Part shown: positions 1 through 64,000 of the stretch, in pieces | Position numbering within the stretch: the stretch's first letter is position 1 | Layout: every line of letters starts with the position of its first letter | Assembly: GCA_028753945.1 (NCBI GenBank) | Contig: JAPNXP010000012.1 | Coordinates: 3,906,001 to 3,970,000, forward strand | Direction of reading: 5' to 3' | DNA: 64,000 nucleotides | From: Hexactinellida sp. DTS-2022 | Lineage: Eukaryota > Porifera > Hexactinellida | The notes under the pieces: generated by a model | Seen by the model: the letters and a program-made list of their open reading frames with translations, nothing else | Databases searched by the model: none | What the model was told of the DNA's origin: nothing | Position numbers and translations under genes: made by a program

Positions 1-1102
1 AAGATTATGCATTTTTTGAGTTAAAAGCACCCAATTATGTACAGTTGTTGCATTTTAGCTACTGATCACCTTTAGCTATTGCGCATAGCCCAATTTATGG
101 AAAAATGAAATATTCAGGGGGTCAAAGATTAGTGCCCAATGGAATTCTCCGGCAGTATGAACCAAGGATAGACCATTCAAATGCATTCATAGCGACTGTA
201 TATTGTCAGATTCGTCCTCAGCACTAAATTTCCAGCATTTGAGGGCAATATTACTATATTTGGGGTAATTATTCTTCGTTATTCCAGTGCAACAGTAGGA
301 ATGTTGCAACATTCCGATCTCAAAATTGCTACTAGCCATATCGAGTGATACCTTGTTTTCTCGGCTGTGCGCACTGAGTGCGATTTTGCTATTAGAAACA
401 CTCTAAATCAGGGTTTTTTTTAAGGTTGAGACCTTGGTGCAACTCAGCGCGGCCTTGGTGTAACTAAACACTGCAAAGGCTGCTGCCGACCCGAATCGTG
501 GTGTAACTCCAAAAAATCTTAGTGCAAATTTACACCAAGATCGGCCTTAAAAAAACCCCCTGCTCTAAATATTAAAAAGTATGCAGGATTTTATACAGAA
601 AAGTTTCCTATGATTACTCATTAGCATCCTAGAAACAATCACATCGCCAACTGGGGGTCAGGGGGGCGCTGTTAGCCCTCCAGTGGGGTCCAGGGGCAAA
701 GCCCCTGGAAGCCAGTAACAATATTAGAGTACTAGTACTAGATCCAGCAGTAGAGTGCTATTGCTATTCGCCAAGGAAAAATAGGGGCGATGCCAGAATG
801 CCCCAACCTCTGTATAAAACCCTGGTATGTATTGTTCCATATTCCTGCACAAGGCATAATGACCCAGAAATTTTGATTCGGCATTTTCAACACCTATAAT
901 GCTTCAATATTTCCAAAAGAAGGGATTGTTTTCAATGATGTTATTAATGCAAGGTTCTAGGTCTAATTAGCGATAAATTGCTGAAAGTAGTTAGAATTTA
1001 TTATTTTTTGAACTAGAATAAATGTCTATTATGCCAAATAGACATGGGCGTATATCCAGGGGGGATTGGTGGGGGATATATCCCCCATCCATTGGAGTGG
1101 AG

Positions 1103-1891
1103 CATGGCCTACTTAATATACGGCTAGATATGTCACCGAGAAGGCCATAAAACGAGAAGGCCAGTTTCAAATTTTCATTTTAGGATAAACTATGCCTCCT
1201 ATTGTTGTTATTTGGGTTGTATATGGGGTAATCAACCATTGCGAGTTCATTAGAACCACTTTTGAGAATCTCAGATTTGTGGTTAAGCTGTTTAGGCGCC
1301 ATTTAATGATGACACCACAAATATACAAAAATGTAAAATTCGAGTCTAAAGAACTGCGAGAAAATGAAAATAATTTGCTAATATACTTAGAATACATTTT
1401 CCGAATATATAATGAGAATGAATATATATAAACCAGCAATTATAAACGTTTTATGTACGAAAAGAGTAAGTTTTAATTCGGATACTACTTGTATTTTAGC
1501 ATGTGGTTGCTTAATAATTTTTAATTTTTTTTAAAATGTCGCCATTTTGTGATTTAGTAGTCTTTGGGGTATGAAATATATCCCTATATTAGTATTCCTA
1601 TTATAAAATTATTAGAAAATAGGAAGAAACTGAAATTTATGATATTTGAAATTTTTTTCATTTTACCATAAATTGTTACCGTCATCATTAAATTGCGCCT
1701 AAACAGCTTAACCACAAATCTGATATTCTCAAAAGTGGTTCTAATGGACTCGCAATGGTTGATTACCCCATATACAACCCAAATAACAACAATAGGAGGC
1801 ATAGTTTATCCTAAAATGAAAATTTGAAACTGGCCTTCTCGTTTTATGGCCTTCTCGGTGACATATCTAGCCGTATATTAAGTAGGCCATG
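1103..1891. mobile_element. 789-bp foldback MITE with 7-bp target duplication
   Basis: The element begins CATGGCCTACTTAATA and ends with the reverse complement. Its inverted repeats are about 210 bp long, around an AT-rich core. It is flanked by AGTGGAG on both sides, and the opposite palindrome arm (near 2999-3013) has this site once and empty. A second full-length copy lies at 14806-15594 in the opposite orientation, and a lone terminus at 30582-30660. The ~70-90-residue open frames inside it merely read through the inverted repeats. Terminal CA and 7-bp duplications fit the P superfamily (1360/Hoppel and Galileo make 7-bp duplications). That assignment is inference, because no transposase is present. 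Confidence 0.85.
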
Positions 1892-2329
1892 AGTGGAGGT
1901 GATGCTCCATACAATCATACCTCCCATTTTGTGTTTAGAGGATGCCTTAATGTAGTATCTTTCGACTACTTTCTAAACAAATCTCCAGCATTAAAATGCC
2001 AAATTTATTTCTATTATTATAGCATTTGTAACTTTCTATTATTATAGCATTTGAAAGCTAGACGTTGATTATTTAGCAAGGGAATTTGCTAGTAGATCTG
2101 AAATACTTAGAAAAATCTATGGGAATTTCAGCCTACTTTTGATATTATTTTTGAATTTTATCTTTATTAATAAGTAATATAAAGTGTGGTACTTCATCCT
2201 CCCACTATTTACGGATTTACGGCCATGCAAATAGATACTTTGGATAAAGAATTCAGCAATGGATGCTAATTAGACACAAGGACCTTGCATAAATGATATT
2301 ATTGAAACAATCCCTTTTATTTGAAAATA

Positions 2330-2568
2330 CAGTGGATGCCGGTTATAAGCACATAGTCGGGAACTGCACTTATGGTGCATATAATGCTTCAATACAGTAG
2401 ATGTCGGATATAAGCACACCGGTTATAAGAACATATCGGATATAAGCACACTATGTTGGAAAACGTTTGCCATCTACCCTGTATAATTTATGTCGGTTAT
2501 AACCACATGCCGGTTATAAGCACCATAAGTGCAGTTCCCGACTATGTGCTTATAACCGGCATCCACTG
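2330..2568. mobile_element. pogo/Tigger-type MITE at the palindrome centre
   Basis: A 239-bp element with ~50-bp inverted repeats beginning CAGTGGATGCCGGTTATAAG, flanked by TA on both sides. The CAGT start, TA duplication and internal GGTTATAAGCAC motifs are typical of pogo/Tigger MITEs of Tc1/mariner type. The ~134-bp loop carries further GGTTATAAG/GGATATAAG motifs. It sits exactly at the symmetry axis of the surrounding 4.1-kb palindrome. Confidence 0.85.
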
Positions 2569-4101
2569 TATTTTCAAATAAAAGGGATTGTTTCAATAAT
2601 ATCATTTATGCAAGGTCCTTGTGTCTAATTAGCATCCATTGCTGAATTCTTTATCCAAAGTATCTATTTGCATGGCCGTAAATCCGTAAATAGTGGGAGG
2701 ATGAAGTACCACACTTTATATTACTTATTAATAAAGATAAAATTCAAAAATAATATCAAAAGTAGGCTGAAATTTCCATAGATTTTTCTAAGTATTTCAG
2801 ATCTACTAGCAAATTCCCTTGCTAAATAATCAACGTCTAGCTTTCAAATGCTATAATAATAGAAAGTTACAAATGCTATAATAATAGAAATAAATTTGGC
2901 ATTTTAATGCTGGAGATTTGTTTAGAAAGTAGTCGAAAGATACTACATTAAGGCATCCTCTAAACACAAAATGGGAGGTATGATTGTATGGAGCATCACC
3001 TCCACTCCAATGGATGGGGGATATATCCCCCACCAATCCCCCCTGGATATACGCCCATGTCTATTTGGCATAATAGGCATTTATTCTAGTTCAAAAAATA
3101 ATAAATTCTAACTACTTTCAGCAATTTATCGCTAATTAGACCTAGAACCTTGCATTAATAACATCATTGAAAACAATCCCTTCTTTTGGAAATATTGAAG
3201 CATTATAGGTGTTGAAAATGCCGAATCAAAATTTCTGGGTCATTATGCCTTGTGCAGGAATATGGAACAATACATACCAGGGTTTTATACAGAGGTTGGG
3301 GCATTCTGGCATCGCCCCTATTTTTCCTTGGCGAATAGCAATAGCACTCTACTGCTGGATCTAGTACTAGTACTCTAATATTGTTACTGGCTTCCAGGGG
3401 CTTTGCCCCTGGACCCCACTGGAGGGCTAACAGCGCCCCCCTGACCCCCAGTTGGCGATGTGATTGTTTCTAGGATGCTAATGAGTAATCATAGGAAACT
3501 TTTCTGTATAAAATCCTGCATACTTTTTAATATTTAGAGCAGGGGGTTTTTTTAAGGCCGATCTTGGTGTAAATTTGCACTAAGATTTTTTGGAGTTACA
3601 CCACGATTCGGGTCGGCAGCAGCCTTTGCAGTGTTTAGTTACACCAAGGCCGCGCTGAGTTGCACCAAGGTCTCAACCTTAAAAAAAACCCTGATTTAGA
3701 GTGTTTCTAATAGCAAAATCGCACTCAGTGCGCACAGCCGAGAAAACAAGGTATCACTCGATATGGCTAGTAGCAATTTTGAGATCGGAATGTTGCAACA
3801 TTCCTACTGTTGCACTGGAATAACGAAGAATAATTACCCCAAATATAGTAATATTGCCCTCAAATGCTGGAAATTTAGTGCTGAGGACGAATCTGACAAT
3901 ATACAGTCGCTATGAATGCATTTGAATGGTCTATCCTTGGTTCATACTGCCGGAGAATTCCATTGGGCACTAATCTTTGACCCCCTGAATATTTCATTTT
4001 TCCATAAATTGGGCTATGCGCAATAGCTAAAGGTGATCAGTAGCTAAAATGCAACAACTGTACATAATTGGGTGCTTTTAACTCAAAAAATGCATAATCT
4101 T

Positions 4102-4615
4102 TTCACCAGACATATTGGAATATATGTATCGGTGGATTATTGTCGTATATTTACTAAGTATTAGTCTATATTATAGTTCCGAAAATTGCGAAAACGTGTG
4201 TACGTCCTTTGCGGAAGTTATTTATAACATGCATAAGGTCAACATAATAATTCAGATCGAGTAAAGTGACGTTTGTCGTGATAAACAGCTGAATCTCTCG
4301 AAAGTAAATTTATGATGACGTCATAAACAAAAATACAGATGACGTCTGATTAAAATAATTTATACATCAATCGATAGGTTTTCTTACGCCCTATTCAAAT
4401 ATACAAATTTCAAGTCATGGCGACATATAGATCAATAGTTATTACCGATAGTGTGAAAAATTAGTCGTGTGATGACGTCACCGTTTGTGTGAAAACCAAC
4501 AATTTTCAAAAATATTGTCTGGGCTCAAACTATTCCTAGTGACCTAAAGTATCAATTAAAACCTTAAAAAGTTTGGTTGTGCACTTCCTTAGATGGTTAG
4601 GGTTTTCACCCTGTA
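4102..4615. other. Unique gene-less spacer with three TGACGTC sites
   Basis: About 510 bp between the palindrome and foldback element A. I find no coding region. It contains three GATGACGTC motifs (near 4315, 4339 and 4472), two of which are full TGACGTCA palindromes, the CRE/bZIP consensus. It may be a regulatory stretch or part of an unrecognised repeat; no neighbouring transcript start is visible. Confidence 0.4.
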
Positions 4616-7253
4616 TATGTTGTAGGCGAAATTGAGTACCAGGCGAGATTGAGTCTCAATTTCGCCTGAAACTCAATTTCGCCTGCGAGGGTCAGGCGAG
4701 ATTGAGTACCAGGCGAAATGGAGTCATAATACTTATAGAAAATTTTGAACTAAATATTATGGGTTGTTAAAAATTGATTATATCCCAGATCTAATCCAGT
4801 TATTCGTTCACTTATCATACTAGGTAAACAAAGTATGCTGAATACGAATTTGACACTCACAAGTTTCTAATACAAATATTTATTGTTGTTATTGACAATA
4901 TAAGTAAACAAGTTTGTAAAATATTAGAATTTACATAGAGATTAGACGATTATTTTAAGTAATTGCATATGCTAAATACGAATTTAGAATTAACTACTTG
5001 CAAATAAGGGCTGTTTGTTGTTAAAGTTGGGGAATTAATGACTAAGAATAAGATTGAGATTTTAAAATATAACTAAGTAAGCAAACTAGTATCATATAGT
5101 TACGTATATAGATTAATATTGAAGACTTGACAAAAGGAATACGAATCCTTTTGTAAGTTAATTATATTGCGTTGTAAAGTGTAAATTATACATGATAATT
5201 AATTAAGTGGAATAGTTAAGTATTCCCTAGCAAAAGCGAACGAGATTATACTGTAGGCTCGTATTGCCTCCTAATAAATATTTATCCTAATCTACTCGCG
5301 AATTCAAACCATTTAACTCAAGCCACCAGTTTAATCTCCAATACATATAATTTTCAATACATTCACCATAAACAGAACATAATTAATCGCGACACATTCT
5401 CAAATTAATGTTGAGTTTATTGATAAGCTGGTTGTGTTGTTAGTTGGTTTAATAGCTGGTTTTGCTGTTAAATCAGCTTATCAATATCACTCAGTTGAGA
5501 ATGTATAGTGAGTAAATGAGTAATTACCTTCTAGTTATGTAGTAAATGTGTTTAAATGTGCATCTATAAATTAACAATACAAAGGCGTAGGCTCTGGTAT
5601 GGTTGGTAGGGCCATGGACATACAAAAGTTTGCCAATTGAATCACCAATGTGCAATGGCCTCCCAATGTCACCGTAATGGACTAACCTATGGGCCCTACT
5701 AATCCCATTCTGAGACTACGTCAAACTCCGTATGTGGGAATTCTCCGAATCTAAGATGTTGACATTTTTCAGACTACTTTCTCAATATTGGAAAATAGTC
5801 TAAAAATAACAATTGTTATAATATGCAACCAGAGATGGGGCCAAATCCCTATGGAAATTATAGTTTAAAAGATTTTAAGATTAATCCCAGTCCATTCAGA
5901 ATGGGATTGGGAATTAATCAGAAAATCTCAAACTCATGGTCAGTGTGTGGGAATTAAGGAACTTCTAAATGATATTATTTCGAAACTGCTCTGAATTGGT
6001 GAATGACAAATACGAATGTTAATCCAAGTTATTTTATTTAATTCTGCAATCTACACCAATTTGCATGTCTACAGGGTCTGAAAGTCATTTCGTTTCTCGT
6101 ACCTTCAAACAAACAATAAATGTGTATTGTAATTATATGTAATATAAATTATATAATTGATAATAAAAATTATTTAGAAGCTTCATTACATTTTACTTTC
6201 ACTAAGTAATATAATCTATGGACAGGTGCGAAGTCAGCCCTAACTATAGTGGGTGTCAAGTGCGAGTAAGTATAGCCAGCGACCCTAATGGGTGCTCAGC
6301 AGAAAACCTCTTACACACTAAGAGGCCTTGTTAAATGTTAATTCAGGAGCACTTTCTATAAAAAAGGTGCTATGTAACGACTGAAAAAGAAATAGCACAG
6401 TAACACATATTGACTGTGAAAGCTAACTAATATGATTACATTCTTGACTGAGCTTAGCTAAAAAGAGCACAAGCCTAGTACATTGATTATCTTTCTTTTG
6501 GATACAAACAACTTGTGACCTTCATATGTTCTATATTTTGAACAGCGATTTTATTTATATTGAGCCAAAGTAAAATCCATGTTAATTTAAATATCAATTA
6601 CTAAATAGCATTAATATATTTATTATACGTATTCTATTATTAGCCAATATATCATCTTTAAATAAAACACAAGATCTGAAAAGTACATATATCAACAAAA
6701 ATTGTGTTGAGTGAAAACATAAATAAATTACAACTGTTATTGAATACTCACATTGCGATACTTAATAAACAGTCGGAGAAATGCCAGCATAAACATAGAG
6801 ACAAAGTAGTCGGAAAATTCTAAACATTTGATATTTGGAATTTTTGACAAATGCCGACATACGGAGCCGGACAAATGCAGGCCTCTAGTTAGTTTTTATC
6901 TCAAATAGAAATGCGTTTTTTATCTCCGAATTACTTTAATGTAATCCGGACAAACACATACCTACTCACAAAGAACTATTGTGCTTTTAATATATATATT
7001 ATTGTGGCTGCTTAAGCACTGCCGGATTTGGTAGCCCGCGAGACCATAGGCGGGCTAACAATAGTGCATTCTTTAGGATAAGGTTATCCACCAGTTGTAA
7101 TTCTGGTAGTTCAATAATTGTTTTGCTATCTCGTAACCTATCTTATTCAAGAGGTTTTGATCCGGGGTCCCGGCTGTCTATTAACGGCCACCCCAAATAA
7201 TATTATGAGGGGCGAAACGATACCTACAGACTAGACTCAATTCACAGGTCTAG

Positions 7254-8055
7254 ACTAAATTCGGTTAGCCGGGTGACCGCTTAACAGCTGCTAATATTGG
7301 TTAACTGTTACAGATTTAATTGAGCAGTTAACCGCTCTGTTAATCTAGTTAAATAATATCAATGTAATTGCGTATATAAAACACTAATTTAAATTATATT
7401 AATTTTGTTAGAATATGGTAATCTTAAATATATGCAATTCCATATGTATGTAGTAAATTCCTATAAACCAAGGGTGGGGTTGGTTAACCATTTTGAGGCC
7501 ACGGTTACGATTATCTTCACACTACGGTTAACCGGCACTGAAAGTTATAACAAAATATATAGACATTTCTCAGAAAATATCTAAATTGTAGTAACGAAAA
7601 ACACATTCTTTTAGCCAAGTACTCTATTAGTACAATTAACTGCGGTACAAGTTTATCACTTCAGGTTACTTCTACACTGTGTTATCACCAAAATATATCT
7701 GTGACTATGGGTAATAAGTCTAAATAAGATAAACAATTATTATATTCTGAACAAAATGCGTGCAAATTCACACTGTTATCCAATAATTTGTACTTCTAAT
7801 TGTAAATTGTAATATTAACATATCGGTTAACTGATCACTAAAATCCGTAACAGTTAACCGGTATTAGCGGCGGTTAACCGAATTCAGCCTTGATTTAATA
7901 TTTTCTGAAGGACGAAATGTAGCAGTAGTAAGGAATAAAAACAAAGCTGAACCTTACTAATTATGTAGTATAAATAATGTTCTACTGTGGTGATCAGCAT
8001 GGGCGGTTGACTGGCTAACCGTGGCGAGAAATTGAATCGTAACCGTAGCCCCAGA
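7254..8055. mobile_element. GGTTAACC-type element, split by a second copy
   Basis: The sequence near 7254 (AATTCGGTTAGCCGGGTGACC) and that near 7995-8055 (GGCTAACCGTGGCGAGAAAT followed by CCGTAGCCCC) match the two ends of the element at 11324-11712. A separate copy at 7469-7892 sits inside. Limits are approximate and no coding potential is seen. Confidence 0.45.
7469..7892. mobile_element. GGTTAACC-type MITE
   Basis: A 424-bp element with imperfect inverted ends CAAGGGTGGGGTTGGTTAACC (left, 21 bp, last base of the GGTTAACC core) and GGTTAACCGAATTCAGCCTTG (right). Internal GGTTAACCGG motifs recur. The ends match 11324-11712. I found no clear target duplication. Confidence 0.6.
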
Positions 8056-8150
8056 ATTTACCATTGAATAAAATATTGGGAACAACAAGATACTCTCCCC
8101 TGACTTGAGGGTGGGGTCGACACCTCCCTCCTGACGCTATACAGTAAGTG

Positions 8151-8292
8151 CATAGGCGTCGTAAATGCAAAGGTCAATCCTTCGGGCAGCCAGGAAATTC
8201 CGGGTATAGTATTAGTAGCATAAGGGCAACCCTTCCGGGCCGCCCGGACATTTCCGGGCACCCGGGCGAGTAACGACGCCTATTACTAACTT
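8151..8292. mobile_element. Small GC-rich hAT-like MITE
   Basis: The left end CATAGGCGTCGT pairs with ACGACGCCTAT near the right end, and the 8-bp duplication AGTAAGTG lies at 8143-8150 and 8293-8300. The interior is unusually GC-rich, with CCGGGC(A/C)CCCGG inverted motifs. The CATAGGCG start is shared with the element at 36222-36557. Confidence 0.6.
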
Positions 8293-8383
8293 AGTAAGTG
8301 GCTTAGAAATTAGTATGTATCTCAAATACAAGTGTCACTAAGTGTCTCTTTAACAACAAACAGCACTTATTTGCAAGTACATA

Positions 8384-8862
8384 CACTACCCGGACAAAAG
8401 TATTCGACCACCCAACATTTTCCCATTGAAAATAGTACTATAGTGGGGTTAACAATGGAAGATGGTGTTTTAAAATTACATGAGATATTGCCATTTCGAT
8501 TACATATTCGTATTCTGCACATTCGAATTTACAATTGTAGGAGCTTTCAATTCAATCCCTTTTTGATTTGGTTAAAAATTATCTTCCTATGCCACTATGC
8601 ACCACTTTTCCCAAATTGCCACTATGGGAGAGATGGGAATTGGTGGCACATGTTGCCATTTGATGATAATTTTCAACCGAATTAATATGTAATCAATTGG
8701 AAGCATCTACAATGGGTAATTCGATTGTGTAGAATACGAATCTGAATTCAAAATAACAATATGTCATAAAGTTTTAATACATTAAACAATATTAGTAGGC
8801 GTACTATAGTACTAATTCAATGGGAAAATGTTGGGTGGTCGAATACTTTTGTCCGGGTACTG
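8384..8862. mobile_element. Tc1/mariner-type MITE in the right arm of element A
   Basis: A 479-bp element with ~50-bp inverted ends (CAGTACCCGGACAAAAGTAT), flanked by TA. It splits the right inverted repeat of element A; the left repeat (about 5000-5012) shows the uninterrupted sequence. The 117-codon open frame across it is a by-product of the inverted repeat. Confidence 0.85.
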
Positions 8863-10289
8863 TATGTAGTTAATTCTAGACTAAATTCGTATTTAGTATA
8901 CTATGCAATTACTTAAAATAACTGCTAGTCTCTATGTTAATTTGGAATATTCCTTAATTTTTTTACCTATATTGTAAATAACAACAATAAATAGACATAA
9001 TAGAAATTTGTGAGTGTCAAATTCGTATTCAGCATACTTGATTACCTAGTATTAACATTTGGAAGTGAACAAATAGCGGGATTAGATCTGGATATAATCA
9101 ATTTATAACAACCCATAATATTTATTTCAAAATTTTCTATAAGTAATATGACTCCATTTCGCCTGGTACTCAATCTCGCCTGACCCTCGCAGGCGAAATT
9201 GAGTTTCAGGCGAAATTGAGACTCAATCTCGCCTGGTACTCAATTTCGCCTGCGACATATATATATGTTGCAGGCCATATGCGTTTCCAGGCGAAACGCG
9301 TTTCGCCTAGGCCAAACGCGTTTCGCCTAGGCCAAACGCGTTTCGCCTGAGAAAAGACGCCAAACGCGTTTCGCCTAGGCCAATCGCGTTTCCATTTTAA
9401 TATAATCCTCATGGGTGTCTATTATTAGATATTGAAATCACTATATGCTATTTATCGTTGATGTGGTAATTAGAGGCTATTATTAAGCAGTTAATTAAGA
9501 TCATCCAAGCTCTTCCTTTTGATTCATACACGTATTTAATTATCATTTATTTATACGAATTAACCTAACTTTCGTTATAGTATAGTATTTTATTATTATA
9601 ATTCATTATTAATTAAGGATCAATACAATTTACACAAATTTTAATACTGAGTACTGTGAGTAGCGAATTTTTATATCTAAGTGGCCGATGTGACTTATTT
9701 GACTTATGTAGCATTACTATTACATACTGACAACTAATTTTAAGTGTTGCATATCATCCCAATATTATACATTTCTATCACTTTAGTCTTTGTTTAGTAA
9801 CTATGTTTTTCCTCCATCAAAAATGCCACGGAAAATGGACTTAGAGAGATGGCATAAGATGATGCTAGTGAAATAGATTTGTAAGTAATATATGTAGTTA
9901 TTGTAGCGATTCTATAGTTTTCAACATGATACTGTGCAGGCTTTCATCCAGGAAAAATTACCCCGCTCCTAGATTTTGTTAGAGCTCGTTCAGTTTTCAT
10001 TTAGTACGCCTAGATTAGTCAACTTGTATTAAGTCTATGGGAGGAACTCTCGATATTGTACGCCTAGATAAAAATCCTGCCAAATTAAGCTCCTTTGGGC
10101 GCACGCAGCACGCCTGGATAACACCCTGATACTGTGTCAGCTGTTAGGATATGGGATAATTGCTGTCGGGAGGACATCTGTGTTTGTTATTCGCATTGTA
10201 TTAAAGCGTTAGGAGAATAGAAACCGAATTTAAATTGGAGATATAACTAACTTCCAAAAGTTAAATAAGGTAAACAAGTACAGTCAGCT

Positions 10290-10352
10290 GCAGTATTCAC
10301 TAAGATCGATCTTAACTAAGATCGATCTTAAGACTTAAGATCGATCTTAAGA
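10290..10352. repeat. Clustered AAGATCGATCTTA palindromes
   Basis: Three copies of the 13-bp palindrome AAGATCGATCTTA lie within about 63 bp of the loop of element B. They are separated by short AC/AG linkers and followed by a half copy. Confidence 0.8.
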
Positions 10353-10918
10353 TTAATCAACTTAGTAAATATATATTGTCGACTGAATGAACTCTGAGGC
10401 GGTTTCCTATTTATGAGACAGTCCGTAACTTATACAACATAATGCTATCATAGATTACACCAAACAATCTATATTTTGCACATGCTATTATAAACGAAGA
10501 TAGGAGGAATATTCTGGGCTAGCCCAGTTTAACCCCTGGGGTACAAACTAGGCTAGGGCTAGTTATACACCGGGTATATTCTGGTGGGGGGTATAATCTG
10601 GGCTGCTACACAGGGCGATGATCCGCTTTGAATCATGGTTGCGTTAGTTGTGTATCCAGAACACAGCTATTAGATAGGTCTCATAGTACACCAGTGGCGT
10701 AGCCAGACCTTGAGGTCAACCTGGGCACACACATGGGGCACTCACCCATGCGTATCCAGAAGAAAATCTAGGGGAGTCAAAATTTTATCGCAGCGAGCGT
10801 AGCGAGCGATCTAGAGTGGGCTTGGGGGTGTGACCCTAACCCCCCGTAAAATCTTTCATAGAGTTTATGTGAAAAACCAGGGCATTATTGTTCTTGCTGC
10901 TACTAGTCATACAATCAT

Positions 10919-10920
10919 TC

Positions 10921-10959
<39 letters not shown>

Positions 10960-10961
10960 GG
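10919..10961. repeat. (TAA)n microsatellite
   Basis: About fourteen uninterrupted ATA/TAA triplets. The poly-tyrosine open frame read from the other strand is an artefact of this tract. Confidence 0.95.
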
Positions 10962-11323
10962 GGATACGGCATCCCATACAAGAAAGTATTTTAACTATAA
11001 TATTATATAATACTAGCGTACAACGCTTGCTCGGTCGCTTCGACACCTCTAATTTCCACAGAGCAACCGCTTCACGGTTGTTCTGTGGTACTAATCTCAA
11101 CAACTCTCGTAATTTGTGTGCAGTTATTACAGATACAATAATTACCTTCCATTATTAAGCACAATCTCATACAGGCTCATAGCAAGGAAATTATTATTGG
11201 TGCGGCGAAGTGACGTCGAGTTATTGAATCTCAGTTTGACTCAAAATGGTACCCGAATATTGATGCGGCTTTCTAAAATATTGTTGCAGTCAAGGCCACA
11301 CCTGCCGCACCTGCTCCTGCAGG

Positions 11324-11712
11324 CAAGGCTGGATTCGGTTAACGGTTAGAGATTTTATTAACCAGTTAGCCGGTCTGTTGAATATCAGCAGAGTTATTGG
11401 GAAATTAATGTATAGAGTATTAAATCTTTTTGAATTTTATCAGAATATGTAGTCCAAAATCTATTCTCATCACCACTTATAAATTTTCTTAGAAAACATT
11501 GATTTAAATTTACCTAAAGCACGAAATGTATCAGTTATTATACTTATGCGGTTATACTATATACAGCTGAGCCTGAGCTGAGTCTTATTCTGTAGTATAA
11601 TCAAAATTTATAAAGGATTTATAGTATTGAGTAGGATGGGCGGTTTACCAGTTAACCGTGGCGAGAAATCGAATTGTAACCGTAGCCTCATCGGTTAACC
11701 AACCCCACCCTT
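11324..11712. mobile_element. GGTTAACC-type MITE nested in the hAT-like element
   Basis: A 389-bp element from CAAGGCTGGATTCGGTTAAC to CGGTTAACC followed by AACCCCACCCTTG. It is the same family as 7469-7892, with conserved subterminal blocks GTGGCGAGAAATCGAAT and GTAACCGTAGCC. I found no clear target duplication. Confidence 0.6.
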
Positions 11713-12770
11713 GTGCGAGCCTTTAGCTAATTGTATGATTTCATTCGACAGCAAATCTATAATTAAAATTCAGAATTTATCGGCGGCGTACGAATACTTT
11801 TGGTAGGGCACTGTACATAGTTCGGATAATAGAGGTTGCACACTTTTGAAAAGAAAAGCTCGAGAAAGTATGAGAGTAATTAGATTTTGAACGAGAGTAT
11901 TTGGTTTGAACCATAATAGGACAGTAAAGTAACGGTATCCACGAAGAATATGTTTCCTTGTCCTAGATGCGCCTTTGCAGCAGGCCCTGACTATGTATTT
12001 CAGCAGCGTCCCAGGATTGAAATCCTGAGCCGGTCGGGCCCCAAGCCTCAACCGCGCTAACCGGGGCCTGGCCCCGTCTGGCCCCTACCTGGCTACGCCA
12101 CTGTTGTACACCCATTAAATGTCATACTGTTGACAAAGAAATTACTTGAGGAGACACCTTACAATAAATATTCCTACAATTAGTTTTTAACTTAGTCACT
12201 TTAAATTTGTGCCACCTGTGCCACAAATGGAACATGGTAGGAATATGCAGGCCACTTTTGAAAAGTCGACGGCCCCAATTGCCCCAAACATTTAGCATAA
12301 CAAGCAATCAACCAAACTTGGAAAATTAATAAGTTAATAAGTCACATAAGATACTAATCACAAAATCGGCCACTTAGATATAAAAATTCGCTACTCACAG
12401 TACTCAGTATTAAAATTTGTGTAAATTGTATTGATCCTTAATTAATAATGAATTATAATAATAAAATACTATACTATAACGAAGGTTAGGTTAATTCGTA
12501 TAAATAAATAATAATTAAATACGTGTATGAATGAAAAGGAAGAGCTTGGATGATCTTAATTAACTGCTTAATAATAGCCTCTAATTACCACATCAACGAT
12601 AAATAGCATATAGTGATTTCAATATCTAATAATAGACACCCATGAGAATTATATTAAAATGGAAACGCGATTGGCCTAGGCGAAACGCGTTTGGCGTCTT
12701 TTCTCAGGCGAAACGCGTTTGGCCTAGGCGAAACGCGTTTCGCCTGGAAACGCATTTGGCCTGCAACATA

Positions 12771-13977
12771 TACAATGGATTAAATAAAATATAATAATAT
12801 AAGGAATTTGTTGACTTTACTCAAATCACCGTGGATAACATTGCTAAAATAAATAGCTAATAATATAATTTATTATCAATACATAATGAATGAATGGCAT
12901 TATACTCAAGATGGTTTATGATAGAAACTATCTTCAAATTAATCTACCGTTCCTTGTGACTAGAATCAATTAACAAATGGTTCTTGTCACCTTGAGGCGT
13001 TGATGACTTGGCGAAAAAAAATCCAAAATTGCAGCCTGTGCCGACAGCATGTTCCTTTGGAGGCACAATCAATAAACAAACAACAAAATATAGTGCCACC
13101 AATGGAACATGCGTCGGCACAGGCTGCAATTTTGTATTTTGTATTTTTTATTTTTTCTCCGTAGCAGGTGCCCTGGCCACACCTGTATACATTGAGGGCT
13201 GAAACTTGGCATGTAGTTGCGGAGTGAGCGTCTAATTTGCACCTGGGGTTACGATTTTTTATCAAATGATTTCAACACCTATTTAAACTAATTATGGCTC
13301 ATAACATGAAATAATTAATATTGAGCATGATAAAATTTACATGTACGGATAGAGAATTAAATTCTACACCTTTTCACAGTGCACGAATTTTTAAATTGGG
13401 TTTCGTTAGTGCCACAATAGAGTTGCAAGTTTCCTTTGTTTACTAACACTTCAGTTCCTTTGAAAGTGTTAAATCTAATTCTATTGTTTCAACTTGTAAT
13501 AAATTTATTGATTTAACTTGTTAAATATTTCACTATTGTTTAACTTGCGATAATTACATTGATTTAACTTGTGAATTCGAGCTGGCTTCTATTTAATTGT
13601 AGTATTACTATACAATGGATTAAATTAAATTATATTATATAAGGAATTTATTGACTTTACTCAACTCACCGTGGATAACATTGTTAAAATAAATAACTAA
13701 TAGTATAATTTATTATCAATACATAATGAAAGAATGGCAATAAACTCAAGATGGTTTATGATAAAAACAAACTTCAAATTTATCTACCGTTCCTTGTGAC
13801 TCGGACCAATTAACAAATGGTTCTTGACACCTTGGGCGTTGATGACTTGGCGAAAAAAAATCCAAAATTGCAGCCTGTGCCGACAGCATGTTCCTTTGGA
13901 GGCACTATCAATAAACCACCACCAAAATATAGTGCCACCAAAGGAACATGCGTCGGCACAGGCTGCAATTTTGGATT
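12771..13977 (-). repeat. Two reverse-oriented copies of the array unit
   Basis: On the minus strand this is one full and one partial type-II unit of the family that forms the array from 39973. Hairpins lie at about 13021-13137 and 13860-13975. Bodies carry the TTATCCACGGTG, ATCCATTGTATAG and CCCCAGGTGCAAATTAGACG blocks. The outermost hairpin joins directly to the flank module at 13978-14058. The other end stops at element B, at the TA of the ATCCATTGTATAG block, so B or a rearrangement truncated it. Confidence 0.8.
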
Positions 13978-14058
13978 TTGAATATTGAAATTCTAGTTAT
14001 TAAAATTAAACATTGGGGAAGTGCAATCAGAAGGAGCACACTCCCATCCCGTCTGTGA
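13978..14058 (-). repeat. Flank module shared with 39112-39192
   Basis: On the minus strand it reads ACCCCTCACAGACGGGATGG and runs straight into an array-family hairpin. The same ~80 bp, in the same relative orientation, lies about 780 bp upstream of the first hairpin of the large array. It may be a terminal part of the element that gave rise to the array. Confidence 0.65.
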
Positions 14059-14547
14059 GGGGTTTTTTTATTAATAAAAATCATGATTTAAATCAAAAAT
14101 CTGATTTAAATACAAAATCCGATTTTTTTAATTTAAATCGGATTTATTTATTTAAGAAATTACTTATATAGAGCTGAGCTTTGTAGAGTTCAGTTTTTCA
14201 CTATGTGTATTCATGCACTGAGAAAGGTCAGTTTTTTCCAGAGTTTGAAATTGACCTTTAGAAAGTAAGCCTGGGCTTTTAGTATGGGAAAAAATCTGAA
14301 CTCTACAAAGCTCAGCTCTATATAAGGATTCCCTTTATTTAAATCGGATTTATTATTTTAATCAAATTTTTTATGTCTATTGTTTTTGCGAAAAGAATAA
14401 ATTACATTGATAATGATTCATTATCAATGTAATTAATTATTAGCCAAATAATATACGCCAGTGTAATATATATTGCGAGAAAATAACAATTACAATCAAA
14501 TAATCTGATTTTTGATTTTTTTTTTAATCTTGATTTTTATCAACCCT
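14048..14547. mobile_element. AT-rich foldback MITE
   Basis: An inverted-repeat element whose ends carry ATAAAAATCATGATT and AATCTTGATTTTTAT, with many AAATC(A/C)GATTT blocks and an internal inverted pair, GAGCTGAGCTTTGTAGAGTT against AACTCTACAAAGCTCAGCTC. It sits immediately upstream of the duplicated intron/exon block of the Myb gene. Limits are approximate. Confidence 0.55.
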
Positions 14548-14550
14548 GCG

Positions 14551-14738
14551 AGTCAGCCCTTTAAGATAATACTAATCCTAATTACTTAATTTCTGTTCCT
14601 TTAATTATTAGCAAGTTCTGTTAGCAACATGTTTGCGACTTACTAGTATTGCCTACTCGAGTTTATTAACAGTTTGTTTAATTCCAGGTACCGATTGATG
14701 AAATACGTTCAGCTATTCCTCGTGAAACAACTACAAAC
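14551..14738 (+). repeat. Intron/exon duplication, copy 1
   Basis: 188 bp nearly identical to 16981-17165, with about six differences including a 3-bp indel. It covers the last ~137 bp of an intron, its CAG acceptor and the first ~51 bp of an exon. The copies start at AGTCAGCCCTTTAAG and end at ACAACTACAAAC. Confidence 0.9.
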
Positions 14739-17468
14739 TCCGAGTACGACTACTCCAGCATTGAGTCAGATAGCGCTACACTATCTTCACAACATTCAGT
14801 ATGCTCATGGCCTACTTAATATACGGCTAGATATGTCACCGAGAAGGCCATAAAACGAGAAGGCCAGTTTCAAATTTTCATTTTAGGATAAACTATGCCT
14901 CCTATTGTTGTTATTTGGGTTGTATATGGGGTAATCAACCATTGCGAGTCCATTAGAACCACTTTTGAGAATATCAGATTTGTGGTTAAGCTGTTTAGGC
15001 GCAATTTAATGATGACGGTAACAATTTATGGTAAAATGAAAAAAAATTCAAATATCATAAATTTCAGTTTCTTCCTATTTTCTAATAATTTTATAATAGG
15101 AATACTAATATAGGGATATATTTCATACCCCAAAGACTACTAAATCACAAAATGGCGACATTTTAAAAAAAATTAAAAATTATTAAGCAACCACATGCTA
15201 AAATACAAGTAGTATCCGAATTAAAACTTACTCTTTTCGTACATAAAACGTTTATAATTGCTGGTTTATATATATTCATTCTCATTATATATTCGGAAAA
15301 TGTATTCTAAGTATATTAGCAAATTATTTTCATTTTCTCGCAGTTCTTTAGACTCGAATTTTACATTTTTGTATATTTGTGGTGTCATCATTAAATGGCG
15401 CCTAAACAGCTTAACCACAAATCTGAGATTCTCAAAAGTGGTTCTAATGAACTCGCAATGGTTGATTACCCCATATACAACCCAAATAACAACAATAGGA
15501 GGCATAGTTTATCCTAAAATGAAAATTTGAAACTGGCCTTCTCGTTTTATGGCCTTCTCGGTGACATATCTAGCCGTATATTAAGTAGGCCATGGTATGC
15601 TATACTTTAATACAGTCAACTTCCGTTATAAGCGGAGTTCGATCTTAAAAGAGTTCATACCAAAGCTGATTTCGTTGTAACCGGAGTTCATTATAAGCAG
15701 AATTCGTTATAACCTGAGTTCGTTATAACCGGATTAAAATCAATAGCTTATAATCTATATGGGAAATAAATGATTCCTTATATCCATTTCGTGGTAAACG
15801 AAGTTTTGATCATGAAATATAAAGATTTCTGGACCATTGAACTACTTCGTTATAAGCAGGTACTTCGTTATATCCGACTTGGTTATAACGGGAGTTGACT
15901 GTAGTATTCATTGGTTATCTAGTGTGATTATAACATGTAACGCAGATACATACAGCCGTATATACTGTATATATAATTTTATCGACTCTCTGCGTCTAGG
16001 CTGGCAGCAACCTGATCACTGGAGAGACTGCAACAGACCTACACACAGAGCACAATGCAATTAGTATTGGAAATAGGACTTGTCCTAACTTTAAACCTAA
16101 GCGGATTAAATTAATTAAAACATTACCAGAAGAAAAAGGGATACTAACATATATAAAACAACAACAACAACAACAACAACAAAATACTCACAAATTAATA
16201 ACCGATGTATTTAAGAAACCCAAGCCATTCATACCATGGACAGTCCAAGAAGACCAATTGCTCGTTATCGGAGTAAGCAAGTATGGGACACGTTGGAATA
16301 AAATACACACAAATTCTAACTTCCTTTTTTCTCGAACTCCGGCTGCACTCTGCGGTAAATATCAAATCCTCAAGAAAAATGGAGAATATTCTAGATATTT
16401 ACGCGAATTTCGCAAGAATGCTGGATCCAAGTCTCATGAACAATCAGAACCGGAAGAATATAATTCTGATAAGGTATAGGTATACTCCCATTTATTTCTA
16501 TAACCAGAGATGGCCTGCAATGTTTATTTTATCTAAAATAGTTAAACCCTCAGTCCCCTCCAAGATACCTCAAATCTCTTTATTTAATATTTGAAACCTG
16601 TTCCAGCTCTCCATAATCTGTAACATCTTCTACATTGTTTATACATATTATTCCGATGACTAAATCTGTTTAAATTAACTTTATAAACAAACGAGTGCTT
16701 ATTTGAAACTTGGACCAGGACACAGGTGTGGACGTTTTAGGAATTGTAGTATTTACTAGTTGGGAGAAGTATATTAGGAAGCTTGAATTTGGTTTGAAAC
16801 TTGTTTTTTTCAGTGTACTCGTCCTCGAAATTTAGGTGCGATAGAAGATAGGAATTACTTATATATCGACCAATATATTATTTTCAGGCAATGACAAGAT
16901 AATTTTCTTAGCATCATAATTTCCTTTGCGAAACAAGGTTTTTGTATTGAAAATGTGTTGATCGATATTTGAGTAAGCTCAGTCAGCCCTTTAAGATAAT
17001 ACTAATCCTAATTACTTAATTTCTGTTCCTTTAATTATCAGCAAGTTCTGTTAGCAACATGTTTGTGACTTACTATTGCCTACTCGAGTTTATTTACAGT
17101 TTGTTTAATTCCAGGCACCGATTGATAAAATACGTTCAGCTATTCCTCGTGAAACAACTACAAACAGTAACGCACTTAAAGCTACATCAGATAGTTTGAC
17201 TATTCCCGCCAATTCGGAAGAAAGCAGACTTCGCAACAAATCTCTATTACATTCTACGCCCGACCATAAATACAGAGACAGGCCTAGGAATTTCTGGACT
17301 AGGAATGAGATTAACAATCTCATGAGAGGTCGTGAGCGGTTTGGGAACGATTGGGATGCTATTTTGAAGAATTACTCTTTTAGTTCACGCAGAACTGTCG
17401 TGTCACTGAGTAAAAAGTACCATAAGCTCTTAAAGAGGTCAGGAGATAGTTTTTTCAATGATATTTAA
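14688..17468 (+). CDS. Two-Myb (telobox-like) DNA-binding protein, 3' part of gene
   Basis: Three exons are visible in one phase: 14688-14798, 16000-16473 and 17115-17468, 312 codons in all. The 5' exons are not found and may lie beyond the upstream repeats. The second exon has (Gln)8 at 16159-16182 and a Myb/SANT domain from about 16228 (PWTVQEDQLLVIGVSKYG..W..I). The last exon has a second one from about 17290 (FWTRNEINNLM..FG.DWDAIL). The helix-3 regions, RTPAALCGKYQIL and RTVVSLSKKYHKLLK, and the spacing after Trp resemble the TRF1/TRF2 telobox, although the canonical VDLKDKWR motif is absent. The start of the last exon repeats the start of the first visible exon. By family, a nuclear DNA-binding protein; a telomere role is inference. 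The first visible intron holds two MITEs. Confidence 0.65.
14806..15594. mobile_element. 789-bp foldback MITE, second copy
   Basis: Same family and length as 1103-1891, in the opposite orientation. It is flanked by GTATGCT at 14799-14805 and 15595-15601. The target includes the GT of the splice donor after the exon at 14688-14798, so the duplication leaves a donor-like GTATGCT on both sides of the element. Confidence 0.85.
15613..15901. mobile_element. pogo/Tigger-type MITE
   Basis: A 289-bp element with ends CAGTCAACTTCCGTTATAAG and CTTGGTTATAACGGGAGTTGACTG, the right one ending GTTGACTG, flanked by TA. Internal GTTATAA(C/G)C(G/A)GAGTTC motifs repeat. It lies in the intron before the first Myb exon. 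Confidence 0.85.
16981..17165 (+). repeat. Intron/exon duplication, copy 2
   Basis: Partner of 14551-14738. It covers the 3' part of the last intron and the first 17 codons of the last exon of the Myb gene. A direct duplication 2.4 kb apart within one gene. Confidence 0.9.
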
Positions 17469-17699
17469 GACCAATACTTCCTTCCATCTAAATGACTACT
17501 ATTTGGTTTGATTCGTAATTACACTGTGATCATTTGATTATAATACCATAAATATATATTGTCTAGGTACACCCACTGAGGCTAGGGAATGTCTTCCTAC
17601 AGTTACCACTTACCAGATGTATTGTTTAGAGACTCCCTTTAAGCGATATAATACAAATGAATGTGAAAATAACTGTTTTCTTAATACGGTTCTTGTAAT

Positions 17700-19724
17700 A
17701 TGAGTGAGTGTGAAGTTGGCAGCGAAATTGGACAAAAAAATCGAGCACACTTTCACACGCCATAATTTTGTGTCCAGAGCAAATAGAGAAGTGTCATTTG
17801 GAATATAACAATACCAGCCTAGGAGGTTTTTGTCATTCTAACGACATTGCAGTCGAATGGCTATTACCCACTCCCATCAGAGTGGACCATGGGTCGATGG
17901 GTCATGGGTCACTTAAATCGATGGCATGGGTCACGGCTCTGTGACCCATGACCCATGACCCATTTGGAATTTCGATGTTCGTCCAGTTATAGTACGAATC
18001 AAATTAACCCAGAAACATTACAGGGTATTTCTTTGGTAATGGAACTTAGAAGTCTACCAAAAGTAATTGATTTACAAGGTTAATACATATATTGTAAGTT
18101 GCATTGTGTTACATAATGTTTAGATATTAAAAATAGATATTTAAATAGGTCAATGGGTAACACGATGGGTCAAAGCGTTACTCGATGGGTCATGGGTCAA
18201 TGGGTCAATGGGTCATGGGTCACAGATGCGATGGGTCAGATGGGTCATGGGTCACCAATGTTGACCCATGGTCCACTCTGTCCCACACCCAAAGTATTGC
18301 ATAACTATAGTTTTCCGACACAAAAAGTCATGTCTAATAATACAGGTATTCAAGATTACTGGATATAAATTTGCCGTATAAGTGATAGCTTATTTCAAAC
18401 CGATTTCTAAACTTTACAGTCTAGAGTGAAAAGTATCTTAATGAATTGGATCAAATTCTTCTATGTAACTATCATTCATCACATTCTCTACTGTGTTGAC
18501 TTTTGTCACTGGTTGAAAATGACTGAAATATAAACGCAAATACAACCTTCTCTCAGTTAAATCCTGTACATTTTTTTGTCATTGAACCCATAGCCTGAAA
18601 ATTTGTTCCAGCAACGATTTACATCTTTGAATATAAAAAAATATCCGTTTTAAGGAGTTGAGCTGCTAAAAACAATTCTAAGTCAGTCCCCCACGATCCT
18701 ATTCGACCCATCAAACTTACAATTATAAATTCTTCTATTGTATTACAATGTTTCTCAGGAAGTAATTCGTATTTTGCTGTGCAATAGCTCGTACATTATT
18801 ATTTTTCATATTGGTAACTAACAACTCTCTAAATTATTTATGATAATGATCTGTGCCAGTTACAACATAAAATAGAGAACTAAAGAGACAATTTCCATCG
18901 GGCGATACTCGCTTTTCCTTTGATGGAGCTAACTTTCTAATCTCTAAACTTTTATCAAAAGCCTCATTCTCATAAATGACTTCAAGAAAGTATATAAACA
19001 TAAATTCTTTACATTTCTGGCGCTGCCAATCAGAATTTCCGTGAGAAAATTGTCCGTGATCATAAAAAAATTACATCACATACTACTAGATCGGAAATAC
19101 TATCATCACTTTGCATATCATTGTGAATGATTTCTGATATTTTTGTATTCTTGAACTTTCTCCTTCTTCTTATTTTCTTTTTTTGCTCAGGTTTAGTGAG
19201 TTTCTTTTGTTTCGTATTTATTTCACTAAACTTTTTGTTTTGGACAATTGATATTGTTTGAAATAACTTCGCTTTCTCTTGCGTCTTTTCCAGATTTCTC
19301 GATTTGTGTGTTATCGCTTTCCATCTTTAACTTGGTTCTCTTCAGCACCTTGGTGCTAATTGGAAGAAAATCAAAATCGAATGCTTTAATTCTACCTTAT
19401 ATTCCTTAATAAATTTTTCTTATAAAGTCACCTGGCCTCAATTTTATTTCGTCTTTCAAAATATTATCTTTATCAATTTTCATACAATTTTCCACAATAA
19501 AGTTCGTAAATTGACATATAACTTTCCAGTGAATAATTTTTTTGAAAATATCACCCTGTACTACTGAGCAGTCAGATTGAGATGAAATTAAAATGACAGA
19601 AACCTCCTGGGTAGGTATTGTTATATTCCAAATGACACCTCTCTATGTCCCTTGGACTCAAAATTATAGCACGTGAAGGTGTGCTCAATTTTTTTGTCAA
19701 ATTTCGCTGCCAACTTCACACTCA
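17700..19724. mobile_element. MULE-like element, 2.0 kb, 10-bp target duplication
   Basis: Long inverted ends (about 150 bp each: ATGAGTGAGTGTGAAGTTGG at 17700 and its counterpart ending near 19724), flanked by TTCTTGTAAT at 17690-17699 and 19725-19734. The 10-bp duplication and long inverted repeats fit the Mutator/MULE superfamily. A smaller ATGGGTC-repeat element (17878-18280) is nested inside. On the minus strand about 19085-19235 reads as a Lys/Arg-rich stretch (QKKLTKPEQKKKIRRRR), possibly an eroded coding remnant. No intact transposase is present. Confidence 0.75.
17878..18280. mobile_element. Foldback element packed with ATGGGTCA repeats
   Basis: A 403-bp element with ends CAGAGTGGACCATGGGTC and GACCCATGGTCCACTCTG. 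The outer thirds consist largely of tandem ATGGGTCA (or TGACCCAT) heptamers/octamers facing each other; the middle is AT-rich. It is nested in the MULE-like element. The target duplication is unclear. Confidence 0.75.
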
Positions 19725-19734
19725 TTCTTGTAAT

Positions 19735-20705
19735 TATCCTTTAAATTATGACAAATATTGCTTTTCTTTACAAACTGTTCAATTAACCCACACTTTATTT
19801 ACGTACATATGCTCTAATGTCTAGAGCTGAGCTATTAATTAAAAAGTACTCAGACAGAACGTACATTTCTACGCATTGGCGCGTATCAGCATTGTGGATT
19901 TTTATTTTTAACGATGTTCAACTCTTTTTTATAATTCACTATACCTGGCATGGGTCACTAGGAGGCAAGATAGTTACTATATGAAGTAACTGCCTTTAGG
20001 TGATTGAATCTCAAATATGGTAAACGACTGTTTATAAAGCGAGACTATTTGAATTGTAAATTAACATGTCCAGTAGGAATTATGGCTCTTAGTTTTTGAC
20101 TTTGATCGTGTCAATTAATTAAGCAAAATTCATCTACTAGCAAAAACGTTGAAGTAGTAAGTTGTTGTCGCCGACAGGGCCGGGAAGTAGACTTTGTGTT
20201 TGGTCATGGGAGTGCCAACATGGCACAAACCCAACTTCCAACTAGATACATTTGGTAGTGGATAGAACCAATGTAATATTATAACTTGTTTTCGTGAATA
20301 CCTGTCAAATGAGTCATGAACCTTACTCTGAAAACTTACCATATGAATTGGCTCCGACTACAGATATGATCGACATTTGAAAACAAATTAATTGCATTAA
20401 TTGACCTTTTGTTTATATAAGTAATTTTTTTTACTAATGTCAACCCCTTCTTCGCCTTCCGGGTCAGACAGCAGGAAGTTTAAGCAACAGCAAACTCTAT
20501 TGACGAGCTTGTTTACTTGTGATTTGTGGCTGAGATAGTCAATAATGCGATCATAAGCGGAAAGTTATCTAAAAATTCCTAAAATTCTGGGGGGGCGAGA
20601 CCTGTCAATTATCGGTTGTACATATTACAACTATGGGGCCTAATTGTAAATTTGGGGGGGGGCGCCCCCCCACTTTTCCGCCCATGAATGCGATATATAT
20701 ATATA
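19735..20705. other. Gene-less stretch
   Basis: No convincing exon on either strand. It contains homopolymer G/C runs around 20589-20670 (GGGGGGCG ... CGCCCCCCC), which look like the ends of a small GC-rich MITE, and an (AT)n tract just before 20705. Confidence 0.4.
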
Positions 20706-21475
20706 CAGTCTATTCGCTAAACTGGGACACGTTTGTTCCAGGTCTCTTGTCCCAATTAACCGAAATTTTTATGTAAAGTAGGGATCTATTAACGATTTAC
20801 AACAATTTCAGTTTTAAACCTGTTATAACCCCTTGAGGTTATAACAGTCCCTTGAGGAGACGACCCCTTGAGGCCAGCGGCGGCGCCAGGGCGCCGCCGC
20901 TGGGGGGGCACCAGATGGACAAACCTGAACCCAGGGGGGCACACCTTTTTAGAAAAAAACTCAGGAATTCATAGTTTCCGTCGAGACTCGAGAATCCACA
21001 AATTTTCCCAGTAAAGTATAGAAAACTAATCCCAATTTTCCCAAAACTCCAAGAATCGCAAGCCCCCCCCCCGCGCCCCCCCCCCCCCCCGGCGCCGCCA
21101 CTGCTTGAGGATACTCTCTCACACCCATAGTATAGTATGAACCTCAATATTCAGTGGACCGTTTGGAAATATCCCTGAACCACAAGGTCTTATTCTCTGC
21201 TAAATTTAAATTTACGGGGATCAATAAGAAAATAGACCCTATTTAGATATTTTGTTATACGTTTATCAGAATTGATCAAGATTATTTAAAAAATTTCGAT
21301 CAATTTGAATTTTCTTTTGAGCGAGGACCTATTTTGAATCCAATTTGTTGAGTTTGTCCCGATTAACCAAAATATTTTAGTATTAGCTTAAATGGAAAGG
21401 ATTCGGTTCTTGGGGAGTTATCCCAATTAAGCGGTTGTCCCTATTAACCGGTGTCCAATTAAGCGGAGTTTACTG
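20706..21475. mobile_element. pogo/Tigger-like element carrying a nested MITE
   Basis: The left end CAGTCTATTCGCTAAACTGG (preceded by TA) pairs with the right end, AATTAAGCGGAGTTTACTG. Internal GTCCC(A/T)ATTAACCG motifs point inward. A TA is visible on the left only. A GC-rich MITE (20875-21103) is nested inside. No transposase is seen. Confidence 0.65.
20875..21103. mobile_element. GC-rich hAT-like MITE
   Basis: Inverted ends CAGCGGCGGCGCC and GGCGCCGCCACTG, flanked by CTTGAGGC (20867-20874) and CTTGAGGA (21104-21111), 7 of 8 matching. A long poly-C run lies before the right end. It interrupts the pogo-like element. Confidence 0.7.
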
Positions 21476-22193
21476 AATTCATACTACGTATGTAAAATTA
21501 TACGACGAATGGAAAATTTCCAATATGCAAATGGGTTGAGAGGATGCCATGTCTCTCAAGTAGATTGGAAGTCTATTTTTGGGATAATTATACTATAATA
21601 AATAGTATTTAATCAGGAGGATAATAACCTTTAATATTTTTAAAAAATTGTTCGCGTTAATTTCTTGTATTTAAAATGATTTGCTCCAAATCGCGTTAAA
21701 CTGATATAACTATGGATAGGATTGGAAAGATTTTTTCAACTCGAGAGTTGAGCCTTAATTTCCTTCGAGTTGATCTTCTATAATAAGGTATGCTACATCT
21801 TGCCGGTCAGATCCGACCGATCTGACCGGTCAACATAAGGCAACATGAAATCATAGGGGTGCCAGGCAGGCCTGGCACCCCCCAAGTTTACGCCACTGGT
21901 CGCCAACATGGATAATGGGTGAGTAATTATCACTTTTAATGTTATTAATAATTCGTGTGATATACTTTGAACAAGCAAAGTATTGTGCGTGCGGCATAAA
22001 ATGATCCCATTTTTGCCCTTGATCTCGGGATTTATGGCTAGGTTTAGAAAGCGTACTTCCTATTTGTGGGAGTGTGGGAGATCTACCTAAGCCTTGGATC
22101 CGCGTTGAAGCTATTTTGGTTATTTTGCAGTTTTTTTAATCAACTTATTATAACTACATCTATCGGCCTTCTTCCTATCGGTTTATAGCTTAT
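21476..22193. other. Spacer upstream of the first NHL gene
   Basis: No exon is recognised. Around 21800-21900 are inverted fragments (GGTCAGATCCGACC, GGTGCCAGGCAGGCCTGGCACC and CGCCACTG) that look like remains of small MITEs. A possible splice acceptor (TTTATAG) at 22182-22188 precedes the NHL start. Confidence 0.4.
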
Positions 22194-23021
22194 ATGATAC
22201 AAAATGAAAAGTGGAATGTGGAGACTGAACTTTTGGGGTTTTCGTATGGAGATTCCAAAGATATCAATCAGCCTCGTTTGCGTGCACCTAGAGGAATAGC
22301 AGTAGATGAACGGATTGGCATTATGTACGTGTGTGACATGTTCGATAAGAATATACTCGTATTCAACATGGAGGGAGAACACATCACTTCATTTGGGAAT
22401 AATTTGCTAGGAAAACCATGGGGCATATTGCTACATGGAGATGTGCTATTCGTTACTGATGTCGGTAGGCAGACAGTTGTTAAGTTTCGCGATTTCGTTC
22501 ATGAAGTGCCTCAGACTCCGATCAAGTTCAGATTCCCTCGAGGCATGTCGATAGCCAATAAAACCAATGAACTGTTCATAACAGATGAAGATAACCATCG
22601 TGTTGTGGCCTGCTACACTGATCCTCTACGGTACAGTAGAGTGTTTGCTGCGAATATCCCAAGTCCGTATGATGTGACTATTTGTAATGAAACTCATATA
22701 GTCTACGTTTTGAACACTCGAACTCCTTATATATTCAAATATTCTTTGTCCGGTGAATTGTTAGCTAAATTATTTTACCTTAAGGAAAAGTCAGGACCGT
22801 GGTTCTTTTGTTATTCTTATTATTTTGAATTGTTCATTTTAAGTGATTATCAGAATAGTAATATAAGAATATTCGACTTAGAAGAGAGACTTGTGGAACA
22901 GATTGATGAATTCTCGAACCCAGTGTTTGGCATGGCACTGACATCAGACCTGAGGTTAATAGTTGGATCTTATGATGAGACACACAAGATTAAAATCTTC
23001 CAATTAAAACATTCAATGTAA
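22194..23021 (+). CDS. NHL-repeat beta-propeller protein
   Basis: 275 codons without introns. The protein is a run of NHL-type blades: LRAPRGIAVDERIGIMYVCD at about residues 29-48, then KPWGILLHGDVLFVTDVGRQ, FRFPRGMSIANKTNELFITD, PSPYDVTICNETHIVYVLN and a last blade near the C terminus. Such blades build a six-bladed propeller used for protein or RNA contacts in TRIM-NHL relatives. No RING, B-box or coiled coil is present here. The frame is open for some distance upstream, and a TTTATAG acceptor six bases before the ATG would restore the same phase as the intron of the gene at 34200. A missing 5' exon with a coiled coil is therefore possible. Exact partners are unknown. Confidence 0.8.
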   Translation: MIQNEKWNVETELLGFSYGDSKDINQPRLRAPRGIAVDERIGIMYVCDMFDKNILVFNMEGEHITSFGNNLLGKPWGILLHGDVLFVTDVGRQTVVKFRDFVHEVPQTPIKFRFPRGMSIANKTNELFITDEDNHRVVACYTDPLRYSRVFAANIPSPYDVTICNETHIVYVLNTRTPYIFKYSLSGELLAKLFYLKEKSGPWFFCYSYYFELFILSDYQNSNIRIFDLEERLVEQIDEFSNPVFGMALTSDLRLIVGSYDETHKIKIFQLKHSM

Positions 23022-23366
23022 TTTGAAGTAACGATGGAAACATTTTTTTTAATTTAATGATGAGAATTAATACGTATATTGAAATTATTGTATATTTTAA
23101 TTCAGCTATGGTTTATCATAACTATCTCATGTACCAAAATAATTGTAGTATTTTTATACGTAGTATAAGCAATTGTGTCCTGTCTAAACTTTTCAACTCT
23201 AAAATTTCATTTGGAACACCATAAATGTTTATTACCATTGTAAATGTGATTTCTTATCTTTTGACGGTTTATAGTTACCAAGATTGGTGTGGATCTACAT
23301 ACATTTAGAATTTATTCTCGATTATTATTTAAACCCCGAGCGATTATTTGCGTAAATATGATACAT

Positions 23367-24140
23367 ACCGTATATGCTCTAATAGTAGCCCCTATTCGAA
23401 TAATCGCCTACCTCCAATAATACCCCCCCCCCCCCCCCCCCCAAATTAGCAAATACAAATTTACTATCGGTACCCTGAGTAAATTTCTTTATCTAATATT
23501 AGTTGCAATACGATTATCAACCTTTTATACTAAATAAATGGTATCAACATGTGATATTCTCGAAAAGTCACAAAAATCATTGGTCAGAAAATGGCCTAAA
23601 AAACAATAATCGCCTAGGCTACTATTTGAATACATACATACATACATTCAGATATTATCAATCATTAAGTAAGTTTAGAAGTGTACATTGTTACAATAGA
23701 GGAGCATTGCGCCCACATAATGAGGCTCACCAACCTGCAAGAAGAATCCGTGACCCGCAATAACCCGCCCCGCGCAGAGGTCTGGTACACACTCGAATAG
23801 TAGTACCTACTCAAATAATCAATCCCCTAAGGGAGGTTTCAAATTGAATAATTACTAAATATACTTACATCTAAACTACTTGTAACTCACTAGGAAAATC
23901 CGGGAATATATTATACTGCAACACCACATAAACACTTGAGGACAGTTGGTTAACAGGTTAATGGTATTAACGAGAGTATAGTGGAAATCAAAGGGGGGGG
24001 GGGGGGGTTGCAACCCCCCCCCCTGGATCCGCCACTGAACGTATTCCTCAAATAGAAAATAACAGCTCAACTCAAATGATTTCCCCCCTGCGGGCGAATA
24101 AGATTCATAATCGCCTGGCTACTATTCAAGTAAATACGGT
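23367..24140. mobile_element. MITE-like element with ACCGTAT ends
   Basis: The left end, ACCGTATATGCTCTAATAG followed by TAGCCCC, and the right end, GGCTACTATTCAAGT followed by AAATACGGT, form inverted repeats. The interior has repeated CGAATAATCGCC-type motifs, a poly-C run (23425-23453) and a G/C hairpin near 23992-24021 followed by GGATCCGCCACTG, a lone hAT-like end. The target duplication is not clear. Confidence 0.55.
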
Positions 24141-24159
24141 TTGTACATACTACATATCA

Positions 24160-24322
24160 TGGGCATAGCCATGGGGGGGCCTGGCCCCCCAAAAAATTTT
24201 TACCTGGGCCCCCCAAAATTTCTACAATAACTTTGAATAAGGATAGATTGAGCGTTCGCTCACTGTATTGTAATGACTCATCTGAATAGTGGCCCTAAAT
24301 TTTTTGGTTGGCTACGCCCATG
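24160..24322. mobile_element. Small hAT-like MITE
   Basis: Ends CATGGGCATAGCCATGG and TTGGCTACGCCCATG. Flanks CTACATAT and CTACATAC match at 7 of 8 positions. Internal GGGCC(T/C)GGCCCCCC repeats. Confidence 0.55.
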
Positions 24323-24643
24323 CTACATACACTAATAATATATATATATCACTATTAACACTACGTACATATATGAGGTAATTTACGGGAATTTTAAATT
24401 TGGGACTTTGGTATATTCGAAAGTTGGATATTTTAACACTATCCCGCTCTTTAGTATGTAGAAATGGTTTTACATCCAATTGGAAGTCTGATTGAAAGTA
24501 AAGCAAACATGCCCGGGTTGGCCAGATCCTGTGACCGCATCTGAGCACGGTTGAGATTCTTCAAAAACTACAACCTTCTGCTATACTAACACGTTATTTC
24601 TCAAAATGATGATCAATATAACTTTTTAGTAACAGTCTCTGTA

Positions 24644-24830
24644 GGGGCGGAACGTCCTTTCGAAAGTGGTACGGCGGATAATTTTACTGTAATTGAATGT
24701 GGTCCGGCGATCATTAAATCATTAATTGGATAAATTATCAATTAATTGTTTAACTTCGAACAGTTAGAGGTGGTACAGCTAAGCTGGCCATCCTGAAAAG
24801 TGGTACGGCGCCGTACCGGGTCTGCCGCCC
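24644..24830. mobile_element. Small MITE with AGGGGCGG ends
   Basis: AGGGGCGGAACG near 24644 pairs with CTGCCGCCCCT near 24822-24832, and AGTGGTACGGCG motifs repeat at both ends. GTCTCTGT occurs just outside each end (about 24635 and 24838) and may be the 8-bp duplication. Confidence 0.5.
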
Positions 24831-24904
24831 CTGAGTCTGTCTCTGTAATATTATTATATTAGTATTTATTTATTCTTTCTTAGCATTGTACTAAGTGAAG
24901 TAAG

Positions 24905-25549
24905 ATGCATTTACTATCTATTACAATACTCATTTGTCTCTCTCCTCTATCCTTAACAATCCCACCACAAATTCCTCTGATATTCTCCACAGTTATCAGA
25001 CCGTGGACATTCGGAGCTCCTATAAAGCAACAATTGTCTGCTTGGATGTTTGCTAACTTAACTCAAGCAGACAAGCCATTAATAGCTGAATTTGATTGTC
25101 CTTACAACACAACGGATCCACCGTTCTTATTTATCATTTACATTAATTCTATTGAAGACACTTATTACTTCATTGACGGGACTGTCTGTACAAAGACTCC
25201 GAAGAGGGTGAGCAGAGCTTTCGGATTTCCTCCTTTCATAACACCTAGTATCGTAACAGCTGAGCTTATGAATAAATTCAATTTGAATGCGAATAGGAGT
25301 CTGGAAGAGAGACACGAGCAGTGCCCTGGGCACACGGAGAGTCCCTGCGAGCAGTGGCTAGCAGGGCTAGACAATGGAGATGAGCTGAGGGCGTATATTA
25401 ACGGAGACACGGGTATTCTCTACAGGCTATCTCTCAATAATGTTTCTACATTTACTCTGGATTATGACGTGTTTAGGACTGATAATCCCTTTGGAGTGAA
25501 TGACTACAAACCGCCAGAAAACGTACATTGCAAGTTGCCATTCAGGTAA
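24905..25549 (+). CDS. Secreted glycoprotein, ependymin-like candidate
   Basis: 214 codons. A hydrophobic N-terminal segment (about residues 1-18) looks like a signal peptide. The mature part has five cysteines (65, 95, 140, 148, 209) and four N-glycosylation sites (51, 68, 130, 179). The order resembles the ependymin-related/LolA-like fold: an aromatic YYFIDGTVC strand, an FGFPPFITP turn, a CPGHTESPCEQW loop, then a strand with DTGILYRL and a C-terminal PPENVHC. The family assignment is inference from this pattern. The stop lies inside CAG|GTAACT, which also reads as a splice donor, so the protein could continue into a further exon. The next gene on the same strand begins 0.8 kb downstream. 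Confidence 0.6.
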   Translation: MHLLSITILICLSPLSLTIPPQIPLIFSTVIRPWTFGAPIKQQLSAWMFANLTQADKPLIAEFDCPYNTTDPPFLFIIYINSIEDTYYFIDGTVCTKTPKRVSRAFGFPPFITPSIVTAELMNKFNLNANRSLEERHEQCPGHTESPCEQWLAGLDNGDELRAYINGDTGILYRLSLNNVSTFTLDYDVFRTDNPFGVNDYKPPENVHCKLPFR

Positions 25550-25923
25550 CTATGCTTCAACTATTTCATTTTTTAGTTTTAATATGTATATTGAGTATAT
25601 TTGGAAACTGAGTCAGATTTAGCTCTGTTATTATACCATATGTAGTATATAACTGGCATTAATGCTGTTGTCTTCATTTACTGTTAATAATCGTCAATTT
25701 AAGTTAGGGTCACTTATTGTGAATTACTCTGGACCCAAATGTGTTGTTCAGGACAGAAGTTCATCAAAGCGAATACTCATATAATCTATCCTCCTTACTT
25801 CACGAGTATACTTATTGTTCCTCATTTAATGAATTAGATATCAAGTTATCCACCAAATGATAGCGTATATGCTATATATAGGCGTAGTTTCCGGTAGCGT
25901 TGGTAAGGCCTATTGGCCTAACC

Positions 25924-26092
25924 CAGCGTTTCTTAACAGGGGGCCACGAGGCCTTCGCCAGGGGGCTTTTTATTGAAGGGTAGGGGGCCACGAGGCCTTC
26001 GCCGGGGGGCTTTTTATTGAAGGGTAGGGGGCCACGGGTACTGAGGGTCTCGGTAGGGGGGGCCACGGACCATTAAAAGTTGAGAACCACTG
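25924..26092. mobile_element. 169-bp hAT MITE with internal duplication
   Basis: Starts CAGCGTTTCTTAACAGGGGG and ends AGTTGAGAACCACTG, flanked by GCCTAACC at 25916-25923 and 26093-26100. A ~56-bp GC-rich segment (GGGGGCCACGAGGCCTTCGCC) is duplicated inside. Confidence 0.85.
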
Positions 26093-26357
26093 GCCTAACC
26101 CTACCAATAATTTGCTGTGTCACTTGTATTCTTTCTATTAATACTAATGCAAATAATCCCAAGTTAAACAAATCATGACTCTCCTATCCCTATCCCATAA
26201 ACCTTACCAATCCTTATATAATTATCTCGAGTATGCGTCCTGCCATTGCGATACTATTTTAACAGTAGTGTTATTTAATGCCAGAATAGAAGTTTACCAA
26301 ATTTTATTTATTATTTAATACGCATTTTATTACCTGAAAACGACGCAAAAAAATCTG

Positions 26358-27392
26358 ATGAAACCTGCTGTGGATGCTAAAAAAGTTTCAGGGAGCTTCT
26401 TTATAATTGTTCTTGCCTTATTAACTGCACAAACTGGCTTCGGCTTACACCCAGTGATTGCCAAGAAGCTGGGCGTAGGGATTAACTCCAATCCATTGAT
26501 TTTCTGTATGGTACGGAATATTGGCAGTTTGTCAGTTCTTTGTGTTCTTGCGCTGATCTCAGATGGATGGCTTGGATTCCCGAATTTTAGGGATTCTTTG
26601 GTATTCGTGGGATTGGGAATGACTGGAATATTCGTGGCTCAGGTACTGTACCTACTCGGAGTTACCTTAATTGGCGCTAATTTCGCTTCTATCTTCCAGC
26701 AGATTATCCCCATTTGGACCGCATTCTTAACAGTGCTGATGTGTATAGAGCCGGTGCCTAGCGTAAAGAGACTGGCGACTTGGCTTAGACTAGTGGGACT
26801 TCTGCTCGCTATAGCGGGAGCCGTAGAGATGAGCTTGTTCCATTCAGTCTCGCAGTATTCTACTAACTCGCAGTACTCCTGGCTTGGGTTTGTGTTTTTC
26901 ATTTCTGAAACGCTTATTAAGAGCGTATATGTCATATCCCAGAAGAGATTTATATTTGACCAGCCGGAGAATCAGTGGCGCAGCCATCCAATCTGGGTTA
27001 TAACCTGGAGCTACCTGAGCGGATCTCTGCTGATCAGTCTCTCCAGTCTCTGGTACATTAGCACTCCCGCAGTGTTCTCCATTCCGCAGGAGGAGTGGGC
27101 CGCTCTCGCCTATGCTATACTTATAACCTCCTGTCTCGGGTACTTCCTACTCACCTGGGCGAGCGCAAGGACCAGTGCCAGCATTGTGACGGCCTTCTGG
27201 CCATTCCAAGTAATCCCTTGTTTCATCGCTTCCTATCTCATCAACGGAGAAATGCTCAGTCCATTACAATACATTGGCGCTTCTTTCGTAATTACTGGAT
27301 TGTTTTCTGTTATATTCGGTAGGTACTTGGAAGAGACAGGAGAAAATAAGGAGACCTGTACTAATGGTAACAAAGTTATTAACTCTATTTAG
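26358..27392 (+). CDS. EamA/DMT-family membrane transporter
   Basis: 344 codons, no introns. About ten hydrophobic segments in two five-helix halves, the arrangement of the EamA drug/metabolite transporter superfamily. The first half holds LTAQTGFGLHPVIAKKLG and a long helix, GIFVAQVLYLLGVTLIGANF. The second half repeats the pattern, with YAILITSCLGYFLLTWAS and a final helix GASFVITGLFSVIFG. A charged C-terminal tail (ETGENKETC) is probably cytosolic. The substrate cannot be told from sequence. Overall similarity looks closest to plant- or bacterial-type DMT proteins rather than nucleotide-sugar transporters, but I cannot test this. Start chosen at the first ATG before the first helix. Confidence 0.85.
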   Translation: MKPAVDAKKVSGSFFIIVLALLTAQTGFGLHPVIAKKLGVGINSNPLIFCMVRNIGSLSVLCVLALISDGWLGFPNFRDSLVFVGLGMTGIFVAQVLYLLGVTLIGANFASIFQQIIPIWTAFLTVLMCIEPVPSVKRLATWLRLVGLLLAIAGAVEMSLFHSVSQYSTNSQYSWLGFVFFISETLIKSVYVISQKRFIFDQPENQWRSHPIWVITWSYLSGSLLISLSSLWYISTPAVFSIPQEEWAALAYAILITSCLGYFLLTWASARTSASIVTAFWPFQVIPCFIASYLINGEMLSPLQYIGASFVITGLFSVIFGRYLEETGENKETCTNGNKVINSI

Positions 27393-30300
27393 TAACGTAT
27401 TTTGCATATCTTTACGAAGTCATTGCATTGTATGCTAATTATTAGTAATTAATGATTACACTTTACACATATTCTTATTGCCAATGGAATTATACAAATA
27501 ACTTCATTGGAAATGAAGCTCAATTAAATTATCAGATTAATTAATTAATATATAATTTAAGTTGATATTGTTACGACATTATGCATATTGCTGGACATTA
27601 TGCAAATTGTCTGGTTGGTATGATGGCAATATGCAAATTGCTACAAAAACCAGCATTTTGCATATTGTCTGGGCATTATGCAAAATGCCCAGTTTCGCAT
27701 ATTGCCCATAACATAAATAACTTTAGTTTAGTACTGTTGCTTGATAAAGAGCATAATTGGTATACATATCAACTGGAGTAGTATTTTGTCTATTAACTCC
27801 TTATTTATAGTTCCAATTAGAACTTGTAATAACACCTTTTTGAGATATTTTAATCAAATTAATCTTTTGGGGTTACCAGATTATATTTTATACTTTGCAT
27901 TTTAAGGCCATTGTTCGTTGGAATCTTGTTTCAGCTCCACCGCCCGCGTCAGATTTCACTCCCGCTTGAATATTGTCATTATTGTCATTGTTTCCATTAT
28001 TACACCTACATTTCAAAGTAAGGCCACTGTTGGTTGCCAATTTTATGGTAGGATTAACTATTAACACACTATAAATAGCCATAATTAGCTTGTAAATCAA
28101 AACTATGACAAGCATTATTACCCCCGATTGAATATTTCGTCAATAAGCACACAAAAATTAGAATATTTGCTCAGATAATTATTAAATCGTCATCAAATAA
28201 TGAGATGCCGCCCGCCCGCATCCTCAGATAGACTTCGTGTGGACTGAAACAATATCTTATATATTAAATCACAAAGGTTTTTTTTTGTTTTTGTTTGTTC
28301 GGAATTGATTGAGGAACTGGTAAGAGCTACAGACTTGAAATTTGGTAGGGAGTTGGGAAATGGTGTATCTAGAAACAAGTTCTAATATCTAAGAAAAATA
28401 TTTACATCTTCCCTACCCTAAAGGTGACAAAACTTTAGCCTATTAAATTCGAGGGTTTTCCAGTATGGATTAGCAGCTAGCATTTAATTCGTATAAAAGG
28501 ATTTTAGTGCCTCTATCAATTATTAAGTGTGCGTTATAGAATGCCTATCTGAGACTGTGATTTAATTGGTCGAGAGGAAGTTCATTTATCCAATCAGTCA
28601 TTTGTGTTCCGTGTGTGTTTACCCATACATTTCTATCATTCTATTGTGTCTATTTGATTATTACCAATCAATACAATAACTTCTCCACAGCCCAAAGTCA
28701 GGGGTCCACAGAGTTGTACAGTTCCTTAGTGATATTTAATTAATTTCTATTTGGAGTCGGTTCATTATTATACACGGACATGCGTTAATATCTAGAAAAT
28801 TGTCAGTTATAATTAGCATAAATATTCAACAATACAGGCGCTGATTAGTATTTCCCAATTTATTTTTTATGTCCTTATACGTATATACCTATGGCTAGGC
28901 CCTAGGGCCCATGGATAAATAGACAGCCCTACTCTGAAACAATAGCATTACTGTTATGTGTGTCACTAGCGGTCACCTAAATATCACCCATATGATTCCC
29001 CGTAATATAATCAACCTGTGTATAGGGCCTTTGAATTTTAAGTAATGCCAAGGGGTAAGTATTACAGCCCGTCCTTTTTATTACAAAATGGCAAAAAGCA
29101 TAATGTAGGGAGGGGTATTTAATTTTTGTTAATTTTTCGTTACATAACCGACATTTTTATAGGCTCCTGGAATCAGTTTGAGCTCAATCATGCAAATACA
29201 TTACTCAATTTGCATTAAGTCTATTGGAGTATGTATTTAAAATACAACTGGCATTTAATTTGAAAAGGTATCTGCTTTAAATACAAGCGAGGGCCGCAGG
29301 CCCGAGTGCAAGTTGTAAGAACTCGCGTAGCGCGGGCCAGCAGCTTGTTACTATTAACACTGGACTTTGTGCTGCAAGAATATACCATGAATCAGGGACT
29401 TCGCTAGGATTTTCATTTAGGAGGGGCATTGAAAGTGCGAGGGGGGCAAACATTATATTGGTGTTAGATCTAACAGTTGACGCTACTTTACGAAATACTA
29501 GGCGATTATGATTAGCCTTTCTAGTTTAATGTTTTGAAAAATATGAAAAGGAGCTTACAAACATTAATACATTAACAAGAATTTAACACCCCAGGCCAAC
29601 CCTAGCAAATACTACAGAAAATCTACTTGCTATAATGAGAGGTAAAGTTCTAAAGTAAAAGGTGTATTGGGTTTGTAAAACAGTTGATCGGAAGTTAGAA
29701 CCAAAATTGCCAAAAATAACTAGGTAATATTATAAGGTGTTACCAGATGACAGTCCATTCCAGGCAACCGTATATTATTCCTGTACATCGTACAGGGCTT
29801 CCAACCATTTTGGTTGTTCTGTCCAGGCATACAGGGATGTATTAAATTAGTATATGAATTAATAGTTTGGAAAAATTATTGATTGTCTGTCGAATAATAG
29901 CTAAATTAGCCTACACCCACAAAATGTAGCACTTTGTTTTGTATAATTAACACTCCCTATTCAAGCATACAGGGATTCCCTGTACAGTTTATAAGATTCA
30001 ACATTTTCTCCGTTCCTAATTGATTATTTTGATTTACTATGTCAAACTTAATAAGAATAAATAACATAATCATATAGGATCTTGACATACATAATACAAT
30101 GTTTTGGTAAGTCTAATTGGTTTAGAGTGTAGATTTACTTTTGAGACGCGAGAAAATATTAAGGGTGTCCAGGGATAATAGCCAATGTACATGGGAAAAT
30201 TGGAGCCTCATGACTCAAATGGATTGGCAAGTAATAATTCACAGTTGAATTTAATATCATCAATGGATCAGAGCAATGAAATAGTTACAAAATGTTTTAC

Positions 30301-30581
30301 CAGGGTAGGGCATTGCCCTGGTGCAAGAGTTTACTAGGGGGGCATACGGGACACGAGATTTTCCAATTGCTGCCATGAATTTAGTTAACTTTGATATTAA
30401 ATAGTTTCAATTAAAGACTGTAGTGTTCGAATAGTGTTGGTAGACAGAGCATAGGAGATATGTAGCAAAGGGAAACTCACAGACAATGTGAAACAAATTC
30501 AATAATTGAATGCGAGAAGAACTAATGTGTCTGATAAATATTTACTGTCTGTGCATATATAAACTATTATAATGCATCGCC
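27393..30581. other. Long gene-less stretch with minor repeats
   Basis: No convincing exon. Visible structure: imperfect TTATGCAAATTG/TTTTGCATATTG repeats (27570-27710), a poly-T with GC-rich flanks (28200-28290), a GGCCGCAGGCCCGAG ... AACTCGCGTAGCGCGGGCC block (29286-29335), and a GGGTAGGGCATTGCCCTGG block (30303-30325). Several of these look like ends of unrecognised MITEs. Confidence 0.4.
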
Positions 30582-30660
30582 CATGGCCTACTTAATATAC
30601 GGATACATATGTCGCCGAGAAGGCCATAAAACAAAGAGGCCAGTTTCTAATTTTCAAAAT
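30582..30660. mobile_element. Lone terminus of the 789-bp foldback family
   Basis: CATGGCCTACTTAATATACGG and the following GAGAAGGCCATAAAAC block match the first ~80 bp of 1103-1891 with several differences. The rest of the element is absent. Confidence 0.8.
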
Positions 30661-31161
30661 GGAGAATTGATCTTTATTCGAATAATTAGCATTTATTTAA
30701 CTATTGAATCCTGAATCAATGGGGGGTGGGCACATGCTCCGAATAGCCCCTGGTCGAAAGTATCTTTTCTATAGCATTCTGATCTAACGGCTCAGCTTGG
30801 AAGAGGTTCTAATTCTAATACTCATAGCAATTTGTCTGGCTATCGACGGATCTAATAACCTTATTCAAAGTGGTTATGGCCACAGTAGACTATAAATAAG
30901 TAGTATCACTCCAGAGAGATTTTATCAAAAAGTCGAACAGATAAGCTACCCCACAGGCACTTATATCGTAGTAATTGATAGGGTCCTTTGGGTTTCGTTA
31001 TAAAGGGAGTTTACTGTATACAATGCAATCTCGATTTTCCGAATACCTGGTCCAAATTTTGGTAGATATATCATAATTTATGAAAGTTGCGAATGTTCAT
31101 TCCGACTGACTACTCTAATTCAAATTCAGCAACAGCTAGGATACCATTCTTAGATAAAATT

Positions 31162-31770
31162 AGGTGGTTTTTCTTAAGCCACCAAATTTTGCCTTTGGTG
31201 GCTTGACTAGTCCAACAACAAATGGATTATTTGACTTTGTGTAGATTATATTTTTCGTTGCATAACTTGTTATTAAGCTCTTAAATGAATGTAAATGAAC
31301 GAATTGTATTTTCAGGGTTACTGCTTGAACAATTCTGACGAAACACAATTTAGTTATCAAAAGCAACAGCCTACAACGTCCTAAAACTACGAATTTTTTA
31401 ATTTGGGAGTTTTTTGACAGTCATTGCACCAAAAAATGGTTTTTGTTGTTTTTAAGCTCTTAAATGAATGTAAATGAACGAATTGTATTTCAGGGATACT
31501 GTTTGAACAATTCTGACGAAACACATTTTTTCGCATCAAAAGAAACAGCTAGCAACGTCCTAAAACTCCGAATTTCTTATTTGGGAGTTTTTTGACAGTC
31601 ATTGCACCAAAAAATGGTTTTTGTTGTTTTTAATATTAGTGTAGTTATAAGGCATCAGAAGTTTGTTAATCCATCACTGGTTTGTTAAACCGGCCGTTGT
31701 TTATTCTTTAGTTACCAGAAAAAGTGAGGTGGTGGCTTAGTTAGCCGCCATCAAATTTCATTTTGTCGTG
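31162..31770. repeat. Inverted GGTGGCTTA flanks around a 182-bp tandem duplication
   Basis: AAGCTCTTAAATGAATGTAA starts two adjacent ~182-bp copies (about 31274-31455 and 31456-31638), each ending with AAAATGGTTTTTGTTG. The pair is flanked by TTAAGCCACCAAATTTTGCC on the left and GGTGGTGGCTTAGTTAGCCG on the right, which suggests a single MITE with an internal duplication. Confidence 0.7.
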
Positions 31771-31867
31771 CACTGTAGGATACACCTGTAAATAGCAAGA
31801 TTTAAATTTTCAAAAGGACCCAAAGGTTAAATTCAATTTTATTCCAGTGGCACAACCATACAATTGT

Positions 31868-32190
31868 TCATTTTTTTGATAAAAGCACCAAAATCTGTAC
31901 ACATATACTTTGATGTAGTGCGAACATTTTTGGATATTGAGGCCATTGAAAGAGTGTCTATATCGGCCATGACAGCTCGCCAAAGTTACACGTCCGATAG
32001 TGTTCGCCGGACTTGTTTCCCATAAAAACTTGTTCAAATTAATAAGTAATATCGTTTTTTACTGTGCCGACTATACTATACTATAGTGGCCCAGTATTGT
32101 TATTGTTGAATTCGGGTTCGGATTAAAGTACATGTTCAGAGTAAAGTACATGTGTACTAATTTTGGTGCTTTTATCATAAAAATGAACAA
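31868..32190. mobile_element. Inverted-repeat MITE with a degenerate minisatellite core
   Basis: GATAAAAGCACCAAAATCTG near 31880 pairs with the reverse complement near 32155-32190. The loop around 32063-32098 contains GTGCCGACTATACTATACT, followed by ATAGTGGCCCAGTATTG, a single reverse-strand copy of the array minisatellite. Confidence 0.65.
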
Positions 32191-32369
32191 TCTGTTGAAA
32201 TTTTAAGGCTATGCGCCTGGACTATTTTTACTTCCAATTTTGGCTCATCATATGCTGGATCTAGACGGCGAATCCAAATGATTTTTTTTAACAGGAATAG
32301 AACTATTACATTGCCGGCGCCACGTATTATGAGGTGTGGGTGTAGTGGGTGTCACTGTATAGTCTAGTG

Positions 32370-33292
32370 CAGTGTTTCTCAACGTGGGCGATATCGCCCC
32401 CTAGGGGGCGATAAAAAGGTTAGGGGCGATTTAATTCACTTTAGCTAGAATCTAAAATTTACATGTTCAGCATTTCGGCTATTCTTGAACTAATTCAATC
32501 CCGATCTGAAATATCTTGCACTGGGCACAATCAAGGGCCTCGATAATGGGGGATCCTCGACCCCCTGAAATCAATACATTCGTGCGAGAGTCTCATTTCT
32601 CTCCCCCAATATTTGTGAACCTCATGTATTTATTTCCCCTAAAATCAATGATAAATTGTTGTCTTAAAATTATTTAGTTATACTCAATGTTATTTGATTT
32701 CCTCTTCTCTCCTAAAAAATTTTCTCGCTCGCTGCGCTCGCTCGTTTGTTAAATCCAGGTATTCTTAGATGAAGAGGAAATCAATTAGTAATTATATACA
32801 ACTAAAATACTTGTGCTTCTCCCCCCGACCCAATCTGCTTTTTAAATCTACGCCCCTGGGCTCCATGCCCAACTTTCACACTAAACATGGTTGTCAAATG
32901 TAAATATACCGATATTACTGTATTTCCCCGAATAAGCGCCTCGGTGCTTATTGATTTCATGGTCAAAATTTGGACTCATTTTTTCATGAAATTTCCAGAA
33001 AATAATATTAAGGTGCATTCTAATTACCCAGCGAGATTAAACATCCTATAATTGCCTAGATCACAACAATTCCATTGCAGTTAGCATTTATTGGGAATAA
33101 ATTTTAACATACAGATACCATTTTTATAGAGCCGTGCTTTTTTAAGCCGAGGCGCTTTTTCGGGGAAATACGGTTTATAGAATATCTGTCTTAGTTGCTT
33201 GGTTCTTTTTTATGTTAAAATTGGAGGGGGGCGATAAGCACTGGCACTATTCGCTAAGGGGGCGATCGACTGAAAAAGGTTGAGAAACACTG
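32370..33292. mobile_element. 923-bp hAT non-autonomous element
   Basis: Starts CAGTGTTTCTCAACGTGGG and ends GGTTGAGAAACACTG, flanked by GTCTAGTG at 32362-32369 and 33293-33300. GGGGGCGAT motifs lie near both ends. Another element (about 32917-33174) is nested inside. No transposase frame is visible. Confidence 0.9.
32917..33174. mobile_element. MITE nested in the hAT element
   Basis: ACTGTATTTCCCCGAATAAG and CTTTTTCGGGGAAATACGGT form the inverted ends, with GCGCCTCGG/CCGAGGCGC just inside. The target duplication is uncertain. Confidence 0.7.
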
Positions 33293-33300
33293 GTCTAGTG

Positions 33301-34199
33301 GGTGTCACTGTCCAAGCACCGCTTCATTTCCTTGAGGAAGTGGGTGTCCGGACACCCAGGACACCCCCTGTACAAGTGGTATCTCAGATCGCTTATCGTA
33401 TGAGCTTCAATTCCAATCGATAGAAGCAATTCCAAACTAGACAATACAACTTTTACTTGGCACAATCTAACTATTGGGACTTGGGAGATGGTTTGTAGCA
33501 GATAATAGTAATTATCGGGTCTCAGTATTCTTAAGAGGGTCTCAGTACTCTCCAGTTCGTTTCTAAAGTATGTATCGGGTAGTTTAGAGCTGGGGCATGA
33601 TGACTTGGTGGATAGACGATCTAGACAGTGAGACTATTATCATTAGCTACTAGGGGACTCAATTAACTATGATACGTACCATGAAAAGTATAAGTGACTT
33701 CACAAAGAATAAATATATAAATATTTATTACAAAATAGAGCTAACTTCGTTAACATTTTTTTTGGGGCAAACAAGTTAGAAAATATAATACAAATTATTG
33801 TTACCTCTCAATTAGAAGGGTTATCTTATAATTTCGGGTACTTTTGGAAATATTTCTTCAGTATTCTACATAAATTGTTATTGCAATTACAATCACCAAT
33901 AACTTTAATATATTTGGATTTAGCAGTACGTATTTATGATCCCAAAACCTGGGAAATGTCGCATTGTTCCACACGGCACAAAGTAAATTGAGTAAAAATC
34001 TCAAAAATAAATTATCCTCGTGCATCGAAAATGTCTAACATAAAAAGTTGGATCATTTATATCGAATATAATATACTACATACATCCTGATTTTATTTGA
34101 CAACCCTTGTGCCTTGTCTATTAACAAGTAGTCCCAGTCAAGGGATTGGTAAGTTAATCCTATTCTGCACTGATTCTCTTAGTTAATTTCTCGATATTT
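33301..34199. other. Spacer and promoter region upstream of the coiled-coil/NHL gene
   Basis: No exon is recognised. The sequence around 33301-33390 (GTGGGTGTCCGGACACCC) is a small palindrome. The ~500 bp before the start codon at 34200 are AT-rich with no obvious repeat, so they may hold the promoter. Confidence 0.35.
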
Positions 34200-35777
34200 A
34201 TGGCACAACCAATGGGTCCTCCACCTCTGTACCCACAAATAGAAACGTTAGAATCGATTTCTGAAAAGAAGGAAACACAAATAGAAGAAGTAGAGAATAA
34301 TTTCCTATTAATTCAAAATAAATTGTTTGAAAAAAAGAATAGTATTATAAGTAGGATAAAGAATGCGAATCCTATTGAAGATCCTCAGATTGAAAATCTT
34401 CAGAAACAGTTGGTTTCCCTCTATATTTCCAAAAAGAACCTTAAAGATAGTATGGATAATCTCCAAATAGCTTCAACCCTCGCAGAATCCTATGCGAAGA
34501 TAGAGGAGCAAATCATCAGAATAGAAAAGCAACTGCACACTGTTAAGTATCTCAGATGGAACATGGCTGATTGTGAGAACGCAATCGATAACCTATGTGT
34601 GGTGTGTGAAGGCAAAGATCTTAGGGAGATCTACAGTAGGAAGAAAGAGCTGCTATGGGAGAGTGTGGCGCCTGGGGCTGAGAGGACACAAGTTAACGGA
34701 CCTATGAGTCTAGCTATCGAACCAAAAACTGACCACATCTTCATAGCAGACGCAGGAAATAACCGCATTCAGGTGTACAACAGCGAAGGCAAGCACCTCT
34801 CCCAGATAAAGCTAGCTCAGTCTTGGAGAATATTCTTTATCGACTTTTTAGGAGATTTTCTCTTCATTGTTGGTGAGTTTCCACATAATAAATTACTTAA
34901 ATAGGAATATATGTGTGTGAAGTACGACTAATACTAAAATTAATTTGTAGGGACTGTATCTGAGAACAGCTTGTTGCTGGCTAGAATGGATCCCAGCACA
35001 GAGCAACACGCTATGATGAGGCTCGCTCAGCCTGGCGAGTTCGGACGAGATCTCCTCGCGCCTGGCTTTAACATTCTCATCAGCTTAAATCAAATTCAGC
35101 TTTCAGTAGTTGCCAGCATATATAATGATAACCACGTTATATGGACTCAGTGTATCTCGATGGAGAAATTTGAACCAAATAAAGTTTGCAAAAAGATAAT
35201 TATAACATTGCGGTCCCCTCATATCGAGGATCACACGAATGCTGTGGACCTCAAAACTGTTGGAAAGTCTCAAGATAAGATGCGTTTTCTAGTTCTGTAC
35301 CAGAACAGTCCTTATTCTCTGCAAATATTCAACAACAATGGCGAAGTGGTGAGAGCAATAATATCTCTCAATCTCGACAAACTGCTCAGCTTGTTCCTTG
35401 TGGATCAAGAGAATAATTTAATTATTTGTACTATTAACCAAGGTGTTGCTTCTAAATCCGGGAAAGAGAGACAAGAATCTGACCTGATAGAGCATCTCTA
35501 CTCGTTTTACGCATTCTCTGACACAGGAGAGAGACTGCACCAATGGACTTATAAAGTTTCAAATAAATCTATTTTTAACAAAATATTTGGTTTATTTTCA
35601 AAACAAACTCAAACAAAACAGTCTCCTGACCCTCCTGGCACTTATCTACCTTCCTATAACACAGCTGTTAGTCTTACTGAAGGAATAAAACCTGTTTTCG
35701 TTGCTTATTTGAACTCCAAGCAGCAGCTAATAGTTTTATTTTCGCTAGAAACGTCATCACTGATTAGAGCATTTTAA
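34200..35777 (+). CDS. Coiled-coil plus NHL-repeat protein (two exons)
   Basis: Exons 34200-34872 and 34951-35777, joined by a 78-bp GTGAGT...TAG intron in phase 1; the joined product is 499 residues. Residues ~10-150 are rich in Glu, Lys, Gln and Leu with heptad-like spacing, so a coiled coil is likely. An NHL blade follows (NGPMSLAIEPKTDHIFIADA, then NNRIQVYNSEGKHLSQIKL). The second exon continues with weaker propeller-like strands and a linker rich in Gln, Lys and Pro before the C terminus. This is the layout of TRIM-NHL proteins without the RING and B-boxes, so it is unlikely to be a ubiquitin ligase itself. It is probably related to the NHL gene at 22194. Partners are unknown. Confidence 0.8.
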
Positions 35778-35882
35778 TTTGAGTTATGGTTGCAATCAGA
35801 CTACTTAGTTCGGCAGTCAACACTTATGAATGCTCTTGATATTTGTAATTAAATTTATTTTATTAAATCTCTTTTGTTAATG

Positions 35883-36640
35883 TACCGACTATAGTATAGT
35901 GTCCCAGTTCTGATCTTGCTGCCTTGTTATATTATATTTAGTCCGCATCCTCTCCACAGAACAGAGTTTTATTCACTAAGAGCCCAAATTTACAGAATAG
36001 GTGTCTCATGGGTTACAGATGCACCTGGGGTCACGATTTTGAAAATTCACATTTCCAAGGTGACAAAACTTGTAACCAATTATCTCAATATCTCTCAATA
36101 ATTAAGTGTGCATTATATAGTGCCTAACGGAGGCTGTAATTTATTTGGTCGAGAGTTTATTCATGCAACCAATCAATTATTTTTACATCATTTTCTTTTG
36201 AGGCACTATTAATCAACCAACCATAGGCGCCAATTTTGGGGTTTTGGGGGGGGGGGCAGCCCCCCCCCCCCCCCCCCCCCCCCCAAATTGCTGATTGGCC
36301 CCCCATATTGCTTATTGGGGGGGTGCTGGGAGCAATACCCGGACCTGTCGGTCGATTTAATTTTTATATGAAAGTGATCCTTTTGATCGACCAAGGGATG
36401 ATAGAAGGTGAGAATCACGTTTGTTACTCAATATATCCTGATTTTGTTTCTAAAGAAACAAATCTGGAAATATTTAGTAAAGATCCCAGTGCCCCCCCAG
36501 ACCCCCCAAGTGGCTCCCCCCATCTTTGATTATATTTTCCAAAACTTGACGCCTATGCAACCAACGACCAAAATATAGTGCATGTGCATCCAAAGGAAAA
36601 TTCTTCGGCACAGGCTGCAATTTAGGATTTTTTTGTTTGA
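35883..36640 (-). repeat. Lone decayed copy of the array unit, with a minisatellite monomer
   Basis: On the minus strand it reads hairpin (36640 back to about 36195, split by a MITE), then part of a type-I body, then the conserved ends (ACCCCAGGTGCATCTGTAACC-like, 35995-36035, and AACTCTGTTCTGTGGAGAGG, 35945-35970), then one minisatellite monomer (35883-35926). The module order is the same as in the large array, so the monomer is part of the unit itself. Confidence 0.75.
36222..36557. mobile_element. 336-bp hAT-like MITE inside the lone array copy
   Basis: Ends CATAGGCGCC and GACGCCTATG, flanked by CAACCAAC at 36214-36221 and 36558-36565. Long G and C runs lie just inside the left end. It splits the hairpin of the lone array unit. 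Confidence 0.85.
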
Positions 36641-36675
36641 TTTGGTTCCCGTTCTTTGAGTTATTTGCTGCTTTA

Positions 36676-36803
36676 GAAAGGAGACAATCCAATTGTTATT
36701 TGCATTGTTTTGTTTGCAGATATTCCATTATTCCTGTCTTACGAGAGAAATCCTTCTGATTTAGAAGGGTTGAAACAAGAACTGAAGGTTCTCTCAAATA
36801 ATT
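36676..36803 (+). other. Possible orphan 3' exon
   Basis: An open stretch preceded by TTTGTTTGCAG (acceptor at 36719) reads DIPLFLSYERNPSDLEGLKQ plus nine residues and a stop at 36801-36803. Amino-acid use looks gene-like. No upstream donor of a matching gene is evident, and the gene at 34200 ends cleanly. It could be an alternative last exon or chance. Confidence 0.25.
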
Positions 36804-36934
36804 AAAGTTGCTGTAATATTCGATATTTAATGACAAACAATGGTCAAACCGACAAGGTGTGGATTAATTGGATTATTTTAATTCTTATTAGATTGCTAAA
36901 TATTTCATAATTCGGTAAAATTTTCAACCATCTG

Positions 36935-38784
36935 ATGTTGAGACAGAAGAAAAAGAAATTTACATCTAAAACTACATCTACCCCAGTCCCGATCCGCCGC
37001 TCTCAATCTCCATACGAACTCAACTCGTCTCCTATTCAGCTCAACACTACCTATTCTAAAGTTTCTACTATATGTAGTGACGGAATGATTTCTCCCTCGC
37101 AGGAGTCCCAATCTCCCATTTTACAGTCATCGATACCAACGGAAAATACAACTCCGGCGAAGAAGAAGAAGCCAAAGTTAGCTAAAGTTAAGATATATCA
37201 TGCGAAGACTGCTGATAAGAGAAAGACCGCGAAGAGAGCTGTAGCCGCGGTCAATAGCGCAGCACCTGAAGTGGCATCAGCAGAGGAGGTATGTGACGAG
37301 GCTCCTCTCCCCAAGAGGAGACGCCTCCGAGAGAGTGTCAGCAAGAGGAGAGGGGCAGAGACGGAAGAGAGGAAGCCTGGACAGTTCCCATGTAAATCTG
37401 TAAAAGTAGTGGGCGGATCCACTATCGACTTGAGGGTAGGCACTATAGCGTATCTGTCTTGCTCTCTCTTAGTTATTTGTGTTTTTTGAGAGCTGAACTG
37501 ATTGAAAGTCTCTTATGTATTCTAGTTAGTGAATTTTAACTCAAAACCTTGAAAAAAATTGTTACCAAACAATTTCTACACTAGAGTCTTCTTCTGGACC
37601 CAAATAAACATAGAAAAAAAGTTGCAAGCCCAAACCCGTGAAGAAAATTTTTTACACGGGTTGCAGTTTCTGATTTTCCATAGTAAATCGCCGACATTTC
37701 TGGAGCTAACTTTCTCAAGTCAGCTCCAATCAACTTATTATCACCATATTGGTACTCTGCGTTAAATTTCCAGCAATTTGATATATCACATGTCCATATT
37801 TGGAAGAATTTTTCCATAGCAACGCTGGTATGTGTAAAAATTTCATTATCAAATTGTGTTCCCACTTAATCAAGTGACCCCTCATTCGACTCCATTCAGC
37901 TACCTGAGTAAAATTATTTTTATAAAATTATTCGAGATTTTCGAGATTAATAAATCTCGAATAATTTTATAAAATCACGTTTTAGAGTGTCGGTATGTGT
38001 ATAATTTTACTCAGGTAGCTGAATGGAGTCGAATGAGGGGTCACTTGATTAAGTGGGAACACAATTTGATAATGGAATTTTTGCACATTCCTAAGACATT
38101 CCAGCGTTGCTATGGAAAAAATCTTCCAAATATGGACATGTGATATATCAAATTGCTAGAAATTTAACGCAGAGTACCAATATGGTGATAATAAGTTGAT
38201 TGGAGCTGATTTGAGAAAGTTAGCTCCAGAAATGTCGGCGATTTACTATGGAAAATCAGAAACTGCAAACCGTGTAAAAAAATTTCCTCACGGGTTTGGG
38301 CTTGCAACTTTTTTTCTATGTTTATTTGGGTCCAGAAGAAGACTAGTGTAGAAATTGTTTGGTAACAATTTTTTTCAAGGTTTACCTATAATTTGAGGTA
38401 AATTCCCTAACTATCAGTTAGTTGCGACTCGCGAGCCGTAAGTATTTCTCTGTACACCTCTCGTAGGTAATATACAAGAGCGAGTCCGCTAGATGGAGCA
38501 AGACAGGAGACATTAACTACTCGGTGGGTACAACGACTGAGCAGTTCAAGTGGGGGCTTCTGGAGATTCTGGGAGGGGGGGTTAAGCCCACCTCTCTTAG
38601 CAAGGATTGGATGGTGTTCAATCTGATGTCTGGCTCTGTTCGGATTAATCTAGATTCCCAGCTGATCGGTACTTTGGACAAAGTTGGAGATACATTTCTT
38701 GTGCCACCAGAGAGCACATATGAGTTCAATAACTTGAACAGCAAAAAGGCTGTCTTGTCATATATGATAATTATGCAGACCTGA
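36935..38784 (+). CDS. CENPC: CENP-C-like kinetochore protein (cupin C-terminus)
   Basis: Exons 36935-37435 and 38467-38784, with donor AGG|GTAGGC and acceptor TCGTAG|GTA in phase 0; 272 residues. The first exon is basic and Ser/Pro-rich, with Lys/Arg clusters (about residues 75-100 and 128-140), as expected of a disordered DNA- or nucleosome-binding region. The second ends in a Mif2/CENP-C-type cupin: FKWGLLEI, DWMVFNLMSGSVRINL, GDTFLVPPESTYEFNNL and a final hydrophobic strand (about residues 190-272). In CENP-C this domain dimerises at the centromere. It is much shorter than vertebrate CENP-C, and the conserved CENP-C motif is not obvious, so 5' exons may be missing. The intron is almost filled by a foldback element. 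An AATAAA signal lies 120 bp after the stop. Confidence 0.65.
37525..38411. mobile_element. Foldback element (0.9 kb) in the CENP-C intron
   Basis: The two halves are near-perfect reverse complements: GTTAGTGAATTTTAACTCAA on the left against the right end near 38401-38411. They meet at a small hairpin of CGAGATTTTCGAGATTAATA around 37930-37960. TA flanks both ends. It occupies most of the intron and leaves the splice sites clear by about 90 bp (left) and 55 bp (right). A half copy lies at 58803-62684. Confidence 0.8.
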
Positions 38785-38903
38785 TCTTCACACTTATTAT
38801 AATTCAATTTACCATTCCTTTTATTTCTTGAATTGTCAAAACAAACATTATATCACTATTCACTAGTTATTTACAGTAATTGTGCGGTAATTACAAATGT
38901 ATT

Positions 38904-38909
38904 AATAAA
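38904..38909 (+). terminator. Polyadenylation signal of the CENP-C-like gene
   Basis: AATAAA about 120 bp after the stop codon at 38784, followed by T-rich sequence. Confidence 0.5.
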
Positions 38910-39111
38910 GTACAATTTTAATCATATATTTAATTCAGATAAAATTATCGCAATTTGGGAGTCAAGGTAATTCAATTAATTAATTAAAAAGCTATTTGAT
39001 ACCAAGATTTTCCTCCTGACAATAAATTGTTGGATCAATATGTCATTTACAAAGCAGAAGATATAGGCAGGTAAATCGTTGAACATCTTAGATAGTAATA
39101 TCATGCATAAA

Positions 39112-39192
39112 AACCCCTCACAGACGGGATGGGAGTGTGCTCCTTCTGATTACACTTCCCCAATGTTTAATTTAACTAGAATTTCAATATTC
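39112..39192 (+). repeat. Flank module shared with 13978-14058
   Basis: ACCCCTCACAGACGGGATGG through TAGAATTTCAATATTCAA. At the other locus the same module joins directly to an array hairpin; here the first hairpin follows about 780 bp later. Confidence 0.7.
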
Positions 39193-39223
39193 AAATTACA
39201 TTTCATCTTAATGTAATACAATT

Positions 39224-39303
39224 TAATTAATGTTTGAATTGTGAAGACTTCAAATGTTTAATTAAATTAATGTTTGAATTGTGAAGACTTCAAATGTTTA
39301 ATT
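39224..39303. repeat. 40-bp tandem duplication
   Basis: Two adjacent copies of a ~40-bp unit containing TTTGAATTGTGAAGACTTCA. Confidence 0.85.
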
Positions 39304-39972
39304 AAATTAATTAAAGATTAATTATTACAAATAGAAATTAGGAATACGTGCTAGTATTTACGTTACTATCTTGAATAATAAATTGACATCATCATCAACT
39401 TGTAAAATATTCCAACTTCCAAGTGTTTCAATTGCACTTGTATGAAACACATATTCACTTACAAACCAATCAATAACAGTCATTATCCTAGCAGATAGTA
39501 GGCTTATGTAATATGTTCTATGTATTGAGTATACTATAGAGTAATTACAATATGGAGAAGATGGCTGATTTATGTAAATAATCGTTAATAAAACGTAGAA
39601 TTGATTAGCGACCTAATAATTTTAATTGATATATAGAAAGAACATCCTTAGGAGAATACAACCTCTATATTTTCAATAACTAATTCGAATTATTAAAGAG
39701 TCACTGGACCAGAATACAAATTTCGATATAACTGACGAACAAAAGCGAAATTGAGAAATCAGGCTTCGAGGTGATCATCTCCAGGAAATTCTATATCTCC
39801 TGTCCAAATTTGAAATCTCTATCACCAATGGTCTAGTCAGGCCATCGCGTACGGCCGGCCAGCCGGCCGGCCGGAAGTCCGACAGAGGTAAATTCAATAG
39901 TGTGCACTTATAGTATAAAACTATAGTAGGACCCTACTATAACGTTTTTTACTAGAAGAAGCACACTAAAAA
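39304..39972. other. AT-rich stretch before the array
   Basis: No exon is recognised. Near 39856-39880 there is a GGCCGGCCAGCCGGCCGGCC palindrome, and near 39905-39945 a CTATAGTAGGACCCTACTATA palindrome. Confidence 0.4.
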
Positions 39973-41201
39973 TCCAAAATTGCAGCCTGTGCCGACGCAT
40001 GTTCCTTTGGTGGCACTATATTTTGGTGCAAATGGTGGTTGGTTTATTGATAGTGCCTCCATAGGAACATGCTGTCGGCTCAGCTGCAATTTTGGATTTT
40101 TTTTTCTCCATGTCATCATCACTATGAAGGTGTTAAATTATTTCAGAAAGGTGTTTCAAAAGGCAACGACCCTTAGTGAGTTGGTAGTTTCGTTTTAGCT
40201 CACTTCATTTCAAAGATATTCAAATTTCAGTAGAATATAATAAGTGATGAGTCAACATTTTTTATATGAGTGTTTGGTGATCACACAACACCAACCAACT
40301 CATTCGAAATATATTATTCACAAAATTGTAAAAACACATTTTTTGACGATGTCATCATCACCTCAAGGTGTCAAAACCCATTTGTAGAGGTGTTACGTTG
40401 CATAAGGATCAATTGATAAATTTGAAATTTGTTCCTATCTTCTATAATATAGATTAACGATATTTAATTAATTAGTTTAAATAATTATAAATTAATTAGT
40501 TTAAATAATTATTAATATTATTTATAATATAACACCAATTTCAATGTTAATTTACAATAATTAATTTAAATTATTTTGCCATAAATAATAAATTAATTCA
40601 TTTGGCTATCAAATTTCAATTCCGCACACTCGATAACCCCTAATAAACAAATTGGGAGCATCTCTATAAGTCATATACTGACTTAATTAATTATAATTAA
40701 TTACGTCAGAATATTAACAGTGCAAGAGTATTCTTGCAGAAGGAAATATAATCACATAATCTGTCGTTGTTATGGAATGTAGTATCTTAGATTTCAATTG
40801 GAAAATAGAAGCCTACTCGATCTCACAAGTTGAATCAATATAATAGTAACGAGTTGAAACAATAGAATTAGATTTAACACTTTCAATTGAACTGAAGTGT
40901 TAGTAAACAAAGGAAACTTGCAAGTCAATTGTGGCACAAACGAAGCCCAATTTGAAAATTCGTGCACTGTGAAAAGGTGTGGAATTTAATTCTCTATCGA
41001 TTGCAAATAAATTTAATTTTCGGGTACTATTTATTGTTGCTGTTTCAAAATTAAACAGGTGCAAAAATGTGTCCAAAAAAATGTAATAAAAAATCGTGAC
41101 CCCAGGTGCACATCTGTAACCCATGAGACACCTATCCTGAAAATTTGGGCTCTTAGTTAATTATACTCTGTTCTGGGGAGAGGCTACGGACTAATAAAAA
41201 A
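39973..41201 (+). repeat. Array unit 1 (type I, 1,229 bp)
   Basis: Hairpin 39973-40097, body I, no minisatellite. Confidence 0.85.
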
Positions 41202-42409
41202 TCCAAAATTGCAGCCTGTGCCGACGCATGTTCCTTTGGTGGCACTATATTTTGGTGTGGTTTATTGATAGTGCCTCCTATGGAACATGCTGTCGGCACA
41301 GGCTGCAATTTTGGATTTTTTTTCCGCCATGTCATCATCACTACAAAGGTGTTAAATTATTTCAGTAAGGTGTTTCAAAAGGCAACGACCCTTAGTGAGT
41401 TGTAAATTTCTTTTATGCTCACTTCATTTCAAAGATATTCAAGTTTCAGTAGAATATAATAGCTGATGACTCAGCATTTTTTATGTGAGCTCTGGGTCAT
41501 CACCCAAAACGAACCGACCCATTTGAATTATATAATTCACAAAATTGTGAAAACACATTTTTTTACGATGTCATCATCACCTCAAGGTGTCAAGACCCAC
41601 TTGTAGAGGTGTTACGTGGCATAAGGATCAATTGATAAATTGGAAGTTTGTTTCTATCTTATTTGATTTCTGAGATTTATGATATTTAATTAATTAGTAT
41701 AAATATTAATTAATATTATTTATAATTTAACACCAATTTCAATGTCAACTTACAATTAATAAATTAAATTATTTTGTCATGAATAATAAATTAATTATTT
41801 TGTTATCAAATTTCAATTAAGCACTCTCGATAACCCCTAATTAAACAAATTATAAGCATCTATATAAGTAATATACTGACTGAATTAATTATAATTAATT
41901 ACGTCAGTATATTAACAGTCCAATAATATTCTCGCAGAAGTAAATATAATCACATAATCTGTCGTTGTTGTGAAATATATAATCTTTTTTTTCAATTGGA
42001 AAATAGAAGCCTACTCGATCTCACAAGTTGAATCAATATAATAATAACGAGTTGAAACAATAGAATTAGATTTAACACTTTCAATTGAACTGAAGTGTTA
42101 GTAAACAAAGAAATTTCAACCCCAATTTATGGCATGAATCAAACCTATTAGTAAAAACATTCATCTCCCATCAGATGGAGAATTTTATAGTGAATCCAAT
42201 GGTGAAAAGAAAATTGGGGGTTTAGTATAACATTTTTTGAGTTATGGACCAGACGAAATTTGAAAGGTGTCAAAAAAAAGTCCAAAATTTGTTAATAAAA
42301 AATCGTGACCCCAGGTGCAAATCTGTAACCCATGAGACACCTGTCCTGCAAATTTGGGTTGTTAGTTAATTAAACTCTGTTCTGTGGATGAGCTACGGAA
42401 GAATAAAAA
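41202..42409 (+). repeat. Array unit 2 (type I with a type-II insert, 1,208 bp)
   Basis: Mostly body I, but about 42110-42280 (AATTTCAACCCC through GTTATGGACCAGACGAAATT) is body-II sequence, after which the type-I end resumes. Confidence 0.85.
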
Positions 42410-43611
42410 TCCAAAATTGCAGCTGTGCCGACGCATGTTCCTTTGGTGGCACTATATTTTGGTGGTGGCTTATTGATAGTGCCTCCAATGGAACATGCTG
42501 TCGGCACAGCTGCAATTTTGGATTTTTTTTTCCGCCATGTCATCATCACTATGAAGGTGTTAAATTATTTCAAAAAGGTGTTTCTGTAGGCAACGACCCT
42601 TAGAAAGTTGTAAATTTCGTTTGTGCTCACTTCATTTCAAAGATATTCAAGTTTCAGTAGAATATAGTAGCTGATGACTCAGCATTATTTATGTGAGCTC
42701 TGGGTCATCACCCAAAACGAACCGACCCATTTGAATTATATAATTCACAAAATTGTGAAAACACATTTTTTTTACGATGTCATCATCACCTCAAGGTGTC
42801 AAGACCCACTTTTATAGGTGTTACGTGGCATAAGGATCAATTGATAAATTGGAAGTTTGTTTCTATCTTATTTGATTTCTGAGATTTATGATATTTAATT
42901 AATTAGTATAAATAATAATTAATATTATTTATTATTTAACACCAATTTCAATGTCAACTTACAATTATTAAATTAAATTATTTTGTCATGAATAATTAAT
43001 TAATTATTTTGTTATCAAATTTCAATTAAGCACTCTCGATAACCCCTAATAAACAAATTATAAGCATCTATATAAGTAATATACTGACTGAATTAATTAT
43101 AATTAATTACGTCAGTATATTAAGAGTGCAATAATATTCTCGCAGAAGTAAATATAATCACATAATCTGTCGTTGTTGTGAAATATATAATCTTTTTTTC
43201 CAATTGGAAAATAGAAGCCTACTCGATCTCACAAGTTGAATCAATATTATAATAACGAGTTGAAACAATAGAATTAGATTTAACACTTTCAATTGAACTG
43301 AAGTGTTAGTAAACAAAGGAATTTTCCAACTCAATTGTGGCACAAACGAAACCCAATTTAAAAATTCGTGCACTGTGACAAGGTGTAGAATTTAATTCTC
43401 TATCGAATGCATATAAATAGAATATTCGCGCACTATTTATTGTTCTTTTTCTAATATTAAACAGGTGCAAAAATGTGTCCAAAAAAATGTGATAATTAAA
43501 CGTGACCCCAGGTGCACATCTGTAACCCATGAGACACATATCCTGAAAATTTGGGCTCTTAGTTAGTAAAACTCTGTTCAGTAGAGAGGCTACGGACTAA
43601 TAAAAAAAAAA
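42410..43611 (+). repeat. Array unit 3 (type I, 1,202 bp)
   Basis: The hairpin arms have lost two C bases on both sides (GCAGCTGTGCCGAC), a symmetric change that keeps the stem paired. Confidence 0.85.
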
Positions 43612-45190
43612 TCCAAAATTGCAGCCTGTGCCGACGCATGTTCCTTTGGTGGCACTATATTTTGTTGGTTGTTTATTTATAGTGCCTCCAAAAGAACATG
43701 CTGTCGGCGCAGGCTGCAATTTTGGATTTTTTTTTCGCCATGTCATCATCACTATGAAGGTGTTAAATTATTTCAAAAAGGTGTTACAGAAGGCATCGAC
43801 CCTTAGAGTGGTGGAAGTTTCCATTTAGTTCATATAATTTTAGAGATATTCAAGTTTGAGTAGAATATAATAGCTGATGACTCAGCATTTTTTATGTGTG
43901 TGTTGGGTCATCACCCAACATCAACTAACCCATTTTAAATATCGAATTAACAAAATTGTAAAAATACATTTTTTTTACGATGTCATAATCACCTCAAGGT
44001 GTCAAGACCCACTTGTATAGGTGGTACCTGGCATAAGGACCAATTGATAAATTGAAAGTTTGTTTCTATCTTGTATCATCTCTGAGATTAATGAAATTTA
44101 TCTAATTAGTATAAATATTTAATTTATTTATTTATTATTTAACACCATTATTATATACAGCAAAATAAATTAAGTTCAATTATTTGCAATTATTATTTAT
44201 TTAAATTGAATTTCACTATAATATTTGAATTCCACGCACTCGATAACCCCAATAATCTATTTGGAACCATCTCTATACGGTAAACACAGAGCGAATTAAT
44301 TAGAATTAAATATGTCAGTACATTAATTGTGCAAGAATATTCTCGCTGAAATAAATATAATCACTTAATCTGTCGTTGTTGTGGAATGTAAAATCTTAAC
44401 GGTTCTATCATAAACCATCTTTAGTTTAATGCCATTCATTCATTATGTATTGATAATAAATTATATTATTAGTTATATATTTTAGCAATGTTATCCACGG
44501 TGTGTTGAGTAAAGTCAACAAATTCCTTATATAAATTAATTTAATTTAATCCATTGTATAGTAATGCTACAATTAAATAGAAGCCAGCTGCATTCATTGT
44601 GTATTGCTATTAAATTATATTATTCGTTATTTATTTTAGCAATGTTATCCACGGTTGGTTGAGTTGAGTCAACAAATTCCTTATATTATATTATTTAATT
44701 TAATCCATTGTATAGTAATACTACAATTAAATAGAAGCCAGCTGTAATTTATAAGATGAATCAATATAATTATTACAAGTTGAATCACTAGAGTAGGATT
44801 TAACAAGTTAAATCAATATAATAATCGCAAGTTGAAACAATGGAATTAGATTTAACAGTTTTATTGAAACTGAAGTGTGAGTAAACAAAGAAATTTCAAC
44901 CCCCATTAATGGCAGGAATAAAACCTTTTTTGAAGGTTTTCTTCTCCCATCAGACGCAGAATTTTATGGGGAATCCAAATATGAAATAAAATTTTCGGGT
45001 TTAGTAAAACATATTTTGAGTTATGGACCAGACAAAATCTGAAAGGTGTTAAAGATGTGTCAAAAATTTCTTAATAAAAAATCGTAACCCCAGGTGCAAA
45101 TTAGACGGTCCTACCGCACCTACATGCCAAGTTTCAGCCCATCAACTATAGAGCTCTGGCCAGGGTACCGTCTACGGAGAAAAAAAAAAA
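43612..45190 (+). repeat. Array unit 4 (hybrid I to II, 1,579 bp)
   Basis: Begins with body I and ends with body II. The block TTATCCACGGT to GAAGCCAGCTG is present twice in tandem (about 44490-44590 and 44645-44742), which explains the extra length. Confidence 0.85.
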
Positions 45191-46060
45191 TCCAAAATTG
45201 CAGCCTGTGCCGACGCATGTTCCTTTGGTGGCACTATATTTTGTTGGTGGTTTATTGATAGTGCCTCCAAAGGAACATGCTGTCGGCGCAGGCTGCAATT
45301 TTGGATTTTTTTCCCAAAGTCATCAACGCCCAAGGTGTGAAGAACCATTTTTTAATTGGTCCGTGTCACAAGGAAGGGTAGATAAATTTGAAGTTTGTTT
45401 CTATCATAAACCATCTTGAGTTTAATGCCATTCTTTCATTATGTATTGATAATATATTATATTATTAGTTATTTATTTTAGCAATGTTATCCACGGTTGG
45501 TTGAGTTGAGTCAACAAATTCCTAATATATATTATTTAATTTAACCCATTGTATAGTAATACTAGAATTAAATAGAAGCCAGCTGGAATTTATAAGTTAA
45601 ATCAATATAATTATCGCAAGTTGAATCACTAGAGTAGGATTTAACAAGTTAAATCAATATAATTATTACAAGTTGAAACAATAGAATTAGATTCAATATA
45701 ATTATTACAAGTTGAAACAATAGAATTAGATCTAACAGTTTTACTGAATCTCAAGTGTGAGGAAACACAGGAGATTGGCACCCCAATTATGGCACAAAGC
45801 TATGCTAAATTGAACATTCGTGAATTGCCAAAAGGTGTAGAAATTAATTCTATATCCGTATATGTAAATTTTATCAAGCTCAATATTAATTATTTCATGT
45901 TATGAGCCATAATTAGTTTAAATAGGTGTTAAAATTATTTGATCAAAAATCGTAACCCCAGGTGCAAATTAGACGGTCACTCTGCACCTGCATGCCAAGT
46001 TTCAGAACTCAATGTATACAGGTGTGGCCAGGGCACCTGCTACGGAGAAATAATAAAAAT
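45191..46060 (+). repeat. Array unit 5 (type II, 870 bp)
   Basis: Body II, with a short duplication of TTACAAGTTGAAACAATAGA near 45660-45730. Confidence 0.85.
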
Positions 46061-47332
46061 AAAAAATTGCAGCCTGTGCCGACGCATGATCCTTTGGTGG
46101 CACTATATTTTGTTGTTGGTTTATTGATAGTGCCTCCAAAGGAACATGCTGTCGGCACAGGCTGCAATTTTGGATTTTTTTTTCGCCATGTCATCATCAC
46201 TATGAAGGTGTTAAATTATTTCAGAAAGGTGTTTCAGAAGGCAACGACCCTTTAGAGTGGTGGAAGTTTCCATTCAGCTCACTTCATTAAAGAGATATTA
46301 AAGTTTCAGTAGAATATAATCTGTAATGACTCAGAATTTTTTAAGTGGGTGTTGGGTCATCAACCAACATTAACTAACCCATTTTAAATATCGAATTAAC
46401 AAAATTGTAAAAACACATTTTTTTAACGATGTCATCATCACCTCAAGGTGTCAAGACCCACTTGTATAGGTGGCACGTGTCATAAGGACCAATTGATATA
46501 TTGAAAGTTTGTTTCTATCTTCTATGATCTCTGAGATTTATGATATTTAATTAATTAGTATAAATAATTATTAATATTATTTATAATATGACACCAATTT
46601 CAATGTCAACATACAATTATTAAGTTCAATTATTTTGTCATAAATAATTAATTAATTAATTTATCTATCAAATTTCAATTCCGCACACTCGATAACCTCT
46701 AATATACAAATTGGAAGCTTCTATATAAGTTAAATACAAACTGAATTATTTATAATTAATTACGTCAGTATATTAACAGTGCAATTATATTCTCGCAGAA
46801 GTAAATATAATCACATAATATGTCGTTGTTATGAAATATATAATCTTAATTTTCAATTGCAAAATAGAAGCCAGCTTGAATTCACAAGTTAAATCAATAT
46901 AATTATAGCAAGTTGAATCACTAGAGTAGGATTTAACAAGTTAAATCAATAAAATTATTACAAGTTGAAACAATGGAATTAGATTTAACACTTTACTGAA
47001 ATTGAAGTGTGAGTAAACAAAGAAATTTCAACCCCCATTTATGGCAGAAATTGACCCCTTTATTGGAAAATTTATTCTCCCATCAGACGCAGAATTTTAT
47101 GGTGAATCCAAATATGAAATAAAATTTGGGGGTTTAGTAAAACAATTTTTGAGTTATGGACCAGACAAAATTTGAAAGGTGTTAAAGATGTGTCAAAAAT
47201 TTCTTAATCAAAAATCGTGACCCCAGGTGCAAATTAGACGGTCCCTCCGCAACTACATGCCAAGTTTCAGCCCATCAACTATAAAGCTCTGGCCAGGGCA
47301 CCGTCTACGGAGAAAAAATAATAATAAAAAAA
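46061..47332 (+). repeat. Array unit 6 (hybrid I to II, 1,272 bp)
   Basis: The hairpin has a changed left edge (AAAAAATTGCAGCC). Body I runs to about 46870, then body II. Confidence 0.85.
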
Positions 47333-48498
47333 TCCAAAATTGCACCCTGTGCCGACGCATGTTCCTTTGGTGGCACTATATTTTGTTGGTTGTTTATTGA
47401 TAGTGCCTCCAAAGGAACATGCTGTCGGCGCAGGCTGCAATTTTGGATTTTTTTTCGCCAAGTCATCAACGCCCAAGGTGTGAAGAAGCATTTGTTAATT
47501 GGTACGAGTCACAAGGAACGGTAGATAAATTTGAAGTTTGTTTCTTTCTTAAACCATCTTGAGTTTGATGCCATTCATTCATTATGTATTGATAATAAAT
47601 TATATTATTAGTTATTTATATTAGCATTGTTATCCACGGTTGAGTTGAATTAAGTCAACAAATTCCTTATATTATATTATTTTATTTAATACATTGTATG
47701 GTAAATTAAATAGAAGCCAGCTGTAATTTATAAGTTAAATCAATTTAATTATCGCAAGTTGAATCAATAGAGTAAGATTTAACAAGTTAAATCAATATAA
47801 TTATTACAAGTTGAAACAATGGAATTAGATTTAACAGTTATACTGAAACTGAAGTGTGAGTAAACAAAGAAATTTCAACCCCATTTATGGCAGAAATTAA
47901 ACATATTTTTGAAAATATTCCTCTCCCATCAGACGCAGAATTTTATGGTGAATCCAAATGTGAAATAAAATTTGGGGGTTTAGTAAAACATATTTTGAGT
48001 TATTGACCAGACAAATTTTGAAAGGTGTTAAAGATGTGTCAAAAATTCGTTAATCAAAAATCGTAACCCCAGGTGCAAATTAGACGGTCCATACGCACCT
48101 ACATGCCAAGTTTCAGCCCATCAACTATAAAGCTCTGGCCAGGGCACCGTCTACGGAGAAAAAAAAAAAAAATAATAATAAAGGCAGTGATTCCAATACT
48201 GGGCCACTATACTATAGTATAGTCGGCACAGTAAAAATAAAAATAAAGGCAGTGATTCCAATACTGGGCCACTATACTATAGTATAGTCGGCACAGTAAA
48301 AATAAATAAATAAAGGCAGTGAGATTAGAACTGGGCCACTATACTATAGTATAGTCGGCACAGTAATAACTAACCAAAGCACTAAGATTAGAACTGGGCC
48401 ACTATACTATAGTATAGTCGGCACAGTAATAATAACTAACCAAAGCACTAAGATTAGAACTGGGCCACTATACTATAGTATAGTCGGCACAGTAAAAA
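47333..48498 (+). repeat. Array unit 7 (type II, with 5 minisatellite monomers)
   Basis: The hairpin's left arm has GCACCCTGTGCC in place of GCAGCC. Minisatellite block 48181-48498. Confidence 0.85.
48181..48498 (+). repeat. Minisatellite block, 5 monomers
   Basis: Monomers of ~55-70 bp with core GGGCCACTATACTATAGTAT then AGTCGGCACAGTAATAA. Two leaders alternate: GATTCCAATACT and GATTAGAACT. Confidence 0.9.
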
Positions 48499-49347
48499 TC
48501 CAAAATTGCAGCTGTGCCGACGCATGTTCCTTTGGTGGCACTATATCTTGTTGTTGGTTTATTGAAAGTGCCTCCAAAGGAACATGCTGTCAGCACATCT
48601 GCAATTTTGGATTTTTTTCGCGATGTCATCAACGCCTCAAGGTGTCATGATCCATTTGTTAATTGATCCGAGCCACAAGGAACGGTTGATAAATTTGAAG
48701 TTTGTTTCTATCACAAACCATCTTGAGTTTAATGTCATTCATTCATTTTGTATTGATAATAAATTATATTATTAGTTATTTATTTTAGCAATGTTATCCA
48801 CGGTGATTTGAGTAAAGTCAATAAATTCCTTATATTATATTATTTTATTTTATCCATTGTATAGTAATACTACAATTAAATAGAAGCCAGCTGGAATTTG
48901 TAAGTTAAATCAATATAATTATCGCAAGTTGAATCACTAGAGTAGGATTTAACAAGTTAAATCAATATAATTATTACAAGTTGAAACAATAGAATTAGAT
49001 TTAACACTTTACTGAAATTGAAGTGTGAGTAAACAAAGAAATTTCAACCCCCATTAATGGCAGAAATTGACCCCCTTATTGAAAAATTTCTTCTCCCATC
49101 AGACGCAGAATTTTATGGCGAATCCAAATGTCAAATAAAATTTGGGGGTTTAGTAAAACAATTTTTGAGTTATGGACCAGACAAAATTTGAAAGGTGTTA
49201 AAGATGTGTCAAAAATTTCTTAATCAAAAATCGTAACCCCAGGTGCAAATTAGACTGTCCCATCGCACCTACATCCCAAGTTTATGCCCATCAACTATAA
49301 AGCTCTGGCCAGGGCACCGTCTGTGGAGAAAAAAAATATAATAAAAA
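48499..49347 (+). repeat. Array unit 8 (type II, 849 bp)
   Basis: Short hairpin variant (GCAGCTGTGCC), body II, no minisatellite at its 3' end. Confidence 0.85.
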
Positions 49348-50186
49348 TCCAAAATTGCAGCTGTGCCGACGCATGTTCCTTTGGTGGCACTATATTTTTG
49401 TGTTGTTTATTGATAGTGCCTCCAAAGGAACATGCTGTCGGCGCAGGCTGCAATTTTGGATTTTTTTTCGCCAAGTCATCAACGCCCAAGGTGTGAAGAA
49501 CCATTTGTTAATTGGTCGGAGTCACAAAGAACGATTGTTGAATTTGAAGTTTGTTTCTATCATAAACCATCTAGAGTTTAATGCCATTCATTCATTTTGT
49601 ATTAATAATAAAATATATTGTTAGTAATATATTTTAGCAATGTTATCCACGGTTGGTTGAGTTGAGTCAACAAATTCCTTATATTATATTATATTATTTA
49701 ATCCATTGTATAGTAATACTAGAATTAAATAGAAGCCAGCTGGAATTTACAAGTTAAATCAATATAATTATCACAAGTTGAATCACTAGAGTAGGATTTA
49801 ACAAATAAATCAATATAATTATCGCAAGTTGAAACAATGGAAATTGATTTAACAGTTTTATTGAAATTGAAGTGTTGAGTAAACAAAGGAATTTCAACCC
49901 CCATTTATGGCAGAAATTAGACCAATTTTAACAAATTTTCTTCTCCCATCAGACGCAGAATTTTAAGATGAATCTAAATATGAAATAAAATTTTCGGGTT
50001 TATTAAAACATATTTTGAGTTATGGACCAGACAAATTTTGAAAGGTGTTAAAAATGTGTCCAAAATTTCTTAATAAAAAATCGTAACCCCAGGTGCAAAT
50101 TAGACGTCGACTCCGAACCTACATTCCAAGTTTCAGCCCTCTATGTATATAGGTGATGGCCAGGGCACCTGCTACGGAGAAATAAA

Positions 50187-50217
<31 letters not shown>
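49348..50217 (+). repeat. Array unit 9 (type II, 870 bp)
   Basis: Body II. Ends in an (ATA)n tract just before the next hairpin. Confidence 0.85.
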
Positions 50218-51475
50218 TCCAAAATTGCAGCCTGTGCCGACGCATGTTCCTTTGGTGGCACTATATTTTGATTGTGGTTTTTTGATAGTGCCTCCAAAGG
50301 AACATGCTATCGGCACTGGCTGCAATTTTGGATTTTTTTTCGCATTGTCATCATCACTATGAAGGCGTTAAATTATTTCAAAAAGGTGTTACAGAAGGCA
50401 TCGACCCTTAGAGTGGTGGAAGTTTCCATTTAGTTCACTTCATTTTAGATATATTCAAGTATGAGTAGAATATAACAGCTGATGACTCAGCATTTTTTGT
50501 GTGAGTGTTGGGTCACCACCCAACATCAACTAACCCATTTTAAATATCGAATTAACAAAATTGTAAAAACACATTTTTTTAGCGATGTCATCATCACCTC
50601 AAGGTTTCAAGGCCCACTTGTATAGGTGGCACGTGCCATAAGGACCAATTGATAAATTGGAAGTTTGTCTCTATCTTGTATCATCTCTGAGATTTATGAT
50701 ATTTAATTAATTAGTATAAATAATTATTAATAATTTAACACCAATTTCAATGTCAACTTATATTTATTAAGTTTAATTATTTTGTCATAAATAATTAATT
50801 AATTAATTTGGCTATCAAATTTCAATTCCGCACACTCGATAACCCCTAATAAACAAATTGGAAGCATCGATATAAGTCATATACTGACTTAATTAATTAT
50901 TATTAATTACGTCAGTATATTAACAGTGCTAGAGTATTCTTGCAGAAGGAAATATAATCACACAATCTGTCGTTGTTATGGAATGTAGAATCTTAGTTTT
51001 CAATTGGAAAATAGAAGCCTACTCGATCTCACAAGTTGAATCAATATAATAATATCGAGTTGAAACAATAGAATTAGATTTAACACTTTCAATTGAACTG
51101 AAGTGTTAGTAAACAAAGGAAACTTGCAACTAAATTGTGGCACAAACTAAGTACAATTTGAAAATTCGTGCACTGTGAAAAGGTGTAGAATTTAATTTTC
51201 TATCGAATGCATATAGATTTAATTTTCGGGTACTATTTATTGTTCCTGTTTCAATATTAAACAGGTGCAAAAATGTGTCCAAAAAAATGTAATAAAATAT
51301 CGTGACCCCAGGTGCACATCTGTAACCCATGAGACACATATCCTGAAAATTTGGGCTCTTAGTTAATAAAACTCTGTTCTGTGGAGAGGATACGGAAGGA
51401 AAATATCAACTAACCAAAGCACTAAGATTAGAACTGGGCCACTATACTATAGTATAGTCGGCACAGTAATAAAAA
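50218..51475 (+). repeat. Array unit 10 (type I, with 1 minisatellite monomer)
   Basis: Body I; a single monomer at 51408-51475. Confidence 0.85.
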
Positions 51476-52686
51476 TCCAAAATTGCAGCCTGTGCCGACG
51501 CATGCTCCTTTGGTGGCACTATATTTTGTTGGTAGCTTATTGATAGTGCCTCCAAAGAAACATGCTGTCGGCGCAAGCTGCAATTTTGGATTTTTTTTTT
51601 CGCCAATTCATCATCACTATAAAGGTGTTAAATTATTTCAGAAAGGTGTTTCAGAATGCTACGACCCTGAGAGTGGTGGAAGTTTCCATTTAGTTCACTT
51701 CATTTTAGAGATATTCAAGTTTGAGTAGAATATAATAGCTGATGACTCAGCATATTTTATGTGAGTGTTGGGTCATCACCCAACATCAACTAACCTATTT
51801 TAAATATCAAATTAGCAAAATTGTAAAAACACATTTTTTTAACGATGTCATCATCACCTCAAGGTGTCAAGACCCACTTGTATAGGTGGCACGTGCCATA
51901 AGGACCAATTGATAATTTGAAAGTTTGTTTCTATCTTCTATGATCTCTGAGATTTATGATATTTAATTAATTAGTATAAATAATTATTAATAATATTTAT
52001 AATTTAACACCAATTTCAATGTCAACTTATATTTATTAAGTTTAATTATTTTGTCATAAATAATTAATTAATTAATTTGGCTATCAAATTTCAATTCCGC
52101 ACACTCGATAACCCCTAATAAACAAATTGGGAGCATCTATATAAGTCATATACTGACTTAATTAATTATTATTAATTACGTCAGTATATTAACAGTGTAA
52201 GAGTATTCTTCCAGAAGGAAATATAATCACATAATCTGTCGTTGTTATGGAATGTAGAATCTTAGTTTTCAATTGGAAAATAGAAGCCTACTCGATCTCA
52301 CAAGTTGAATCAATATAATAATTACGAGTTGAAACAATAGAATTAGATTTAACACTTTCAATTGAACTGAAGTGTTAGTAAACAAAGGAAACTTGCAACT
52401 CAATTGTGGCACAAACTAAGTACAATTTGAAAATTCGTGCACTGTGAAAAGGTGTAGAATTATATTCTCTATCGAATGCATATAAATTTAATTTTCGGGT
52501 ACTATTTATTGTTCCTGTTTCAATATTAAACAGGTGCAAAAATGTGTCCAAAAAAATGTAATAAAAAATCGTGACCCCAGGTGCACATCTGTAACCCATG
52601 AGACACTTGTCCTGAAAATTTCAGTTCTTAGTTAATTAAACTCTGTTCTGTGGAGAGGATACGGAAGGATAATAATAATAAAAAAA
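51476..52686 (+). repeat. Array unit 11 (type I, 1,211 bp)
   Basis: Body I, no minisatellite. Confidence 0.85.
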
Positions 52687-54005
52687 TCCAAAATTGCAGC
52701 CTGTGCCGACGCATGTTCCTTTGGTGGCACTATATTTTGTTGGTGGTTTATTGATAGTGCCTCCAATGGAACATGCTGAGGCACAGGCTGCAATTTTGGA
52801 TTTTTTTCGCCAAGTCATCATCACTAAAGGTGTTAAATTATTTCAGAAAGGTGTTTCAGAAGGCTACGACCCTTAGAGTGGTGGAAGTTTCCATTTAGCT
52901 CACTTCATTTGAGAGATATTCAAGTTTCAGTAGAATATAATATGTGCTGAGTCAGCATTTTTTAGGTGCGTGTTGGGTATTCACCCAACTCCATCCAACC
53001 AACCCATGCGAATTTTTTAATTCACAAAATTGTAAAATACATTTTTTTGACGATGTCATAATCACCTCAAGGTGTCAAGACCCACTTGTATAAGTGGTAC
53101 CTGGCATAAGGACCAATTGATAAATTGAAAGTTTGTTTCTATCTTGTATTATCTCTGAGATTAATGAAATTTATCTAATTAGTACAAATATTTAATTAAT
53201 TTATTAATTATTTAACACCATTATTATATACAGCAAAAAAATTAAGTTCAATTATTTGCAATAATTATTAATCTAAATTGAATTTCACTATCATATTTGA
53301 ATTCAGCGCACTCGATAACCCCACTAATCTATTTGGAACCATCTCTATAAGTTAAACACAGAGCGAATTAATTAGAATTAAATTTGTCATGTATCCATTG
53401 TGCAAGAATATTCTAAGCAGAAATAAATATAATCACATAATCTGTCGTTGTTTTGGAATGTAGAATCTTAGTTTTCAATTATAAAATAGAAGCCTACTCG
53501 ATCTCACAAGTTGAATCACTAGAATTATCGCAAGGTGAAACAATAGAATTAGATTTAACACTTTCAATTGAACTGAAGTGTTAGTAAACAAACGAAACTT
53601 GCAACTCAATTGTGGCACAAATGAAACCCAATTTACAAATTCGTGCACTGTGAAAAGGTGTAGAATTTAATTCTCTATCGAATGCATATAAATTAAATAT
53701 TCGCGCACTATTTATTATTCTTTTTCAAATATTAAACAGGTGCAAAAATGTGTCTAAAAAAATGTAATAAAAAATCGTGACCCCAGGTGCACATCTGTAA
53801 CCCATGAGACACCTATCCTGAAAATTTGGGCTCTTAGTTAATTAAACTCTGTTCTGGGGAGAGGCTACGGACTAATAACTAACCAAGGCAGTAAGATTAG
53901 AACTGGGCCACTATACTATAGTATAGTCGGCACAGTAATAACTAACCAAGGCAGTAAGATTAGAACTGGGCCACTATACTGTAGTATAGTCGGCACAGTA
54001 AAAAT
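52687..54005 (+). repeat. Array unit 12 (type I, with 2 minisatellite monomers)
   Basis: Hairpin right arm shortened (CATGCTGAGGCACAGG). Minisatellite block 53876-54005. Confidence 0.85.
53876..54005 (+). repeat. Minisatellite block, 2 monomers
   Basis: Two monomers with the GATTAGAACT leader. One has a single change in the palindrome (TACTGTAGTA). Confidence 0.9.
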
Positions 54006-55389
54006 CCAAAATTGCAGCCTGTGCCGACGCATGTTCCTTTGGTGGCACTATATTTTGTTGGTTGTTTATTTATAGTGCCTCCAAAAGAACATGCTGTCGG
54101 CGCAGGCTGCAATTTTGGATTTTTTTTTCGCCATGTCATCATCACTATGAAGGTGTTAAATTATTTCAAAAAGGTGTTACAGAAGGCATCGACCCTTAGA
54201 GTGGTGGAAGTTTCCATTTAGTTCATATAATTTTAGAGATATTCAAGTTTGAGTAGAATATAATAGCTAATGACTCAGCATATTTTATGTGAGTGTTGGG
54301 TCATCACCCAACATCAACTAACCTATTTTAAATATCAAATTAGCAAAATTGTAAAAACACATTTTTTTAACGATGTCATCATCACCTCAAGGTGTCAAGA
54401 CCCACTTGTATAGGTGGCACGTGCCATAAGGACCAATTGATAATTTGAAAGTTTGTTTCTATCTTCTATGATCTCTGAGATTTATGATATTTAATTAATT
54501 AGTATAAATAATTATTAATAATATTTATAATTTAACACCAATTTCAATGTCAACTTATATTTATTAAGTTTAATTATTTTGTCATAAATAATTAATTAAT
54601 TAATTTGGCTATCAAATTTCAATTCCGCACACTCGATAACCCCTAATAAACAAATTGGGAGCATCTATATAAGTCATATACTGACTTAATTAATTATTAT
54701 TAATTACGTCAGTATATTAACAGTGCAAGAGTATTCTTGCAGAAGGAAATATAATCACATAATCTGTCGTTGTTATGGAATGTAGAATCTTAGTTTTCAA
54801 TTGGAAAATAGAAGCCTACTCGATCTCACAAGTTGAATCAATATAATAATAACGAGTTGAAACAATAGAATTAGATTTAACACTTTCAATTGAACTGAAG
54901 TGTTAGTAAACAAAGGAAACTTGCAACTCAATTGTGGCACAAACTAAGTACAATTTGAAAATTCGTGCACTGTGAAAAGGTGTAGAATTTAATTCTCTAT
55001 CGAATGCATATAAATAGAATATTCGCGCACTATTTATTGTTCTTTTTCTAATATTAAACAGGTGCAAAAATGTGTCCAAAAAAATGTGATAATAAAACGT
55101 GACCCCAGGTGCACATCTGTAACCCATGAGACACATATCCTGAAAATTTGGGCTCTTAGTTAGTAAAACTCTGTTCAGTAGAGAGGCTACGGACTAATAA
55201 CTAACCAAAGCACTAAGATTAGAACTGGGCCACTATACTATAGTATAGTCGGCACAGTAATAACTAACCAAAGCACTAAGATTAGAACTGGGCCACTATA
55301 CTATAGTATAGTCGGCACAGTAAAAATAAAGGCAGTAAGATTAGAACTGGGCCACTATACTATAGTATAGTCGGCACAGTAAAAAAAAA
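54006..55389 (+). repeat. Array unit 13 (type I, with 3 minisatellite monomers)
   Basis: Its first ~250 bp are almost identical to the start of unit 4, and the rest to units 10-11. Minisatellite block 55197-55389. Confidence 0.85.
55197..55389 (+). repeat. Minisatellite block, 3 monomers
   Basis: Three monomers directly before the hairpin of unit 14. Confidence 0.9.
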
Positions 55390-56486
55390 TCCAAAATTGC
55401 ACCCTGTGCCGACGCATGTTCCTTTGGTGGCACTATATTTTATTGGTTGGTTATTGATAGTGCCTCCAAAGGAGCATGCTGTCAGCACAGGGTGCAATTT
55501 TGGATTTTTTTTCGCCCAGTTATCAACGCCTCTAGGCGTCAAGAACCATTTGTTAACTGTTCCGAGTCACAAGGAACGGGGGATAAATTTTAAGTTTTGT
55601 TTCTATCTTAAACCATCTTGAGTTTAATGCCATTAATCCTTTATGTATTGATAATAAATTATATTATTAGTTAATTATTTTAGCAATGTTATCCACGGTT
55701 GAGTTGAATAAAGTCAACAAATTCCTTATATTATAATATTTTATTTAATCCATTGTATAGTAATACTACAATAAATAGAAGCCAGCTGGAATTTATAAGT
55801 TAAATCAATATAATTATCGCAAGTTGAATCACTAGAGTAGGATTTAACAAGTTTAATCAATATAATTATTACAAGTTGAAACAATGGAATTAAATTTCAC
55901 AGTTTTACTGAAATTGAAGTGTGAGTAAACAGAGAAATTTCAACCCCCATTTATGGCAGAAATTGACCCCTTTATTGAAATATTTTTTCTCCCATCAGAC
56001 ACAGAATTTTATGGCGAATCCAAATGTGAAATAAAATTTGGGGGTTTAGTAAAACAATTTTCAAGTTATAGACCAGACAAATTTTGAAAGGTGTTAAAAA
56101 TGTGTCCAAAATTTGTTAATCAAAAATCGTAACCCCAGGTGCAAATTAGACGGTCCCATCGCACCTACATGCCAAGTTTAAGCCCATCAACAATTAAGCT
56201 CTGGCCAGGGCACCGTCTACGGAGAAAAAATAATAAAAATAATAATAATATTAAAGGCAGTAAGATTAGAACTGGGCCACTATACTATAGTATAGTCGGC
56301 ACAGTAATAAAGGCAGTAAGATTAGAACTGGGCCACTATACTATAGTATAGTCGGCACAGTAAAAATAAAGGCAGTAAGATTAGAACTGGGCCACTATAC
56401 TATAGTATAGTCGGCACAGTAATAAAGGCAGTGATTCCAATACTGGGCCACTATACTATAGTATAGTCGGCACAGTAAAAATAAAA
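55390..56486 (+). repeat. Array unit 14 (type II, with 4 minisatellite monomers)
   Basis: Both hairpin arms carry a matched G-to-C change (GCACCCTGTGCC and GCACAGGGTGC), a compensatory pair. Minisatellite block 56253-56486. Confidence 0.85.
56253..56486 (+). repeat. Minisatellite block, 4 monomers
   Basis: Four monomers directly before the hairpin of unit 15. The last has the GATTCCAATACT leader. Confidence 0.9.
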
Positions 56487-57345
56487 TCCAAAATTGCACC
56501 CTGTGCCGACGCATGTTCCTTTGGTGGCACTATATTTTATTGGTTGGTTATTGATAGTGCCTCCAAAGGAGCATGCTGTCAGCACAGGGTGCAATTTTGG
56601 ATTTTTTTTCGCCCAGTCATCAACGCCCAAGGTGTGAAGAACCATTTGTTAATTGGTCGGAGTTACAAGGAACGGTAGATAAATTTGAAGTTAGTTTCTA
56701 TCATAAACCATCAAGAGTTTAATGCCATTCATTCATTATGTATTGATAATAAAATATATTATCAGGAATTTATTTTAGCAATGTTATCCACGGTTGGTTG
56801 AGTTGAGTCAACAAATTCCTTATATTATTATAATTTATTTAATCCATTGTATAGTAATACTAGAATTAAATAGAAGCCAGCTGGAATTCACAAGTTAAAT
56901 CAATATAATTGTAGCAAGTTGAAACAATAGTGTAAGATTTAACAACTTAAATCAATATAAATATTACAAGTTGAAACAATGGAATTAGATTTCACAGTTT
57001 TACTGAAATTGAAGTGTGAGTAAACAAAGAAATTTCAACCCCCATTTATGGCAGAAATAAAACTCTTTATTAAAAGTTTTCTTCTCCCATCAGACGCAAA
57101 ATTTTATGGTGAATCCAAATATGAAATAAAATTTGGGGGTTTAGTAAAACAATTTTTGAGTTATGGACCAGACAAAATTTGAAAGGTGTTAAAGATGTGT
57201 CAAAAATTTCTTAATCAAAAATCGTGACCCCAGGTGCAAATTAGACGGTCCCTCCGCAACTACATGCCAAGTTTCAGCCCATCAACTATAAAGCTCTGGC
57301 CAGGGCACCGTCTACGGAGAAAAAATAATAATAAAAATAAAAATA
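56487..57345 (+). repeat. Array unit 15 (type II, last unit)
   Basis: Same compensated hairpin as unit 14. It is followed by the long minisatellite block instead of another hairpin. Confidence 0.85.
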
Positions 57346-58318
57346 AAGGCAGTGATTCCAATACTGGGCCACTATACTATAGTATAGTCGGCACAGTAAA
57401 AATAATAATAATAATATTAAAGGCAGTAAGATTAGAACTGGGCCACTATACTATAGTATAGTCGGCACAGTAAAAATAATAATAATAATAATATTAAAGG
57501 CAGTAAGATTAGAACTGGGCCACTATACTATAGTATAGTCGGCACAGTAATAATAATAACTAACCAAGGCACTGAGATTAGAACTGGGCCACTATACTAT
57601 AGTATAGTCGGCACAGTAATAATAACTAACCAAGGCACTGAGATTAGAACTGGGCCACTATACTATAGTATAGTCGGCACAGTAATAATAAAGGCAGTGA
57701 TTCCAATACTGGGCCACTATACTATAGTATAGTCGGCACAGTAATAATAATAATATTAAAGGCAGTAAGATTAGAACTGGGCCACTATACTATAGTATAG
57801 TCGGCACAGTAATAATAATCGGTAACCAAAGCACTAAGATTAGAACTGGGCCACTATACTATAGTATAGTCGGCACAGTAATAATAATAAAGGCAGTGAT
57901 TCCAATACTGGGCCACTATACTAGAGTATAGTCGGCACAGTAATAATAACTAACCAAAGCACTAAGATTAGAACTGGGCCACTATACTATAGTATAGTCG
58001 GCACAGTAATAACCAAGGCAGTAAGATTAGAACTGGGCCACTATACTATAGTATAGTCGGCACAGTAATAACTAACCAAAGCACTAAGATTAGAACTGGG
58101 CCACTATACTATAGTATAGTCGGCACAGTAATAATAACCAAGGCACTAAGACCAATACTGGGCCACTATAGTATAGTCGGCACAGTAATAATCGGTAACC
58201 AAAGCACTAAGATTAGAACTGGGCCACTATACTATAGTATAGTCGGCACAGTAAAAATAATTAATGCAGTGATTCCAATACTGGGCCACTATACTATAGT
58301 ATAGTCGGCACAGTAATA
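57346..58318 (+). repeat. Minisatellite block, about 15 monomers, at the array end
   Basis: Fifteen monomers with (TAA)n and AACTAACCAAAG linkers. One (near 58155) has lost part of the palindrome, one (near 57910) has CTAGAG in it. Leaders GATTCCAATACT and GATTAGAACT alternate irregularly. The array stops here and unrelated sequence follows. Confidence 0.9.
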
Positions 58319-58802
58319 AATCACTAATGGATGTAAACTGATGGAAGCCAAACTGGATTAATCAAGTATGCAATCTCGGGAAAATGTAGGTGAAGATTAA
58401 ATCTCCAAAACACAATGTGAGCAATGAGGAATCTGTTGTAGGTACGTTTTTGATAATACCTGGCGCAGATTAAAAGTGAAATTGTTAAATTTTGAAGAGA
58501 CATACAATACATTATATAGTACGTATAACTTGACAAATTTGTGTCGACTGAATCAAAATTGTAATAGTAAAATCCAAATTAGTTCCTACGTGAGGCTATA
58601 ATCCCATAAATCGTAACGTGTGCTTCATTTTATGCTGCCTTATCATCTAAAATTGTGGGCGATTCGGACAAAAATTAATGAGTTATTCCCAAAAACACTC
58701 AAACCTCCCATATCCGGGCACTTTTAACGAAGGGTGCCCGTAACTGGGAATTTCCCCTTATCTCAGAAAGTGTCTTGTCCATATTTTTATCATTAAACTT
58801 GT
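58319..58802. other. Spacer between the array and the foldback half-copy
   Basis: About 480 bp, AT-rich, with no exon or repeat that I recognise. A TATCCGGGCAC/GTGCCCG pair near 58711-58730 could be the end of a MITE. Confidence 0.4.
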
Positions 58803-59228
58803 AAAAATTATTCGAGATTTTCGAGATTAACTGTAAATCTCGAATAATTTTATAAAATCACGTTTTAGAGTGTCGGTATGTGTATAATTTTACTCAGGTA
58901 GCTTAATTAATGGAGTCGAACGAGGGGTCACTTGATTAAGTGGGAACACAATTTGATAATGGAATTTTTACGCATTCCTAAGACATTCCAGCGTTGCTAT
59001 GGAAAAATTCTTCCAAATATGGACATGTGATATATCAAATTGCTGGAAATTTAACGCAGAGTACCAATATGGTGATGATAAGTTGATTGGAGCTGATTTG
59101 AGAAAGTTAGCTCCAGAAATGTCGGCGATTTACTATGGAAAATCAGAAACTGCAACCCGTGTAAAAAATTTCCTCACGAGTTTGGGCTTGCAACTTTTTT
59201 CTATGTTTATTTGGGTCCAGAAGGAGAC

Positions 59229-62200
59229 TGTTTTGACGGATTTGGACCCCCCTACAGATTTGGACCGGGGGTCCAAATCCGTCAAATATGTAAAATATTG
59301 ATAGTGTTTGACGGATTTGGACCCCCCTTTACAGATTTGGACCCCCCTTTTAACTTGATAATCAAGTCATCATTATTGAACCTTTACTTCCTGTTTGTCA
59401 TCACAAGTGCTTACTTTCCAACTATCTTTGATTACGATTACCTATTAGTGTAGTCCTAGAAGTAGATATTGTTATTATGCCGATTGGGTTAGATTTTGAG
59501 ATGATATATAGATTGTCTACAAATCTCTATCTAAGTTCCTTCACGATACGGATTTATTTTGTTTAGCTAAGTCTCTCGCATAGACGGTATATGGACCCTC
59601 AGGAATATGAACTTTTGTTCAATTATTTGAAAACATTTACTTACCCACATGGAATGACTAAAGACCAAAAGAGAAATTTTCGGAAGAAAGCTTCTAAATA
59701 TTCGCTTGCAAACGACAAACTTGTAAGAACCTCGGAAGGCAAGCAGCTTATTGTAATTATCACCAATGAAATTCCAGCCATACTAGAAGAAATCCACGAC
59801 AATCTAGGCCATCAATGCTCCCGCTACTCATATAGCATTGGGAAAGACAGATTCTTTTGGCCTGGGATGTTGAAGCATATTGAGTCATACGTTGATAATT
59901 GTGTCCGTTGCTTAAAGAACCAACCCAGTATCAAGGCTCCTGCTACACCTCTTCAACCACTCCCAGTAATTGCCAAAGTGTGGTTTCGCGTTGGAATGGA
60001 TCTTACTGGCCCACTTGTCGAATCGGAGGGGTATAAATACATTTTGACATTCATTGACCATTTTACCAAATGGATTGAGACTCGTCTTCTCCGGTCAAAA
60101 AGTGCAGACGAAGTCGCCAAAGCAATCTTCTCTATTTATTGTCGACAGGGGGCACCAGTACAAATTATCACTGATAATGGTACAGAATTCAAAAATCAGA
60201 TCTCAAAGGCACTGCAAGATGCACATAACTGTAAGCTTATTTTCTCGACACCCTACCATCCTCAAACCAATGGCTTAGTAGAGTCTACCCACAAAGCTCT
60301 CAAGAGATCTATGGTAAAGTCGTTGGGTGAAAAGAAGGAAAATTGGTCTCACTACCTAGAAGAAATAACATTTTCCTTGAATATCAGACCTAGAGACACT
60401 ACACAATTTTCCGCATTTGAGCTAATGCATGGCTCAAGGAAACCTCGCCTCCCAACGGAGGCAGAGAACCAGGCCTTTCTCTACCCAGATATTGCATCTG
60501 TATCAAGTGATCAAGATCAAAAGGAATTGTTGGTACATGCGAACTGCACAGGATGTCGATTTTCAAATAGCTAAAGACTCTCTAACGCACTCAAAAGAAG
60601 TAATGAAGAAACGACACGACAGAAAACTTAACCCGATCACTTTTTGCAAGCTAGAAGAAACTGACGAGGTTTTGATAGAAAATGTCTACCAAAAAAAGAA
60701 AGGGGGGAAACTACAGGATAAATGGCTTGGTCCCTATCCCGTCGTTAAGGCTAATCAGTCTAATGTTCATATCGTTCGCAACAAGGCAACTCTCCGTGTG
60801 AAGAGATCAAAGGTAAAGCTTTACAAAAGATCGTTTACTGATACAGCAACAGAGGTACCACCAAGCAAATACCAGCGTTTGGAAAGTGACAGTATTGATA
60901 TCCAGCACACTTTATCTGACTCCCCATCAACCCCTTTTACAGGAGTTGAGGAAACAGTTTTTGAAACAAATATCATACAGAAAACACGGGCAGAGGTATT
61001 GGAGTTGCTTGACTCGTTTAAGGATAAAATTATTTCCTCTCTTAAGTCTACAATTCCAGTTTCCGATCTCCATCGAGAACTCAATAAAAGACAACACCTT
61101 CCATTTCGCCAACTATTTGACTGGAGATACGAAAATTTTCCTCCAACCAAATATCCCGAAAAGAGACTGATGGACCATGAAACAAGTCAAGAAATGGCTG
61201 ATATACTAATTCAATGGTATCTAGAGAGTTGTAAAATCAAGATTCCTATGTACCAATATACCGATGACGACTTCAAGTTCGCCACTTATTGGCAAGAAAA
61301 AGGCATGAACTATGTAACAAAAGTGCTCCATCCAGTTGTAACTGAATTAATAATAAATGCTCCTCAGGCTGCAAATGATATTTCCAACATCAATACACCT
61401 TTACCACTTTCATTCCCTCTGGAAGACCGGTGTGTTAGTTGGGGTGGATATTGTCATGGAATCGAACTAGTCAATACCTGCGCTGTTGACAACTTTATAA
61501 CTTTGCTCAGTTTGCATAGAAATTCACTTTTTACCGCCTTTGAGCTTATCCGTTTCTCTCCCAACTTACTCCTCGAAAACATACTATCGTTGATACATAC
61601 GTTACAATTTAATGAAGTGAGGACAACTATTTGTCAATTGATAGGAATACCACTCGAAAACTCACAATATAATATGTTGGGTTATGAAGGAAGGTTTGTT
61701 CAACTCTTATGTAAGGATCTATCTCTGAATTCGGATGGGTACAAAATCAACTTTCAGTGTTGGGGCTGCTGTTTCCAGTCTGAAAAGATACTTAACCTCT
61801 CTTGTCTAACAAAATTCGATTCCAGCTGCCAAACGTCCATCAATAATCAAATTAATTCCAGGTTTGCTTGCTTAAAGTGCAGAGATCAAGCAGCTAATAT
61901 TGAACCGATATCTAAGGAATTCAGCGAAATACCACCAATCTTCATTCTGGAAGTAGGTCATCTTACTCATAGTGTCCAAATATGTGAAATCGATGACACT
62001 ATTACGATATCACAAGCAGATCGACTACTATACTATACGCTTCTCGGCTTTACTATACATCATGCAATACATTTCACGATGAGAGTCAGACATGATACCG
62101 TTTGGTACTCTTACGACGGAATGGAAAGCCCAAAATTAACTCAAATCAGGAACAAGGAAAAAGACTTACCTGGTCGGGTAAATTGCATCATATATGTCCT

Positions 62201-62627
62201 TAATAATATAGTAAATAACCTATGAATTTACTAACAATTAAGTTACTTATTGTAATCTTCATTAATTTCTCTAATTTTGGAATTGCCTGTATAGTAATCA
62301 ACTTTAAATCCAGGGGCCTGAGTTTCACAGGTTTTCATAATTATTAACTTGAGTGCTCAGTATATCTTTATTGTTAGTGTATTATCAAATGACAGACAAA
62401 TTTACACTAATAGGTAATCGTAATCAAAGATAGTTGGAAAGTAAGCACTTGTGATGACAAACAGGAAGTAAAGGTTCAATAATGATGACTTGATTATCAA
62501 GTTAAAAGGGGGGTCCAAATCTGTAAAGGGGGGTCCAAATCCGTCAAACACTATCAATATTTTACATATTTGACGGATTTGGACCCCCCGGTCCAAATCT
62601 GTAGGGGGGTCCAAATCCGTCAAAACA
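59229..62627 (+). mobile_element. Ginger DNA transposon (3.4 kb)
   Basis: Terminal inverted repeats of about 229 bp, 59229-59457 and 62399-62627, start TGTTTTGACGGATTTGG and end with its reverse complement. The first ~120 bp are repeats of ACGGATTTGGACCCCCC and its reverse. The target duplication AGAC is 4 bp (59225-59228, 62628-62631). TG...CA ends, a 4-bp duplication and a Gypsy-integrase-like transposase with no visible reverse transcriptase define the Ginger superfamily. The two inverted repeats look almost identical, which suggests a recent insertion. It looks nearly whole, with about one break in the coding part. Confidence 0.85.
59591..62225 (+). CDS. Ginger transposase region with cysteine-peptidase-like C-terminus
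   Basis: Parts in order: an HHCC zinc-binding module (HDNLGH ... CVRC); an integrase-type catalytic core with three acidic positions in MDLTGP, ITDNGTEF and TNGLVEST; a GPY/F-type segment (DKWLGPYPVV); a variable linker; and a C-terminal domain with NTCAVDNFITLL, two CxxC-like pairs (CWGC, CLKC), and HHAIHFTMRV followed by WYSYDGM. The last set looks like the Cys, His and Asp boxes of a ubiquitin-type cysteine peptidase. Ginger1 transposons are known to carry Ulp1 or OTU peptidase domains, so an added peptidase is plausible. The exact peptidase family is inference. The core would cut and join transposon ends in the nucleus. Confidence 0.75.
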
Positions 62628-62684
62628 AGACTCTAGTGTAGAAATTGTTTGGTAAATTTTTTTCAAGGTTTTGAGTTAAAATTC

Positions 62685-63125
62685 CCTAACTACAAGGTAT
62701 ACATAGCACCCTTCAGAATTGAGCTATGTCATCATTTGATTACGTATTCGCTATTTTTGGTCGGTATTATGGTGTTTTATAGCCTGCTTTTAACTCAGTT
62801 AGACGCGTTGTAAATGTTCAAGATTTGAACATGAGGATGTCCATAACTAGTTAAAAAAATATATTGAAATTATAATTGGAATGTTGACACATTCCTCTGT
62901 TGCCATGGATATGGATATTTCCTAAAATGAGCCTTCAATTACTATCGATTTTATGTAAACTAGGCTAGTACTGATCTATCCGAAATAGGTAACTTCCTAT
63001 TCATTGATATACATTCATTATATATGCCTAACTACAATAATTTTTGAGATAATGAGTGTATTACCTCATAAGGAATTAAGTGCTAATTATCTTATTATCT
63101 CAAAAATTATTGGCTACTCATTCTA
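62685..63125. other. Spacer after the foldback half-copy
   Basis: No exon is recognised. A short inverted pair lies at about 63038-63112: CAATAATTTTTGAGATAAT against ATTATCTCAAAAATTATTG. Confidence 0.4.
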
Positions 63126-63645
63126 CAGTAGAACCCCGCGTATCGGGGCATGCGCGTATCGGGGCACTCCTCGTATCGGGGCAGTCGCTTGGGAATTTGT
63201 TTTTTCCCATTAAAAATAACTCGCGTATCGGGGCGCCATTCACTTATCGGGGCACTCCACCGAAGATTATTTCTCTTGAGTAACATGCTTTTTACTTTTG
63301 AGCAGCTTAGTATTCTTTGTAATGGCCGCTAAGCGTCACCCACTCACGCTAGAGACTCGTGATGAGGTAATCGGGGGAGTTTTTCAAAAAAAAAATCCGT
63401 GAATATCATAGATTTGTGACTCCTAGTGTAGGTAACGTATAATGTGAAATTGTAATGTGTACTCTTAAATATCAGCCTTAACTCTAGGTTTTGACTATAT
63501 GTGTATGATTTTAGTGTAGGTGCTAACTTAATTGTTTTAACCAAACATATTGGAGTTCACTTAGAACCCCGCATATCGGGGCACTCCCTCGTATCGGGGC
63601 GCTGAGCGCTTGGACGGAGGTGCCCCGATACGCGGGGTTCCACTG
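63126..63645 (+). mobile_element. pogo/Tigger deletion derivative
   Basis: Ends CAGTAGAACCCCGCGTATCG and CGATACGCGGGGTTCCACTG, flanked by TA; GTATCGGGGC repeats lie inside. A short frame from 63322 begins MAAKRHPLTLETRDEVI, which looks like the start of the psq/CENP-B-type helix-turn-helix of pogo transposases, then stops after 26 codons. The element is therefore an internal deletion of a full transposon. Confidence 0.85.
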
Positions 63646-64000
63646 TACCAGTATCTCATGGCTTGGTCTTCACAAGCTAGCCATATAGCATTGGAAATGC
63701 CACCACCACTGCAAACCATGCTATCTTGCTACCTCACCCGTCTTGAGACTGTCACCACGAGTGCAGTGAAAGTATTGATGCTGGCGGCTGCCGAACATCT
63801 CCACAAGCTTGTCCCAGAACATTAATGCTGCCAATGTTACAGTAAGCTTCGACAGCTCTTGGAAAACCAGAGGATTTTATTCCAACATAGGCTTCGGTTC
63901 TGCCATATCTACAACAACAACAAAAAGTACACGACTAGGAGATTCTTAGTCGCCTCAGGGTTGCCATCTATCACGCTTTTTTTAAATCTCACGATCTCAC
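63646..64000 (+). other. Possible coding fragment at the window end
   Basis: An open stretch from about 63658 to 63825 (MAWSSQASHIALEMPPPLQT, ending KLVPEH and stop) has gene-like composition and GC content above its surroundings. No family is recognised. It could be an exon or an eroded gene. A (CAACAACAA) tract lies at 63910. Confidence 0.25.

Follow-up and report, generated by a model that had tools for sequence, protein, structure and literature searches.

The HINEs of the mite Metaseiulus and DINE-1 of Drosophila are non-autonomous Helentrons (PMC4067079). In the sections of that paper devoted to them, they are described as lacking coding capacity, carrying palindromic subterminal inverted repeats and a 3' palindrome, inserting into T-rich targets with a variable number of Ts and no target modification, and outnumbering their autonomous partner. 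The units described here, from a 64,000-nucleotide window (the whole stretch of DNA analyzed) of Hexactinellida sp. DTS-2022, share these features. In the same account, the 3' palindromes are 5-10 bp long and the 3' inverted repeat is set back 38-60 bp in the mite, whereas here a ~118-nt hairpin contains the inverted repeat, whose 3' copy lies ~15 nt inside the hairpin end. A further difference is that up to 15 copies of the 5' palindrome follow one another, and that the units stand in long arrays. The Fusarium Helitron2 elements FoHeli1/2, as presented in the relevant parts of PMC5148889, resemble the units in their asymmetric inverted repeats, hairpins at both termini and 3' end ATTTT, but are described without the endonuclease domain that is present in the partner here.

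Two other systems bear on the array itself. In the Pacific oyster, satellite-like repeats carried by Helentrons likewise form dispersed arrays tied to Helentron parts (PMC8268682 and PMC12628747, in the passages concerned; PMC7492417); there, short repeat arrays lie inside elements (PMC8268682, PMC12628747), whereas here it is the entire element that repeats, and its 5' end supplies the minisatellite. Head-to-tail rows of rolling-circle elements are also described for centromeric Helitrons of plants (Xiong et al. 2016, as summarized in PMC12628747). Those rows often combine a single 3' end with multiple 5' ends; in contrast, each unit here retains its 3' hairpin, and the 5' palindrome is missing from most junctions.

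Layout of the array and related copies

Annotation with the hairpin, two bodies and the palindromic monomer, followed by a recount, confirmed an array of 15 hairpin units and 30 monomers. These are the numbers of the sequence-only reading, and the 30 include a degenerate monomer at 58157 that a stricter scan leaves out, giving 29. The features of the window are as follows.

39971-58315, minus strand: whole array of 15 units, read as HINEs, head to tail, with the 5' end at the right and the 3' end at the left
39971-40098, minus strand: outermost 3'-terminal hairpin of the array, with CACACT and an A run at its left
40099-47234, minus strand: seven joined, palindrome-free units, mostly body I, the seventh starting at 47331; the stretch includes the body-I/II chimera (43610-45188), a body II (45189-46062) and a body I with another tail (46063-47330)
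48198-48494, minus strand: five palindromic 5'-end monomers that precede the hairpin starting at 48497
51433-51468, minus strand: single palindromic monomer
53902-54000, minus strand: two palindromic monomers
55224-55381, minus strand: three palindromic monomers
56271-56477, minus strand: four palindromic monomers
57363-58315, minus strand: outer block of 15 palindromic monomers with mixed spacer types, at the 5' edge of the array
12770-13977, plus strand: related copy in opposite orientation, a full body-II-like unit and a 5'-truncated unit, with two hairpins
32060-32095, plus strand: lone palindromic monomer preceded by a T run; no matching body alongside
35888-36629, plus strand: decayed copy with a partial palindrome, a body-I fragment and half a hairpin

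The hairpins start at 39971, 41200, 42408, 43610, 45189, 46063, 47331, 48497, 49346, 50216, 51474, 52685, 54003, 55388 and 56485. Unit lengths are ~1.2 kb or ~0.85 kb, in agreement with the two bodies proposed earlier, with two exceptions: the chimera, in which body I is joined to body II over 1,579 bp, and the unit at 46063. The monomers form blocks of 5, 1, 2, 3, 4 and 15 and are confined to positions before a hairpin (5 of the 14 internal junctions) or to the array end. The earlier claim that they occur only in such places holds for this array; elsewhere, the lone monomer listed above and one monomer within a body-type leader at L094 depart from it.

Both modules are widely dispersed. A 33-nt hairpin pattern with up to three mismatches gave 4,918 matches in the genome against none for the reversed control, and the palindrome gave 6,767 against none in controls. 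Solo copies with fixed ends are present, as are other arrays built of the same modules. Both had been proposed as evidence for a multiplied mobile element and both support it; of the target duplications also anticipated, nothing beyond extra As was seen at the insertions. A search of the whole window against Rfam at the gathering score returned no match and hence no support for a described ribozyme-bearing element. The GC content of the sampled non-array sequence was 35.4%.

Element ends, target sites and autonomous partner

The reading that best fits the individual units is that of non-autonomous Helentrons (HINEs) lying on the minus strand, with the 36-bp palindrome as the 5' end and the ~118-nt hairpin as the 3' end. 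In this direction, a unit consists of a T run, the palindrome with the 5' inverted repeat, a spacer of ~20-30 bp, a T-rich run, the body, the 3' hairpin, within which the second inverted repeat lies, and a T run. The fixed order given by the sequence-only reading is thus retained in its modules and reversed in its direction, the hairpin being the 3' end and the minisatellite the 5' end. The two ends have an asymmetric inverted repeat in common (CTGTGCCGAC), and the end sequences and folds show the subterminal inverted repeats, one close to the 5' terminus and the other set back from the 3' terminus, and the 3' palindrome that characterize Helentrons and HINEs. Three hairpins folded as DNA, one of them on both strands, reached -50.8 to -58.1 kcal/mol (z -15.6 to -17.9); the corresponding values for a monomer were -8.8 kcal/mol and z -4.5. 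RNAalifold gave no usable structure for the hairpins. When 130 distinct hairpins were scored on their consensus fold, 96.4% of the cells were paired, compared with 34-43% with shifted partners. Double changes occurred in 12 cells, where shuffling gave a mean of 2.8 (maximum 8), and we regard this covariation as weak support for the fold, because the shifted controls reached 5-20 such cells. The sense-strand ends are ACTGTGCCG and GGATTTT, and insertion occurs within A/T runs. A canonical Helitron (Helitron1) begins with TC, ends with CTRR preceded by a 16-20-nt hairpin ~11 nt upstream, and inserts between A and T; this assignment was rejected on the ends and insertion sites just described.

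Comparison with unoccupied paralogous sites, sought with joined flanks, was possible for three of the five insertions tested. The empty sites are A6, A6 and A6-A8 tracts, the strand of the element is constant, and only extra As were gained, so that these three insertions display the T-rich target, variable number of Ts and lack of target modification of Helentrons and HINEs. Joined flanks of L045, L055 and the whole array revealed no empty site. For the whole array, the other matches (39 of the 41 rows) all begin in the left flank, a segment that belongs to a different dispersed repeat; a few extend at most 27 bases past the junction, and none covers the right flank. A foldback or TIR (MITE-like) element without relation to Helentrons, amplified as a satellite, would suit the long hairpin and palindromes, and the foldback element Tetris is known as a satellite source (cited in PMC12628747), but this origin is very improbable given the gain of As without other duplication at the three sites, the asymmetry of the inverted repeats and the hairpin that follows four of the five sampled Helentrons.

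The autonomous partner was found in the same genome. A 1,697-aa open frame at L086 unites Helitron_like_N, PIF1, Exo_endo_phos and OTU-like parts, and this Rep-PIF1-endonuclease-OTU-like protein has the Helentron architecture. The OTU-like part matches OTUD1 in the PDB (E 0.0026) with no Pfam OTU match at 0.01, and its DGNC sequence is presumably the OTU motif; the OTU protease is accessory and not essential for membership among Helentrons and HINEs. Among the open frames listed, at least 18 measure 1,695-1,709 aa and may represent a still active source of enzyme. The hairpin lies downstream of the Helentron gene in the right sense in four of five sampled copies (in L091, none within 0.9 kb), and a body-type leader lies upstream in three of four (L092/L095 have none in the right sense); at L086, the gene is accompanied by a nearly complete body II and then the hairpin. 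The partner thus combines Rep, PIF1 helicase and a fused endonuclease with common ends, as expected for Helentrons and HINEs. Helitron2 elements have asymmetric inverted repeats and terminal hairpins with no endonuclease; the ends here are alike, but the endonuclease domain of the partner argues against that membership. On sequence grounds, the units are almost certainly HINEs that would be moved in trans by this full-length Helentron family. The earlier reading did not recognize the family and had named a Helitron-type consensus match as counter-evidence. The kind of element is known, because the Rep-PIF1-endonuclease-OTU-like protein lies in elements with the same hairpin and leader, and it is of Helitron type, as judged by kind with no consensus compared; the organization is unusual.

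Array growth and its alternatives

As a whole, we consider it probable that the array consists of HINEs and arose by stacking. In this scheme, the Rep-helicase-endonuclease-OTU protein would nick at a T run, one strand would be copied by rolling-circle replication that halts at the hairpin, and the copy would be placed into another T run. Newcomers would enter, with constant polarity, the T runs that a resident copy has at its 5' end or slightly inward of it, so that the newcomer's hairpin comes to adjoin the resident body and the resident 5' palindrome is left stranded outside. Repetition would yield a head-to-tail hairpin-body row and a growing outer palindrome block, the minisatellite. We lean modestly toward such serial insertion as the mode of array growth.

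Analysis of the monomer spacers bears on this step. The innermost spacer agrees with the body in all 31 classified cases, whereas 17 of 62 outer monomers carry the spacer of the other subfamily, compared with 0 of 31 innermost ones (Fisher p 0.0005, with monomers treated as independent). The near-uniform hairpin orientation, the scarcity of palindromes at junctions and the best matches at other loci, all detailed below, also favor stacking. Against it, the array holds twice as many monomers as units, whereas a single insertion per unit would account for fewer, and no insertion into the T run that separates palindrome from body was caught together with an empty counterpart.

The same HINE could instead have formed rolling-circle concatemers, in which replication on a circle continues beyond the 3' hairpin and the resulting multimer is integrated in one event. 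Adjacent hairpins are indeed in the same orientation in 109 pairs and opposite in 5, two-unit stretches recur collinearly, tandem Helitron clusters have been ascribed to bypassed termination (PMC4067079, in the passage concerned), and joined-end circles are reported for a Fusarium Helitron (in the corresponding part of PMC5148889). However, a circle joins the 3' to the 5' end and predicts a palindrome at each junction, yet none lies between 92 of the 107 same-strand pairs sampled. Like units are also expected, whereas 14 of the 15 window units are closest to units at other loci; among all 122 units with a neighbor, the best match was at another locus for 121 and was the adjacent unit for none, a result that partly reflects selection, since the 38 loci had been retrieved for their resemblance to two stretches of the window. 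We therefore regard concatemers as a rather unlikely origin.

Less probable still is a satellite of transposon origin whose units were multiplied and reshuffled through unequal exchange and gene conversion. Such exchange would explain the chimeric units, the runs of like spacers and the ~3.93-kb higher-order period of hairpins at C1:5016186-5024900, but it predicts like neighbors, and within one length class the mean identity was 0.736 for adjacent units against 0.721 for units of other loci. The mixed types in the outer block, next to unique flank, also speak against it. A classical satellite comprises homogenized units in tandem blocks only; here, solo copies exist and neighbors are no more alike than units elsewhere. 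The sequence-only reading had suggested rolling-circle or unequal exchange: a rolling-circle transposon is involved and some local duplication does take place, whereas plain concatemers and unequal exchange fit the junction and best-match data poorly.

Stacking of HINEs would not have acted by itself. Neighboring monomers have the same spacer type in 39 of 64 classified cases, against 36% expected by shuffling, and therefore local duplication acts within monomer blocks. Stretches of two units were seen again at 10 further places in eight arrays; together with the ~3.93-kb period, this indicates that blocks were also moved or duplicated, which argues against pure stacking. Multi-unit stretches may thus also travel jointly, with a contribution from local duplication.

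The chances are about even that this is a self-stacking transposon, in which a polar T-tract target between its own 5' signal and body would build the array and eject the older 5' signal outward, without rolling-circle read-through or unequal crossing-over. If so, a dispersed mobile element converts itself into a satellite and, along with it, a minisatellite made up of orphaned start signals. A complex satellite, a nested minisatellite and a dispersed repeat family would then be tied to one cause, and insertion polarity with an internal target would provide a concrete route from transposon to satellite. Helentron start and stop signals are multiplied here in many combinations and are open to comparison.

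Layout, dispersal and target sites of the hairpin units

BLAST annotation of the main array with four window-derived pieces (hairpin, body I, body II and monomer), followed by recounting, gave 15 hairpins spanning 39971-56603 and 30 monomers spanning 48198-58315, the latter in blocks of 5, 1, 2, 3, 4 and 15 (29 monomers under a stricter scan). Two kinds of body are present, and the units at 43610 and 46063 are recombinant. The sequence-only reading, which had claimed about 15 hairpin units, two interchangeable bodies and 30 minisatellite monomers, is thus borne out by these counts. The hairpin DNA folds at -50.8 to -58.1 kcal/mol (n=3; z -15.6 to -17.9), and the monomer at -8.8 kcal/mol (z -4.5). 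Related features elsewhere in the window are as follows.

12770-13977, orientation opposite to the main array: related copy made up of a complete unit and a 5'-truncated one
32060-32095: lone palindromic monomer
35888-36629: decayed copy of the HINE (non-autonomous Helentron) family

The hexamer AGGTGY is strongly strand-biased within 39971-58319 (72 on the plus and 10 on the minus strand, with about 10 on both strands in shuffles), and perhaps represents repeated binding sites.

The window covers C4:3906001-3970000 of a genome that is eukaryotic judging by its content. Scanning of this genome (112.4 Mb, 18 contigs) with up to three mismatches revealed 4,918 matches to the hairpin pattern and 6,767 to the monomer pattern, with none for either reversed-pattern control. 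Dispersed copies, which had been proposed as a check, are present among loci fetched around exact hairpin matches on contig C1: five solo copies (L040, L041, L042, L045 and L055) each consist of a single hairpin, a single body and 1-2 monomers, with the body interrupted or shortened in some. AATCCAAAATTG is preceded by an A run at 24 of 30 outward hairpin boundary rows, which include two duplicates of window rows and six long gaps within arrays, and CGGCACAGTA is found at 17 of 19 monomer-side boundaries. The hairpin arm CTGTGCCGAC reads as the inverted complement of GTCGGCACAG in the monomer, which gives the element ends an asymmetric inverted repeat.

When the flanks of L040 and L042 were joined with AAA, frames of 97 and 99 codons were open across the junction. 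Unoccupied paralogous sites were found for three of the five joined-flank queries (L040, L041 and L042), and the same search found none for L045 and L055. The unoccupied sites carry A6 in 2/2 aligned examples for L040 and 7/7 for L042; the eight aligned for L041 carry A7 (five), A6 (one), A8 (one) or a deletion there (one). The occupied sites L040, L042 and L041 are flanked by 8+5, 6+3 and 7+5 As over the two sides, that is, about 7, 3 and 5 extra As. The target duplications proposed as support did not appear at these three sites, where nothing besides As is duplicated. Comparison of unoccupied and occupied sites therefore places the insertion inside an A tract. All three insertions share one polarity: read along the sense strand of the transposon, the tract is one of Ts.

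A probable autonomous Helentron partner

A Helitron_like_N profile scan returned matches in this genome and in 0/14 control genomes. Among the matches listed, one set with E about 1e-28 includes at least 18 frames of 1,695-1,709 aa. Another set (E below about 1e-50) is of a more typical kind, and the longest frame among its listed matches is 1,930 aa. Analysis of one frame of the 1e-28 set, at locus L086, revealed matches to Helitron_like_N (4.1e-28), PIF1 (2.3e-24), Exo_endo_phos (4.4e-8) and Exo_endo_phos_2 (2.9e-8), with the motifs PHVH, a Walker A GGGAGVGKST and, in the C-terminal part, DGNCFFR, which we take to be a motif as in OTU proteases. No Pfam match to an OTU domain was reported for this protein; in the PDB, a viral chain (4.7e-5) and OTUD1 (E 0.0026) were matched. 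DUF6570 is matched by a frame upstream of the gene. The L086 protein has the same Rep-helicase-fused endonuclease architecture as the Helentrons described in PMC4067079 and PMC5148889. Placement of HINE parts around the Helentron genes is as follows.

L086: hairpin 3' of the gene, right sense, after an almost complete body II
L087: hairpin 3' of the gene, right sense, after 60 bp of body II
L089: hairpin 3' of the gene, right sense, after 112 bp of body I
L090: hairpin 3' of the gene, right sense, after 315 bp of body II
L088, L094: body-II leader upstream of the coding part
L093: body-I leader upstream of the coding part

The gene is followed by a HINE hairpin in 4/5 sampled copies, which is unlikely by chance because hairpins occur at one per ~23 kb. 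In the fifth (L091), no such hairpin lies within the 0.9 kb fetched downstream, and no HINE-family match lies past the hairpin of L089; L089-L091 were located by estimated distance. Upstream of the Helentron in L092 and L095, only an antisense unit was found, with no right-sense leader. The placement of hairpin and leader relative to the gene indicates that the transposon sense is the array's minus strand, the monomer being the 5' end and the hairpin the 3' end. The short units likely derive from the Helentron via a putative internal deletion. The lone monomers at L094:1147-1182 and window 32060-32095 are perhaps 5'-end-only insertions; the former sits within the body-type leader, of which L088 holds an uninterrupted counterpart. 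A ~178-bp repeat has two copies in window 31267-31633 and look-alikes in L092 and L095, upstream of a Helentron on C1.

The units are thus of a kind already known, the non-autonomous Helentron. PMC4067079 describes HINEs whose subterminal inverted repeats are palindromic, which have a further palindrome at the 3' end, and which insert at T-rich sites with a variable number of Ts and an unmodified target; according to PMC5148889, Helitron2 has hairpins on both termini.

Growth of the array

The array organisation and its proposed cause are an unusual variant. A newcomer would insert in the T run that separates palindrome from body in a resident copy. The newcomer's hairpin would then abut the body of the resident, whose palindrome would be stranded outside the newcomer. 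Orientation would be kept because the T run is polar. Such stacking would account at once for junctions that lack a palindrome, for the shared orientation, for neighbours that are unrelated and for outer blocks of mixed type. In the window and 93 loci, with two window duplicates dropped, 109 neighbouring hairpin pairs share orientation versus 5 opposite. Monomers lie between 15 of 107 same-strand hairpin pairs 600-2,200 bp apart and are absent in 92; 5 main-array junctions have monomers and 9 do not. As for relatedness, 14 of the 15 main-array units have a closer match elsewhere than to any array unit. The best match of units having a neighbour (n=122) lies in another locus for 121, in their own locus for 1 and in the adjacent unit for 0. 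Selection explains part of this result, since similarity to two stretches of the window was the criterion by which 38 loci were retrieved; the comparison is fairer for window units outside those stretches. Mean identity is 0.736 for adjacent units of the same length class versus 0.721 for units of other loci.

The MINISATELLITE monomers bear spacers of three types (a, b and c) on the body side, c being paired with body I and a or b with body II. The spacer fits the body in 31/31 classified body-adjoining monomers (3 unclassified) and misfits in 17/62 outer ones (5 unclassified), leaving out 13 blocks with no recognised body end (Fisher p 0.0005, the monomers of one block not being independent). 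The outer 15-monomer block adjoins a body-II unit, yet holds several type-c monomers. Most simply, the outer monomers can be read as 5' ends that belong to different and older elements. In titles and abstract openings, the search covering neither subscription papers nor repeat databases, no description was found of orphaned 5' ends forming a minisatellite. Tandem Helitron arrays are attributed to bypassed termination in PMC4067079, and Helitron-linked satellites are treated in PMC12628747 and PMC8268682.

Stacking does not by itself explain the runs of like spacers, the two monomers per unit in the main array (genome-wide, 6,767 to 4,918 pattern matches) or multi-unit blocks, so it must be accompanied by local duplication and by composite moves. 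The two-unit stretch 41200-43609 has collinear counterparts of 83-93% identity in 8 arrays, at 10 or more further places (16 of 3,819 candidates scored). Match positions at C1:2225684-2229055 and C4:2987030-2990401 mirror exactly in six pairs, suggesting a common block of about 3.4 kb. That the array is a product of unequal exchange appears improbable, a rating raised slightly from very improbable because adjacent monomers share a spacer type in 39/64 classified cases versus 36% in shuffles (44/80 versus 21.7 when unclassified monomers count as their own type), and exact hairpin matches at C1:5016186-5024900 have a ~3.93 kb period.

Neighbourhood of the array

The left flank (39800-39967) belongs to another dispersed repeat family with at least 39 further matches and ends in GCACACT, which also stands immediately ahead of the hairpin of locus L034. 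A frame at 38467-38781, about 1.2 kb from the array, matches the Mif2/CENP-C cupin domain (4.3e-7), and near the right edge lies the integrase frame of a Gypsy-like element (59567-60571), with H2C2 and rve domains. Sampled contig ends (L062, L063 and L064, on C1 and C11) carry longer-period repeats, and the portions inspected contain no telomeric repeat of short period. The NHL-repeat frames at 22140-23021 and 34158-34904 are uninterrupted, which suggests intron-poor genes.
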